The notes below the pieces were generated by a model, which had not been told where the DNA came from, made no database searches, and saw only the letters and a list, made by a program, of their open reading frames with translations. From contig JAXGGA010001676.1 in NCBI GenBank assembly GCA_038373865.1, positions 74,501-138,500 of the forward strand: DNA of 64,000 bases, given 5' to 3'. Position numbers and translations under genes: made by a program. This DNA is from Uloborus plumipes. Taxonomy: Eukaryota > Arthropoda > Arachnida > Araneae > Uloboridae. Shown here piece after piece: positions 1-64,000 of this stretch. Position 1 is the stretch's first letter. Every line of letters starts with the position of its first letter.

Positions 1-15
1 ACCTAGAAGTTATCA
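1..15 (+). repeat. 3' end of CopA 5' LTR
   Basis: Identical to 5673-5687 at the end of the 3' LTR. It ends in TTATCA, the inverse of the TGATAG that opens the 3' LTR. The rest of this LTR lies outside the window. Confidence 0.85.
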
Positions 16-18
16 TTT

Positions 19-33
19 GGGTTATGGGCCCAG
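19..33 (+). promoter_or_regulatory. CopA primer-binding site, initiator-tRNA half-molecule type
   Basis: GGGTTATGGGCCCAG starts 3 bases after the LTR end. It is the reverse complement of the anticodon arm of eukaryotic initiator tRNA-Met (CTGGGCCCATAACCC), not of a tRNA 3' end. Drosophila copia is known to prime with the 5' half of initiator tRNA-Met, so the same mechanism is inferred. All 15 bases match the tRNA sequence as I know it. Confidence 0.85.
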
Positions 34-403
34 ATAACTAGTAGTTGCAGTAGAACAGTATTAGGCATCGTGTTTGAGTGGAATGGACTTCGTTTTTTTT
101 TTCCGAATCTTTTGATGTTTTTTTCCCGGCATCAGTTGTGATAAAAAGCGTTGTGGATTGTCGTTCTTCATCGGATATTTTGAACTGAATTAGATGGTCA
201 GTGTCAAATTTTTCTCGGATATTTCATTTAAATTAGATGGGGGGATAAAGTTGGTTGATTTAGGTAGAATAGTGGCTGAGCAATCCGGCGAAAGACCTGG
301 GCTTAACCTGGGTGGGAAACCGGATCAGTTGCACTATTTAGGTTCGTTTGGTGAAAAATTTTGGTTGTTGATATTTCTCTCGTTTTTCGTATCGTATTCA
401 ACG

Positions 404-3085
404 ATGGCATTCCAGAGTGTACCTATTGAGAAATTAAGGGCCGATAACTACGTTAGTTGGTCATCGGATATTAAATTCGTATTAATGGAAAGAGGACTTT
501 GGAATATCGTGAATTGTACTGAGACGAAACCCGTACCTAGTAAAGATGACCTAAAAACTACTGAAATTAAAAACTTCCAAAATCGACAGGATGTTGCTTT
601 ATCGATAATTTATCTGAATTTGGAGAAGGATTTTAAGAAAATAATTGAAAATTTTGACAATCCTGCTGACGCCTGGAAAGCTTTAAAAGAGCATCACTTT
701 CCCGACAACCGTTGTCAACATATCACATTGTTCTCAGAATTGGCCCAATGTCGAATAAATCAGGGCGAGTCCATAAATATTTTTTCTGCTCGTGTTAGGC
801 AAATCTTTGAAAGAATCAAAGCGATTGACGCGAATTTTTCGGAGAGCTATCTTAACTTTCAGATATTGCGTCATTTGCCTACGGAATTCGATAACATATG
901 TCAAGTTATTCTGAGATTTGACAAAAAGGATTTTGTATTTAACAAAGTAGTTAGCGAGTTGATTGCCGAAGAATCCCGAATACGTTTAAGGGAGGAAGAC
1001 GATAGAGTTGTTGGCAGAGTTAACTTTGTTGGGAAATCGGGAAATTTTAATAAAATGGAAGGCAAAAAGAGGGCATTAATTTGTTTTAGATGCAGGGAAC
1101 CTGGCCATAAAGCGAAATTTTGTAAAAAAGTACATGATGGAGACCCTATCAAAAAGGATGGACGTCCGAACAGTTCACCTACCCGTCAAAGGAAGGGTAT
1201 CAACAAGAAGACTGCAAAGGGCAATTCCTCATCACAAGTCGGAGAAAGATGTGAGTACCAGAACTTTTTCATTTCCGAAGTTAATCATAGTGTGGTGTCA
1301 CAAAAGGAAGAATTTATTTTTGACACAGGGTCTAGCCACCATTTTTGTAATATTCGTAATGCTTTCGACGATTTCAAAATCTTACGAAATAAAGAAATGG
1401 CTGTGGCAGTTCGGAATGAAACTTTCCCCATCTTGGGGGTGGGAACTGTAAAATTGAAGTTCGGTAAAAAGCTCATTATCTTAGAGGATGTGATGTATTC
1501 CCCTGACTTGCGTCAGAATTTGTTATCTGGAACCAAATTTGATTTGAAAGGTGCTAAGTTTGAGGGGGGAAACGGCTTCGTGACTGTATCGGGTCGAAAT
1601 GGGGTAATTTTCAAGGCAAAATTAAGAAATGGCATATATTTTGTAAAACCTAAAATTTTGTATAACAATAAATTTTTGAACCAAAATGTAAAATTAAGTG
1701 AAAATAATGACCATTTTCAAAGTGAAAATATTCAAAGTTCTCATGTTGAAAAATTGGAACTATGGCATCGAAGGCTGGCACATATCAACACTGACAGTAT
1801 CAGAAAAAGTGGTGAATTTGAATGTGTCCATGGCCTGCCAAAGTTCAAAAATGTAAAAATTGATTGCGAGAACTGCAAACTTGGTAAATTTAAACGTGTT
1901 TCTTTTAAACCGATAGGAAAAATACGGTCTAAGTGTCCCCTTGAGCTCCTTCACGCAGATATTTGGGGGCCAGCTAATATTAAGGGAAATAAGGGGGAAC
2001 GTTTTTATTTATCAATAATTGACGATTTTTCCAGAAAGTCTGCCTTGTACCCAATAAGTGAAAAGAGCAAAGCTACAGAAATTTTTATTCGGCACATTAA
2101 GCGTGCTGAGAGATTTTTGAACTGTAAAGTGAAAGCTGTTCGAACTGACAACGGGAGGGAGTTCGTAAATAAAGTTTTTGACAACTATTTGCTAGATAAT
2201 GGTATAAAACATGAATTGACAAACACATATAGTCCCGAAATGAACGGACTTGCAGAGGTGTTCAACCGCTCAGCAGCCAATTCAGCCACTGTATTATTGG
2301 AGGAGAGCGGCCTGAGTAAGCGTTTTTGGCCCGAGGCCATGCTTTATTTCAACTATACATGGAATAGGATTTGTCACTCAGGGCAAACTAAAACACCCTT
2401 TGAATTGTATTGCAAGCGTAAACCGAGTGTACGTCATGTCAAATCATTTGGTATTTTGTGTTATCTAGGAACGCCCCGTCAGTTACGAAACAAACTCGAT
2501 GTAAAAGCCAAAAAAGGCATATTTTTGGGTTATGCTTTTAACACTAAGGGTTTTCGTGTTTGGATTCCCGAAGATGACAAAATTGTAGAAAGTATAAATG
2601 TAAATTTTAATGAAAATGTTTATTATAAAGATGTTTTTAAAAATGAATGTAAAGAAGCAGTGCTGGGTCCCTGTTTAACCTGGTCAGAAATGCAATCAGA
2701 TTCCGAAATTTCGGAAAGCGAATCTGTTTCAGAATCAGATCGCGGAAATGAAAGCCCCAATACGCAGTTTCAATCCTTATCATCAGAAAGTGAAAATGAA
2801 ACTAGCGGTGAAGAAAGCGAAGGGGAGGAAATTGCATCAAGGTCACAGCTTCGTGAAGCTGACTGGGAGAGAAAAGCGATCCCAAGGTCGGATGGCACAC
2901 GCACTGACATTTATTTTTACGAGAAACATGATTCTGAAAGATTGCGCTCTTTAAATGATGTTAAAAAATATTGTGAAAAGAAATCTATTGTTTTCAAACC
3001 ACATTTATTTGATTTTAGCGGTAAAAATTTGTATCAAGGTGAAATTTCTGATCAAACTGTTCATTCTAATGTTTGTAACTTATGA
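404..3085 (+). CDS. CopA Gag-protease-integrase-MBD polyprotein
   Basis: I choose ATG 404 because CopE starts with the same context (CGATGGCATT) and the same first residues; the frame is also open upstream to ATG 194. Numbering below is from 194. An N-terminal Copia Gag domain is followed by a zinc knuckle CFRCREPGHKAKFC, an aspartic protease motif FDTGSS, an HHCC pre-integrase domain (WHRRLAH...CENCKLGK) and an integrase core with D589, D652 and E688 (DD35E spacing). A Ser/Glu/Asp-rich linker then leads to an MBD-like module at 891-947. The frame ends at UGA 3083-3085, followed in frame by RT. The protein should build particles, mature itself and integrate cDNA. No frameshift or internal stop is seen. 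Confidence 0.93.
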   Translation: MAFQSVPIEKLRADNYVSWSSDIKFVLMERGLWNIVNCTETKPVPSKDDLKTTEIKNFQNRQDVALSIIYLNLEKDFKKIIENFDNPADAWKALKEHHFPDNRCQHITLFSELAQCRINQGESINIFSARVRQIFERIKAIDANFSESYLNFQILRHLPTEFDNICQVILRFDKKDFVFNKVVSELIAEESRIRLREEDDRVVGRVNFVGKSGNFNKMEGKKRALICFRCREPGHKAKFCKKVHDGDPIKKDGRPNSSPTRQRKGINKKTAKGNSSSQVGERCEYQNFFISEVNHSVVSQKEEFIFDTGSSHHFCNIRNAFDDFKILRNKEMAVAVRNETFPILGVGTVKLKFGKKLIILEDVMYSPDLRQNLLSGTKFDLKGAKFEGGNGFVTVSGRNGVIFKAKLRNGIYFVKPKILYNNKFLNQNVKLSENNDHFQSENIQSSHVEKLELWHRRLAHINTDSIRKSGEFECVHGLPKFKNVKIDCENCKLGKFKRVSFKPIGKIRSKCPLELLHADIWGPANIKGNKGERFYLSIIDDFSRKSALYPISEKSKATEIFIRHIKRAERFLNCKVKAVRTDNGREFVNKVFDNYLLDNGIKHELTNTYSPEMNGLAEVFNRSAANSATVLLEESGLSKRFWPEAMLYFNYTWNRICHSGQTKTPFELYCKRKPSVRHVKSFGILCYLGTPRQLRNKLDVKAKKGIFLGYAFNTKGFRVWIPEDDKIVESINVNFNENVYYKDVFKNECKEAVLGPCLTWSEMQSDSEISESESVSESDRGNESPNTQFQSLSSESENETSGEESEGEEIASRSQLREADWERKAIPRSDGTRTDIYFYEKHDSERLRSLNDVKKYCEKKSIVFKPHLFDFSGKNLYQGEISDQTVHSNVCNL
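2864..3034 (+). other. MBD-like (methyl-CpG-binding) domain coding segment in CopA
   Basis: Residues 891-947 (numbered from 194) show the MBD/TAM pattern: W891, then R898-S-D-G, the strand T-D905-I-Y907-F, R-L-R918-S919, a helix ending near Y926, and FDF at 939-941. R898, D905, Y907, R918 and S919 fall where MeCP2 has R111, D121, Y123, R133 and S134, the residues known to contact methylated CpG. The module lies after the integrase core and an acidic linker and before RT. CopD and CopE keep the same positions. Assignment is by eye from motif order and spacing. Confidence 0.72.
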
Positions 3086-3091
3086 CTAGAT
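3083..3091 (+). promoter_or_regulatory. Candidate stop-codon readthrough site UGA-CUA-GAU (CopA)
   Basis: TGA 3083-3085 is followed by CTAGAT, and the same frame is open from 3086 to 4651. UGA followed by CUA is among the leakiest stop contexts known in eukaryotes. CopE has TGACTAGA at the equivalent place. I see no obvious downstream stem-loop. Confidence 0.7.
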
Positions 3092-4651
3092 GGGGAAATT
3101 GTAATTCCTAAGAGTTACAAACAGGTTCTTAAGTCAAAGCAAAAAGACCAGTGGTTAAATGCAATGAAAACAGAATTAGAGGTGATGAATTCTAGGAAAG
3201 TGTGGGATTTAACATCTTTGCCTGCAAATGTAAAACCAATTGGATCCAGATGGGTATTTACTGTTAAAAGGGATGAATCGGGAAAAATTGTTCGGTATCG
3301 TGGGAGACTTGTTGCTCAAGGATATGCACAATCCCCCGACTCATATGATCAGACTTTTAGTCCAACAATTCATTTTTCATTGGTCCGATTTTTCTTTTCC
3401 CTAAAAGTATCTGAAGGTTGGTTTGATTTGCAGTGCGATGTAAAAAATGCCTACTTATATGCACCTCTAAATGAATGTATCTTTATGAGGCAGCCGCCGG
3501 GATTTGCTGTAAAAGGAAAAGAAAATTTAGTCTGTAAGTTAAACAAAGCAATCTACGGTTTGCACCAAAGCGGCCGTATGTGGTTTTTTGAAATTAATAG
3601 TGTTTTGTTAAAAATTGGTTTTTATAAATTTGAAGAGTGTAATTGTGTATATATTTATAATTCATGTGTAATTTTGTTATTGTATGTTGACGATATTGTT
3701 TTACTTGCACGTAAGGAAGAAATGTTAACTAGTGTCTTAAATTTACTTAAGAAAAATTTTGACTTAAAAGTTCTTGGCAAAACTAAGAAACTACTGGGTG
3801 TAGAATTTGAACGAACTGAAAATGGTTTAAATTTGTTTCAAACAAGTTACATTACTGAAGTTTATGAAAAATTTAAACATTTTAATTTTTCAGTTTCATC
3901 ATTGCCGATTTGTAAAGGCACTGTTTTTTCAAAGTTAAATTGCCCTAGTACTGAAAGTGAAATAGTCGAGATGTCAAAAATTCCTTATCGTAATTTGTTA
4001 GGCTGTCTGTCTTTCATTGCGAGTAGAACTAGACCAGACATTTCTTATTCGGTCAACATATTTAGTCAATTTCAATCTAACCCCGGAAAGATTCATTGGA
4101 ACGGTCTATTGAAACTGTTGGGTTATGTTTTTAAAACAAGAGAATTAAAACTTTGTTTAAATTGTACTAGAACCCAATTAGTAGCTTTTTCAGACGCTGA
4201 TTATGCAGCGAATCGGGATGATCGAACTTCACTTGGGGGTGAATTAATTTTGTTGGATAATTCGCCGATTGAGTGGCGAACATTTAAAGAACGATGTGTC
4301 AGTCTTTCTACAATGGAAAGTGAGTTCGTTGCCCTTTGTGAAGCTTCTAAAGAGCTCATGTGGTTTGACCGTGTATTAAATGAATGTTTGCGATGGGGGA
4401 TGATTAGAAAAAGTAAAATTAAATCTGTGATGTATGTTGATAATCAATCTGCAATTGATTTTGTAAAATCGCCGATTGAAAACCATCGTACCAAACATAT
4501 TGATGTAAAATTGTTTTTTGTACGTGATTTAGTTCAACGGGACATTTTTACCGTAAAACATGTAGGCAGTAAATCAAATCGGGCTGATATTTTTACGAAG
4601 CCGTTGACCCGTTTCGAATTAAATCGTTTTTGTGAACAAATTTTTCATTAA
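3086..4651 (+). CDS. CopA reverse transcriptase-RNase H (readthrough extension)
   Basis: Continues the frame of the upstream polyprotein after the UGA; the first internal ATG is at 3164, inside conserved RT sequence (the DQWLNAMK region), so independent initiation is unlikely. The Copia RT domain shows SRWVFTVKRDE, RLVAQGY, CDVKNAYLYAPL and the catalytic YVDD (LLLYVDDIV). RNase H follows with FSDADYAANRDDRTS, STMESEFVAL, YVDNQSAIDF, NRTKHIDVK-like and ADIFTKPL blocks, ending at 4651. It makes cDNA and degrades template RNA inside the particle. The frame is intact. Confidence 0.92.
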   Translation, partial: LDGEIVIPKSYKQVLKSKQKDQWLNAMKTELEVMNSRKVWDLTSLPANVKPIGSRWVFTVKRDESGKIVRYRGRLVAQGYAQSPDSYDQTFSPTIHFSLVRFFFSLKVSEGWFDLQCDVKNAYLYAPLNECIFMRQPPGFAVKGKENLVCKLNKAIYGLHQSGRMWFFEINSVLLKIGFYKFEECNCVYIYNSCVILLLYVDDIVLLARKEEMLTSVLNLLKKNFDLKVLGKTKKLLGVEFERTENGLNLFQTSYITEVYEKFKHFNFSVSSLPICKGTVFSKLNCPSTESEIVEMSKIPYRNLLGCLSFIASRTRPDISYSVNIFSQFQSNPGKIHWNGLLKLLGYVFKTRELKLCLNCTRTQLVAFSDADYAANRDDRTSLGGELILLDNSPIEWRTFKERCVSLSTMESEFVALCEASKELMWFDRVLNECLRWGMIRKSKIKSVMYVDNQSAIDFVKSPIENHRTKHIDVKLFFVRDLVQRDIFTVKHVGSKSNRADIFTKPLTRFELNRFCEQIFH

Positions 4652-5134
4652 TATTTGGTAGTATAAAATAGTTTTTGTAAAAATATTTTTGGGGTATCAT
4701 TAAGTAATTTTTGTATAAATTCAATTTTTATAGTATAATATTTCACTTGTATAAAATGTTGTGCTTGCACACATGTCTTTTTTCGAATTCTATGTACTGG
4801 TTCGAGTTTTTGTATTACAGTTTGACCAGTATTCATGGGATAGTGTTTTCTATCAAGAAAAGAATTGAACTGTTATCAGGACTGTTCTGGATCCTTGGAC
4901 TTGGAATTGACTGTCAAGTACTTGTTTGTACCTGATGTGAAGAATCTAATTCTGACGGACAGGATGAGTGTGGATATGATATCCATTTTTGTTAATTGTT
5001 TATTGTTAAATTGTTTTTTGTGAAAGGTTAAACCTGGCCATTTGTAAAATTTTTGGGGGGCTTTTTCTCGAAATTTTTGAAAGTATATGAGGACCCAATG
5101 TTTGAATAGCATTAGGGGATGAGAAGGGGGGACT
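4652..5134 (+). other. CopA 3' untranslated region with polypurine tract
   Basis: About 480 AT-rich bases without coding signal. A purine run GAGAAGGGGGGA at 5121-5132 lies 2 bases before the 3' LTR and fits the plus-strand primer. Confidence 0.75.
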
Positions 5135-5687
5135 TGATAGCGTAAAACGACGTTCATACGATGTTCGATCGAGTTCTCATGCCTAATGTAATATAATGTA
5201 TTAGAATGAAGTTGGTATTCAAATTAGGTGGATGCTTCTCAACTCTTCTGATTCTACTTGCAGTTTTAGGTTGGCATCACCAGATGCCCAATCATATGCA
5301 AATTAAGTTGGTAGATAAATAGTGAACGATTGGACTCGTTCTTTCTCTTTTTTCATCGCTGCCCGCTCAGAGGTAGGTCCGGCATCGGGGCCGGCGGTTC
5401 TTTTCGCCTCTTTTTGATTATGGCCAGGGTTTTCCTTAAGTTTAAATGGTTCGTGTAATATTATTCTTTTAATATTTGACCAATAAATTCTTGGTTATCT
5501 TTTAAATGATTGTCCTACATTTCTCAACCTCAAACACATAGCCATAGCTTCTATCTCGCTGTAACAAAACTCTGCAGTACAAATTGGTATTATATTTGGA
5601 TTAACTCTAGGATCTTAACCTTCTAAACTTAGCTTGTTATTGAAACATGGAAGTTAGTCAAATGAGTTTGGAACCTAGAAGTTATCA
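5135..5687 (+). repeat. CopA 3' LTR
   Basis: Starts TGATAG after the polypurine tract and ends TTATCA, identical at its end to bases 1-15. Length 553. AATAAA at 5482-5487 may be the poly(A) signal; GATAAATA near 5313 is a weak TATA candidate. Confidence 0.85.
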
Positions 5688-6409
5688 GGTTGCCTTTTCG
5701 CAACTTATTGGGATGTTTGTCCTATATAGCAGGGAAAACCCGACCAGACATTTCTTACGCGGTTAATGTACTTTCACAATTTCAGGCTAATCCGGGGAAA
5801 AAACATTGGGAATGCCTATTAAGACTTTTGGGATATTTAAAATATACAAATTACTATAAATTAAATTTAAGTGCTATAAATGAAATTGAAATTAACGGGT
5901 TTTCTGATTCTGACTATGCAGCTAATAGGGATGACAGAACTTCGATGGGGGGAATTATAGTTTATATTGATAAAGTACCGGTTATTTGGAGGACAGCTAA
6001 ACAAAAAAGTGTGTCGTTATCTACCATGGAGGCGGAATATATAGCGTTAGGGGAAACGGCAAAAGAAGTGGTATGGTTAAAAAGAATTTTAAAAGAAATA
6101 TCCAAATTTAAAATACCGGGGTATAAATTTAATAAAACTATAATTAATTGTGATAATATTTCTGCCATCGATTTTTCAAAATCTCCCATAGAAAATAATC
6201 GAACTAAGCATGTAGCAGTCAGGTATCATTTTGTCAGAAACTTTGTTAAACAAAATGCATTTGAATTGAAATATGTTAAAAGCGGGGAAAATTCAGCTGA
6301 TATTTTTACAAAACCATTAACAAAAGTAGCTTTAGAAAGAATGTGCAAAATGATTTTTGGTGACTTTGATAACAAGAAAAGAGATGTCAAGAGTCAAATG
6401 AAATGTTGA
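5688..6409 (+). pseudogene. CopB Copia RT C-terminus and RNase H, cut by CopA
   Basis: The frame opens directly at the CopA LTR border with LPFRNLLGCLSYIAGKTRPD, the block that follows the RT palm in Copia pol, and runs through RNase H (FSDSDYAANRDDRTS, STMEAEYIAL, NCDNISAIDF, NRTKHVAV, ADIFTKPL) to a stop at 6407-6409. Everything upstream of this block was displaced to the left of the window by CopA. The remaining frame has no stop, so the host copy was probably intact or young when hit. It belongs to the same Copia group as CopA, CopD and CopE. Confidence 0.9.
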
Positions 6410-6590
6410 AAGTTGTTGTAAATATGTTCAAAGTTTTTCTAATGTTTCAAGGTGTTTTTTCAACTGTGTTTTTGAAAATTTTTAAAATTGATGTTTATAA
6501 GTGTTTTTTCAAAGTTTTAAGAATTGTAATTCACATGTGTTTTTTCAAAAAAAAAAACTTGTTGCCCTGAGAGCCTGGGAAGGGGGGAAT

Positions 6591-7649
6591 TGTTGGGTCT
6601 AAAGACCTTTATTTTTTGTTTCCAGACTCGCAGGGCTATGTATTATTAAAATTAAAAGTACAAATTAAAAGTAAAATTAAAGAACGAACCTCTTCTCCCC
6701 ACGTTTAATCCATCACGCTGGCGCAGCACACTTCAAACCAATCGCGGCCATCTTCCGAATCAAAACATAAGTGTTGAGTTGTATGTATTCAGCTGCTGCA
6801 TAGTTTTCAAAATTCAGAGTCTGTTGTTTAGTGGAGGAAAATCCAACGGGGCTCGTATGCTAATGAGCAGAGCTGTATGGAAATTACAAGTGACGTCTGC
6901 TGACGCAACTACCACTATAAATAGCGGGCACTACCGATGCTCTTCTCTTCTCTTCGTTTTTCACCTCGTCAGCTTTGAGCTTGTGGTGCTCACGACAGTA
7001 GCTGCGTAGGCAGCGTTAAGTGTCGGGTGGTGTTAGCCATGCTTGGCTGGAGTTTGGAGTAGTGGATTGTGAATCCACGTTATAGTTTGTAAATTAAATG
7101 AGCTCAATTAGTTTTTACTTTTAATAGTCCCCAGCAACAGCTTACCAAGTCCTGGACCATGAAGTAGTGATTAAATTTGGCCAGGTGAAAATTGATAAAT
7201 TATTTTATTGGTGGCCGGGTTTCATCGTTAATGAACCCGGGGATGACTGCACTGAAGTCGGAGATAATTCAAGTGTTCGAGTGTCGCCAGTTGACAGATA
7301 GTGCCAGCCTGTGAGTTCCGAGCCTGGGGCTCAAGTTGCCTGATTCCCGGGACGTGACATCCAATGCTGGAGATCCTACTTGGTGACATTTTTTTTGATA
7401 ATATATTATCCTCTGACTTTAACTACAACACTGTGCAGCCCTGTTGAATTGTTGTTTTTTTGGACTCTAACTTTAATATGTTTTGGTAATTAATAAATTT
7501 AAATATTCTTTGGAAATATTGTTTTTTGACTTGTCTCTTCACGGACACTTTACGGCGCATTTAATTTTCATGGCTTTAACTTAGTTTTGTCCCCTAGAGA
7601 CTTTAAACTAAATTTAAATTAAACCCTATAGTGGTAATCAAAGCCAACA
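6591..7649 (+). repeat. CopB 3' LTR
   Basis: A purine tract at 6577-6588 precedes TGTTGG. The proposed end CCAACA at 7644-7649 gives a 6-bp inverted terminus and a length of 1059. TATAAATA near 6917 and AATAAA near 7491 fit promoter and poly(A) signals. No second copy is in the window, so the right border is inferred. Confidence 0.6.
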
Positions 7650-8117
7650 AAAATCACTGTCCCGTTTCAGGCACTCTCGTATTTTTCGCTATTGCCCTAG
7701 TGCTTTTGTTGTGTTTCTTTCATTACTTTATACTTATGTCGGAATGTTGATGCAAGTTTTTTTTTTTTTCAATAATTACTTTTGTTTTTTGGAGGAAGTA
7801 AACTAAAAAAATTCACACTTTCACAATTTGTGTGCAAGTTTAAATTTATCACGCAATAATTTAACAAAGAAAATTGATGATGATTAAACTGTCATTCTTT
7901 TTAATTTTTAATTACAAACAGTTTTCTGCTTTACATCTAAGTGGATAAACACATGAGAATAATTACTGAAAGAATAATGTCAAAATACATTTTTGAAAAA
8001 TATTTCAAATATTTATGGAGGGGCGCTGCTGCAGCCGAAACACGTTTCACTCTTTTACTTTCGAGTATACTGCTGACATGTAGAAATGTCACTCCCGACA
8101 TTTAAAAAAAATGCAAC
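7650..8117. other. Unassigned AT-rich DNA
   Basis: No coding block, inverted repeat or RNA gene recognised; contains a T run. Confidence 0.4.
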
Positions 8118-8372
8118 TGAAGGGCCAGGGGAGGGGGGGGGGGAGATGAAAGTGACCGAAAAGCGATTTCGAGAAAAACGAAGAACAAAGTGTGATTTCT
8201 CGTAGCTCCTTACGTAGTTTTTCGAGTTTTCATGCACATTTCGGTCGCTTCTCATCTTTTCCCCCCCTTGCTGTTCAACCAGATGATACTAGTCCTTCAT
8301 AGCCCCTAGATAGCACTAATATCAAAATTGACGAAAAAGTGACTTTCATCTTTTTTTCTCCCTGGCCCTTCA
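8118..8372. mobile_element. Hairpin MITE-like element
   Basis: The left end TGAAGGGCCAGGGG and the right end CCTGGCCCTTCA are inverted repeats. A second inverted block (GATGAAAGTGAC / GTGACTTTCATC) lies inside. About 255 bases, no coding capacity. Superfamily unknown. Confidence 0.55.
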
Positions 8373-10776
8373 AATAAAGAATTAAAGTACATTAAAGGCA
8401 GAAAGATTTTTCAAAATGAAATAATTAAAATACATTTTAGACTTGAAATGCTCCAGCGTATAGCTTGTTAAATTAATAAGCTTAAGATGATAAGTAAATA
8501 TCACAACAACGTTGCTTGACTTTTTCGCTTGAAAATGCAAGATAAAAAAATACAGAAACTTTTTTTAATGTAACATATTATAAAAACCTAAAAGGTGAAA
8601 TTAAACTTATTATATCTAAATGAAAGTTTGCTTGCTTCGATACAATTTTGCAATCTCATGATTACTGACAGCAATCTTCATATTGAAAAAAAAATACACA
8701 TTTTTCTTTTATAAACAATTAATTCTAAATTAGTGCTAAAAGTAAAAGCAAAATATGCAGAAGCGCAATTTTAGAATACATTTTTCTGTCGGACAAATGC
8801 TTTACGACATGATTTATAAAATACTCTAAAGACTTTAAATTTTACTGAGGAGTGTATATTAATTTTCAAGAGCAAAACGCGAGTTGCGTTGCTAAAGGCA
8901 AGAAATATTGTCTTTATTGAGTAATTTCGTGAATTGAGAAAAGAATTAAAACAAGTTTTGAAGTTTGCTACATTACAGTAATAAAACTAAAAGCATTCAC
9001 AGTCATATTTTTTGTTAAAGACGTTTTAATTTAACTCTTGTCATGCAGTCATAACTTTCCGATCTTATTTTTAAGGATAGTTACATTACAAACATATAGC
9101 GCATGTTATATACATTTTTATATATTTTACATTGAACCACACCATTCTGTATGAACCACATTGAGAATATTTTAATTTTGGTATGTTTCAATGAGCATTA
9201 CACATCTTTAATCATATGTAGCTTATTTTTTTTCAAATATTTATTTAGTCAAGCAGGATCGTCATTTGGGGGGGGGGCAGGGGGGGGTCAATTGTCCCTC
9301 TCTGACTTTGAGAAATCAATGTATTTGCAAAAAAGTGAGCGCGTTTTTTGCTGTTTTACGATGAAATTACATTGTGTTTGCTTCCTTTATACATAAAACG
9401 ACTCGCGTGGTTGAAAAAGCAGGAATGAATGTCCAAGCTTCCTGATTTCCCTGTCTTCCCGAAAAGCGGGCATCTTCACTAATTATTATCACCCATCAAT
9501 CCTTGCAATTGCGTTGCCACGGGGAATCGTACATCACTGTCAGTTGTCCAAAAACGGCGAAGGCGCTTCGGTCCAGAAGAAAGACATCTTTGAGGTGGTC
9601 TCACACAGCACGTGCACTTACTTCCACGCCCATAGTTAATGAGTTTGTTTTTTTGGATATCATATTCAGCCGACGCAACAAGACGCTTAACTTTAAAATC
9701 AACTTTGATTTTTGAGAATTTTTCCCAATTGTTACTGACAAAGAAGTTTGAGCGTAACCAATAACTTTTATTCTTTAGCATAAGAAATTAACTATAAAGC
9801 ATTTATTAATGACATAGAAAAAAATATCGAGGATAACGGAAGCTAAATTTAAGTTTTACGCGCAAGTGAGAAGCAATGAATGAGTAAGGGAAAAAATAGC
9901 ACTTTTTAAAAATATATATTTTAAACATATAGTGGCATTATTCGAATCTTTTTTTTTTCAACGCGAAAAAAAAAAAAAGTAAATTATAGTTTAAAAAAAC
10001 TAAAAAAATACACTTTTGGAGTTAATCAAACTAACATGCACTTATACATCAAAATGAAACATATTTTAGCCTTTAGAGTTAATAATAGTATTAAATATAC
10101 TACTTTTAAATTTGCTAAGAACGTGAACTTTTTCTTTTATTCAGAGTTACATACCAACAACTGAAACACTAATAATACATCAGCATGTGATACAGTTTAG
10201 CCTTCAGTTTTTATATTTACATTTGTAAAGAACGTGAATTTTATCTTTTATTTAGAGTTGCATACATACTGAAAAACAAACCTCATGTAAAACTAATAAA
10301 AGCGTATTTAAAAAAAATGCTTGAAAATTGCAGATATTAAAAATTTCCTTCGTTAGACGGTTAGTGACGATAGCCATAGAAGGGTATGTTTCCAAAATTT
10401 TCAAAACGCCCAAGTTAAAGTTTTATTTTATTTTATTTTTTTCTGGGGGGGGGGATTTCTTCGAACTAAATTTTAAAGTAATAAAATGAGTATACTTGCA
10501 CTTGTAGTTGAAATTGATTTTCGCTTCACAACAAATTCTGATTGCCCTATTTACTACTCGATTTGAAAGGCAACAGATTTTTATCATTTTTTTGTACTGA
10601 GTCGTTACCAAAAATTTGAAACAGTAGGTTTTAAAAACATTTTTACTGCAATAACTTAAAATGCCAGTTCTGTAAATTATTCACTGTCTGTGTAAGTATA
10701 ACCATCGATCTGCTCAATTCTGGGTTATTGTGTGTTTCCGACATTGTATAACTGGCAAGTACTGTAAGGAATAATA
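8373..10776. other. Unassigned AT-rich DNA
   Basis: About 2.4 kb with homopolymer runs (G-rich near 9270 and 10446, A/T runs). Short open frames here show no domain I can name. Confidence 0.4.
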
Positions 10777-11050
10777 CGTTGTAAAGTTTAAATTCAACGT
10801 TAAAAATGCACAAATATGCAGGTATACTGCAGACATGTGTTTCGGGGCTACAAGGAGCCCATTTTTCAATGCAATAAGTGTGAGCTTTAGGATGAAGAAT
10901 CATCCGATAAAAGCTTTTATCGGATGATTCTTCGTCCTAAAGCTCACACTTCTTGCATTGAAAAAGGAGCTCCTTGTAGCCCCGAAACACGTGCCTGCAG
11001 TATACCTGCATATTTGTGCATTTTTAACGTTGAATTTAAACTTTACATCT
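10777..11050. repeat. Near-perfect spacerless palindrome, arms about 137 bp
   Basis: The centre is between 10913 and 10914 in GATAAAAGCTTTTATC. The left arm back to about 10777 and the right arm to about 11050 are reverse complements with only a few differences, for example near 10857 and 10880. It can form a long hairpin or cruciform. It could be a MITE dimer or an inverted duplication. Confidence 0.85.
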
Positions 11051-11382
11051 ATCGCACAAAGGTATTTATTTTCTTAATAATACGTTGGTCAGTAATATAC
11101 TTTTAAAATTATTTAGTTTCTAGTGGTTACTAAGAGCAACTAAAGTGTTTACAAAACTCCTTACTGATGTTTTCTTCTTTTTCTTTTTATAAGTTTTTGA
11201 AAAGGGCTAAATGCTCTTACTAATTATTTAACAATATTTTCTCTTTTTAAATGTTTTTCTTTTTTTTTAATGCAAGATGATTACTTTTAAGTTACGAAAA
11301 CTCTGAAAACATATAGTTGGCAAGAAGGGGGGGGGGGATATCTCCGTCAGGGGGCTCTTTTTTGAAAAAAAGACTATTATTA

Positions 11383-11731
11383 CCCTAGCAGCATCATCTC
11401 ATCGGCAGATGATCGGCCATTCATCGAAACCCGATGAAATTCTCATCTGCCGATGATCCAATATGTCTCATCGGCCAAGCAGAATCCGAGTAGCAAAATC
11501 CGATGAGAATACGATGAGATTTGGAGCAATTTACGAGCAGAACAGTCCTGTGCCGAGAAATTTCATCGGGAAACTTAATCGGAAGGATATCGCTTTCCGA
11601 TGAAAAGTAGCTCATCGAAAACCGTGCTCGGATATACTGATCGGAACGATGTCATCGTGCGTTACAGGATCAGTTTACGAGGAATTTGTTGATCGGCCGA
11701 GCATAAAATCGATGAGTTGATGCTACTTGGG
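11383..11731. mobile_element. MITE with TA duplication and dense CATCGG/CCGATG motifs
   Basis: The left end CCCTAGCAGCATCATCTCAT and the right end, whose complement is CCCAAGTAGCATCAACTCAT, form imperfect terminal inverted repeats. TA flanks both ends (11381-11382, 11732-11733), as in Tc1/mariner-type insertions. The 349-bp body holds many CATCGG or CCGATG words on both strands. Non-coding. Confidence 0.75.
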
Positions 11732-12044
11732 TAAAGTACTTTACAAATAACAGTAAAACTTAAATATTTCAATATTGCTGCACCGTTAGATATAGTGCGG
11801 AGCTGGTTAGTTGAGCTATCACGTTGATAATGTTTACCTGTATTTGGAAAAGGGGGCGGAGGGGGGTGGAGGGTCAACTAAAATCGGGCGCGTTATTCCT
11901 GCAAATTAAATTTGGAATACTTTTGCAAAATTGCAACGAAAGTACCCTATTTCAACTCGGCACCTCCCAATCACCCGTCTCTATTATCTGAAGGAAAGAT
12001 AAACAAACGTCGTAGCTCAACTTATCACAGTCAGGGTCGAATGT

Positions 12045-12142
12045 CGGATGGAAGGTCCAAAACCAAAAGGTCCACGAACAGAAGATCCACGTCCAAAAGG
12101 TCCGCGGTATAGAAGGTCCAATGGCCATAAGGTCCAAGGAAC
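12045..12142. repeat. Short imperfect tandem repeat of an AAGGTCCA word
   Basis: AAGGTCCA/AAGATCCA/AAGGTCCG recurs about six times at roughly 17-20 base spacing. Confidence 0.6.
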
Positions 12143-12143
12143 A

Positions 12144-12287
12144 GGGCCCTGCTCCACATCAACGTAAAACACGACCGAAACCGAAGGCAGAAACCGAAAA
12201 TCCGGGTACTTTCCATAGGAATACTATGTAATCCATTTTACGTTTCTGCTTTATTTTTCTGCTTTACGTTAATGTGGAGCAGGGCCC
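12144..12287. repeat. Inverted-repeat (MITE-like) element
   Basis: GGGCCCTGCTCCACATCAAC at 12144 is repeated inverted, ending GGGCCC at 12287, with one difference over about 24 bases. 144 bp, non-coding. Confidence 0.65.
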
Positions 12288-13885
12288 TTAGGCTATTCAT
12301 AGCACAACTCACAAAACTCTATATTTATTTCTAACACTGAACTGAACTCTTTGAGATATCATGGTTAGAAATTTTTAACAATTGATGCGACACAAACACA
12401 AGATATCTTTTATTTCTGCAAATAGATCTTTTATCTGTACAGATAGATACATATGTAATATAAAATGTTACTTTGAAGGACTATGTTTTTAAGCTCAAAA
12501 GGCTATCTTTCTTCATTTTTACCCGAATTGTCCTCAAAAATGAAAAGGCAATAAATGCTGAAGGTAATTGTAAACATTAAAACTGGTTCAATCATTTTCC
12601 GAAAAGTTTTAAAAGTGAAGACACATTTCATAAAACATTAACCCCACCACAAGCTATTTTAATGTGGGATTTGGCAATACTTTTTTACAATGAGCTTTTA
12701 TTAAGTTTTGTTAATTCTGAGAAATAATAAACGTAATCTAATCATGATCATGGAATTGTTGCAACCATATGTAATGTATGAAAATTCGTCATATTAGTGG
12801 GGGAGGGGACATTTTTTAATCTGAATTCTGCATGGACTGCTTTCAGAAATAATATCTGTATTCTTAGGAAGATTTGTTTCAATATCTCAAGAGTATAGAA
12901 ATATCCCACCTCCCCTCCTCTCAAAAAGCAGGGGCCTCAATATGAGGCTGATCTTCTCCTACCTTCAGAAGTTAATCGAGCCCTGTATACACAGAAAATC
13001 TTAAAATAATTTTCGAACATTTTTTGAACTCGAACACTTGCCCCAAAATTTTTGAACACATTGAAGCACAGTTTTTTTACGAAGTTTATGGAACAGTTAT
13101 TGTTCTGAGAAGTATTTAGTTCAACACAGTGGTTTACGCTTAAAGTTTTTAGTCACGCATTTCAGAACATTTTTTAATCACTCACACTGTCTACTATTTT
13201 TTACAACACTTCTAAGCACATCACTATTTGCGTGTCTTTCTAAATGAAACACTGATGGAATACTTTTCTGTTCATAAATCCGTTGGTTTTTACAATATTT
13301 TTTTGCTATCCATTTTATAGCAAATTCGACCTGTTAAAGATCTCAGCAGATGTGCTTAGATGCTTTCGTTGGTCAGATTTGCATAGCGCGCGTTGCTTTT
13401 GATATTCTATAACTGGAAAGAAATAAGTAGGTACTTTTAAATACCAAAAATAAAATTAAGAAAATAAAGTTAATGGATGCAAAATAGTGCAAGTAATTCA
13501 ATACGCATGATTCAAGGTTTGTTTCAACTCTGAAGCATATGTATGCAATTATTTGTGCTTTATTCAAGCTGTTTTGCATTATTTTAAATCAGTATACATT
13601 ACGCACAAATTTATAAAAAACCAGAATAATGTTTGTTTAAAAAACATGGTATAAAAATTTGTGAAATTAAAAGTGCCGGTAATTCAAACCAAACGCAATT
13701 TTATTGCAATGAATTCGTTTTCTCTCTTTTTTTGAGGAAACCACACGATCTGCAGTCATTAGCAGCTATCTTTTCATTCAATTGTTGCTATCACTTGCTC
13801 CGAGGCCAGCGGAGAGAAGAAAGAGTCGTCCGTAGGGGGTCTCACAGCAGGGGTCTTTTGCTACCAACCACCCCTATGTTCTCTT
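12288..13885. other. Unassigned AT-rich DNA
   Basis: No recognisable gene or element; short frames lack domains. Confidence 0.4.
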
Positions 13886-13887
13886 AA

Positions 13888-13956
13888 GTGGGCCGGATTC
13901 GGCCGGCCTCGGCTCTAAGCTACAAAGCCGGTATCGGCCGGAGCCGGCTTTAAAGA
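13888..13956. repeat. GC-rich self-complementary patch (GGCCGG/GCCGGC words)
   Basis: GGCCGGATTCGGCCGGCC and, 40 bases on, ATCGGCCGGAGCCGGC can pair with themselves and each other. It stands out from AT-rich flanks. Confidence 0.5.
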
Positions 13957-15360
13957 GTTAAATTAATACAAGTAAAAATAAATTTACTTTGCACAATTTG
14001 GCATTATAGCTGAGCCTTGGCAGTACGCATGCCCAGAGCATATTATATATTCTCCATAAATGTCGACCATAACCTTGCAAAAAAAAAGTTTCATTCGACC
14101 GCGTGTTTGTCTTCTAACAACAAATGTCAAGATTTTTTTTAAATGCTCCAAAATAATAATGGAGTGCTTTTTGTGCAATTTGTTTTGCAAAAATCCTACA
14201 TTTCGACTATACCTCAACGCTCAAATTTTGAATTGGTAGCCAATGGCTACTAACACCCCACAAAATGGTAGCCAAATTTCAGAAAATGGTAGCCAAACTT
14301 AAAATTAAAAAAAAAGTGTGTAAAATGTGTATTTAGAAAAATATATTTTAATTTTAAAGCAATAATGTAAAGCTCAATGTTTATATAAACAATGTTCTAA
14401 ACTGCTACCTTTACGTTTCTTAAAAATAGATGCATGACTAAACATCATCCATCATTCATTGCTCAAATATATTGTCGAAAAGGTTAAAATTAAAGAAAAC
14501 ATATGAATTTCAAAAATTTTAAAACTCAATGACATTTTTGTTTTCTGAAACATGATTTGTTTGAAATAAGGAAGCACTTAGTTCTATTCGGAAATCAGAA
14601 ATATTACATGAACAAGTAATATATGCTTTGCAGTTTGTTCTCAGTCTATAACTAAATTTTAAGATAAAGAAGGCAGCATAAATGATAAACATAAATAATT
14701 GCAAGTATTTTAAAATTCATTTCTTCCAGATGTTGGAAATATAAATTTGAACAGTATAAAAATGAGTAATTTCTAAGTCACAATAAATTTTTTATATAAT
14801 GATACTGGAATATGTTATAAATATTTAGATATGATTCCATTTCAGGTAAGTGCATTATGTAGTTATTACAGATAATTAATCTTTGGCTAATTTCATATAA
14901 TTATTGTAATCTAACTACTATTAAAAAAAACCTAAGCTCATGTGTGTAATTGAAATTTTAGTGAAGAACAGCATTTTCAATGTAACTTGCTAAAAATCAA
15001 GAATAAAGTTTGATTATACCCATATTTGAATGTTCAAAATTCAATAAATAAGTTCTAACTTGCTCTTATAAAGAAAAAAAAAATTCTTTTGTTATTTGTT
15101 TTTGATACTTGTTCACAAAAAAAAAAAAATCAATAAAATTTAAGTTTGGACAGTACGGTTTAAACTCGGGCCAACACCTGTTGTAAGACACTTCAAAAAT
15201 ATTTTATCTGATTTTTTTTAGTATGTAGCAAGAACAGACATTCAAAATTTGGTAAAAACCCGACCTTTGGTCTCAAAACACTTTTCTCTTTCTTTTTTGG
15301 TTTTAATAACATAGTATAAACAAGCAGCAAAATATTCTAAAGTAAAAAATGATTATTAAA
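13957..15360. other. Unassigned AT-rich DNA with GGTAGCCA repeats near 14237
   Basis: GGTAGCCA occurs three times in 14237-14300 and once more near 17500. Nothing coding recognised. Confidence 0.4.
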
Positions 15361-16890
15361 CAAAAGAATAAAGTGAGTCAAGATATAGATGGTAGCAGAT
15401 AATAAAATCCCTCAAAACTTCCACAATAATTTAAATATTATCAGGATGCAAAAAGATTGAGATTTCAAACGAGGCCGCAATTTTCGTCGAATCACGTGTT
15501 TCTTTGTTGGCATGGGCGTCGAACTACACTTTTTAGGTTCATGTCACATGATATGAACGACGAATTAAAATTAGGTTAATTAGTAAATAAATTACAAAAT
15601 TAATACCTAAAATGAGCCGAGTTACGGTAGTAGATAATAAGAAGCCTCAAAGATTCCAAAATAATTGAGATATTTTTAGGATGCGAAAGGATTGAAATCC
15701 CGAACAAGGTACGCAACTTTCGGCGAGGCACATGGTATTTCAGGGATGAAAACAGCTTAAAATCAAAAAAGAGGAAAAATTGCGCAGCTTAGTATTCCAA
15801 TAGATTGTTTAAAAATATAATGAATTGCATTTATGCGAGATTTCCTCTTAATTTAAAGTGAAAAATCTTGAGTAAAATAAGCAGATTGAAGGAATTTTTA
15901 ACCATTTGTAAAGTCACTAAATTGCACATTCCCTATTTCTTTTTAAGTCATCCACAACATTGCAGAAATCAAGAAAAAAAAGGGGGGGGTGTAATTTTAG
16001 ATGAATTAGATATGTGTTCTGCAAAAAATGAATTCTCCAACTAATTTTGCGTGGACTTCAGTTACTTAAATCATAAAAATCAAAATAATTTTCACGATTT
16101 TTTGACAAATGTCTTATATTTTAGCTGAATTTTCTGAATTTCTACTCCCTACAAAGGAAACTTATATTTTTGGCAGCATGCCAAAATAGAAATTGCATGT
16201 CGTTCTTAAAGTTTCAATCCTGCTGCATCCAAAAAATATTTCCATTATTTTAGAAGTTGAAAGTAATTTCAGCCTCTACTACTTTAAATCAACTTATTTT
16301 AAGCTTTATTTTAATGATAAGTATTTTTTTTCTAAACTCGTTGCAATATTAAGTTTCAGATCGCGGAAAGAAAGAAAAAAATACAACAAGCGGAAAATCG
16401 CGGGTCCGCGGAAGATTTTCATCTCTGTATTTTGTGCGCACGGGCGGCAAATCACGTGTTTTTGGTTACATAATATGATATGAACAAGCAACTAAATGAA
16501 AAAAAAAACCTCAATAAATGAGTAAAATGAGACATGTCGTGGTAGCAAATAACATAAGTCTCAAAAGTTCCAAAATATTATAAATATTATCCATGATGCA
16601 AAAAGATTGATAGCTCAAACACGGTTAGCCTGTTTCGGTGACCCACGTGGTTTTTGGCGGCATGTTTCTATGGTTAATATTACAATGAGCAATTAAAATT
16701 ATATTAATAAATATATTACATAATTACTGTATAAAATGAGCCGAGTTACGTTAACAGATAACAAAACGCCTCAAAACTTCAAAAACAATTGAAACATTAT
16801 CAAGATGCAAAAGGATTAAAATCTCAAACCAGGTGCGCTATTTTTGGCGAGGCACGTGTTTCTATTAAAGAAGCGATTTATTTTCCTTAA
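15361..16890. repeat. Diverged repeat array, unit about 210-240 bp
   Basis: A block with GATGCAAAAAGATTGA followed by a CACGTG-type motif recurs near 15442, 15674, 16592 and 16801. A second block (ATGAGCCGAGTTACG, then TCAAAACTTCCA) recurs near 15380, 15612, 16527 and 16737. Copies are strongly diverged and the 15.75-16.43 kb part is degraded. Confidence 0.6.
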
Positions 16891-17240
16891 TTGTCGATGC
16901 AAAAGAGTCATATTTTTTTCCCATTCATATGTTTTATGAAGAAAACTTTATTTCGGAACGGTCATTTCCGCTTAAAATTGCGAATATGAACAATTTAAAA
17001 CGCGACGTCATTTTGGAAACACGTTTTTATTCGAGTGCTGCGAGGCTATAAATAACCATTTATACTGAGAAATAAAGTAAAAGAACGAACTTTAAGTCAG
17101 AAATGCACAATTTACTAAATCCTGCAAGAGATTTTTCTGTTTTTAGGATCGCATGTTTAGTACAGCGAACAGCAGAGTTATCGAAATTGCAAATTTTGAA
17201 ACAAATTTACTGCCGCGATTTTCACTTCAGTTTTTTGTAA
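16891..17240. other. Unassigned DNA
   Basis: Nothing recognised. Confidence 0.3.
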
Positions 17241-17244
17241 CGTT

Positions 17245-17445
17245 GCGCAAGTGGTATCGTTAACAATACCTCCCCTCCCTCTTCTTCCCCAATTTATTGC
17301 TGAACTTTTAGTGGACAAGAAGACAATACCTTCGTCCCTGGCGATCTCACATCCGAATTTTAAGTGGATGAGAGTATAATACCACCCCCTTTCTACACCC
17401 CCGGCGATCCGACTGCCGAATGTTTAGTGGACAAGAGGATTTGAG
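17245..17445. repeat. Three imperfect ~70-bp tandem copies
   Basis: A TTTTAGTGGACAAGA-like core, preceded by GGCGATC...CCGAAT and followed by AATACC, occurs three times. Confidence 0.5.
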
Positions 17446-17550
17446 AAAAGGTCACATGTCAAGGTTAAAGTCGGGAAAGGGGTGTAGCATTTTTGAATGG
17501 TAGCCACGTTGGCGACCTCAGTGAAAATAATGATCGCCAAATCGTGAAAA

Positions 17551-18270
17551 TTGGTCGCATTTGGCGACTGGCGACCGCGAGTGTTGACCTATAATTTCGA
17601 CGGGCATAGTTTTACGGGAAATGACAACAATCCTGCTTTCTTTCATAAAAGAAAAAGGAGACCTTTCAGCATTTTAAAGAAAAATAAAATTTTTCAAGAG
17701 GCTTTTATTCAACTCCTGCGAAGTGAACATACTTCATTAACAACACCGGATGAGTTAGTTCGAAGCATTGAAGAGTACGTATGTAGAGTATATTCATTAA
17801 AAACGAAAAATGACATCAACAAAGGTAGATACGAATTGTTTGAAAAGGACTATAAAGCGAAAAATGAAAAAGAAATTTTTTAAAAGAAAATCGTAGGATA
17901 TGATCCTTCGACTTTGTCGCCTACAAAGCAATAACTACAGCAACAAATTAAGCGAACTGTATTTATCTGTAACGTATGGTGCAATGCACACATGCAGTGT
18001 CCCACAAAAAAGTTGCCGGAAAATTATGGATGGACGATAATTGACGGCAAATACGAATACTATTGGTTTGATGGTCCCTCAAGTCTATCCTTTGAAGAAC
18101 TATCTTCTGACTCACAAGGTACCCTATTAATACTATTTTTATTTTTATTCGTTTATTAATTAATTAATGGGCAATTTCTTTATTTTTTAAATGTTATTAC
18201 AGAGTCAGATATCACTAATGACGAAAATGAAGAAGATGATGATTTATCTGAAGAATCTGATGAAGATTAA
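17551..18270 (+). pseudogene. 3' end of an unnamed repeat-family gene with one intron
   Basis: One frame runs from about 17587 to 18118, broken by TAA at 17881 and TAA at 17932. It carries a helical Lys/Arg-rich stretch, then GYDPSTLSPTKQ, CNVWCNAH and YGWTIIDGKYEYYWFDG blocks. GT at 18119 and AG at 18201-18202 bound an 84-bp phase-1 intron; after it the frame continues into an acidic Asp/Glu/Ser tail ending at TAA 18268-18270. The first dozen residues after ATG 17551 derive from an upstream repeat, so the true start is lost. I recall similar tails in multicopy arthropod gene models but cannot name the family or its function. Confidence 0.6.
18119..18202 (+). other. Intron in the gene remnant
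   Basis: CAAG|GTACCC donor and TTATTACAG acceptor. Removing 84 bases keeps the frame and joins two acidic segments. Confidence 0.65.
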
Positions 18271-18409
18271 TTGTTTTTTATGAATGCAAGACAATACACA
18301 AATAATTTAACTGGAAAATAAAATTAGTAAAACTTAAACAGATGCTTTCACTTATTCCAAAGAGAAAGCGAAATTTACAATTCGTGTCGGACTCATGATA
18401 CCTACCTGT

Positions 18410-18705
18410 TTTCTTGTAGGACAAAGGTTTATCTGGATAGAGAAAAAACTAACCTATAATGTAATATTTTTGTCCTACAGTTAGTAATAAAAAAGTGGTC
18501 TTGTGGTTCTAACAATTTCTGATCGTAGGACTGGGATAACGTACCACACAATTTGTAGGACAATGTGACTGTAAAATTATATACATATTAACTAAGCAGT
18601 AGAAAAAAACTTGGGTTGTTAGTAATTACTTTTGATGACCTCGTAATCGATACATGTTGGGAGGAGACTCTTTGATCAAACCATACACCTTGTAGGACAA
18701 ATATG
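18410..18705. repeat. Dispersed TGTAGGACAA-type words
   Basis: The word or its complement occurs about five times (near 18416, 18472, 18530, 18557, 18692). Meaning unknown. Confidence 0.35.
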
Positions 18706-18942
18706 TTTTTCAACAATGTTAATAATTATCTTCAGATTTAATTAGAAAAGTCACAGTTAATGATAAGTTTTTGAGACTCATAGAATCGACACATTTGATC
18801 CCTGCTACCCCTGTTAGCGACCACAATCGAGAATTGTTGTAAGAGGAAAAGTTGGGCGTCTCATTAAAATGAAGCTATTCACGAAAAATTAGCTTGATAG
18901 TAATATCGAGAAAAATCTCTACCATGGATCCCTGACTAACAC

Positions 18943-20105
18943 ACTTTTCTTAACTAAAAAACAGTATTTTTATTTTTGAGACAAACCAGTTTCAAGGGGA
19001 TATTGCAGATCAAAAATGTGTACATCATTCAACGTGAAATCAAAGAAAAAAAGACAAAGACCTCAAAAGTTGATGCCAATTTGTTCTATTAAAATTTACA
19101 GGAGCTATTGTAGTTATGTTCTGATGAAAAATCTTTTTTTTTAGATATTTTTGAACTTTAGTTTTTGTGTGTGCATCCGTAAAAACTCAAGAAATAGTAA
19201 AAAATAAAATTTCGTTTTTGAAAAAAAGAATTATCTTCTTATCGCTGCTAAAAGAGCTTGAGTCTTTTATTATGTGTTATTTTTAAGACCTTGAAACAGA
19301 ATTTCGGATGATATGTCAGTTGGCAAGGTGTCATTAATATTTTAAATTCTTAAAAAGCATTGTTTACTTTTCAAAAAAATAAAAATAAAAATAATTAATA
19401 AATGAGATAAATAATAAATAAAACAGTTAATATGGTGTGTACGTGATAAAAAATATGTATAATGGGACTGCAAAGCCATTATTCAAATAAGCGATAGCGA
19501 TAACGAAAGCTTTCAATAGCGTTGAATATTGCAATTATTTCCGCCATGTAAATGATAACAATAGTAATTGAAAATATGATAAGCAGTAATTGAAAATTCA
19601 TTCTTTATACTGCCGAAGATGTGTCTAGATATTCAGCCTATGATTGCAATTTGCCCATTAACAAAAATGATGAAAAATGGGAAAATGCTTTTATGATCTT
19701 GAAACATTAATGACCTACAACCTTGCCAAGTGACATATCATCTGAAATTCTGTTTCAAGAGCTTAAAAATAACACATAGGAAAAGACTCAAGCTCTTATA
19801 GTATCGATAAGAAGATAATTATTTTTGTTAAAAACAAAACTTTATTCTTTGCCATTTCTTGAGTTTTCACCGATGCGCACACAAAAATTAAAGTTCAAAA
19901 ATATCTTTAAAAAGGGTTTTTCCATCAGAACATAAGTACAGTAGCTCCTGTAAATTTTAATAGAACAAATTGACATCAACTTTTGAGTTCTATATAGCTT
20001 TTTCTTTGATTTCGCGTTGAATGATGTACACATTTTTGATCTGCAATATCCCCTTGAAACTGGTTTGTCTCAAAAAAAAAAAAACGTATTTCAGTTAAGA
20101 AAAGT
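18943..20105. mobile_element. Foldback element, ~400-bp inverted arms
   Basis: 18943-19338 and 19705-20105 are reverse complements with moderate divergence, separated by about 366 bp. Landmarks are CAAACCAGTTTCAAGGGGAT on the left and its complement near 20047. No ORF with a known domain; resembles a non-autonomous foldback or long-TIR element. Confidence 0.75.
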
Positions 20106-20244
20106 CTGTTCTTTCCAATGATGTAAAGAAAATTGAAATTCAAAACGACCCTTTTGAGATATTGCCCTTTGAAATTGAGACAAAATTGAGAAAAAAGAAA
20201 TTTGAGTGGAATTTCAACTCGCATAATTCAGCAATTATTTGAGC

Positions 20245-21441
20245 CAAGGCTCTCCAACCTACGGCCCGCGGGCCGGATCCGGCCCGTGAGCAGATTTTTT
20301 CCAGCCTGCGGAAAAAATCTGTTTTTTCAATCCCCCCCCCTTTTTTTTTCAAATGTTTTTTTTTTTTTTATTAAATTAATCAGAACAGTGACGATCTCAT
20401 AGTGAATACGTCAAACAATAAATGAAAATCTATTCAAACTTTGCAAGGATTTTGAATGGTTCTCAATCGCTCTGGATGTATCAACTGATGTTACTGACTC
20501 GGCTCAAGTACTTTTATTTGTTCGTGGTGTGAACAGAGAATTTAAAATCACAGAAGAATTGGCTGATGTTCACTCTATGGAGAGCAATGTAATCGGAGAC
20601 AAAATTTTCAGTAAAGTAAGTGAGACCATTTCTGATCTCGGACTTGATTTCACACGTCTAAGAGGTGTAGCTACAGATGGATGAAAATATATGTCTGGTA
20701 CAAAAATTGGAGTAGTTGGAAACATATGTAATTCTGTGAAAACAGCTGGAAGGAATTAAACCCATGGTTTTTCACTGTATTATCCATAAACAAGTGTTGT
20801 GCGTTAAACGCATGGATGTAGCTGAAGTAATGTTATGTAGTAGTCAAAACAGTTAACTTTATTAGATCCAGTTCTCTTAAACATCGCCAATTCAAAAAAT
20901 TTCTTGCTGAAATTGACAGCGTTTATCCAGATGTTCCTTACCATTGTGAAGTTTGCTGGTTAAGTAGAGGCAAAATATTGCAGCAATTTTTTTGAACTTC
21001 GAGAAGTGATTGATATTTTTATAACTGAACGTCAGTATCCTGTACCTGAACTTTCTGACAGTGTATTTGTCTGGAAATTGACTTTTTTTGTTGATCTCAC
21101 CACACATATTAATTTTTTGAATTTAAAGCCTCAAGGGAAAAAACTCCTCAATTTGTGACTTATACTGGCATGTCAAAGCTTTCAGACAAAAACTCATGCT
21201 TTTCGAGAAGCATTTAGGATCGATGAACTTTGATCACTTTGAAACGCGTAAAAACTTAGGTGCATTAAGTACTGCTTCCTTTCCCAAGGAATACGTTTTG
21301 GATATCATGTCTAACCTACAAGAAGAATTTAAGAGCCGTTTTGAAGACTTTGACCGTGCATCAGATGATATCCAGATTTTTCAAAACCCTTTTAACTGCG
21401 ATATAGACAAAGTGCCTGCTGAAATCCAACTTGAAGTAATC
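20245..21441 (+). pseudogene. hAT-family transposase relic (GTF2IRD2/ZBED5-like)
   Basis: The left end CAAGGCTCTCCAACC with a GGCCCGCGGGCCGGATCCGG run is typical of hAT 5' ends. From 20430 translation in shifting frames gives [41 protein letters not shown] and FPKEYVLDIMSNLQEEF, the order seen in hAT transposases of the GTF2IRD2/ZBED5 type. Stops and frameshifts interrupt every few dozen codons; the longest clean piece is 21196-21441. It ends abruptly at about 21441 where another repeat (CAGGGGCGGCTCC) begins, so the dimerisation end is missing. Confidence 0.8.
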
Positions 21442-22520
21442 GCAGGGGCGGCTCCTCACTATGGGCTGGGTGGGCCGGACCCACCCAGAAAAATTGGAAG
21501 AAAAACAAATACATAATTAAAATATATCGTTTTGTATTTCTGTTCAAAAAACTAAAAAAAAAACATAGTGCACAAAACATATTTTAAACCTACAAACCCC
21601 CACCCCTCCCCGCACATCGCTAACACAGCACAAGAAAGATTTTCGAATTCCATCAATTTTAGCGCTTCGCACTGCTTTTAGAACGAGCTTGAGGGCCAGA
21701 TGGCAGTTGGCCCGCGGCCATCTCCGCTTTTAGCCAATCGCAATGGCTGGATTAAGAAGAGCGGTTAACGATGACACCCTATTGTAACATTCGACCCTGT
21801 GGACCCATCTTTCCTGGCCCAAGATTTCCCTTTGTCCCTAACCAAAGCGATGGAGAGGGAAGTCTCTCCTCACTGCGTAATGTTAGGTCCCTGCGTTAGG
21901 GAGAAAACTCGCCTCTTTTCATTTCGCGCTCTTCGTTTTTCTTTTTTTTATTCTTTTTTGTTTTTTTAATGATTTTTATAACAAGTCCTCTTTTTTTTTT
22001 TTTTTTTTTTGTCTTTATTTTTTACTTTCAACACCTATTACTAACAGGCACAGAGATTGCTAATTTCATTACTGCTCCCCTCACCTATTTGTAATACAAT
22101 GCATGCATATTTTATTGGTTAATTTGCGTTTGGGAACAGAGATTCTTATTCTCAAAATTTTTGTGTGAAGACTTTATTTTTGACTTGCAGACCGTTTGCC
22201 ATTTTCTTGGTATTAGTTTGAATTTAATCTCATAGTGTTGTAAGTATTGTATGAACTCTAGAAACTTTGTCCTCCTTCTGGGTGTGACATTATAAATGCT
22301 TGGAGAATTAATAAGTATTCTTAAGCTCTAAATGCTACATTTACTTAGCCGAATCAATGATTACATTTATATCCAGGACCATAGTCGTCCAAAAATCGGC
22401 CAACACCCTCCCCCTAAAATATCGATTAAGTAGTCCTCCCCTGCCCCCTTTTTGATAATCATCCCTGCAACTAATATTATCACATTCAAAGGGATTTTAA
22501 TGTCCGAAAAAACACTTAGA
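21442..22520. other. Unassigned DNA, mixed repeats
   Basis: Starts with CAGGGGCGGCTCCTCAC, which looks like the end of another element. A long T run lies near 21990. No gene seen. Confidence 0.4.
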
Positions 22521-22794
22521 TGTTGAATAAAAACTTTTGCTACTGCGCAACTTTTCTTAAATCTTATGTAGGAACACGATAGGATGGGAAGTTTTAGGAA
22601 AGACCCATTTGTAGTTTTTGGAAGTTTTATTACATTCAACGGATACAAACACACATAACATACATGAGGACAAATGGAACACGAACCGAGACGACTACGC
22701 AGAAGTGCAAAGTAACGAGAGCCAAGTAGAAGTTAAAGTTAATGTTTTGGTCGCTTATGGCGCCATCTATGAAAATAATGGTGGAGTTACAACA
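22521..22794 (-). repeat. Probable BelA LTR (3' LTR)
   Basis: Read on the minus strand it begins TGTTGTAAC after a purine tract GTGGGCGGAGGATG (22795-22808), has AATAAA, and ends CAACA. No second copy is present, so the far border is a guess from the 5-bp inverted ends. Confidence 0.45.
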
Positions 22795-22892
22795 TCCTCC
22801 GCCCACAAAAGTAAAATATTTCAAATAACAACAACTCGAAATTAAAAATACAAATATTGAATATTAATAAGAAAAATGTTCAAAATATAAGT

Positions 22893-25472
22893 TCAATAAC
22901 TCACAGGTTTAATAATTCTACCACTTCTCGTGGTTATAAATCTTCTTATCGCAAGAAGAAAACTTTGGGTCGAGATGTCCAAAGCAAGTTCGAAATGGAC
23001 AGCACGGTAAACTACACGTGTGAAAATTGCAATCCACACCTTTTCGCGATTTTGTAGGATAAGAGGACCAGCGAGGTCCACACCAGTTGTCTCAAATACA
23101 GCTGACATTCGCACGCGATCTTCTGGAAGAGGTGCAAACGCAGAAGTAGCATGTTTTGACTTAAATCTCTGACAAATTACACATTTAGACACTACTGATC
23201 GGACAGTTTTCCTCGATCGTAATAACCAATACTTTTCTCGTAGAATAATAACGAGTGTTTGGACACCTGCGTGATTGTAGATTCGATGAGCATCTTCAAT
23301 GAGACGAAAAACAAGTTCATGTTTGTCAGGTAGTAGGATAGGTCGTCTGAAGTAATCTCCGTTGTCTGCGGAGAAAAGTTTAGTCTCCACTCTGAGGAGG
23401 CCATCTGGATCAAGGTTGACGACAAAGTTCGGTGGTATAAGCTGACGATTTTTCCCAAAAGTCTCTTTCTGTATGAAAAGAAGAATGTCGAGTTCAGATT
23501 TTGCGAGTTCTTCTTCGCTGAGGTGTCCTTTACGCATATAGTCGTTTTGACCACTAGCTGCTGATTTAGCATTAAAAATGAATCTTTTCACGTAGGACAA
23601 AATTCGAACGATAGAAGAAAATTTCGAAACACGTTTTGTCCACTCAAAGAAATTCGAATCGGAATCATTCAATGACAGATTTGTCACAACTGTAGGTTTT
23701 TTCTCTTCGGTAGCAAGTTCAAGACCCTCTGATAAATCAGAGTTCTGGGTGTCTGGCCAGGAGGCACGGTTTTTCAACCATATGGGACCCTCCCACCAAC
23801 AAAGGCCAAAGAGAGTTTGTGCATTGCATCCTCTGGACGCAATGTCTGCAATGTTCATTTGTGATGGAACGAAATGCCAATCTTCCTTTGATGAACTAGA
23901 ATGAATCTCTTTTATTCTGTTCTGCACAAAGGTTTTCCAAGTTCCTGGATTTTTGATCCAACAAAGAACGACTTTCGAGTCGATCCAGTAGAAAGTTTGG
24001 ATATTTTCAATATTCAAAGATGTTTTGACGCTCTGGACTAGACGAGTGCCAATTACTGCAGCCAAGAGTTCGAGTTTTGGAATTGACATTTCAGTTTTCA
24101 TTTTGGTGACGGGTTCCTTTTTTAGAGGAGCGACACGTGATTTTGCCTGAACTAACTTAATTTGAACCTCATTACCGCACTCAACTCGCAAAAACACGCA
24201 CGCTGCAAAAGCTTTGCCACTCGCGTCACTAAACATATGAATAGTGGTAGTTGACTCATCAACTAAACCACCAAAGTAACGTGGAATTTGAATTAATTTC
24301 AAAAATTCCAAAGTTGCAAGCCAATTTTTGAATTCCTCTATGATTTCAGGGGGCAGTTTTTGATCCCATGTTAGCTTATAGTTTTTCCATGCTTTTTGCA
24401 TTAGAAGTTTTGGAATGAGTGTCACGGGTGCTGTGAAACCGATCGGGTCAAATATCTTTTGCGACATTGACAAAAGTTGCCTTTTAGTACACGAATCATT
24501 TATTTCAGTCGAAATATTGTTAAGATCACAAGCGATCATATCCGTATTTGGATCCCATAAAAGGCCTAGTACAGAGCAAATCGCTTTCTCTTGATTTTGT
24601 TGCTCTGAAGAAGAAACCCAACCCGTGAGCTCAAACCCCGCTTTTGACATGATTTGACAAGCAATTGTTTGAAACTGTTGAAGCTCCATCTCATCTCGAA
24701 CACTAGCCACAACATTATCAACATAAAAAGAATCTTTTAGTTTTACTGCAATTTCATTATTACGTTCTTTTTCTAAATGATGATAAATAGTAGACATGAG
24801 TAAAAATAAACTAGATGATAGGCCAAAAACCACTCTACAATGTCTGTAGACCCCAATTTCACGTTTCTTATAGTTTTTCCACCATAGAAATCGTAGAAAG
24901 TCCCTGTCTGTAGGAGAAACTGAAATCTGCAAAAATGCTTTGCGAATGTCTGAAACAACACCCAGTTCATTTTTGCGAAATTTATTTAAAATAGAGGGGA
25001 TCATTTCGATATAGTTTAGTCCAGTAGCTAAACATTGGTTTAAGGAAACAGAATTTTCATCTTTTGCAGAAGCGTCGAAAACAGGACGTATTTTAGTCGT
25101 AAGACTAGATTCCTTAAAGACTGCTCTATGAGGTAAATACCTGCATCTTTTTTCTGTTAAATTTTCCCCATTAATACTACTTGGGACCTCTTCTATAATT
25201 CCCAAATTTTCCCATTCTTTCAAAATTTTGTCATAAGAGTCAAATTTCCCTGACGAAATAAGTTTAGAAGACATGGTATTCAGGCGTTTTTCGGATTGAA
25301 ATCGCAAATCAAGTAATTCCGGATGCCCTTCAACCCATGGGAGATTAACTTCATATCTATCATCACAGAATTTAACAGTTTTTTCGAAAAATGAAACTGT
25401 TTCATCATCAATATCCTTTTTTGTTTGGTTTTCAACAAGACACCTCTGTAGCAGACCAGTATGCCTTATCAT
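22893..25472 (-). pseudogene. BelA: BEL/Pao Pol fragment (RT, A17 region, RNase H, integrase N-terminus)
   Basis: An 859-residue open frame. In order: the BEL/Pao RT (KIRPVFDAS, SDIRKAFLQI, RDFLRFLWW), the palm motif as YVDN, the Pao A17-type region (FDPIGFTAPV), the RNase H-like part (HMFSDASGKAFAA, PKLELLAAVIGTRL, ADIASRG) and a zinc-binding integrase head (HAGVQ...CVICQRFK). It stops just inside the integrase core: after RRFITTR the sequence jumps to unrelated residues and a stop, so D-D-E is mostly absent. Gag and protease are missing upstream. Long frame but truncated at both ends; cannot be autonomous. Confidence 0.9.
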
Positions 25473-26280
25473 TTTTATTTAATGAAGTGTTTTTTCCTAT
25501 CAGAAAAGGGCATTCTGCGTTCTTTAGAACTCTTTTGAATTTCTTAGAAAAGTTTTATGATTTCTCACTTCATGATTTTGGTAGGTATGCTTTCATTATT
25601 TAGAATCATCCCAAATAAACTGGCAGGGCATGCACTCCCCCTCCATAAATCCACCCATGCAGTTGCTGTAATTTTCCTGCTCTCTATTTAAAGGGTTATC
25701 CACATTTCTCGAAAGGGTAGAGATGAAGATACCGGGACATGCCCGTCGAGAGGGGGGGGGGGGCAAGCCTATGCATTGCTAATATCAAGCAAAAAATTTG
25801 TATTTTTTTTTTTTTTTAATGGGTTAGCCATTTAGGATCTAAAATTACGGTCAAATGTTCAACGCTCCACACTAAAAATGAAAATTTACATTAGTTCTTT
25901 TTCTCAGAGCCTACTTTCGGCACATCTCACATCTATTTGAGCTTCTTTTTAAAAGGGACGAAAAAATGTACCCTTTTCCCTGGCTTTTCGACTTTTCTTG
26001 GAACTGGGCTTGAAAAGTTTCGACCTTGGTGTATGTGACATTGTAGGCCTGGACTCTCTAAGGCGGTTCGTGGGCTATCAATCGCCAAGGGCCCCCAAAT
26101 GAGAGAGAGAGAGAGGGGAAAAAACTGTGACAATTTTTTTTTTTTTGGTTTGAACATTTCCATTTTTTCTTTTTTTGCTACTCTTTCTTTTCTATTGATT
26201 AGCTTCATGATACTTTTTCCCAAGATGCTTCACATCAGTCTTGCTTATTTCTCATTTGTAGCATCCAGTCAAGGGCATAC
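25473..26280. other. Unassigned DNA with simple repeats
   Basis: G run near 25750, T run near 25805, GAGA run near 26100. No gene seen. Confidence 0.4.
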
Positions 26281-28338
26281 AGGGCTCGCAGTAGACTTTT
26301 GAAAAATTTTAGGGGAATTTTAGGAACATTTTGACAAAATTTTAGGAAAATTTTAGGGGTAACTTACGATTTTGTTTGACTACAAATAGGTCCTTAATAC
26401 TGGTAATCGACAAACCAAACTGAAAATGCATTTCATTTATTATAGCATAAATTACAACCTTCAAATACTTAAAAAGAAATTAATGTTCTAATGTTATATA
26501 ACATGTTCAGAAACTAGACTGTACTTAACGTGCATACGCGTTTTCAAAATTTTCCCTTTGAAAGATAGGCATGTCTGAGTTTTTCTAGTTGACCAGCTTC
26601 TACACATATTAATTCTGTTCAACAATTACCTCCATAATGTTTTAACTGCAGCAGTTTTCTACAGCTGTTTTAAACCCTATTTCACTAGACCCAGATATAA
26701 TATTCATTCTTTAAATTCATTAATATTTTTGTTATTTCAACAAATTTGCAAATTTACTTTTTCTTTTTTGCTTTTTCCAATAAATTTGTTTTCAAGTTTT
26801 TCTTTTTATTTTTCTTTTTATCTATTAAAATAGTAGTGCCTAGAAAACAGTTCGTGGAGTTAACCTGTGTGGCCTATTATGTTCAATGTTACGAATCGAA
26901 AACCATTTTGCATCACCAAACAATTTTTCGTTAGTAATTTTCTTTTCCCCCCATGTTTTCGAAACTGCCAAACAACTTTAAATAATCTTGTGTAAAATAT
27001 TCTGCATATATCATGTCATAGATTTATAAATTATATTAGCTGCGCTAAATGCACTTTGATTTCAAAGTTTTAAGATTATCCAAAAAAAAAAAAACACCCT
27101 GCTTGTTAATATTTTTCGTCAGTTTCTTAATTACCAGAAATGTTTAATATGCATAAAGTTCTTCAGACCTACAACTATCTTTTGATTTGAAACCAGTAGT
27201 TTAATATCTATGATTTGTCAAAAGCCCATACTTTTGCTTTTCAACTCTGCTTCCCTTTCCCCTCAGAGTATTGTGACATTTGAAGTAGTGTAAACATTTC
27301 TGAATATCAAATTAAGCTGAAGCTACAATTTTATGCATGCTACCTTAAACACTCAATAAATAACACGTGATAAGTTAATGTATTTTTAAAAGCAGAAAAA
27401 GAATGCAAATGGTGAAAAAAAAACTGTAGCGCAAAATTTTTAAAGAACTGTAGGAATAATTAATAATTATATTATAATTGACATAATAACCCTGATTTTG
27501 AACAGAAAATGAAAGTAAGGAAAAGGAATCCATTGGCTTAGTACAGTCACATCTTTTTATAACAGTTGACTAAGTTTACTAGATCTATTGGATTCCCTGA
27601 TTCCTGAATTCTAATGCTGTCCCAAACATCCTTATCAACATTTTAAATCTATTTACTTTAAAAAAAAAAAATTTTGAGCCCAAAACAAAGTTTGATAGAA
27701 ATTAATGCTACTTTTTAAAAATGCTCATGGTTTGAACTCATTCAGATGTAACAGGAATGATTTTTTTAATGAGTTGACATTGATTGACGAGCATACAAAT
27801 AATCTTTTGACGAAAGAAAACTAAACAAGGTTCAAACTAATGGCAAGAATAAAATTATCGATGTCCAAGCGGTGAATTTACACAGTAAACTAAAATGAGC
27901 GAGTTTTATAGAAGCCGATGCAAACAGATTGCAAAATTCGCAAATAATCGAGCTTAGGCGCGTAAGAAACAGCTCAAAGTCGAAAAATTTCACAGGCAGG
28001 TTATGTTTCATCCTGGTAGAGTGGTGAAACAGCTGTTTAAAGATTAAATAGTTCGGTTTTAGGGGAAGAATTTTAAGTCAAGATTAAAAATAGTGCGAAG
28101 AATGCGTTTTAAACGAAATATTTTGTAAAATATCAATTTATGACAATAAATACCTAGGGAAAAGTTCGCTTTTGGCTATAAAATACTTTCATAAAGGTAT
28201 TTTAAACGCCCCAAAAGAGCTCCTGTAAATTTTCTAATTTCTTTAGGAATGCCATAAAATTTTAGCACAATTTTAGGAATTTTAGGAGGTCTGAAATTTT
28301 TTAGGAAATTTAGGAATTTTAGGGGGAATGCAAGCCCT
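26281..28338. mobile_element. Probable non-autonomous hAT-like element, 2.06 kb
   Basis: Ends AGGGCTCGCA and TGCAAGCCCT are inverted (one difference in 10). The flanks GGGCATAC (left) and GGGCATAT (right) agree at 7 of 8 bases, fitting an 8-bp hAT duplication. Both ends carry direct TTTTAGGAATTTTAGG-type runs. No transposase inside. Confidence 0.45.
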
Positions 28339-30917
28339 GGGCATATATAAAGGGTGGGCTCAGGGGGCCCGTGATCCTCCCAAAATTGATAAAACAAATT
28401 TAAATGAAACATAATTGGATTAGCATTTGTTCCAAAGCTAGGAGAGTGAAAAACAGCAGGGCTAGAGGGGGCCAGTAAGCTTTTATCTCTTTACTATTAC
28501 TATACTCTTTACTATGTTAAATGCAAGGCCTCTGAGGGGTGTATCCCGAGCGAATGTAAAATTTGAGCGAATGTAAAATTTTTAAGATGTTTTTGTTTGC
28601 CTCGTTTTCCTTCACATATTTTTAGTCTCAACTACTTCATATAAGGCCTAAAAATTCAGGATTTTACGCCTATTTTTCAAAAAAATTCCTGATGGGAAAC
28701 CCCCCGGGCCCCCAACATTATGAAACAAAAAGTCTACATCCTACTTAAAAGTGGTCATTGCATTACTCTGCTGATATCCATGCCACTACACGGTCAATCC
28801 GTAAAACAACAAGAAAATACATTGAGAGCATTAAAAAACGAGAAAAAACACCGGGATCTTAATCAGGGAAACAGACACACAAAATAAAAAATGTTCTGTT
28901 CTGCTTCTAAGGGCAGTATACTTGCACTAGCTCAGGGCTCTGTTAATTCGAGGCTCGTCATTTCAAGGTTTTCCAGGGGGGTGGGGTGAAAGGGTGCAAA
29001 AATATTTCATTGGAAAACAACATAAACCACGCCTGTATGTAAATACATTGATTTTTCAAAGCTAGGAGGGTGGGCAATTGATACCCGCTCCTAAATAACG
29101 GGGCTGGTTAATTCTAAATTCGACCCTGGTGATGACTGGCCACTCAAGGGGAAAAAAAGAAAAAGATGAAATTACATGTAACAATTCATTGGAACAGTAA
29201 GAGTGAAGGGGTGAGGGGGGGGGAAAGCTCCACCTGCACTTCTGAAATTCTTGACCTGTGCCCCCCCCCCCCCCCGCCCCCAAACTTTTGGTCACGCTAC
29301 GCCTATGATCAAAGATATCTTAAAATTGCAAATTTCGGGAACAGAGCTCCTTACCCGTCTCTTCGCTAACAATTTGATCAGAGATCTCTCTCTCCCCATT
29401 TTTTATCAAACGTCTTTAAAGATAATTTCAAAATGTGTAATTAGAATGGAGAGCTCCCGAATTTCTCACCTTAGCATCACCAAAAATAATTAAAAATAGC
29501 ATTTTTAAGCCTCAAAACTTTTTTTTTTTACGGGAGAGAATTATAACCATTTTTCTTTATCTAACGTTACCAACCATAGCGTAAAAATGTACTTTTAGGC
29601 CAGAAATTTCGAAAATTTTCCAACACAGAGTCCTGACCCCCTTTATCTAGTTTTAACGAGTTATAGCATAAAAGTTGCGTTTCTGAAAATTCAATAAAAC
29701 AAAGTTTCGGAGGGGGGGGGAGAGAGAGACTTCTGAATCTTTTTCCAACTTTTTTCCTAACATCATTAAAGTTTGACGAAATGGGGTTTTAGGATGTATA
29801 GGGGAGCGGGGGCAAGCTTGGTCATATGAACCCCCTCCAAAATTCTAACCTTTCTAGGCCACTGCATCCAGTACTTGAATATAACAAAGTGGGTCCCCGG
29901 AGCAACATTACTTTTAGGGCCCCTAACCCGGGGTTTCAATCTCAATGAAATTGCCTCGTAAACATAGTGTTTCATTGATTTCTATTCTCTATTATAAGTA
30001 TGTGACTGATTTATCAGTTCTTTTTTGGGGGAAGGGAGCTTAGTATCAGGGCCCCCACATCAATCCGTGAACCCCAGGACCAGATATTGTAATGGGCCCT
30101 TTTGCCCCCACAACACTCCGCCCTCTATCAACTTATAATTGTTTTGGCAGACATTTGAAATTTGGAAATTTTTAAAATTTTGCTTCATTTTGAATTACAC
30201 TCAGTGGTTAGTTTTTTTTTTTGTAGTTAACTACAGTTGTTTCATTGAAAATGTAGTTAACTACAGCTGAAACTTTTTTTCTTTTTTTTTCAAAAAGAAG
30301 CAACTACGATTCACTTTCGAAATGCCCATGGATGTATCTGAAGATAGTTTTAAATGTTGAAAAAACCCATGAAAATTGATATTAAGATGATAAATATAAG
30401 TTTTTATAAATGCGATATGCTTCTTTCTTTTTTTTTTTTTTTTTTTTTTGTCCTTTTGAAGCCATTGTTGTACAGTGGTGGATTTTGGGATTATGGAGCC
30501 CCGTTGTCCATTGCTCTTACAGTAAACAATTGTAGAACATTCCTTTCAGGGCCCCTATATCGTGGGGGCCCCTAGTAATTGTCACATTTGTGATATGACC
30601 TTTCCCTCATCCAGGCCCGCTGTAAGCTGGCGTGCAACGCTTACACCGCATGTGGGAGTCCTTCAAAAGGGCGCTCAATTCAGCCTTATCATTCTGAGTA
30701 TCATGACAGAATTTGTTTTTCCGAAGTTAAGAAACAAGCATTTATGTGTTTTAAAAATATTCATTAAAGAAGCTAGGATATTTCTGTGAGAGAGTGTAAC
30801 TAAAACTTTTTTTCTTTTGCAACGGTAAAGGGGCGGCAAATTTACCGTTATCGTTCGGAATATCACTGCACATTTTTTTTTTTCCTGCGCTAAGAAACAA
30901 TCATTTAACTTTGTTTC
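28339..30917. other. Unassigned low-complexity DNA
   Basis: Runs of C (29263), T (30430) and GGGGCCC-rich patches. Nothing coding recognised. Confidence 0.4.
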
Positions 30918-31167
30918 TGTTATGATTAAAAGAAGTTCAGAGGCCCGATGCAAAAGGAAAAATGCGAAGTTTATTACAGGAAAGAACTTTTGAACTCAAA
31001 AGTATGTAACAGTACACCAGCTAACCTTAAACAACTAACTTAAACTGCTAACTCAAACAAAACTAACATTCTGTAGATATTTCACAATTTAACTATAGTT
31101 GCCAATTTAACAACAACAACAATAAAACTTAGTTAAACATAAACAAGGCTGTGCGATAACCTCAACA
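30918..31167 (-). repeat. CopC 3' LTR
   Basis: On the minus strand it starts TGTTGAGGTTATC after AAGGGAGGG and ends ATAACA. Contains AATAAA upstream of the end. 250 bp. Confidence 0.8.
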
Positions 31168-31174
31168 CCCTCCC

Positions 31175-32730
31175 TTAATCGCACATAACACAACACTTGC
31201 TTCGTAAATAATTCAACCTTGGTTTGGGTAAACTTTTGGTAAACATATCAGCTAGCTGATCTGTACTCGAAACATATTCAAGATTGAAGTTGTGCTGTTT
31301 TATAGTCTCCCGAATGTACTTCAGCTTTATATCTAAGTGCTTCAATCTACCACAATGATTTTCACTCAAAATAGCTTTTATGACTGACTGATTATCTTCA
31401 AAAATAGTTGTACTTATATTTTCATACTTTAGCACCTCTTTAGTCGTATTATAGATTGGAATTAGATCTTGAACAGCTTTTCCCAAGGCTAAAATCTCTG
31501 CTTCAGTTGAAGACAACGCTATTGAAGTTTGCTTTTTAACAGACCAGGTTACAGGACAATTATTTAGCAGTATGATATACCCAGATACAGATTTTCTGTC
31601 TCTCGCATCTGCTCCCGAGTTGGCATCAACAAAAACAGATAACAGGAACATCCAAGTTAGTTTTATGAAAAACTAATTTAAATTTCAAACTTCCTTTTAG
31701 ATATCGTAATATTCTCTTAAGTCCAGACCATGCATCATCCTTTGGCTGCTCTTGCATTTGACTCAAACAATTGACTGAATATAATATGTCTGGACGAGTA
31801 GTCATAACTAAGTAGAGTAATGTCCCGACAAGTTCACAATAAGAACCATGAAACAAGTTCACGATAAGGACCATGAAAGTCCTTCCCATTCATAAAATCA
31901 GGTGATGTTGACTTTGGAGTAAGTGGCGTGTCACAAGGCTTGCAGTCCGTCATTCTAAACCTATCCAGAATAGTCTTGACATATGATTCTTGACTTAGGC
32001 AAAAGCGATCGGGCAGATTCTCAAAACTTATTCCTAGAAATTCTGTTGCAACCTCTGCTTTTGACATTTTAAACTCGCTCATAAGAAAGTTAATTACAAC
32101 TTTAGTTCCCGATTCATTAGAACCAGCAATCAATAAATCGTCAACGTACAGTACCATTACAATTTCACTCTTTTCACTACTTTTCATAAATATGCACGGC
32201 TCACTATTATGTTGTTGAAAATTCAACCGATACACAAAATCCACAAATTTCTTGAACCATTGTCTTGGCGCTTGCTTTAACCCGTACAAACTTGCGAGAA
32301 GTTTGCATACACGACCACTATTGTCATTGTATCCAATCGGTTGTTTCATAAATATTGTTTCGTTCAGTTCACCATTTAGAAATGCTGTTTTGACATCTAA
32401 TGAAAATATTTTCAGTTCCTTTTGATACATTATATTTAACACAAGTCGGAGAGAAGACATGCTGATAACTGGTGAATAAGTTTCAAAATAATTAATTCCA
32501 TGTTTTTAAAGGAATTCTCGAACAACAATCAGCGCTTTGTGGGACTCATCTCTTTTCTTTCGCAAAACCCATTTGCAGGACAATGTTTTCTCATCTTTCG
32601 GCAGTTCGACGAGTTCCCAAATTTTGTTCTTATTCATTGACTCTATTTCTTCACTCATTGCTTTCTTCCAAAGCAATTGTTCTTCATTTGGCAATTTTTC
32701 TATATCCTCAGACAGAGATGCCACTCTCAT
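31175..32730 (-). pseudogene. CopC RT-RNase H, broken
   Basis: From 32730 leftward: RT N-terminus (CKWVLRKKRDE), an in-frame TAA at 32508-32506, RT palm (DVKTAFLNGEL, VLYVDDLLIAG), a frameshift near 31860, the block TRPDILYSVN, a second frameshift near 31640, and RNase H (VDANSGADARDRKS, ALSSTEAEILAL, FEDNQSVI, LADMFTKSLP) to a stop at 31175. The first frameshift lies at an imperfect tandem copy of about 25 bases around 31829-31877, coding the HGPYRELV and HGSYCELV versions of the same segment. Inactive. Confidence 0.9.
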
Positions 32731-32844
32731 ACCAAAGCTTTCAGTAGAATCACAAAAAATTTCAGTAGTTTTCAGTAATTATCAGTAGTTCATAGTACCT
32801 AAGAGATAACGATGCCATGCTATTTAAAAGTCTAATGTATGGTG

Positions 32845-35480
32845 CACTAGGGTGGTCACAAGTAACATGGGGGAAAAAATTTTTCAACTAATCTTTTGCG
32901 GCACCCCCCTAAAATGTGCGAATAGGCTAGAAAATGAGATTTGCAAAGTTTTAATGTACAAAACGTACATGATACGAAAATTTTATGTGTCACAGTTTGA
33001 GCTTTCACAAAAAAATCTTTTTTATTTTCAAAGACAAGCAGTTCCTTTCGAGCCTTTAAACGTGCACGAACAAAACCAACCTTCGTTGTTTCTATTCCAC
33101 GTATGGTCAGTGATGCATCTGTCCCCAGCTTTGCTCTAGATTCCACGGATTGAATATGACAAGTAAATGTCCACATGTTTCAAAGAAAATGGGGAACATC
33201 TCCGGTTTTCAGCGTGTAGCTTGTCTTCAGATGGCACAATTATTATAGGAGGTTCTGTTATAAGCACGTTTTCACACTGCCAATTTATTAAGTCTGCATA
33301 GTCGGAAGAAAAGTTAATCTCAAAAATGATAAAGTGTGGATGTCATAACTATACACAGAATTTGTGTTTCTTACTCTTAAAATTTGAGGAGCAACTAACT
33401 GCCATACATGCCTTCGATCATCATTTAACGTTACCAGCAAAATATTTTCAGTATATACAAAAAAAAGCTATTCTCTGAATAATTGGCTCAATGACATGTA
33501 CTAGGTCGTCTGGTAAATTATGTGACTGGTAGAATAACTTGCCACAAGTTTCATGCACCATCCTTGCATGATAAGTTGCATGTTAACTTTTTAGTTTTTA
33601 TTCTCCTCAATTAGAGGATGAAATATTATCTTTTAAGACTAAAAAGAGTTTTTGCCCCCTGCAGATTGATTCTGGAATAGTTGGAAATGAATGTAAACAT
33701 TGCATCATGGTTATGACGTCGCTCGAGCATTTTTGCGTCATAGGAACTGGCTATTTTGAACCGAGTCATTGCGTTCCTATTTAATCGCGGCTATGAGTTT
33801 TTTTTAGAAAGTTTCTTGTGGTTTGGCAACTGAAAACTAATTTACAAGTTAGGTTGTTTTGGAACGCACATGGGAGCATAAAAGGCTCTAGCAAAGCTTT
33901 TTCGTTCTCTTCTCTTTCCGTTTCCCCGTGTGTGTTGTTCCCTGTAGTCTCCGTGTCATCCATGATGCAATGTACGTGTATTTTACATGTGTGGTGCGTG
34001 TTTAAATAGGTTTAGGAATATTTTATCTGTAGAACTGTTGACGTCAAAATGTTCTTTTGCACCTGTAATTCACGTTGTTAAATGTCTTCTTTAAATTTTT
34101 AAAACCTGGAGGACAACTATATGTTTGTCTTAAGTAAACTTTAAAAGTTAATAAAAATTGGATATTTTCACTTGAGAATTTTTTTCTATCAATTATTCCT
34201 GCTTCGTGACTTCAGTAAAATGACCATCTGCAACTAGGAATATGAACAATTTCTTCCTCATATCCCCTACATTGCACTTAATGAGAAACTAGCAAGGTGC
34301 ACATTTAACAATGACTGAAACTAGCGTTTTGAAGTTTGCTGTCGGATATTCTGTGTCGATGTTCAAGCGCAAATTTGATTGACTGTCATGAGCCATCTAG
34401 AATGACTCCAGGAACTAGATACTGTTTCAGAAAGATGTATGGAGTGATTGATGTCGATAGTTAGCCTATTTTGCATATTGTGCTCAACTGCCTCATATTT
34501 CACTATAGTTAGGGAATTGAAGCCTGTTAACATTTTGCCAATAGAATAGTAGAACCCACGGGGACCATTTGTTCATTCATCTGAGTATTCTACTAAGTGG
34601 AGAAGAAGCAATTCACTGCTATGAAGCTGACATATTAACCACTGCATTGGCCTATTAAAAATGTATTAAGACGTTATATTTAGCCACGTTTGCTAATAAC
34701 AGAACCTCCCATAACAATGATGCCATCTGAAGACGAGCTACATGACTTGAAAACCAGAGATGTTCCCCATTTTCTTTGAAACATGTAGACATTTACTTGT
34801 CCCATTCAATCCGTAGAATCTAACGTAAAGCTGGTGATGGATGCATCACTGACCATAAGTGGAATAGAAACGAGGGATGGTTTCGTTCGTGCACGTTTAA
34901 AGGCTCGAAAAGAACTGCCTTTCTTTGAAAATAAAAAAGATTTTTTGTGAAAGCTGAAACTGTGACACATAAAATTTTCGTATCATGTACGTTTTGTACA
35001 TCTGTACATATTTTTAAAAAACATATTTCATTTATTTTTAAGTAATGCTGTTTAATGTTGTCATATGTTTGCAGTTTCATAATTTTTATGTCACATTTTG
35101 TAAACAAAAATCAGTTTTTACTAAATATTGTCCTAAAAAGCACTATTTTTCACTGTTTTATTTCTTTTTAAGATGCTTGAAATATAAATATATCATGTAA
35201 AATAATTTTTGTGAGTTATTTCATACGCTTTGAATGCATGAATATATCTTATGAGTAAAAAAAAATGCAATGAGATTAGCTAACTGCATTGTTTTTCATA
35301 TTTTAACCATAAAATCCCTATAAAAGCTATGGTAAAACTTTACGATCGCAGCGCCCCCTGAAGATATTAACCGATTTTTCTCAAAATTTGCACAAAAGCT
35401 AACTATCACCAAAGACAAATTTTGGCAACTATTAAAAGTTGATCTGAGAAAATTTGTATTTTTCGCCCCACCCTAGCGTG
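32845..35480. mobile_element. Non-autonomous inverted-repeat element, 2.6 kb
   Basis: Ends CACTAGGGTGG and CCACCCTAGCGTG. Inside, about 300 bp at 32960-33262 reappear inverted at 34696-35002. The outermost 100-400 bp do not pair beyond the first bases. No transposase domain; superfamily unclear. Confidence 0.55.
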
Positions 35481-35796
35481 CATATATTATGCTGTGACCA
35501 GCTACCGAATCTTTGGTTGCAACTACGGCCTTAAAAGTTGAAAACTACTTGAAAAAAAAAAGGATCTCAAATCTTTTTTTTTTCTTTTATTACGGAAACT
35601 TTCAGTTAAACATATAAAATTTGAGTTACATCCTTTGACAAAATTTATACTATTTATATGAAAATAATAGTAGGGAGTTTAAGTAAAGGTTTGGGGGAGG
35701 GGGCCCACAAAAAGTTGCATAGAGGCACATGAAACCTGTCGACGGCTCTGGGGACAGCACTATGAAAGCCCCCCCCCCCCCCACACACACACACAC
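35481..35796. other. Unassigned; C run and CA repeat before BelB
   Basis: Simple-sequence run at about 35769-35796 directly abuts the LTR. Confidence 0.4.
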
Positions 35797-36224
35797 TGTT
35801 GAGAAACTGCTCGAGTTGAGTAACTTTTGAACTATTATTTAATTATTCATTTTTACATTTGCATATTTGTTTTAAATTTACGGTTTGGCAGGTGGCGCGG
35901 CAACGAAGTACCTGTTTGTTGCCTTAAAAGCATGCGCCACTTGCCAAACTTGGAGAGCCATTTGTTTTTCATGTAAGAAGCATGAAGCTAGATCTTCAAA
36001 TGTTCTTCAGTTAAATAAAAACGCTATGAGTTCAAAACTGTCTCATATATGCCTGAACAAGTTGATCTTCTATCACACAGCTAAGTAACATAATTATTTT
36101 GATCCTGGATAATGTATGTTAAATATTCAAAGTTCTTTAGTGTTGGGGTAGTTTTTCTTCTGATTTTGCACGGTCAAATTAGTTAGAATTAAGATTTTGT
36201 CTTTAGGATATGCATTCCCCAACA
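35797..36224 (+). repeat. BelB 5' LTR
   Basis: Starts TGTTG, ends CAACA (5-bp inverted ends), 428 bp, 4 bases before the primer site. Contains a strong hairpin, 35883-35898 with 35934-35949 (15 of 16 pairs). Confidence 0.75.
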
Positions 36225-36228
36225 TTAG

Positions 36229-36245
36229 TGGCGTCCGCGACAGGA
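36229..36245 (+). promoter_or_regulatory. BelB primer-binding site, probably tRNA-Arg
   Basis: TGGCGTCCGCGACAGGA begins with TGG and matches the complement of a tRNA-Arg 3' end with one difference, by my recollection of that tRNA. Confidence 0.55.
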
Positions 36246-36425
36246 TACCTTTAGTATTTTTGAGATATTTGTAAAAGTATTTAGATTTCTTGGAAATTTT
36301 CCGATACTTAGTATTTTGATAAATTTTCGGAATTTTCAAGTTTTTTGAAGTAAATGTTTAAATATTAAAGCATTTTGTAATTGTGTATTATAGGATAATT
36401 TTGCAAATTGTTAATTTAACTTTTA

Positions 36426-37943
36426 ATGTTAAGCATGGAGTCTTTGAAGTTAAAAGCATTGAGAGTTAAACGTGCAGGCTTAAGAACTTCTTTTACGAAA
36501 ACTGCGAATGTCGTAAAAACGGAGTTAGTTCAGGAAGAATTTTCGGCAGATTTAGTAAGAGATAAAATTATTAAATTGCAAAATGTGAATTCAGAACTTA
36601 AACTAATTGACAATCAAATTCTTGATTTATTAGTTGAAGTAGAGGGAATTGAAGAGGATGATGTAAATACAGAAATAGAACATTGTGAAGAGTATTCTGA
36701 TCAATTCATAACTTTGTCTCGGGAAGTTAAGGAAAAATTGCAAGTTTCTAAACCAGTTAAAATAGAATCAAGGTCAGTTGATACCTCTGACATTTCTTTA
36801 AATAGAATTAAGCAATATCGACTTCCGAAAATTGAATTGAAAAAGTTTGACGGGGAATTGATAAATTATTTACCGTTTTGGTCTCAGTTTGAAAAAAATC
36901 ACAATGACCCTGATTTGTATGAGAGTGACAAATTTTCATATTTAATTCAGTGTATGAAATTTGGTTCTCGAGCTAGAGAGTTTATTGAAAGTTATCCAGT
37001 AACTTCCGAGAATTATGAAAAGGCTGTTTCAGCCTTAAAAGAACGCTTCGGAAAGCCGGAACTGTTAGTAGAAGTTTATGTCAGAGAATTAATTAAATTG
37101 ATTGTTTCTAATGTTAAAGCTAAGGATAAATTATCTCTCGATAAACTCTATGATAAAATTGAAGCTCACTTGAGAGCTTTGGAATCTTTAGGTTTAAAGT
37201 TGCACGAAAATACGGCTTGGTTGTTTCCTATGGTGGAATCTTGTCTCACCGAGGATGTTTTAAAAGCGTGGCAAAGAAGTTTGCTCTTTAACGAGCCTGA
37301 AGGAGTTGATCTTTCTCGCCTTTCAAATCTAATGAAATTTTTAAAAGCTGAGGTGGAGGGTGAAGAGAGATTAAAACTAGCTCGTAGCGGATTGGAAACT
37401 GTTAGTCAAAAAGAGGGAAATCGCGAAGGGAAAGGAAAGTCTAAATTTCAGAAACAGGCTCATATTTCCACTGCTTCGGGTTTTCTTAATACTAGGGAAC
37501 GAACTTGTCTTTTTTGCGATAAAATGCATGATAGTAAGAATTGTTACGGTGCGCGTGCATTAACTCTTAATGAAAGGATTGCTAACGTTAAAGAAAAAAA
37601 ATGCTGTTTGAAATGTTTAGAGCCGAATCATATCGCAAAGTTTTGTAAACAGTTTATCAAGTGTTTTGCTTGCGGTAAAGCTCATTGCAATATTTTGTGC
37701 CTAGAGTTTAATAAAGTATCGCAGCCAATTGAAGAAAGGCCGGCGGCAGAAATCGTGCATACAACTATTGTCGGGAAAACTTGTACTCCCGAAGTAGCTT
37801 TAATCACTTTGATGGTAAGAGTAGCGGCGGTTAAAGGCTGTAAAGAAATAAGAGCCCTCTTTGACTGTGGGTCTCAAAAGTCGTACATTTTAGAATCATT
37901 AGCCACAGAGCTCGGATTACCTATAGTTTCTAAAGAAAAGTGA
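36426..37943 (+). pseudogene. BelB Gag and start of protease
   Basis: A coiled N-terminal region (residues 1-130) precedes the BEL/Pao Gag core (PKIELKKFDG, FWSQFEKNHND, FSYLIQCM, ALKERFGKP). A cysteine cluster follows (CLFCDKMHDSKNC, CCLKCLEPNHIAKFC, CFACGKAHC), then a retropepsin start (ALFDCGSQKSYI, with D-C-G as the active site). The frame stops at 37943 within the protease and pol resumes in the -1 frame. The expected segment after LGLPIVSKEK seems lost, so a small deletion is more likely than programmed frameshifting. Confidence 0.88.
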
Positions 37944-39545
37944 AATTGTGTTCAGCCAGCTCATATAGGTACCCAGATTTAGAATTTGAATTTTTAGATC
38001 AAGGTATAATTTGTGGGGACATACCACGAGTACCAAAGGGTCCGATATTAAAAGAATTAAAGCGAAATAGAATTTGGCTATCGGATTTGAGAGACAATTG
38101 CCCTAAAATAGAAATGCTCATAGGAAGTGATATTTACGGAAAAATACTAACCGGGCACGTAAAGCAATTGAAAGGGGGTTTAACAGCAATTTGTACAAAA
38201 TTGGGCTGGACTGTTTGCGGTGAGGCTGATTTTGGTAATAAAAGTAAAAATGCTTCAGCTTTATGTACGAGTTTAGCTATGCAGGATTTTAAGATTTCCG
38301 ATCTATGGAGTTTAGAAACTATCAGAATTTTAGATGCGAATCAAAGTTTAAGTAACGCTTCCGAGGAAAGAATTGCTCGAGATCAGTTTTTGAATTCTCT
38401 GTCGCGAAACGAAGAGGGTCGTTACTGTGTGGGGTTACCTTGGTTGGGGTGCAATTTAGAATTGCCCTCAAATCGTCATGTAGCTGAAAGAAGGTTGTTC
38501 AATGTCAACCGGAAACTTAAGTCTTTACAAAAATATGAAGAATACGATAGAATTTTTAAAGAATGGTTAGATGAGGGTGTAATTGAAGTAGTACCAAATG
38601 ATGAAGTGGATTTTAAGGGGCATTATTTACCGCATCATCCAGTTTTCAAACTAAGTAGTGTTACGACGAAGATAAGACCCGTATTTGATGCATCGTGTAA
38701 AGTTAATAGATCCCCATCTCTTAATGACTGTTTGGTTAAAGGTCCAAATCTGATCGAAGAAATTCCGTCGATTTTGCTGAGATTTAGAGAGAAATCAATT
38801 GGTGTTACGTCTGACATTAGGCGTGCATTTTTGCAAATAGAGTTAAAAAAAGAAGATAGGGATTTTTTGAGATTCTTATGGTGGGAGAAAGATAATGTGA
38901 AGATTTTCCGCCATAAAAGAATAGTTTTTGGTGTTCGGCCAAGTCCATTTTTGCTCGGAGGAGTTATTTCATACCATTTGTCAAAAGTACCTCCTTATCA
39001 AAGTTTTATTGCGCAGAAATTAGAAAAGTCATTTTATATTGATAATTGCGTAACTTCGGTAGATAATGAAAGAGATCTTGTGGATTTCGTAAAAATTTCT
39101 ACAGAAATTTTAGCTGACGCTCGAATGGACTTACGTATGTGGACTTATGGTCCAATAGAGAAAAATATTACGTTAGTGCCAGAGTTGAGCTTAGATTCCC
39201 CAACATTAGTGGCGATTCTCAATTTTTACGTAAAGATTATCTAATTTTCTGTCCCCAATAGAGAATCCCGTTCCAGTTTTAGGAATTATATGGGACGGAA
39301 AATTAAATAATCTTTACGTAAAAATTGAGAATGTAGTGGTAAAAAAGGTAACAAAAAGGGAAGTTTTGTCATTAACGCAAACAATATTTGATCCTTTGGG
39401 TTTTTTGACACCTGTTTTGTTACAGGCAAAATTGTTGCTACAGGAAATTTGGGCGCTGAAAATAGACTGGGACACTCCTTTACCCGAAAGTAGTTTGAAA
39501 GAGTGCATACAGTTTGGGAGACTCTCAAATAATACTATGAAATAA
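37940..39545 (+). pseudogene. BelB protease end, RT and A17 region
   Basis: Open from 37940 to 39244: protease tail (IEMLIGSDIYGKILTG), RT (KIRPVFDAS, SDIRRAFLQI, RDFLRFLWW) and palm YIDN. A compound insertion at 39195-39262 then ends the frame. Downstream, the A17-type region (VPVLGIIWDGK, FDPLGFLTPVLL) continues to about 39510, where homology stops. Confidence 0.88.
39195..39262 (+). other. Two-part templated insertion in BelB pol
   Basis: 39195-39214 repeats 20 bases of the LTR/primer-site junction (36214-36233) exactly. 39215-39255 is an inverted copy (39 of 41 bases, both differences transitions) of 39292-39332, which lies 36 bases downstream. Confidence 0.85.
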
Positions 39546-40628
39546 AATAAATATTTGCAATAATATCTACAATCAGAACTATGAAACATACCTAAAGGTG
39601 TTTTTTTTGAGTCATATGACATTTCTTGCATAATAGTTTCCATAAGTTTCTTGTTGCATATAAGTTCCAGAAGAGACTATTGAAAAGAGACGAAAAAAAA
39701 TCAATGGATAATATAAGCAAAAACCACATACATATGAAATAGTTCCACTTATTAAAGAGACAAATTTGTGTATAGAAATATAGCTAAAAAGAAAAAAAAC
39801 TTTCTCGTTTATTGAATTTAAGTATTTAGTCAATCAAATAAGAAAGAGAAAGGATGCATAACTAAGTGTCATCAAATTTGTGATAATTTTTGCACTTTGT
39901 TGCACATGTCTACACATGTTTACAACGGAGTACTTTATACAAGTAATCAGCTCCTTATTAAACTTCAGAACTTGGAATAACTGTACAAAACTAAAACCAC
40001 TTAATGCATCAAAATATTAGAGGCTGCCATGACGACACCTTGGTGAAGAGATAAAACAAATACCGTATTACCCCGCATTAGCCAGCATGACGGAAAAACT
40101 GAGGTTGACTAGCACGCCAGAAAATTCGAATTTTCCGGCATGCCGGATAGTTCAAGGTTCATCTTATAGCAAAACAAAAATTAATTTCTCTCCTCAGTTT
40201 TAACCGCAAAGCAAACCACTATAATTAAAAGTAATAATAAACGCCTTTCTCAAAAACAAACCAACGAGTTAAAGATCTTCGTGACTAAATAAATCATGGT
40301 GGTTTGATGGTGCAGTATCTTGCTACTATTTATTAATATTTTTACAAAGTTAAATTGTTTAATTGTATTAATAAAATGATTTATACTGCCGTGATGCAAA
40401 AGTGATATCTGCACTGAGCAGCAAATGCAGAAATCACTTCTTAATGTTTTATACTGGCAGCAATAAGTGTTGCCACCAGACGTGGAAAGGTAGAAAGAAC
40501 TCTGACGTTGATCAAAATAAGTCTAAGCAAACCACGAGGAAGATAGTCTACTTGCTGTGTTTTTCTTTTAGTTTTTGGCTTTCATTGGTAAGTTTATGTG
40601 TTTTTAAAATTTATATCTTGTATTCTTC
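39546..40628. other. Unassigned AT-rich DNA
   Basis: No gene. A patch near 40070-40150 has GCCAGCATGACGG and CCGGCATGCCGG words. Confidence 0.4.
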
Positions 40629-40961
40629 ATGGTTTTCCCGAAGGTAATATGTAATCATGACTAGGGATGCACCGATTAATCGGCAGTACCGATTAATCGG
40701 CCATAATCGGCCACTTTGCCGATTATAAATAATCGGCAAAATCTGGCCGATTAATCGGCTGAAAAATATTTTTCAGATATTATTCTTTAAAGTATACTTT
40801 CACTAGGAAACTATGATGAATAATTTTATTAACAGTAATAATAATCCTCACAGTTGATATAAAGCTTTTTTTTTTAATTAATTCTCCTACTTTGAATAAA
40901 TATACATAGACAATGATGCAACATTCTTATGGTTTTCCCGAAGGTAATATGTAATCATGAC
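40629..40961. mobile_element. hAT-like fragment flanked by 33-bp direct repeats
   Basis: The same 33 bases lie at 40629-40661 and 40929-40961, offset exactly 300. The insert begins TAGGGATGCACCGATTAATC, a hAT-type end, with several GATTAATCGGC words, but its right end carries no inverted partner. Confidence 0.6.
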
Positions 40962-41333
40962 ATGTTAATGTTTCAGATTATTTGAAATTGGAGAAAGAAA
41001 AAGTGTGTCATGAATTTGTCCCTCTGGGCTGTTAGGGAGTCTTTACCAAAGAGACTGAGTATTAGGGTGGAGTGAAAGTACGGGCAAATTTTTTTTTTCG
41101 AAATTCAATTTCTTTTAGCGCGGAAAAGTTGCCATTTGGTCCTAAAAAGGAGGGGCTAAAATATTTTTACTGTAGCTTTCCATGTTCAGGGTCCGTTTTG
41201 ACCTTGAAATCTGCAAATTTTACAGTTTTTTCGTAAAATTCCACTTTCAATGCAGATAATTTTTATTTTTGATGCTAAACTTTTTGTGGAGGGTAAAAAA
41301 CATGATTTAATATTAAAAAGGATAAAGTTAAAA

Positions 41334-42120
41334 TCTATATATATATAAAAGAAAGTCGTGTTAGTTACACTATTTATAACTCAAGAACGGCTGTACCGAT
41401 ATGGCTAAAAATTGGTGGGTAGGTAGCTTAGAGCCAGGAGACGGACATAGGCTATAATTTATGTGTGTCAGTTACATAAATGGAAAAAAATGTCTTATTG
41501 ACTTCGCCTTTTTACGAAGCCTTTTTTGACACCTCCATGGCTGAGCGACATAAAGCACACGTTCTGGCAGCTTCCGGAGCGCAGTAAACAGGTTGTAAGT
41601 TATCTGTGCGTTGAGTGTTATTTGACTGTTTTGTGAAGTAAATTATAAACAAACGCGTTGCTTCCCTTGAAATTTATATGTGATAAGCTGTCAGAAACGA
41701 TTGCTCATTCCGAGGATCCCGCTGATCCCGACCGATATGCCGTTTGAATTTAAAAGACTTAAATTTCCTATCCGTCATGCATTTGTCATGACCATCAACA
41801 AATCACAAGGCCAATTCTTAAAAGTTTGTGGTTTGAATCTAAAACATCACTGTGTTTTTCCCATGGTCAATTATATGTGGCATGTTCACGGGCCGGAAGA
41901 CCATCTGCGTTGTTTGTTTTTGCGCCTGATAATAAAACAAAAAATGTTGTGTATCACAAGGTATTTAAGTGAAGAGCAACCTATGTACTGAAATACAGAA
42001 ACAATAATGAATGATTAATGTAGGTACTTAATTTTTCTTTTGTATTTTCTAATAATAAAAATCTTAATAAATTCAAAAATTTGTTTATTAAGGCGGAACA
42101 GAGTTCGCAGGGTCAGCTAG
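41334..42120 (+). mobile_element. Truncated Helitron
   Basis: The 5' end TCTATATATATATA follows an A; the 3' end CTAG is followed by T, as expected for insertion between A and T. A short hairpin (GCGGAAC/GTTCGC) lies about 12 bases before CTAG. 787 bp with a helicase remnant. Known Helitrons share these termini. Confidence 0.8.
41680..41991 (+). pseudogene. Helitron helicase (PIF1-like) C-terminal remnant
   Basis: PRIPLIPTDMPFEFKRLKFP and TINKSQGQFLKVCGLNL are the conserved final blocks of Rep/helicase proteins. A frameshift just after LKHHC scrambles the rest. Rep and most of the helicase are absent. Confidence 0.8.
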
Positions 42121-42385
42121 TATTTACATATATATTTTTTTAGTCCTTAGGGCCGTTTTGAAATTGAATTTCAAAAACCTTGCTTTTGCTTTATAGTGCT
42201 TTAATATTGACTTATTTTTTTCTATACTAAGTATAAAAAAAGTTATTATAGAAAAAATATGTTTTAAAAATGTTATGTAGTACTATTAACACATAACTGA
42301 TAAATTTATACTCTCTATTTCATTTTAAACATCAGCTTTTAACCCCTTTTTTTTCTTGAAAAATGTTGCTTTTTTAACTACAGTA

Positions 42386-42613
42386 CCGTAAAGTCGGGTT
42401 ACTTGGACCCACAAGGAGGTTACTTGAGCCCACAGTAAAATGATAAAATTTGGGTTTGGTACTAGCATTAGAGACTGCAGAGTGCTTCTACCTAGAGGAG
42501 AAACGAGGAACTACGTGCCAGTCTTCAACTAATAAGTACCAAACCTAGATTTTATCATTTTACTGTAATGGGCTCAAGTAACCCCTTAGGGTCCAAGTAA
42601 CCCGACTTTACGG
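42386..42613. mobile_element. Hairpin MITE with TA duplication
   Basis: About 78-bp arms beginning CCGTAAAGTCGGGTTACTTG are near-identical inverted copies; TA flanks both ends. 228 bp, non-coding. Confidence 0.85.
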
Positions 42614-42962
42614 TATTTATAACTTCCTTCTCTTTCCCGTAAATAAATAACAAATGTCATGAAAAAGTTTCAATACCACCAAGTCAGAAGCATAAGTTTT
42701 ATCTTCACCATTTGTTTATTCCGAGGGATGTCCTTGAAACCCTTCACTTCTAGAGTCTGCGTATGGAGATAGTTCACCTCCCTCTCACTCTTGATTTGAG
42801 GAATGAATTCACCCATAGCCATGTGGCATCTGTTTCGCATGTCATCCAAGAAAAAATAAGCAAACACATTTTTAACTGAGCTTGTGCCTCAAACATTTAG
42901 TTTTCTCGAATTAGTGTACGTGAACTGTTGAATGTCCGTTTGTAAGTCAATTTTTTTGGAAA

Positions 42963-43195
42963 ATGGCTACTCGTAGTCAAATTAAAACGAGAACAAATTT
43001 ACAGTGTCCTGTGTTTGGAACACCAAAAGAGTTGAGTAAGCTGGTTTTGCCCACTTATGAAGACATGATGAAATATTATTTACATGTAAGGAACCAGTTA
43101 AAGCCATATGAAACAACGAAAGAGCCCACGATACCTGAAATCTCCGAGGCAGTAGCTTTACATATAGAAGAACTGTAGGCGAAAGCTTCAATACC
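42963..43195 (+). pseudogene. Unknown ORF, N-terminal part, before the mariner
   Basis: ATG 42963 opens a 71-codon frame (MATRSQIKTRTN..., PVFGTPKELSKLVLPTYEDM) that ends at TAG 43177. The frame continues as AKASIP up to the mariner and resumes beyond it at 55448 with TVSHDRVLKLIRAYH. The TA duplication fits this join exactly. I recall similar multicopy proteins in arthropod gene models but cannot name a function. Dead by nonsense codon and insertion. Confidence 0.7.
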
Positions 43196-43273
43196 TACCA
43201 GGTGTGTAAGTATGAAACCGGAATTTTTCTACAGGAAAAACACGTTTATTGTAATGATATGATACAAAGTACC

Positions 43274-43935
43274 TTATTCAAAGTATTGTCCGTCGCTATC
43301 TATACATTTTTGCCATTGTTCTGGCAATTTGTGGATTCCGCGCCATAAGAACTGTTGATCTTTTGAGGCAAACCAATCATTGAGTCATTTTCGTACAGCT
43401 TCGTAAGAAGTCAAGCGCTGCTCAGTAAGTGCATATCCCATCAATGCAAACAAGTAATAATCGGATGGGGCAAGGTCCAGTGAGTAAGCCGCATGCAAAA
43501 GAATCTCCCAACGGAACGACTCTATCGTTCCCTGGAGCCGTTTTGCTTTGTGTGCTGGTGCGTCGTCATGCAGCAAAATTACCTTGTGTTATCTTTGTTG
43601 GTATTTTGGTCGTTTTGCACTCAAAGCTCGATTCAAATTGGTCATTTGTTGTCGGTAGCGTTCAGTATTGATAGTTTCCCCAGGTCTTCGTCCAACAAGG
43701 CTTGCAGGTCAGCGTCTTCAAACTTTTCCGGTGGTCTTCCACGTTCTTCGTTCCTCACGTCAAAATCGCCACTTCTGAACCGTTTGAACCACTCGAAACA
43801 CTGTGTTCTACCGAGAGCATGCTCACCATACGCCTCCACAAGCATTCGATGTGATTCGGCTGCAGTTTTCTTCAGATGAAAACTGAAAACTAGTGATGTC
43901 GGCAAATCGTAATTTGTTGGCACAAAACTCGACAT
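43274..43935 (-). pseudogene. Mariner transposase, internally deleted
   Basis: Minus strand, start near 43935 (MSSFVPT). The N-terminal DNA-binding part (LKKTAAESHRMLVEAYGEHA) runs to LLDEDL near 43685. The sequence then jumps to the INTERYRQQ block and HDDAPAH, DLAPSDYYLFALMG and the C-terminus. The deletion removes the segment with the first catalytic Asp and shifts frame. A TGA also replaces a Trp-like codon after YEAVRK. The final stop is 43274-43276. Cannot be active. Confidence 0.9.
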
Positions 43936-44094
43936 GTTTATCTCTAATAAATTAATGCTACTGAATGAAACTCGTGTTATTGTGAGTTGGAAATCTTTGT
44001 CGCATATCAATACAATAACAAGACACCGCTGACGTGATGAGTCGGTAACTACATCGACATCTAGCGCCACTTATGGGAAATTCCGGTTTCATAC

Positions 44095-44468
44095 TGTTAC
44101 GCAACGATCGGGTAAGTATACCGACGCGTTCTCCCGCAGTCACATAGCGCGTTGTTTTCTCCGATCGGCGAGGAGGCGTCGCGCTCATCGCTCTTCCCGG
44201 GAGAGCGGAAGATTCGCTCTGACGCGTGTGCGTGACGCGTTAAGTGCGCTTGTCGCTGATTGGACGAGACACTTCATGCGCCGTTCGGCTTTGCTTCGCG
44301 GCGACTTATGTATAAAACGTGGAGCGGCTGGGATGCCGAGGCTGGATCCGCACTTTGATGTCAGATAGATGCCGGCTTTTGTAAATACGTTCATATTAAC
44401 TAAGTATGTTAATAAAACTTCTTAAGTTACTTTTAAGTCGAGTTGGATTTATTTGCAAAAGTATAACA
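44095..44468 (+). repeat. CopD 5' LTR, CpG-rich
   Basis: TGTTAC...ATAACA, 374 bp. TATAAAA at 44311. By eye about 35-40 CpG in the first 300 bp, against AT-rich surroundings. The 3' LTR lacks 48 bases found here between about 44223 and 44273. Confidence 0.92.
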
Positions 44469-44469
44469 A

Positions 44470-44483
44470 GGTCATGTGCCCAG
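44470..44483 (+). promoter_or_regulatory. CopD primer-binding site (diverged)
   Basis: GGTCATGTGCCCAG matches the initiator tRNA anticodon-arm complement with two differences. Confidence 0.6.
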
Positions 44484-44583
44484 GTACCCTTCAACTGCGA
44501 TGTTCTGAAATAAAAAGAAGGGGGGCCAATGAGTTCGGAAATTTAATTATTCAGTCGGTCCTGCATTTTGAAAAAAGGAAAAA

Positions 44584-47500
44584 ATGGCAGACTCTGGCAT
44601 CGAAAAGTTGTCCTCGAGCAACTACAGCACGTGGTGCACTGATATCAAGGCCTTACTGATGGAACGCGGCTGTTGGAAGTTTATAATAAATGCGGAAACC
44701 AAGTTAGATGTCGATGCTTCAACAAAGGACGCCGAGAAATTCAATTAACACAAAGATAAAGCTTACTCAACAATTTACCTCAACATTTCGAAGGAATACC
44801 GCCCATTGATTTCTGAAACAGACGATGGAGCCAAGGCATGGGAGCTACTGAAGCAACACTTCACTCCAAAGACGCGGGCCCGAATAGTTTCACTCCTAGA
44901 TGAATTCTTTAGCTGCCGTTACCAAGACAGGGAAGGAATTGGAATCTTCGCATCACGTCTTCGCTTCATAGTATCGCAACTGAACAATGCAGGTAAAACT
45001 ATCGAGGACTTGTTCCAGGCATTTCAACTACTAAGATACTTACCAGAGGACTTTCAAGGTATCGTTCAAAATCTTTACAGACTGTCCGACAAGGACTTCA
45101 CTTTCGATAACGTGTTAAAAGAACTAATTGCCGAAGAAAGTCGACTGAAACAGTCGTCCTTGGACTTTCAAAGGGTTAATAGCGTTTATGTAAAAAGTAA
45201 TTTGAAAGTGCCTTTTGTAAATAATGTAAATGATTTTTCTAGTAGTTATGTTAAAAATAATAATGCTAATTCAAATCGACGGAAATTCAAGAATAAATTT
45301 AGGAAAATAGGTCCTTGTTTTCGATGTAATAAATTAGGGCATTTGAAGAAAGATTGCAGTATGGGGCAAGAAAATGAGGGGAAAAGTGATAAAAAGTTAA
45401 ATTTTATTACTGAAGCCTTTATTAGCAATGAGGTCTCTGAAAAGGAGAAATTATTGTGGGTCTTTGATACCGCAGCAACTGCCCATTTCTGTAATGATTT
45501 GGACCTATTTACTTCATATAAACGTGTAACTAATACAAATATGTCACTAGCTGTAGGCAATAGTACTGTGGAAGCAGTCGGTATAGTCGATATTTATTTT
45601 ATTAGTGATGGCAAAAAGCAGTCGATAACACTGCATAATGTTATGTATTCTCCCAAGTTAAAACGAAATTTACTATCTGGTCCTTTGTTCGATAAAGGAG
45701 GAGCATCTTTTATTGGTAAAAATGGTAGTATAAAAGTCATTTCAAGTGATGGTAATGTCATTTTTGTAGCTCGAAAACTTAATGGGTTATATTTTTGTGA
45801 ACCTAAATATCCCAAAATAAATCCTGCTAGTGTTAGTAAAAATACTAATAATTTGGTTTCTGCAAATCCAGAAAATGTAAAAATTTGGCATGACCGTTTT
45901 TGCCATGTAAATAATAAGTATATTATTGAAACTAGTAAAAACGATAGCGTTAGGGGGATGAAAAAATTAGAAAATGAAAAACTAGATTGTGACACATGTA
46001 AGATAGCTAAATCTAAGAGTTTACCTTTTAAAAGTATTGGTAAAATAAGGTCTGAACGCCCTTTAGAATTAGTTCATATGGATGTTTGTGGGCCTTTGCC
46101 TCAAGAGTCGATAAATAAAAAACGCTATTTTCTAACCATTATCGATGACTTTTCCAGAAAAGTAACTGTTTATCCTATGTCGGAAAAAGGGGAAGTATTT
46201 GACTTATTTAGAAGATTTCAAACTAGAGCAGAAAGATTTTTAAATTTGAAATTAATAAATGTTAGAACTGATAACGGCATGGAGTTTTGTCATGATAAGT
46301 TTAAAAAGTTTCTCGAAACAGAGGGGATAAGGGCAGAAAGGACAAATACATATTCTCCCCAGCAAAATGGTGTCGCAGAACGTTTTAACTATACTGCTCT
46401 AGATGCCATAAAAGCTATGTTAAAGCACAGCAATATGGACAGCTCATTTTGGGATGAGGCTTTACTTTGTTTTTCCTATACATGGAACAGACTGTGTCAT
46501 GGCAATAACAGTAAGACCCCATTCGAATTGTATAGTAAAAAGAAACCATCGGTAAAACACCTAATTACATTTGGCTCAACTGCATATGTAAATGTCCCCA
46601 AACAATTAAGAAACAAACTAGAAATGCGAGCTAAGAAGGGTGTAATGGTGGGGTATGGGTTATATACAAGGGGGTATCGTATTTGGATGCCTGACGAAAG
46701 GAAAATTAAAGAAACGATTAACGTAAAATTTGACGAAAGAATGCAGGTCAATACATTGAATCCCGACCCTGAAATCTCAAGGGACAATTATATTTATCGG
46801 GAATCGGAAGAATCCTCGGAAGAATCAGACTCGGACGACGAATCTGACAGGGAGGAACCTGAAAAACTTTCGGCAAAAGAGACTAAATGGATAAGGCAGG
46901 CCGTACCGAGGAAGGACGGGTCGCGGACAGATATCTATTACACCACTGAAAACTCAAATATTCGTTTAAGGTCACCTAATGACGTAGAAAAATACTGTCA
47001 AAAACATAACATTAAATTTTATAAAGATATGTTTGATTTTAGTGGCAAAAATACTTATTCAGGTAAAGTTAAATCCCAAACTCCCGTTAAAGATAATTTT
47101 CAAAGTGCAGCAGAAAATTTTGCGGAAGTGTGTCACGTTGAGGTGCAAATTCCCAGAAACTATAGTGAAGCTTTAAAATCACCCAAAAAAGATAAATGGC
47201 AAAATGCTATGGAAGATGAAATAAAAGTACTGCATGAGCGGCAAACTTGGGATTTGGTGCCGAAACCGAAAAACGCGGATGTTTTAGGGTGCAGGTGGGT
47301 ATACACAATCAAAAAGAATGATAAAAATGAAATTGTGAGATACCGCGCCCGTTTAGTTGCTCAAGGTTATAAGCAGCAAAAGGGGGTTAATTACGACGAA
47401 GTTTTTAGTCCCGTTGTAAATTTTTCTATTGTTCGTATGTTTTTCTCAATATTTGTATGTTTCTTAGGATGGTCACATTGTCAAGTTGACATCAAATGTG

Positions 47501-48708
47501 CCTATTTGTACGCGAATTTAAAAGAAAACGTTCTAATGTCACAACCTAAAGGCTTTAATTCTACTGAAAATCCAGAGTATGTATGTTCTTTAAACAAAGC
47601 AATTTATGGACTGTGTCAAAGTGGCAGAGAATGGTTTTTTGAGATTAACAATGTTTTAACCGATTTATGTTTTTCTAAGCTTGAATGGTGCAATTGTGTC
47701 TATTTCTTCCAAAATAAAATAATCTTGTTATTGTATGTCGATGACATAATAATCTTTGGTGAAACTGATGAATGTATTAAAATGATAATTAGTAAGCTAC
47801 AATCAAAATTTGACCCTAAAGTCATGGGTAGAACTCGTAAACTCCTCGGAGTTACGTTTGAAGAAACTAATCATAAATTGTATATTCATCAGAGGGATTA
47901 TATTGAACAAATTTGTGAAATGTATAAAAGTTACAATATTCCATTTTCATCCGTGCCTATGGCAAAAGGTACCCTGTTAACAAAATTGGACTGCCCAAGT
48001 TCTGAAATGGAAAGAAAAGAAATGAACAAATTACCGTATAGAAACATAATTGGTTGTTTGGCATATATAGGAAGTCGTACCCGACCTGATATTAGCTTTG
48101 CTATTAATATCTTATCACAATTCCAAAGCAATCCAGAGATCGTTCACTGGAACGCATTATTAAAACTTTTGGGGTATGTAATTCAAACTAGAGAATATAA
48201 ATTAGAACTTTCAAAAGTAAGTAACTTAAATATAAACTGTTACAGTGATTCAGACTTTGCAACATGTCGAGATGACAGAATTTCTGTTGGGGGGATAATT
48301 CTATTTTTGGACCAAGTCCCCATAATTTGGAGAACCTTTAAGCATAAATGTGTCAGCCTTTCGTCCATGGAGGCTGAATATATTACTTTAACAGATGCTT
48401 CTAAAGAGCTGCTATGGATAATTCGAATTTTAAAAGAATGTGAACATTTTGGGTTTTTCAAAAGGGAATTAAATTCGAATATTTTGTTATCGGATAACGC
48501 AGCTGCAATAGATTTCTCCAAATCTCCGATAGAGAATAACCGAACAAAACATATTCACGTACGTTATCATTTTCTTCGAAATTTAATTTATGATAATATC
48601 TTTAAATTGGTCTACGTCAATACTAAAAATAACCTTGCAGATATATTCACTAAACCTCTGACTAAAGATGGAGTTTTGAAGTTTGTTAAGGCTATTTTTG
48701 TGATGTAA
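44584..48708 (+). pseudogene. CopD Gag-protease-integrase-MBD-RT-RNase H, one nonsense codon
   Basis: ATG 44584 opens Gag (IEKLSSSNYSTWCTDIK). TAA at 44746-44748 interrupts it; the same frame is then open to 48708. Numbering from 44806: zinc knuckle CFRCNKLGHLKKDC, protease FDTAAT, HHCC domain, integrase D426, D489, E525 (DD35E), acidic linker, MBD-like module 695-751, RT with LLYVDDII, RNase H ending ADIFTKPL. Unlike CopA and CopE there is no stop between MBD and RT. A single point change could explain the Gag stop; its context is not a known leaky one. Confidence 0.9.
46888..47058 (+). other. MBD-like domain coding segment in CopD
   Basis: Residues 695-751: W695, R702-K-D-G, D709-I-Y711-Y, L-R722-S723, Y730, FDF 743-745. 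The five methyl-CpG contact positions are kept. Here the module is an internal part of one long polyprotein. Confidence 0.72.
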
Positions 48709-48863
48709 GTTTTGTTTCAGGTGTGACATGGACTAATTAGTTTTATATGTGAAAGTAATTGCATATGGTTTAATTTTGTTTTGTAAACTTATGTTCTTTT
48801 TCAATTAAAATATTTTGAATCTTATGAATGTAAGCGTTCCGTGAATGCGGGAGGGGGGGCCAT

Positions 48864-49039
48864 TGTTACGCAACGATCGGGTAAGTATACCGACGCGTTC
48901 TCCCGCAGTCACAGAGCGGGTTGTTTTCTCCGATCGGCGAGGAGGCGTCGCGCTCATCGCTCTTCCCGGGAGAGCGGAAGATTCGCTCTGACTTGCATGC
49001 GCCGTTCGGCTTTGCTTCGCGGCGACTTATGTATAAAAC
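48864..49039 (+). repeat. CopD 3' LTR, left part
   Basis: Follows a purine tract (48849-48859). Cut just after TATAAAAC by CopE. Confidence 0.92.
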
Positions 49040-49688
49040 TGTTAGACAAATGCATTAGTTAATCTCACTCCTTACCTTAATATTATCTTGTTTAAAGAAC
49101 TAAACTTGTATCAAACATTGCTTATGTAACTCCTACTATCAACTGACTAGAGTGCATCGTTCGGAACTGGGATTCCCGTGCACGTGTAGTAGGCGGGGCT
49201 AGTTCATGACGCAACAGCGGTGTTGTCTCGTCATGTGCCAGCAGAACCAATCAGTGATGACACGTGTGTAGGGCGTTGCTGTGTGTCACGTGTTTTACGT
49301 TGTTTCAATATGCAAATGTAGCAGGGTATAAAATTGAAGATTCGACTTTCGATCTTCACTTGCTTTTTCGATCGGCCACATTGCGTGTGTCGCATTTTTG
49401 AGTTTGTTTCCCCGCTGGAAAGGGGTAAACTCTTTTATTTTTTCGGAGCAGTGCTCGTTTTTATAATGTTTCAAAATCAACTTTAAAGTTTACCGGTGAT
49501 ATTCTCCCGGATGTTAGGTCATAATTAAATGTTTCACTAGTTAAATTGATCGTTGGTCATCGCTTCAAAACTTCGTTGATGTTTATGGGAAAATAAAGAT
49601 AAGTTTTGTTTTTTAAAATGAACTTAGTCATCCTTTAGTATCATTAACTCTGCTGTTAATTATAAGAAATGGGTTTATCCCATTATCA
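49040..49688 (+). repeat. CopE 5' LTR with promoter elements
   Basis: TGTTAG...TTATCA. TATAAAA at 49327-49333 is preceded by three CACGTG E-boxes (49181, 49261, 49287), suggesting bHLH-type control. AATAAA near 49592. Confidence 0.93.
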
Positions 49689-49689
49689 A

Positions 49690-49700
49690 GGGTTATGGGC
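49690..49700 (+). promoter_or_regulatory. CopE primer-binding site
   Basis: GGGTTATGGGC, 11 bases matching the initiator tRNA-Met anticodon arm complement, one base after the LTR. Confidence 0.7.
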
Positions 49701-49858
49701 ATTGTTCTAACAGCCATGTTCCCACTACGGCCCCATAAGCCCGAAGTTAAGAAGACGTCTTTGCCCCGATGCTGGCGATAGCATCCGACGGGGGGGCCAA
49801 CATTCGATTTATTTTTTTGTGAAACCTTCTTTCTTCAATCGACTGAGATAATATTACG

Positions 49859-52570
49859 ATGGCATTTTCAACGATAAGCGTGGAGAAATTAAAAGAAGAT
49901 AATTATTCTGAATGGTCATCGGACATGATGTACCTACTGATGGAGAGAAACCTGTGGATGATCGTCAATGGAAAAGAAAAAGCTCCGACAATCACGGCCA
50001 AAGAAGGAGAAGAAAAGGATATCAAGGAATATGATAAAAGAAAACGATCTGCCCTCTCTCTAATATATCTTCACATCGATTCCAAGTACAGAAAACTGAT
50101 GGGGAAAACAGAAGATCCAGCTGAAGCATGGACACTTTTGAAGAATCACTATATACCTCATAACAGGTGCATGGAAATGCATACCTTCACAGAATTTATG
50201 TCCTGCAGAAGGGAAGAAAATGAGAAGATCAATTTGTTTGCAGCTCGTCTAAAAGACATTTTTGAAAGGATCATCGCCTTCGATGAGAAGGGAATATCCG
50301 AAAAATTCCTATGTTATCAACTACTTCTACATCTGCCCGACAAATTTGACATGGTTTGCCAGAATATTTTGAGACAAAAAGATGAAGACTTCAAGTATGA
50401 GAAGATCGTGAGCGATCTCGTGGCTGAAGAAAACCGGCTTTTCCTGAAAGAAAAGGATTCCGAAGAAATTGTAGCCAAGTCCTCCTTTGTGAAAAGCAAG
50501 AAACATTGGAAGAAGAGAGTGAAATGTCATTTCTGCGGAAAGCCGGGTCATCTTAAAAGGAATTGCTGGTCGTGGAAAAGTGACCAAGGTATCCAGAGCA
50601 AAGAAGATTCATCCAGGAATAGCAGCCCATCACGATTTCAACAACACCAGAGAGGAAGATCCGACTGGAAGTCTCCAAGAAACAACGAGAAGAGGTCCGG
50701 ATCGCCTTCTACAGAACGTTGTAAGTACTTTTGTTCCTTTATTTGTGAGGCTAATCTGGTGAACTTTAAGGATGATAACCTTTGGATTTACGACACGGCA
50801 GCAAGTAATCACTTTATCAAGGACAAAAGAGATATCATAAATTTTGTACCATTAAAGGATAAAGAGTTGGCTGTAGCAGTTCAAGGAAAGAAATTCCCGA
50901 TTGAGGGGAAAGGACAGGTTCTACTAAAATTTAATAATTACAAAATTTTGCTGGAAGATGTGATGTACTCACCTAATCTAAGAAGAAATTTATTGTCAGG
51001 TCCAAAATTTGATATGGGGGGTGCAACTATTAAGGGAGGTAAAGGTGTAATAGAAATTTCAGGAAGAAAAGGTACTATAATAGCTAAACTCAAAAATGGA
51101 GTCTATGTAGTAAAACCTGATAAATCTAGTCGAAATTCAAGCACTAATTGTCAAAATATTAATCCTACGTGTCAGAAAAACTCTAGTCATTTTGTAAAAA
51201 TTGAAACTTCTAATACAGAAATTCCCAAAGTAGAAAAACTTGAGAATTGGCACAAGAAATTTGCTCATGTTAATACGGAAAGTATTAAAAGAACATGTGA
51301 TTTACAAAGTGTTAGGGGAATGCCTAATCTTAAAAATGCCAAAATTCATTGTGAAAGTTGTAAACTAGGGAAGCTTAGAAGGGTTTCTTTTAAACCAATT
51401 AATAGAATTAGATCTAATTCTCCAGGAGAATTACTTCATTGTGACACATGGGGACCCTGTAACTATAAGGGAAGAAACGGGGAAAGGTATTTTTTGTCAA
51501 TTATTGACGATTTTTCTAGGAAAACTTCACTTTACCCAATGAGGGATAAAACCCAAGTTGCTAAAATATTAATCCGGCATATTATAAGATCAGAGAGATT
51601 TCTTGATAGAAAAGTAAAATTTGTCCGTACCGATAATGGTAAAGAATTTGATAATCAAACTTTTAGAGATTTTTGTCAAAAATCAGGAATCCATCACGAA
51701 TTTACTAATACGTTTAGCCCAGAAATGAATGGGGTTATTGAAGTGTACAACCGTACAGTGGCAGACGGTGCCAGGGTTCTATTGGAAGAAAGCGGGCTTG
51801 ATAAAAGTTTTTGGCCAGATGCCATGCTTCATTTTACCTACACCTGGAACCGGGTATGTCATACTGACCAAAACAAAACTCCATTTGAATTATATGGAGG
51901 CAAAGTTCCTTCTGTTAAACATCTAAAACCTTTTGGGGTGTTGGGGTATGTTTTTATACCCAAACAACATAGAAATAAATTAGATGCAAAATCAAAAAGG
52001 GGAATACTTATTGGTTACGCGTTCAAAACTAAGGGATATCGTATTTGGTTTCCTGATAATGACAAAATCACTGAAACTATTAATGTTTCGTTTAAAGAAA
52101 ATTGTTTCTATAAAACTGAATTTCCTAATAAGAGCAGTGGAGCAGTGTTGGGCCACATCACTTGGTCTGAAACCCTCGATTCAGATAATGAATCTGGTGA
52201 TAAAATGATTCATCTCCAAATTCCGGAATTACCGGAAGTCCCAGTAGAAAGTGAGATTGAAAGTGAATCAGAGGGGGAAGATAAAAAGTTATCAGATGCT
52301 TCGTCAGACGAAGAAAATGAGAAAATACTGCGGGAAGTAATTTGGGAAAGAAAAGTTGTACCGCGAAAAGACGGGACTAGAAATGATATTTACTTTTACG
52401 AAAAACATAAAAATACCAGATTGAGGTCATTGAATGATATCAAAAATTATTGTAACAGAAATGATATTGTATATAATGCTCAATTGTTTAGTTTTAAAGG
52501 TTCTGATCAGTATGAAGGTGATATTCCTAAGGGGGGACAAGTTTTAAATGCAGATTATACACAAGCATGA
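49859..52570 (+). CDS. CopE Gag-protease-integrase-MBD polyprotein
   Basis: ATG 49859 (ACGATGGCATT context). Gag core in the first 200 residues (VEKLKEDNYSEWSSDMMYLL), zinc knuckle C223-C226-H231-C236, protease YD312TAAS, HHCC domain (WHKKFAH...CESCKLGK), integrase D529, D592, E628 (DD35E). An acidic linker (SEIESESEGED) precedes the MBD-like module 829-885. The frame ends at UGA 52568-52570 and continues as RT. Open throughout; likely functional. The terminated product would be an integrase with a C-terminal MBD. Confidence 0.94.
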   Translation: MAFSTISVEKLKEDNYSEWSSDMMYLLMERNLWMIVNGKEKAPTITAKEGEEKDIKEYDKRKRSALSLIYLHIDSKYRKLMGKTEDPAEAWTLLKNHYIPHNRCMEMHTFTEFMSCRREENEKINLFAARLKDIFERIIAFDEKGISEKFLCYQLLLHLPDKFDMVCQNILRQKDEDFKYEKIVSDLVAEENRLFLKEKDSEEIVAKSSFVKSKKHWKKRVKCHFCGKPGHLKRNCWSWKSDQGIQSKEDSSRNSSPSRFQQHQRGRSDWKSPRNNEKRSGSPSTERCKYFCSFICEANLVNFKDDNLWIYDTAASNHFIKDKRDIINFVPLKDKELAVAVQGKKFPIEGKGQVLLKFNNYKILLEDVMYSPNLRRNLLSGPKFDMGGATIKGGKGVIEISGRKGTIIAKLKNGVYVVKPDKSSRNSSTNCQNINPTCQKNSSHFVKIETSNTEIPKVEKLENWHKKFAHVNTESIKRTCDLQSVRGMPNLKNAKIHCESCKLGKLRRVSFKPINRIRSNSPGELLHCDTWGPCNYKGRNGERYFLSIIDDFSRKTSLYPMRDKTQVAKILIRHIIRSERFLDRKVKFVRTDNGKEFDNQTFRDFCQKSGIHHEFTNTFSPEMNGVIEVYNRTVADGARVLLEESGLDKSFWPDAMLHFTYTWNRVCHTDQNKTPFELYGGKVPSVKHLKPFGVLGYVFIPKQHRNKLDAKSKRGILIGYAFKTKGYRIWFPDNDKITETINVSFKENCFYKTEFPNKSSGAVLGHITWSETLDSDNESGDKMIHLQIPELPEVPVESEIESESEGEDKKLSDASSDEENEKILREVIWERKVVPRKDGTRNDIYFYEKHKNTRLRSLNDIKNYCNRNDIVYNAQLFSFKGSDQYEGDIPKGGQVLNADYTQA
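52343..52513 (+). other. MBD-like domain coding segment in CopE
   Basis: Residues 829-885: W829, R836-K-D-G, D843-I-Y845-F, L-R856-S857, Y864, F-S-F 877-879. The five contact positions are kept; FDF has changed to FSF. Confidence 0.7.
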
Positions 52571-52576
52571 CTAGAC
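52568..52576 (+). promoter_or_regulatory. Candidate stop-codon readthrough site UGA-CUA-GAC (CopE)
   Basis: In-frame TGA between MBD and RT with CTAGAC after it; frame open to 54142. Same eight bases TGACTAGA as CopA, with different bases just upstream (CAAGCA versus AACTTA). Confidence 0.72.
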
Positions 52577-54142
52577 TCTGATATTGTAATTCCAAACACG
52601 TATAAACAAGCTATGAAATCTAAAGAAAGTGCTGAATGGCTTGCAGCGATGCAAAATGAGATTTCGACGATGGAAGATCGTCAGGTTTGGGATTTAGCAG
52701 TCCATGAAGGAAATATCGAACCAGTGAAATCCAGGTGGGTTTATACTGTGAAAAAGGATGAATTGGGTCAAATTGCTAAATATAAAGCACGATTATGTGC
52801 AGTAGGAAGCTCTCAAGTAAAATATCAATCCTATAATGACACATACAGCCCAGTCATTAATTTCAGTATAATTCGATTTTTCTTTACATTGCTAGTTGTT
52901 GTGCAAAAATGGAAGCATATTCAATGTGATGTTCGTAGTGCGTATCTGTATGCCCCTATTGATCAACCTATTTTTATGTGTCAACCTCCCGGATTTATTA
53001 TTAAAGGTAAAGAAAACCTGTATTGTAAATTAAAAAGAGCAATCTATGGTCTACATCAAAGCGGGAGATTATGGTATCTTGAAATTGATAATGTTTTAAT
53101 TAAATTAGGGTTTAACAAATTGTCAGGTTGTAATTGTGTATATGTTTTTAACTCTAAAGTGATTTTATTATTGTACGTTGATGACATTGTTCTATTTGGT
53201 AAATGTGATAATGATTTAGAGAAAACTTTAAGTATTCTGAAAAAGCATTTTGACTTAAAAGTGTTGGGAAAAACCAGAAAATTACTTGGTGTGGAATTTG
53301 AGGAAACGGGGGAATTTTTGAAAATTCACCAAACTAGCTACATTCTAGAAATCTGTGAAAGATTTAAGAATTTTAAATTCCCGTTTTCGTCACTTCCCAT
53401 AAGTAAAGGTACTGTTTATTCCACCTTAAATTGTCCACAAACCGAATGTGAAATTAAAGAAATGTCAAAAATACCTTACAGAAACCTTTTAGGTTGCCTT
53501 TCATTTTTAGCTAATCGTACTAGACCAGACATAAGTTACGCCGTAAATATTTTCAGTCAATTTCAAAATAATCCCGGATTAGATCATTGGAATGGATTAT
53601 TAAAACTCTTAGGATATGTAGCAAACACTAGTCATTTAAAATTGAATTTAAGGTGTAATAAAATACAATTGGTAGTTTACTCTGACGCTGATTTCGCGTC
53701 AAACCGAGATGACAGAACTTCTTTGGGAGGCCAATTAGTGTTGTTAGATAACGCTCCTATCGCTTGGCGTACTTTTAAAGAAAAGAGTGTTAGCCTCTCA
53801 ACGATGGAGTCAGAATTTGTAGCTATGACTGAAGCTGTAAAAGAAATCTCTTGGTTTGATCGCATTTTATCAGAATGTGTTAAAATGAGTATTATTACTG
53901 AAAATGTTGTAAAATCTTTATTACTAGTGGATAATCAGGCTACTATCGATTTTGTTAAGTCGCCAATAGAAAATTATAGAACTAAACATATAGATGTTAA
54001 GTTATTTTTTGTTCGTGACTTAATAAATAAAGATTTTTTTGATATAAAGCATGTTAGAAGTAAAAATAATAAATCTGATATTTTTACTAAACCTCTAACT
54101 CGTATCGAACTCAATAGATTTTGTGAGGATATTTTTCATTGA
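52571..54142 (+). CDS. CopE reverse transcriptase-RNase H (readthrough extension)
   Basis: Begins LDSDIVIPNTYKQAMKSK after the stop; internal ATG 52613 lies within conserved RT sequence. RT motifs SRWVYTVKKDE, CDVRSAYLYAPI, LLLYVDDIV; RNase H motifs YSDADFASNRDDRTS, STMESEFVAM, LVDNQATIDF, NYRTKHIDVK, SDIFTKPL. Intact to 54142. Confidence 0.93.
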   Translation, partial: LDSDIVIPNTYKQAMKSKESAEWLAAMQNEISTMEDRQVWDLAVHEGNIEPVKSRWVYTVKKDELGQIAKYKARLCAVGSSQVKYQSYNDTYSPVINFSIIRFFFTLLVVVQKWKHIQCDVRSAYLYAPIDQPIFMCQPPGFIIKGKENLYCKLKRAIYGLHQSGRLWYLEIDNVLIKLGFNKLSGCNCVYVFNSKVILLLYVDDIVLFGKCDNDLEKTLSILKKHFDLKVLGKTRKLLGVEFEETGEFLKIHQTSYILEICERFKNFKFPFSSLPISKGTVYSTLNCPQTECEIKEMSKIPYRNLLGCLSFLANRTRPDISYAVNIFSQFQNNPGLDHWNGLLKLLGYVANTSHLKLNLRCNKIQLVVYSDADFASNRDDRTSLGGQLVLLDNAPIAWRTFKEKSVSLSTMESEFVAMTEAVKEISWFDRILSECVKMSIITENVVKSLLLVDNQATIDFVKSPIENYRTKHIDVKLFFVRDLINKDFFDIKHVRSKNNKSDIFTKPLTRIELNRFCEDIFH

Positions 54143-54624
54143 ATTTCGTAGATAAGGGGGGAGGATATAAATTTTTGTGCAACCTTTGTGTCGGATTGAA
54201 TTGTGCAAGTCAATTTTTAAATGTGTTTTTGAATTTTTCATGTGTTTTTTCTTGGTACTTCATTAGTGTATAAATCGTGAAATTTTAATATTTTATATAG
54301 TAAAGTATAGTATGTAACATTGCTAAGATTGCTTAAAATCTGATATATATTTATAATTGCTCAAGAATATGTTTATACATAATGCTTTATTAATTGTTGC
54401 ATGTGAGTATTGTTCTTATAGATTAAAACGAATGGTATGGACTTTAAAAGAGGATGTGATCTTATTGTGTACCAAGAAGAAATATTGTTTGTTACTTTTT
54501 ATTGGATATAAAATGGAAATGTTTTTGTAATTTTTAGCGGTGACCAATGGTAGTTGATAATATATTAGATCTTTTCAGTGAGAAAATTTGATTCTATTTG
54601 GTAAGCTAGTGAGAGGGGGGGCAT
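54143..54624 (+). other. CopE 3' untranslated region
   Basis: AT-rich. Purine tracts at about 54154-54165 and, next to the LTR, 54611-54621. Confidence 0.75.
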
Positions 54625-55273
54625 TGTTAGACAAATGCATTAGTTAATCTCACTCCTTACCTTAATATTATCTTGTTTAAAGAACTAAACTTGTATCAAA
54701 CATTGCTTATGTAACTCCTACTATCAACTGACTAGAGTGCATCGTTCGGAACTGGGATTCCCGTGCACGTGTAGTAGGCGGGGCTAGTTCATGACGCAAC
54801 AGCGGTGTTGTCTCGTCATGTGCCAGCAGAACCAATCAGTGATGACACGTGTGTAGGGCGTTGCTGTGTGTCACGTGTTTTACGTTGTTTCAATATGCAA
54901 ATGTAGCAGGGTATAAAATTGAAGATTCGACTTTCGATCTTCACTTGCTTTTTCGATCGGCCACATTGCGTGTGTCGCATTTTTGAGTTTGTTTCCCCGC
55001 TGGAAAGGGGTAAACTCTTTTATTTTTTCGGAGCAGTGCTCGTTTTTATAATGTTTCAAAATCAACTTTAAAGTTTACCGGTGATATTCTCCCGGATGTT
55101 AGGTCATAATTAAATGTTTCACTAGTTAAATTGATCGTTGGTCATCGCTTCAAAACTTCGTTGATGTTTATGGGAAAATAAAGATAAGTTTTGTTTTTTA
55201 AAATGAACTTAGTCATCCTTTAGTATCATTAACTCTGCTGTTAATTATAAGAAATGGGTTTATCCCATTATCA
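54625..55273 (+). repeat. CopE 3' LTR
   Basis: Same length and, where compared, same sequence as 49040-49688 (offset 5585). Confidence 0.95.
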
Positions 55274-55278
55274 AAAAC

Positions 55279-55428
55279 GTGGAGCGGCTGGGATGCCGAG
55301 GCTGGATCCGCACTTTGATGTCAGATAGATGCCGGCTTTTGTAAATACGTTCATATTAACTAAGTATGTTAATAAAACTTCTTAAGTTACTTTTAAGTCG
55401 AGTTGGATTTATTTGCAAAAGTATAACA
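55279..55428 (+). repeat. CopD 3' LTR, right part
   Basis: Resumes after the AAAAC duplication and matches the 5' LTR from its GTGGAGCGGCTGGG to ATAACA. Confidence 0.93.
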
Positions 55429-55447
55429 CATACTTACACACCTGGTA

Positions 55448-56304
55448 CAGTTTCGCACGATCGTGTCCTTAAACTCATTCGCGCGTACCATGCCAAGTAC
55501 ACATCAATTTTGAATTCAATACAAAAACAGATGGGTGAACATCTTCACGCCAAAATAGAAGCATTCACTGAGGATGCAAAACGCAAATTGTTTGACATCT
55601 TGTCGTGTAAATGTGAATTTTCCACTTGCAGGTGTGAAAAGTCTCGTAGGGTTCCTGTTCAAGAACAAGCATTTCTTCATGACCAGCGAACTGTCAGAAA
55701 AATGATCATAAGCATTGTTGACCTAATCTCAACAAAAAAACTTCGACGGAAGGCAGAGAGGAAATCAAAAGTCAATGCTCACCTATCTAAAGTTTCAAAA
55801 CAAACTGAAAGTGAAATGCCAATGAGTTTAGAATCAACTTCAAGTTCATCAGAAATGGAGATGAATGATGACACTCTCATGGCTACTTCTTCAACTTTTA
55901 GAGCAGAAGTTGAGAAGCCAACATGTTCCACGAAGCAACCATCTAGCTCTCATCAAATGCGAGTTCCTTTGCCAACAGTAGCAAGGGAATGTGACAGATA
56001 TGGTCTTTCTGATAGAGCTGCAGCATCAAAAGTAAGTAACTTAAATATAAACTGTTACAGTGATTCAGACTTTGCAACATGTGACAGATATGGTCTTTCT
56101 GATAGAGCTGCAGCATCAATCGCTAGTGCGGTGCTTAAGGCTCTTCGATACCCCTGCCCAAAATCTGAAACGGCAAAAACACGAAATCGGTGGCAACACA
56201 GTGGGTGTATCTGGGAGTGTTTAACTCGAAATTTTCTCACTGCTAATTGGTCTGATTTCATGATAGACAGCGTCATCAATGAGTTCTTGAATGGAGAGCC
56301 ATAA
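55448..56304 (+). pseudogene. Unknown ORF, C-terminal part, after the mariner
   Basis: Resumes the frame broken at 43195. Has a helical segment (RVLKLIRAYHAKY), a cysteine cluster (CKCEFSTCRC), a basic stretch and a Ser-rich acidic region. An SDRAAAS block is duplicated around a piece of CopD (55991-56118). After SAVLK near 56137 the sequence looks unrelated to the preceding block. The true start is not the ATG at 55366, which lies in the CopD LTR. Function unknown. Confidence 0.65.
55991..56118 (+). repeat. 38-bp direct repeat flanking a 52-bp piece of CopD
   Basis: 55991-56028 equals 56081-56118. Between them, 56026-56082 equals CopD RNase H bases 48211-48267 (57 of 57 including junction overlaps). 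Confidence 0.93.
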
Positions 56305-58270
56305 ATTTAAAGTGTCACGCTTCCTCTGGGTCTTCTTTGCGGTCGGACATGAGCAGGGGGAAGAAAAGAGGCTCTGCCGGGCCTGGGCTCTGTGCTATTC
56401 TAAAGCAAGTAACCCCCCTCCCCCCACCGGCAGAGCATTGAGAGAGATCGTCGAGGCTATGGCCCTGGGCTGTGGTGGTGAACACTCTCAGCATAGCGCA
56501 TACAAGGATGGAGGAGGGGGGGCGCGGGGGATCCATTATTTCTTTCCTTCTCCCTTTTTTCGCTCGAAAAATGTTGAGCCACTACAGGACGATTCCTGAG
56601 ATCAGTGTTCCTGACATTAGATCTTCAAACTGAATTCTTCTATTGATTCAACTGAATTTTCCTCAACGCGTCGGCGACTCAAATATAGCTTAGAATTGCG
56701 ATTTTTAGATTTCAACGTCGAAAATTTTTCTGAGCATTTCCTCTATTCACCAAAAATTGTAGTTTTAAAAGTGCAATTTCGGAAAAATTACGAGAGAATC
56801 CTAAGCCCCCCAATGTCCTCAGAGATAATCTAAATCATACTTTAATTTGAAAACAAATTTAGGATGGGGCACTAACTTTCTGTTTTTCTTCTCACGTTAC
56901 CAAACATTATCTAAAATTGCAATTTTTGAAGCCATTTTCGAAAATTTTCCTCACTCTTTACACCCTTCTCAATTTTCTTCAGCCTAATTTCGCTAACAAG
57001 CCCAACAATCTGGCTGGAACTCTTCAGTCTCAAGTTCTTGGTTTCTGATCTTTCGAGTATTTGGTAAAAATCGAAAATTTCGTAATATATACGTTATGAA
57101 TAAACTATTTAAAATTTTTTTAAAAATCACTAAAAGCTGCAAATCAATGCGATTCCTATACTATGTCTGCAGCATCGCTCAGATAAAACTAATGTTATAG
57201 TTAGTTACATAGAGACATCCTGCGTTTATTGAAGTTTAATTTCAAAGCATTTCCTTACCATCTCCAAAGAAAGTCTAAAATTGCTATTCTTAGATTTCAA
57301 CATCGAAAATTTTTCTGAGAAAACCCCGAACTTTCCTTATTTCCATACAATGAACAAAACTTGCCGAAAATTGTATTTTTAAAAGTTTAATTTCGAAAAA
57401 TTTCTGGAAGAAGCCCAGTCCCCAATGTCCTCAGAGATAACCTAAAATTTTCTCTCATTTTGGAAAAATTTTGGGTTGGAACACACCCCCTTACGTTACC
57501 AAAACCGGCCTAAAATAGAAAATTGTTGAATGAGGAGTGAAACATGTGCAGGGGGGGTGGTGACCTTTCTGTGGAAACTTTAGAAACCTTACAAATTCAC
57601 CTTACACATTTTTTGGCTCATTTTAATCTCATCAAGAGGGTCATTACTCCCTTTTAGATCGGTTTATGGGCACTACGCTTTAATTTACTGTTATCGGATT
57701 TACTGGGTTAGTGGCTCATCTCAAAACATCTTTGTGGGCCCCTTTGTCTATCATAGCATTATTCAAAATAATTCTGTGCGTTTTTGAATGTCTTTTGGCA
57801 CCAGGGCCACATTTTCAAATAGATAGTGCAGGTTGATTAAAGTGTCAAATTTTCTTTAACTACATTTTAAAAATTTTTATTCTTTTGGAAAGCAAAATAA
57901 TATTCCTTCATTTCCCGTAGCAACTTCCCTTGCTTGTTATTTAATACTGTTTACTTTCACACATCTTATATAAAAAGGAAATAATTTTCAAGCAGATTAG
58001 TATAAAACAGTACGTGTGAAGAGGAATCGGCATCGGTTAAAGAACAGCAGGTGTCATTGCGTTTGGTCAGAAGATTGAAAAGTTTATTCAATTGTGGTTT
58101 CTTGAGTAATTATTTCTCCGTTTTCCCTTAGAAGATTAATTCATGTTTGAGGCATTTTTCAATACTTATCTGCATTGTCATTATAAGGAAATTTAAACTT
58201 CAAAGAATGAAAGAGATCAAATATTAAAAAACTATAGGCCAAAGAGAATAATAACCATAATCTATCACTT
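56305..58270. repeat. Unassigned; two diverged copies of a ~200-bp block
   Basis: A block with AGATTTCAAC(G/A)TCGAAAATTTTTCTGAG and CCCAATGTCCTCAGAGATAA occurs near 56705-56880 and 57290-57470. Otherwise nothing recognised. Confidence 0.5.
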
Positions 58271-60065
58271 GATATATATATATCAATACTAGCAGTACCC
58301 GCACGGCAATGCCCGTGCGAAAAATGTAAAGAAAGTCAACTGAATAAATTTAAATTCACTCCACCCTCTTAAGTAAAATCATTATATTCTTTAATTCAAA
58401 TGTGCACCACGACCTTTTAAAATATATTGATGACACTTTTAATGCCATTTCAATTTGTAGTGCTCAATGCGAGGATTATTTTAGTTTTAAAGACTTCTTT
58501 CTTCTTTTCGTGTGTGTCTGACGAACTTATTTATTTTTAGCGAAATTTTTACGTTCCAATGGAACTTTTGACACAACTGTAGAGCCAAGATTTTCGAAAA
58601 CTCTCAACGACCACAGCAATATTGCCCTTGAAATTTAATATAATTCACCGATTTAACCTTAATTTCAATGTAAAATTGGTCGCCAAATCTAAATTTATTA
58701 ACATAGGGAACCGATTGTATCAGGTAGATCAGCCACAACCATTCTTCCATGATTTTAATGTGAACATTAAAAGGAAAGAAATATGTCTTTCGTACCATCG
58801 CTTTGAAGTGATTACAATCTAACAGTGACCCTCAAATAATCAAGATTTCACTGGCCGGGAAGTTTGGAAAATTTCCCGATTGTTGCCAAAATTTAAGACG
58901 CCAAATATGAAAAGTAACTGAATAGCGGTGTTACAGAAAATGTCAGAATGGAACTATTATTATTAAAAATTTAGTGATGTTGGCATTAAATACATGTTTT
59001 AAACATGCAATAACTCTTTAGACTGCAAACAACTACTGTTCCTTCCCAGACAGTTTTCGTTTTCTTTGATTTGGAGAAAGTAGTGTTTCACTGGCTGGGA
59101 GGTTTGGTAAATTTCCTGATTGTCGCCAAACTTTACGACGCCAAATGCGAAGAGGAACTGAATAGCCATCCCTAAATTTTTAACAATAATAGTTCCATTG
59201 TGACATTTTTGGTAACAATGAATTTTGAGGAAGTCATCTTAATAAATTTAAATTCACTTTAACCCCTCTGAAGACAAATTATTATATTCTTTAGTTCAAA
59301 TGCGCTCCACAACCTTTTAAATTCCACTTAAAGTCATGTTAAAGTTTAAATCAATTCGCCAAATAAATATAAGAGACAGAAAGTTAAGTAAGTAACGGGA
59401 GATATTAATTAATCAAATTGAATAAATTTTCAAGGCTTAAATCTATACGCTAATTTAAACCACAAAGTAACTTCAGGGCCAAAAGAGCTGCTGATCTGGA
59501 AAATGGATCTAGTGTTTCAGTTTTGCGTACAGAGTTAGGCCTTGAAAATTGATTAAATTTGATTAATTAATATCTCCTGTCCTAATTAACGGACAGAAAC
59601 GTGCTAAAACTTTTCTTTTTCAGAAAAAAAAAACCCTTTCCAACGATATATAATGTTTTGGGGTGTGGGAAGGTTTTCTCCCCTCAATTATGGCGGATAC
59701 ACCAAAAATGAGACTAATTAATTAATTTAAAAATAACTAATTCGAAATGAAAAATTTGGCCTTCGAGGTGCACGAGGGCGGGGTACGTTCGAATTTTTGA
59801 GCCAAGTTTCAGGTCTGTAGGTGCTGTGGGGACTTCTGGCCAGCGGTTACAAACGAACAAACACCGTCATCTTTATATATATAGATTTTTTAAAAATTTT
59901 CTAATTCAAAAATCGAAAATCGGGCTTCGAGGTCTGGTGGCCAGCCCCTTTGTGCTTCAGTGTAAAAAATTCCAGGTCCCTGCGTGCGATAGATTTGGCT
60001 AGAGAGCTCGGTCAGACAAATGGACAGACAGACAGACACATTACACTTGCTTTTATTATTATAGA
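58271..60065. repeat. Composite diverged repeat ending in TTATTATTATAGATA
   Basis: Starts near CTAGCAGTACCCGC and ends after CAGACAGACAGACA. Blocks near 58340 and 59230, and 58850 and 59090, are related. Resembles widespread arthropod dispersed repeats; class not determined. Confidence 0.4.
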
Positions 60066-61912
60066 TACATACTGTAAATATTTTTAAATTTGTCTTTTTG
60101 AATTGACTTCAATTTAAAATTTCGGGAGGTAACCCCTTTTGAGACAATACCGAATCACAATACCGAACTTTCTTGCTCGCTGTCTGGTTTTCTAAAAAAA
60201 AAAAACTCATGATCCGAAGTACTGCTGGCTGGGTTTTGTCGACTTTTTCAAAAAATCTTTTTACTTGGTATCAATCTCTTTCACTAAATTCCATTTCTTC
60301 CGAAGTATCACAGGTGAAATATGGAAATGAATCAATTTTAAAATGATACAAAATGAGTCAAATATAAACGAATTGGATCTTGAATATGGGTCATTCCACG
60401 TCAAATCAACCCAAAAAATGAGATTTTGACACCCATAGTCTCAGATTTTGCTGAAACTTGGCATAATTGTTCCTTTTATAGAGTTGAGAAAGAATGCAAA
60501 ATTTTTTTGCTCTATCTCAAATGGTTTAAATTTTATGGAGGGTCAAAGTTTTTGAAATTTCACGATTTTTGCCGATGGCGCGCAGGAAAACCAATTCGCG
60601 TTTATGCAGAAAATAAATCATAACTTCCATGTTTACCAACCAATATTGATGATTTTTTTTTTCAATGTACCTGATTATGCAAGAGTTATAGAAAAAATAT
60701 AATTTTCTAAGTAGGTATCTATAAAAAAATATGAAAAATTCCTGAAGTACAATTTAGTGTTTTTTTTTAACCAAGTATAGAGCTTTACTTAAAATGAGAT
60801 ATCTCCAAGAGGGTAGTAAATAATCCCCCCATTTTTTTTATATTTCTGATCTAAAAGATGCATTTTATCACACAAAAAAATAACTTAGGTGGTTTTTACA
60901 CTCCTACATTTAAATTTAGGGCATAAAACATTTTTTTTTTAAGATAGCAATATGAAAAAAAAAAAAAAAAAACTTCAGCACCAGCCTTGCTCTTGAAGGG
61001 TAAAAATCTGACTAATATTATGCAGTATAGTCCAGAACACATCCTTATCTTGAATATACATCATAAAATATTAAAAATTACAATACAAAATTTTAATTAC
61101 AAAATTAGATGTAATGATAACTTATTCAATAAACACATTGTTGAAATGAAAATCCTCGAAAACCTACCTCAAGAAACATACATAATATTAAAATATCTTT
61201 TAATTGTACATACATGAACTATTTCAAAAATTAAGCTAGCAGTAAATAATCCCTCCATTTCTTTTTAATTTTTATAAGTGATCTAATGTATTTTAGAGCA
61301 TAAAAAAGAGATCATATTTGTAGTTTTACACTTCAGTCATTAATTTTCTTTACTTTTAAGATATTGTTTAAACTAACTTTTTCTCTAGAAATTTTCAAAC
61401 CCAAAATGAGAATTAGAAAAAAGAAAGAAAATAACAGTGATATAATAGGATAAGACATTGTCCCTCATACACACACACACACACTCATCATCCCCCACTT
61501 TTCATCAAGTCATAAATAAGAGCTCCCCTCCTCTGGCACTTCTTAGTGCTGAATGAAAATAAGCAAAGTAACAAAAATCCCTTTGAGAGGCTGTTAGCTC
61601 ATTGATGAAACAGGTGTGAAGCCTTTTTTGAAACAGAACACATTGCCTTGACTTGTTTATACATATGTGGTTTGAGATTCTGCAGTTGCATATGGCTCTG
61701 ATGCTTGGGGGTTCTCCCATTTCCCACCCATGAAACTTTGGTAAAAACAGAAGAGCACTGCCTTAACCAGTCATTCAGTCAACTGTTGCTGGAGTAACAC
61801 ATATGATTGAGTTTTGAATTCATATTCTGATTCTGATTTCCTATTAGTGTATGCTTTAGTTGTAATTACATATGTGAATATTTTTTGTTCTAATATTGTT
61901 ATTTAAAAAAAA

Positions 61913-62383
61913 ATGGAGAAGTGCAGTGTTGGAGAAGTTACTCAGAGTGATTGTCATTTGTTTAGTTTTGTCAAGAAAAAGGACACAAAGAGTATTACTA
62001 ATCTCTCTGAAACTGAGTTAACTCTATTGAAATTAAGAATAGATACAAGCAACGAGTTAAAAACTATTTGTCTTCATCATCAATGTGTATATTTGCAAAA
62101 GTATGAATTTTTACAAAAGTATTGTTGTGATCCTTTTCGAATACACAAGACTTCCATTCAGAAAGGACTTTGTGTTGTATCTTTAAAGCAAAGTAGATTA
62201 ATTTCAGCAAAGGGTTGTCAAGTGAAACCAGGACAGAAACTTTGTTCAAACTGCAAGAACAAGTTTTCTCAACTGAATGATGATATTGAGGAAAACAGTG
62301 AAAGCCGAAATTCCACCAAAGAAGAAGATGAAGGATTGAATCCTAATGAATTAAAAAATGTACAAAAAAAAAAGATCAATTGA
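61913..62383 (+). CDS. Transposase-like protein, N-terminal Cys/His region
   Basis: ATG 61913. Contains a cysteine/histidine-rich region (CLHHQCVY, KYCCDPF, KGCQVKPGQKLCSNC) that probably binds zinc. The frame ends at TGA 62381-62383 just after a run of ten A (62364-62373); the rest of the protein continues in the +1 frame from 62373. A one-base change in the A run is the simplest cause. Confidence 0.7.
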   Translation: MEKCSVGEVTQSDCHLFSFVKKKDTKSITNLSETELTLLKLRIDTSNELKTICLHHQCVYLQKYEFLQKYCCDPFRIHKTSIQKGLCVVSLKQSRLISAKGCQVKPGQKLCSNCKNKFSQLNDDIEENSESRNSTKEEDEGLNPNELKNVQKKKIN

Positions 62384-64000
62384 GGAACTGAATTCTTCTT
62401 TGCATGATATTGGATGCTCCCCAATAAAATTACATGCACTTGGTGAACATAGCAAATCATCCTACGGCAAAAAAAAGCTACAGAGAGTGCACGAAACTGT
62501 AAAAGAAAAAATTGAAAATGTTCTTGAAGTTAATTTGCCAGAAGAAAAAGATGATCCAGAAAAAGATGCTATGCAAAAATCCAAAGATCTGGACAAACTA
62601 ATTAACATTATTAAGGGTGAGTTAAGTGATGCTCCAAAAAATAAACAAATTCAAATGCTGACAATGCCAGCTGCATTGATGTGGTCAAAAAGAAAAATAA
62701 TAGAGACTTTCAATGCTTCTGATTACTCAGTTCGCAAAGCACAAAAACTATTTAAAGATAAGGGGTTTTTAGCAGAACCAGAGCCAGGACATGGGAAAAT
62801 GTTAAGTCCTGAAACTATAGAGTTAGTAGAACAGTTTTACCAGAGTGACGAACATTCCAAAATTCTGCCGGGAATGAAAGATGTTGTAAGCGTAAGAAAA
62901 AAAGTTTACGAAAGAAAGCGTTTAATTTTGTGTAACCTCAGGGAGCTGTATTTAAAATTTAAGTTAAAGTACCCAAACATGAAAATAGGTTTATCAAAGT
63001 TTTGTTCTTTAAGACCAAAGTGGTGTGTTTTGGCTGGTGCTAGTGGCACACACTTAGTGTGCGTCTGCACAATTCACCAAAATGTATTTTTACTAATTAA
63101 GGGGGCAGAAATTGTAGAAGATTATAAAGAACTTACGTCATTTGTTGTTTGCCAGGACACAAAAAGGGAATGTATGCTTCGACATTGTGATGAGTGCCCG
63201 CCAAAAAGCAACCTAATCCAATTTTTAGAATCAAAATTCGAAAATTATGAAAATGAAGACGTTGTTGAATATAGTCAGTGGGTTTCTACGGATCGTACTG
63301 AAATGATAAGATGTTCAAGCTCAGTTACTGAATTCATTGATTTATTAGTTACAAAATTGAACAAATTAATTCCACATGCATTCATAGCCAAATCACAAGC
63401 TTCATTTTTTAAAAATTTGAAAGAAGTTTCATTACATACTGCTGTAATATCAATGGATTTTAGTGAAAATTATGGTTTCACAATACAAGACGAAGCTCAA
63501 GGTTACCACTGGACCTCACAGTCTTGTACCATTCATCCTGTCATGATCCATTATAACAATCCAAGCAATGAAAAAATTACTTCCTCACTTTGCATAATAT
63601 CAGATGATTTAAAACATGATGTAGCTATGGTCCATAAAATTCAAGAAATAGTAACAATATTTATTAAAGCAAAATATCCTCAAATTACAAATGTTCACTA
63701 CTTCAGTGATGGATGTGCTGGGCAGTATAAAAATAAGTTCAACTTTGTGAATTTGTGCATGCATGAAAAAGATTTCCAACTTCAAGCTCAGTGGTCATTC
63801 CACGCAACTAGTCATGGAAAAACAGAATGTGACGGAATAGGGGGTACTGTTAAATGTGGAGCGAGAAAACATAGTTATCAACGAGAGCTAGGCAAAGAAA
63901 TATTGACAACAAATGAGCTTTTTGAGTTTTGCAAATCTAGCTTTAAAAGCATTCACTTCCAATTGATTTCTAAACAGGAAGTTGATTTAACTCGCCAGAC
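62373..64000 (+). CDS. Transposase-like protein, main part, open to window edge
   Basis: 542 codons with no stop, running off the right edge; easy to miss because neither a start nor a stop lies inside. Residues counted from 62373: a helical basic region (KRKIIETFNASDYSVRKAQKLF), a Cys/His cluster (CVCTIHQN, CMLRHCDECPP), then D362 in SMDFSENY, D446 in FSDGCAGQYKN, and H481/E485/D487 in SHGKTECDG. The pattern fits an RNase H-fold DDE/D transposase catalytic core, with D362 and D446 as the first two acids. I recall multicopy relatives in arthropods and Hydra without a firm superfamily name. Downstream end not seen. Confidence 0.65.

Follow-up and report, generated by a model that had tools for sequence, protein, structure and literature searches.

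Three Copia elements in the window (the whole 64,000-nucleotide stretch of DNA analyzed), here called CopA, CopD and CopE, encode polyproteins that share a 57-residue module, located by translation and Pfam searches between the SH3-like domain of the integrase and the reverse transcriptase, and it is almost certain that this module is a domain of the methyl-CpG-binding domain (MBD) family attached to a Copia integrase. Based on sequence comparisons and a predicted structure, we propose, with a probability of about 0.5, that the module anchors the integration complex on DNA that is rich in CpG or carries methylated CpG, affecting targeting. The three copies are located as follows:

46888..47058, + strand: CopD MBD-like module, 57 residues (Pfam MBD, AlphaFold model, structural alignment)
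2864..3034, + strand: CopA MBD-like module (Pfam MBD)
52343..52513, + strand: CopE MBD-like module (Pfam MBD)

The first-pass annotation had claimed a module at these positions, and all three segments translate accordingly, each of them situated behind rve and SH3_retrovirus domains. The order of motifs that it had read (W, R-x-D-G, D-I-Y-[FY], R-L-R-S, F-x-F) was found in CopA, CopD and CopE, as were all five of the residues (R, D, Y, R, S) that it had related to methyl-CpG contacts; the linkers, described there as dissimilar, indeed show 29–36% pairwise identity before the module, versus 45–60% within it (three pairs). The order of domains in Pfam searches was gag, zinc knuckle, Pol_BBD (protease-type region), gag_pre-integrs, rve and SH3_retrovirus, followed by an acidic linker and the module; among the three polyproteins, the zinc knuckle exceeded the Pfam cut-off only in CopD. 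A tblastn search did not identify further copies of the module in the window, with the next best matches having E-values of 0.24 or more.

CopD and CopE form a nested pair and CopA is situated at the edge of the window; their parts are:

44806..48708, + strand: CopD polyprotein ORF, with integrase, module and reverse transcriptase in one frame
46054..46359, + strand: CopD integrase core (rve; Pfam, residues 417–518)
46537..46740, + strand: CopD SH3_retrovirus domain (Pfam, residues 578–645)
46741..46887, + strand: CopD acidic linker from SH3 to module, 29% and 35% identical to those of CopA and CopE, respectively
47242..47961, + strand: CopD reverse transcriptase (RVT_2; Pfam, residues 813–1052)
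44095..44468, + strand: CopD 5′ LTR; target duplication CATAC at 44090–44094 and 55429–55433
48864..49039, + strand: CopD 3′ LTR, first part; the remainder, split off by CopE, at 55274–55428
49040..49688, + strand: CopE 5′ LTR, 649 bp, identical to 54625–55273
54625..55273, + strand: CopE 3′ LTR, 649 bp, identical to the 5′ LTR
49859..52570, + strand: CopE first ORF (gag, protease-type domain, integrase, module), ending in TGA
52571..54142, + strand: CopE reverse transcriptase and RNase H frame, in frame with the first ORF
194..3085, + strand: CopA first ORF (gag, protease-type domain, integrase, module), ending in TGA
3086..4651, + strand: CopA reverse transcriptase and RNase H frame, in frame with the first ORF

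The nested pair spans 44090–55433, with CopE inserted within the CopD 3′ LTR, adjoining TATAAAAC, and both target duplications intact (that of CopE is AAAAC, at 49035–49039 and 55274–55278). Since its LTRs are identical and its target duplication is kept, CopE is a recent insertion with an intact module. The CopD LTRs differ by one missing piece and a few bases, and there is an in-frame TAA in gag (44746–44748), upstream of the listed ORF. CopD and CopE show the features of Ty1/Copia elements, namely gag, an integrase ahead of the reverse transcriptase, and LTRs with a 5-bp target duplication; no LTRs or target duplication were seen for CopA at the window edge, and the CopA start matching those of its relatives is the ATG at 404. 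Using bounds that give a CopD linker of 52 residues, 19 of these are D or E.

The bare domains of CopD, CopA and CopE matched the Pfam MBD profile (PF01429) with 23.7, 23.2 and 21.4 bits, respectively, above its curated cut-off of 21 bits and as their sole convincing match, and MBD was matched by all of the representatives of 11 families that carry the module. This agrees with the profile-level resemblance expected from the first-pass annotation, though scores within whole polyproteins stay under the cut-off, both for the set of CopD, CopA and CopE (18.4, 20.7 and 15.2 bits) and for four relatives (16.5, 16.0, 18.6 and 20.1 bits). A profile made from the 11 representatives ranked human MBD1 first among PDB sequences, with E-values of only ca. 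0.01, and also retrieved SUMO2 (E-value 0.065), ranked between MBD1 and MBD3; the CopA domain, used as a single sequence, had no match among PDB sequences. The AlphaFold model of the CopD module (75 residues, pLDDT 86.3) is MBD-like, as had been anticipated, and aligned best with MBD/TAM structures, which occupied rows 1–27 of the 42 in the structural alignment, all with Z below 8, while a Foldseek search with the model gave no match at an E-value of 0.001 or lower. The position of all seven scanned whole polyproteins under the Pfam cut-off (15.2–20.7 versus 21 bits) and the modest E-values of the PDB profile search are what would be seen if the resemblance arose by chance or convergence in an ordinary integrase C-terminal tail, but the concurrence of Pfam matches in every representative, MBD1 as first PDB sequence and the leading rows of the structural alignment makes this very improbable. 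Together with the conservation of contact residues, these results support the reading of the module as an MBD-fold domain added to the integrase.

We take the methyl-CpG contacts of MBD1 to be R22, D32, Y34, R44 and S45, as derived from structural work on MBD1 with DNA. In an alignment with MBD1, equivalents of R22, R30, D32, R44 and S45 are present in all 11 families, and those of V20 and Y34 in nine each, with F in the place of Y34 in families P0010 and P0025. The R/D/Y/R/S set is hence complete in nine of the 11, and a loss of this set from most of the others, which would have counted against the earlier proposal, was not seen among these families. Four of the five contact residues fall within the 15 invariant columns out of 59 (chance 0.013), in a set of relatives collected by shared words, which favors conserved motifs. 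The MBDs of SETDB2 and MBD5/6 bind proteins, and the module might similarly dock onto a host chromatin protein that would steer the integrase; we consider this rather improbable, because the residues that contact DNA are among the most conserved, with the same reservation about the sampling.

In canonical MBDs, loop L1, which joins strands one and two, contacts the DNA. In a profile alignment, the Copia module has three residues fewer in L1 than MBD1 and MBD3 and thus lacks the long loop of canonical methyl binders, which is not required of every Pfam MBD member; the module carries a net charge of only +1 to +7. A short corresponding loop is also found in the TIP5 TAM domain, which lacks many of the methyl-contact residues and shows no preference for methylated DNA (excerpt of PMC4446428), and the BAZ2B TAM domain is likewise described without such a preference, with MBD3, MBD5 and MBD6 named as not binding methylated DNA specifically (excerpt of PMC10783490). 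TAM domains additionally possess an extra N-terminal helix and a C-terminal alpha/beta motif (excerpt of PMC4446428). In the CopD model there is no helix of at least four residues before the first strand and none after the helix at 37–46, and a short strand occurs at 66–68; the last 10 of the 75 residues have low confidence. The module shares with the TAM domains of BAZ2A/TIP5 and BAZ2B (rows 7 and 10–12 of the structural alignment) the short first loop, but retains the contact residues that these have lost, and for this reason we dropped its assignment to the TAM domains.

A TAM-like function remains a rival explanation, in which the module would bind RNA, single-stranded DNA or any DNA irrespective of methylation and serve for packaging, holding of the cDNA or general contact with chromatin. 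The short loop is in keeping with it; we nevertheless consider it unlikely, although the most serious of the alternatives, because all 11 families retain R22, D32, R44 and S45, and nine of them Y34, whereas TAM domains are devoid of many such residues, and because the CopD model shows neither the extra helix nor the alpha/beta motif, as far as the low-confidence end allows. As judged from the alignments, the Copia module pairs MBD-type contact residues with a TAM-like loop. With MBD1, MeCP2, MBD2 and MBD4 it has in common the profile match, the predicted fold and the methyl-CpG contact set, but it differs from them in being part of a retrotransposon polyprotein, in its L1 loop, three residues shorter than that of MBD1, and in the F in two families. 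Methyl-CpG specificity is plausible for the module, although doubtful in part, given an L1 of the reduced length seen in TAM domains, where a methyl preference is absent, and the replacement of Y34 in these two families.

Of the 17 relatives retrieved, 11 carry a species name, which is in each case that of the spider Araneus ventricosus, so that the window probably derives from a spider or a related arachnid. None of the 17 carries a precomputed MBD label; together with the low scores of whole polyproteins, this suggests that the domain may have been overlooked. Mean identity over the 55 pairs of families was 54% for the module and 57% for the last 240 residues of the integrase, and divergence of the module tracks that of the integrase (Mantel p 0.0005; 55 pairs), as would be expected if the module had been captured once and then inherited. 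The modules of CopA and CopE have an identity of 0.60, compared with 0.36 for their linkers. The dN/dS ratios of the module (CopA–CopE, 0.17; CopD–CopE, 0.31; no value for CopD–CopA) carry little weight, many of the comparisons being saturated at synonymous sites. In the P0010 model (836 residues, pLDDT 64.4 overall), a folded module, with blocks at pLDDT 82–85, follows a low-confidence stretch (637–746) that includes part of the SH3-like domain and is hence no proof of disorder. No relatives of the module were found in IMG/VR and GTDB contigs, where integrase and reverse transcriptase searches retrieved 5, 0 and 16 loci; tblastn identified no Copia reverse transcriptase there at an E-value of 1 or lower, and no match to the module better than an E-value of 0.22 in these loci.

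By analogy with the chromodomain in chromoviruses, we read the module as a tether for the integrase. It would stay on the mature integrase as a C-terminal reader, hung on the fast-changing acidic linker, and the conserved arginines, together with the D, Y and S residues, would grip CpG in the target DNA and so bias the site of cDNA insertion. The two insertion sites available (n = 2), one of them, that of CopE, within the CpG-rich LTR of another element, are relevant here. The reconstructed empty sites contain 19 (CopE) and 13 (CopD) CpGs in 200 bp, versus a window mean of 5.2, and these counts are reached by 0.6% and 2.1%, respectively, of the 200-bp stretches of the window. The matching stretches are 0.7% (CopE) and 6.9% (CopD) at 500 bp and 7.7% for CopD at 1000 bp, the CpG excess of CopD weakening as flanks lengthen. 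The CpG observed/expected ratio is ca. 1.5 at both sites, in an approximate cut that is one base off for CopD and includes both duplication copies for CopE, which argues against heavy germline methylation at either. The two sites fit better with a CpG-binding tether, or with plain insertion into open CpG-rich promoters, than with a strictly methyl-dependent tether.

The observed/expected ratio of CpG is 1.01 in CopA, 0.92 in CopD and 0.85 in the whole window. Judged from CpG depletion, the indication of germline methylation in the window is weak overall and strong only at 60–64 kb. At positions 60001–64000, CpG observed/expected is 0.41 and that of TpG+CpA 1.27, and the segment includes an ORF of 547 aa or more (from 62358 to the window end) with no Pfam match at an E-value of 0.01 or lower; this CpG-depleted segment could be an old methylated region. 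CpG is methylated at about one third of genic and 5% of intergenic sites in Stegodyphus dumicola (excerpt of PMC6409797), and methylation of transposable elements is moderate in Parasteatoda tepidariorum (excerpt of PMC7343188). With such a distribution, a methyl-CpG reader would point chiefly to gene bodies. According to the same excerpts (PMC6409797, PMC7343188), some spider transposable elements are methylated, and around the CopE site the CopD LTR is rich in CpG (40 CpGs in 500 bp), as would suit an integrase-borne MBD that covers the element's own methylated LTR and excludes host MBD proteins, with no choice of target. Fusion to an integrase, whose amount in the nucleus is expected to be low, would however be a poor design for such counter-silencing, and the CpG ratios of CopA and CopD are not low, so we deem this explanation hardly credible.

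Chromodomain integrases are a classic example of transposons guided by the chromatin marks of the host. To our knowledge, chromatin-steered integrases read histones or proteins, and we know of no integrase with an MBD fold. Chromoviruses, as portrayed in the excerpted literature, likewise bear a chromatin-reader module at the C-terminus of the integrase, but the module is a chromodomain and the elements are Ty3/gypsy, whereas here it is an MBD on Copia; no chromodomain was found among the Pfam matches of the Copia polyproteins, which carry RVT_2, of the Copia type. The Ty1 integrase is targeted by a short Pol III-binding peptide, in contrast to the folded domain of a DNA-reader family present here; the Ty5 integrase also has a targeting segment. 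Retrotransposons of LINE and DIRS type from dinoflagellates and charophytes have captured another DNA-methylation domain, a DNMT (excerpt of PMC5890265), which is a writer, whereas CopA, CopD and CopE are Copia elements with a reader-type domain. Neither MBD nor methyl-CpG is mentioned in the main text of that article on DNMT capture or in PMC6338049, a short article on accessory domains. Among the matches listed from the open-access literature, none concerned an MBD on a Copia element. If the proposed tethering is true, this would be the first LTR retrotransposon known to choose targets by the DNA mark that many hosts use to silence transposons, and an integrase that reads DNA methylation would represent a new steering route. 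It would make testable the role of DNA methylation as a transposon address in animals with patchy, gene-centered methylation, and the module may serve as a small natural part for aiming integrases.

In CopA and CopE, a single TGA ends the first ORF 16 and 18 codons, respectively, past the module, after which the frame runs through the reverse transcriptase:

52568..52574, + strand: CopE in-frame stop, context TGA-CTAG
3083..3089, + strand: CopA in-frame stop, context TGA-CTAG

This context occurs at six of the 1,320 TGAs on the + strand of the window. UGA-CUAG is common to four mammalian genes with efficient readthrough (OPRL1, OPRK1, AQP4 and MAPK10), and UGA-CUA by itself gives 1.5% readthrough (excerpt of PMC4132726). 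The seven-nucleotide stop context of these genes is identical to that of CopA and CopE. Over the 26 codons from the stop to the next ATG, protein identity is 0.58 for CopA–CopE, 0.46 for CopA–CopD and 0.31 for CopE–CopD, and CopD–CopE dN/dS is 1.1, i.e., there is no constraint; the codons look translated because of their conservation between CopA and CopE, with weaker support from CopE–CopD. CopA and CopE thus display both the readthrough context and coding constraint after the stop. Decay as the cause of the stops is disfavored, given that there is a single TGA, at a nearly equal place and in the same TGA-CTAG context in both elements, and that the CopE LTRs are identical; separate initiation at the first ATG of the reverse transcriptase ORF is less likely, given the 0.58 identity upstream of it. 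No convincing RNA structure was found downstream of the stop (z −0.74 for CopE and −1.52 for CopA).

From these sequence features, CopA and CopE probably make their reverse transcriptase normally by way of a leaky stop. At the TGA-CTAG right after the module, most ribosomes would halt and some would read through into the reverse transcriptase, yielding gag, protease and integrase-MBD in excess. CopD and families P0009 and P0011 have no stop behind the module, while the proteins of P0010, P0012, P0014, P0016, P0024 and P0025 end 13–33 residues past it (counted from module residue 59); the layout with a stop behind the module may therefore be common to eight of the 11 families, six of them assigned from the protein only, where the end of a contig or the gene model itself could produce the same picture. 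Tca2, which we take to be of Copia type, also has an in-frame UGA inside its coding region, but between gag and pol instead of between integrase-MBD and reverse transcriptase. In this Candida element (gag-UGA-pol), the flanking sequence had no readthrough-directing effect in yeast (excerpt of PMC2194720). In the open-access literature, no title or abstract among the matches listed described a stop between integrase and reverse transcriptase in Copia, and no paper was found on UGA-CUA with a retrotransposon. The position of the stop in CopA and CopE, at the boundary of integrase and reverse transcriptase and not of gag and pol, is unusual, and readthrough there would be a second mechanism, open to a simple reporter test. 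Tentatively, and at somewhat less than even odds, we propose that an animal Copia clade captured a methylation reader on its integrase, aims its copies at methylated or CpG-rich chromatin, and doses the reader by a leaky stop.

The window contains other remnants of retrotransposons. Copia remnants at 5678–6358 (+ strand) and 31214–32682 (− strand) comprise reverse transcriptase or RNase H only, with no integrase or module, and that on the minus strand (31.2–32.7 kb), having only reverse transcriptase and RNase H, was unfit as a module-less control. BEL/Pao-type remnants occur at 22893–25472 (− strand) and 36426–39244 (+ strand), with Peptidase_A17, DUF1759 and a weak RVT_1; no LTR pairs were detected for the use of these elements as insertion-site controls. 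Just upstream of the CopD insertion site, at 43642–44070 (− strand), there is a 142-aa ORF, which presumably resembles the N-terminus of a mariner transposase. Within 55989–56119, a 57-nt exact copy of the CopD RNase H region (48211–48267) is situated at 56026–56082, inside a 312-aa ORF, and overlaps at both ends a 41-nt direct duplication (55989–56029 and 56079–56119); the arrangement of this copy suggests a templated patch left by the repair of a break.
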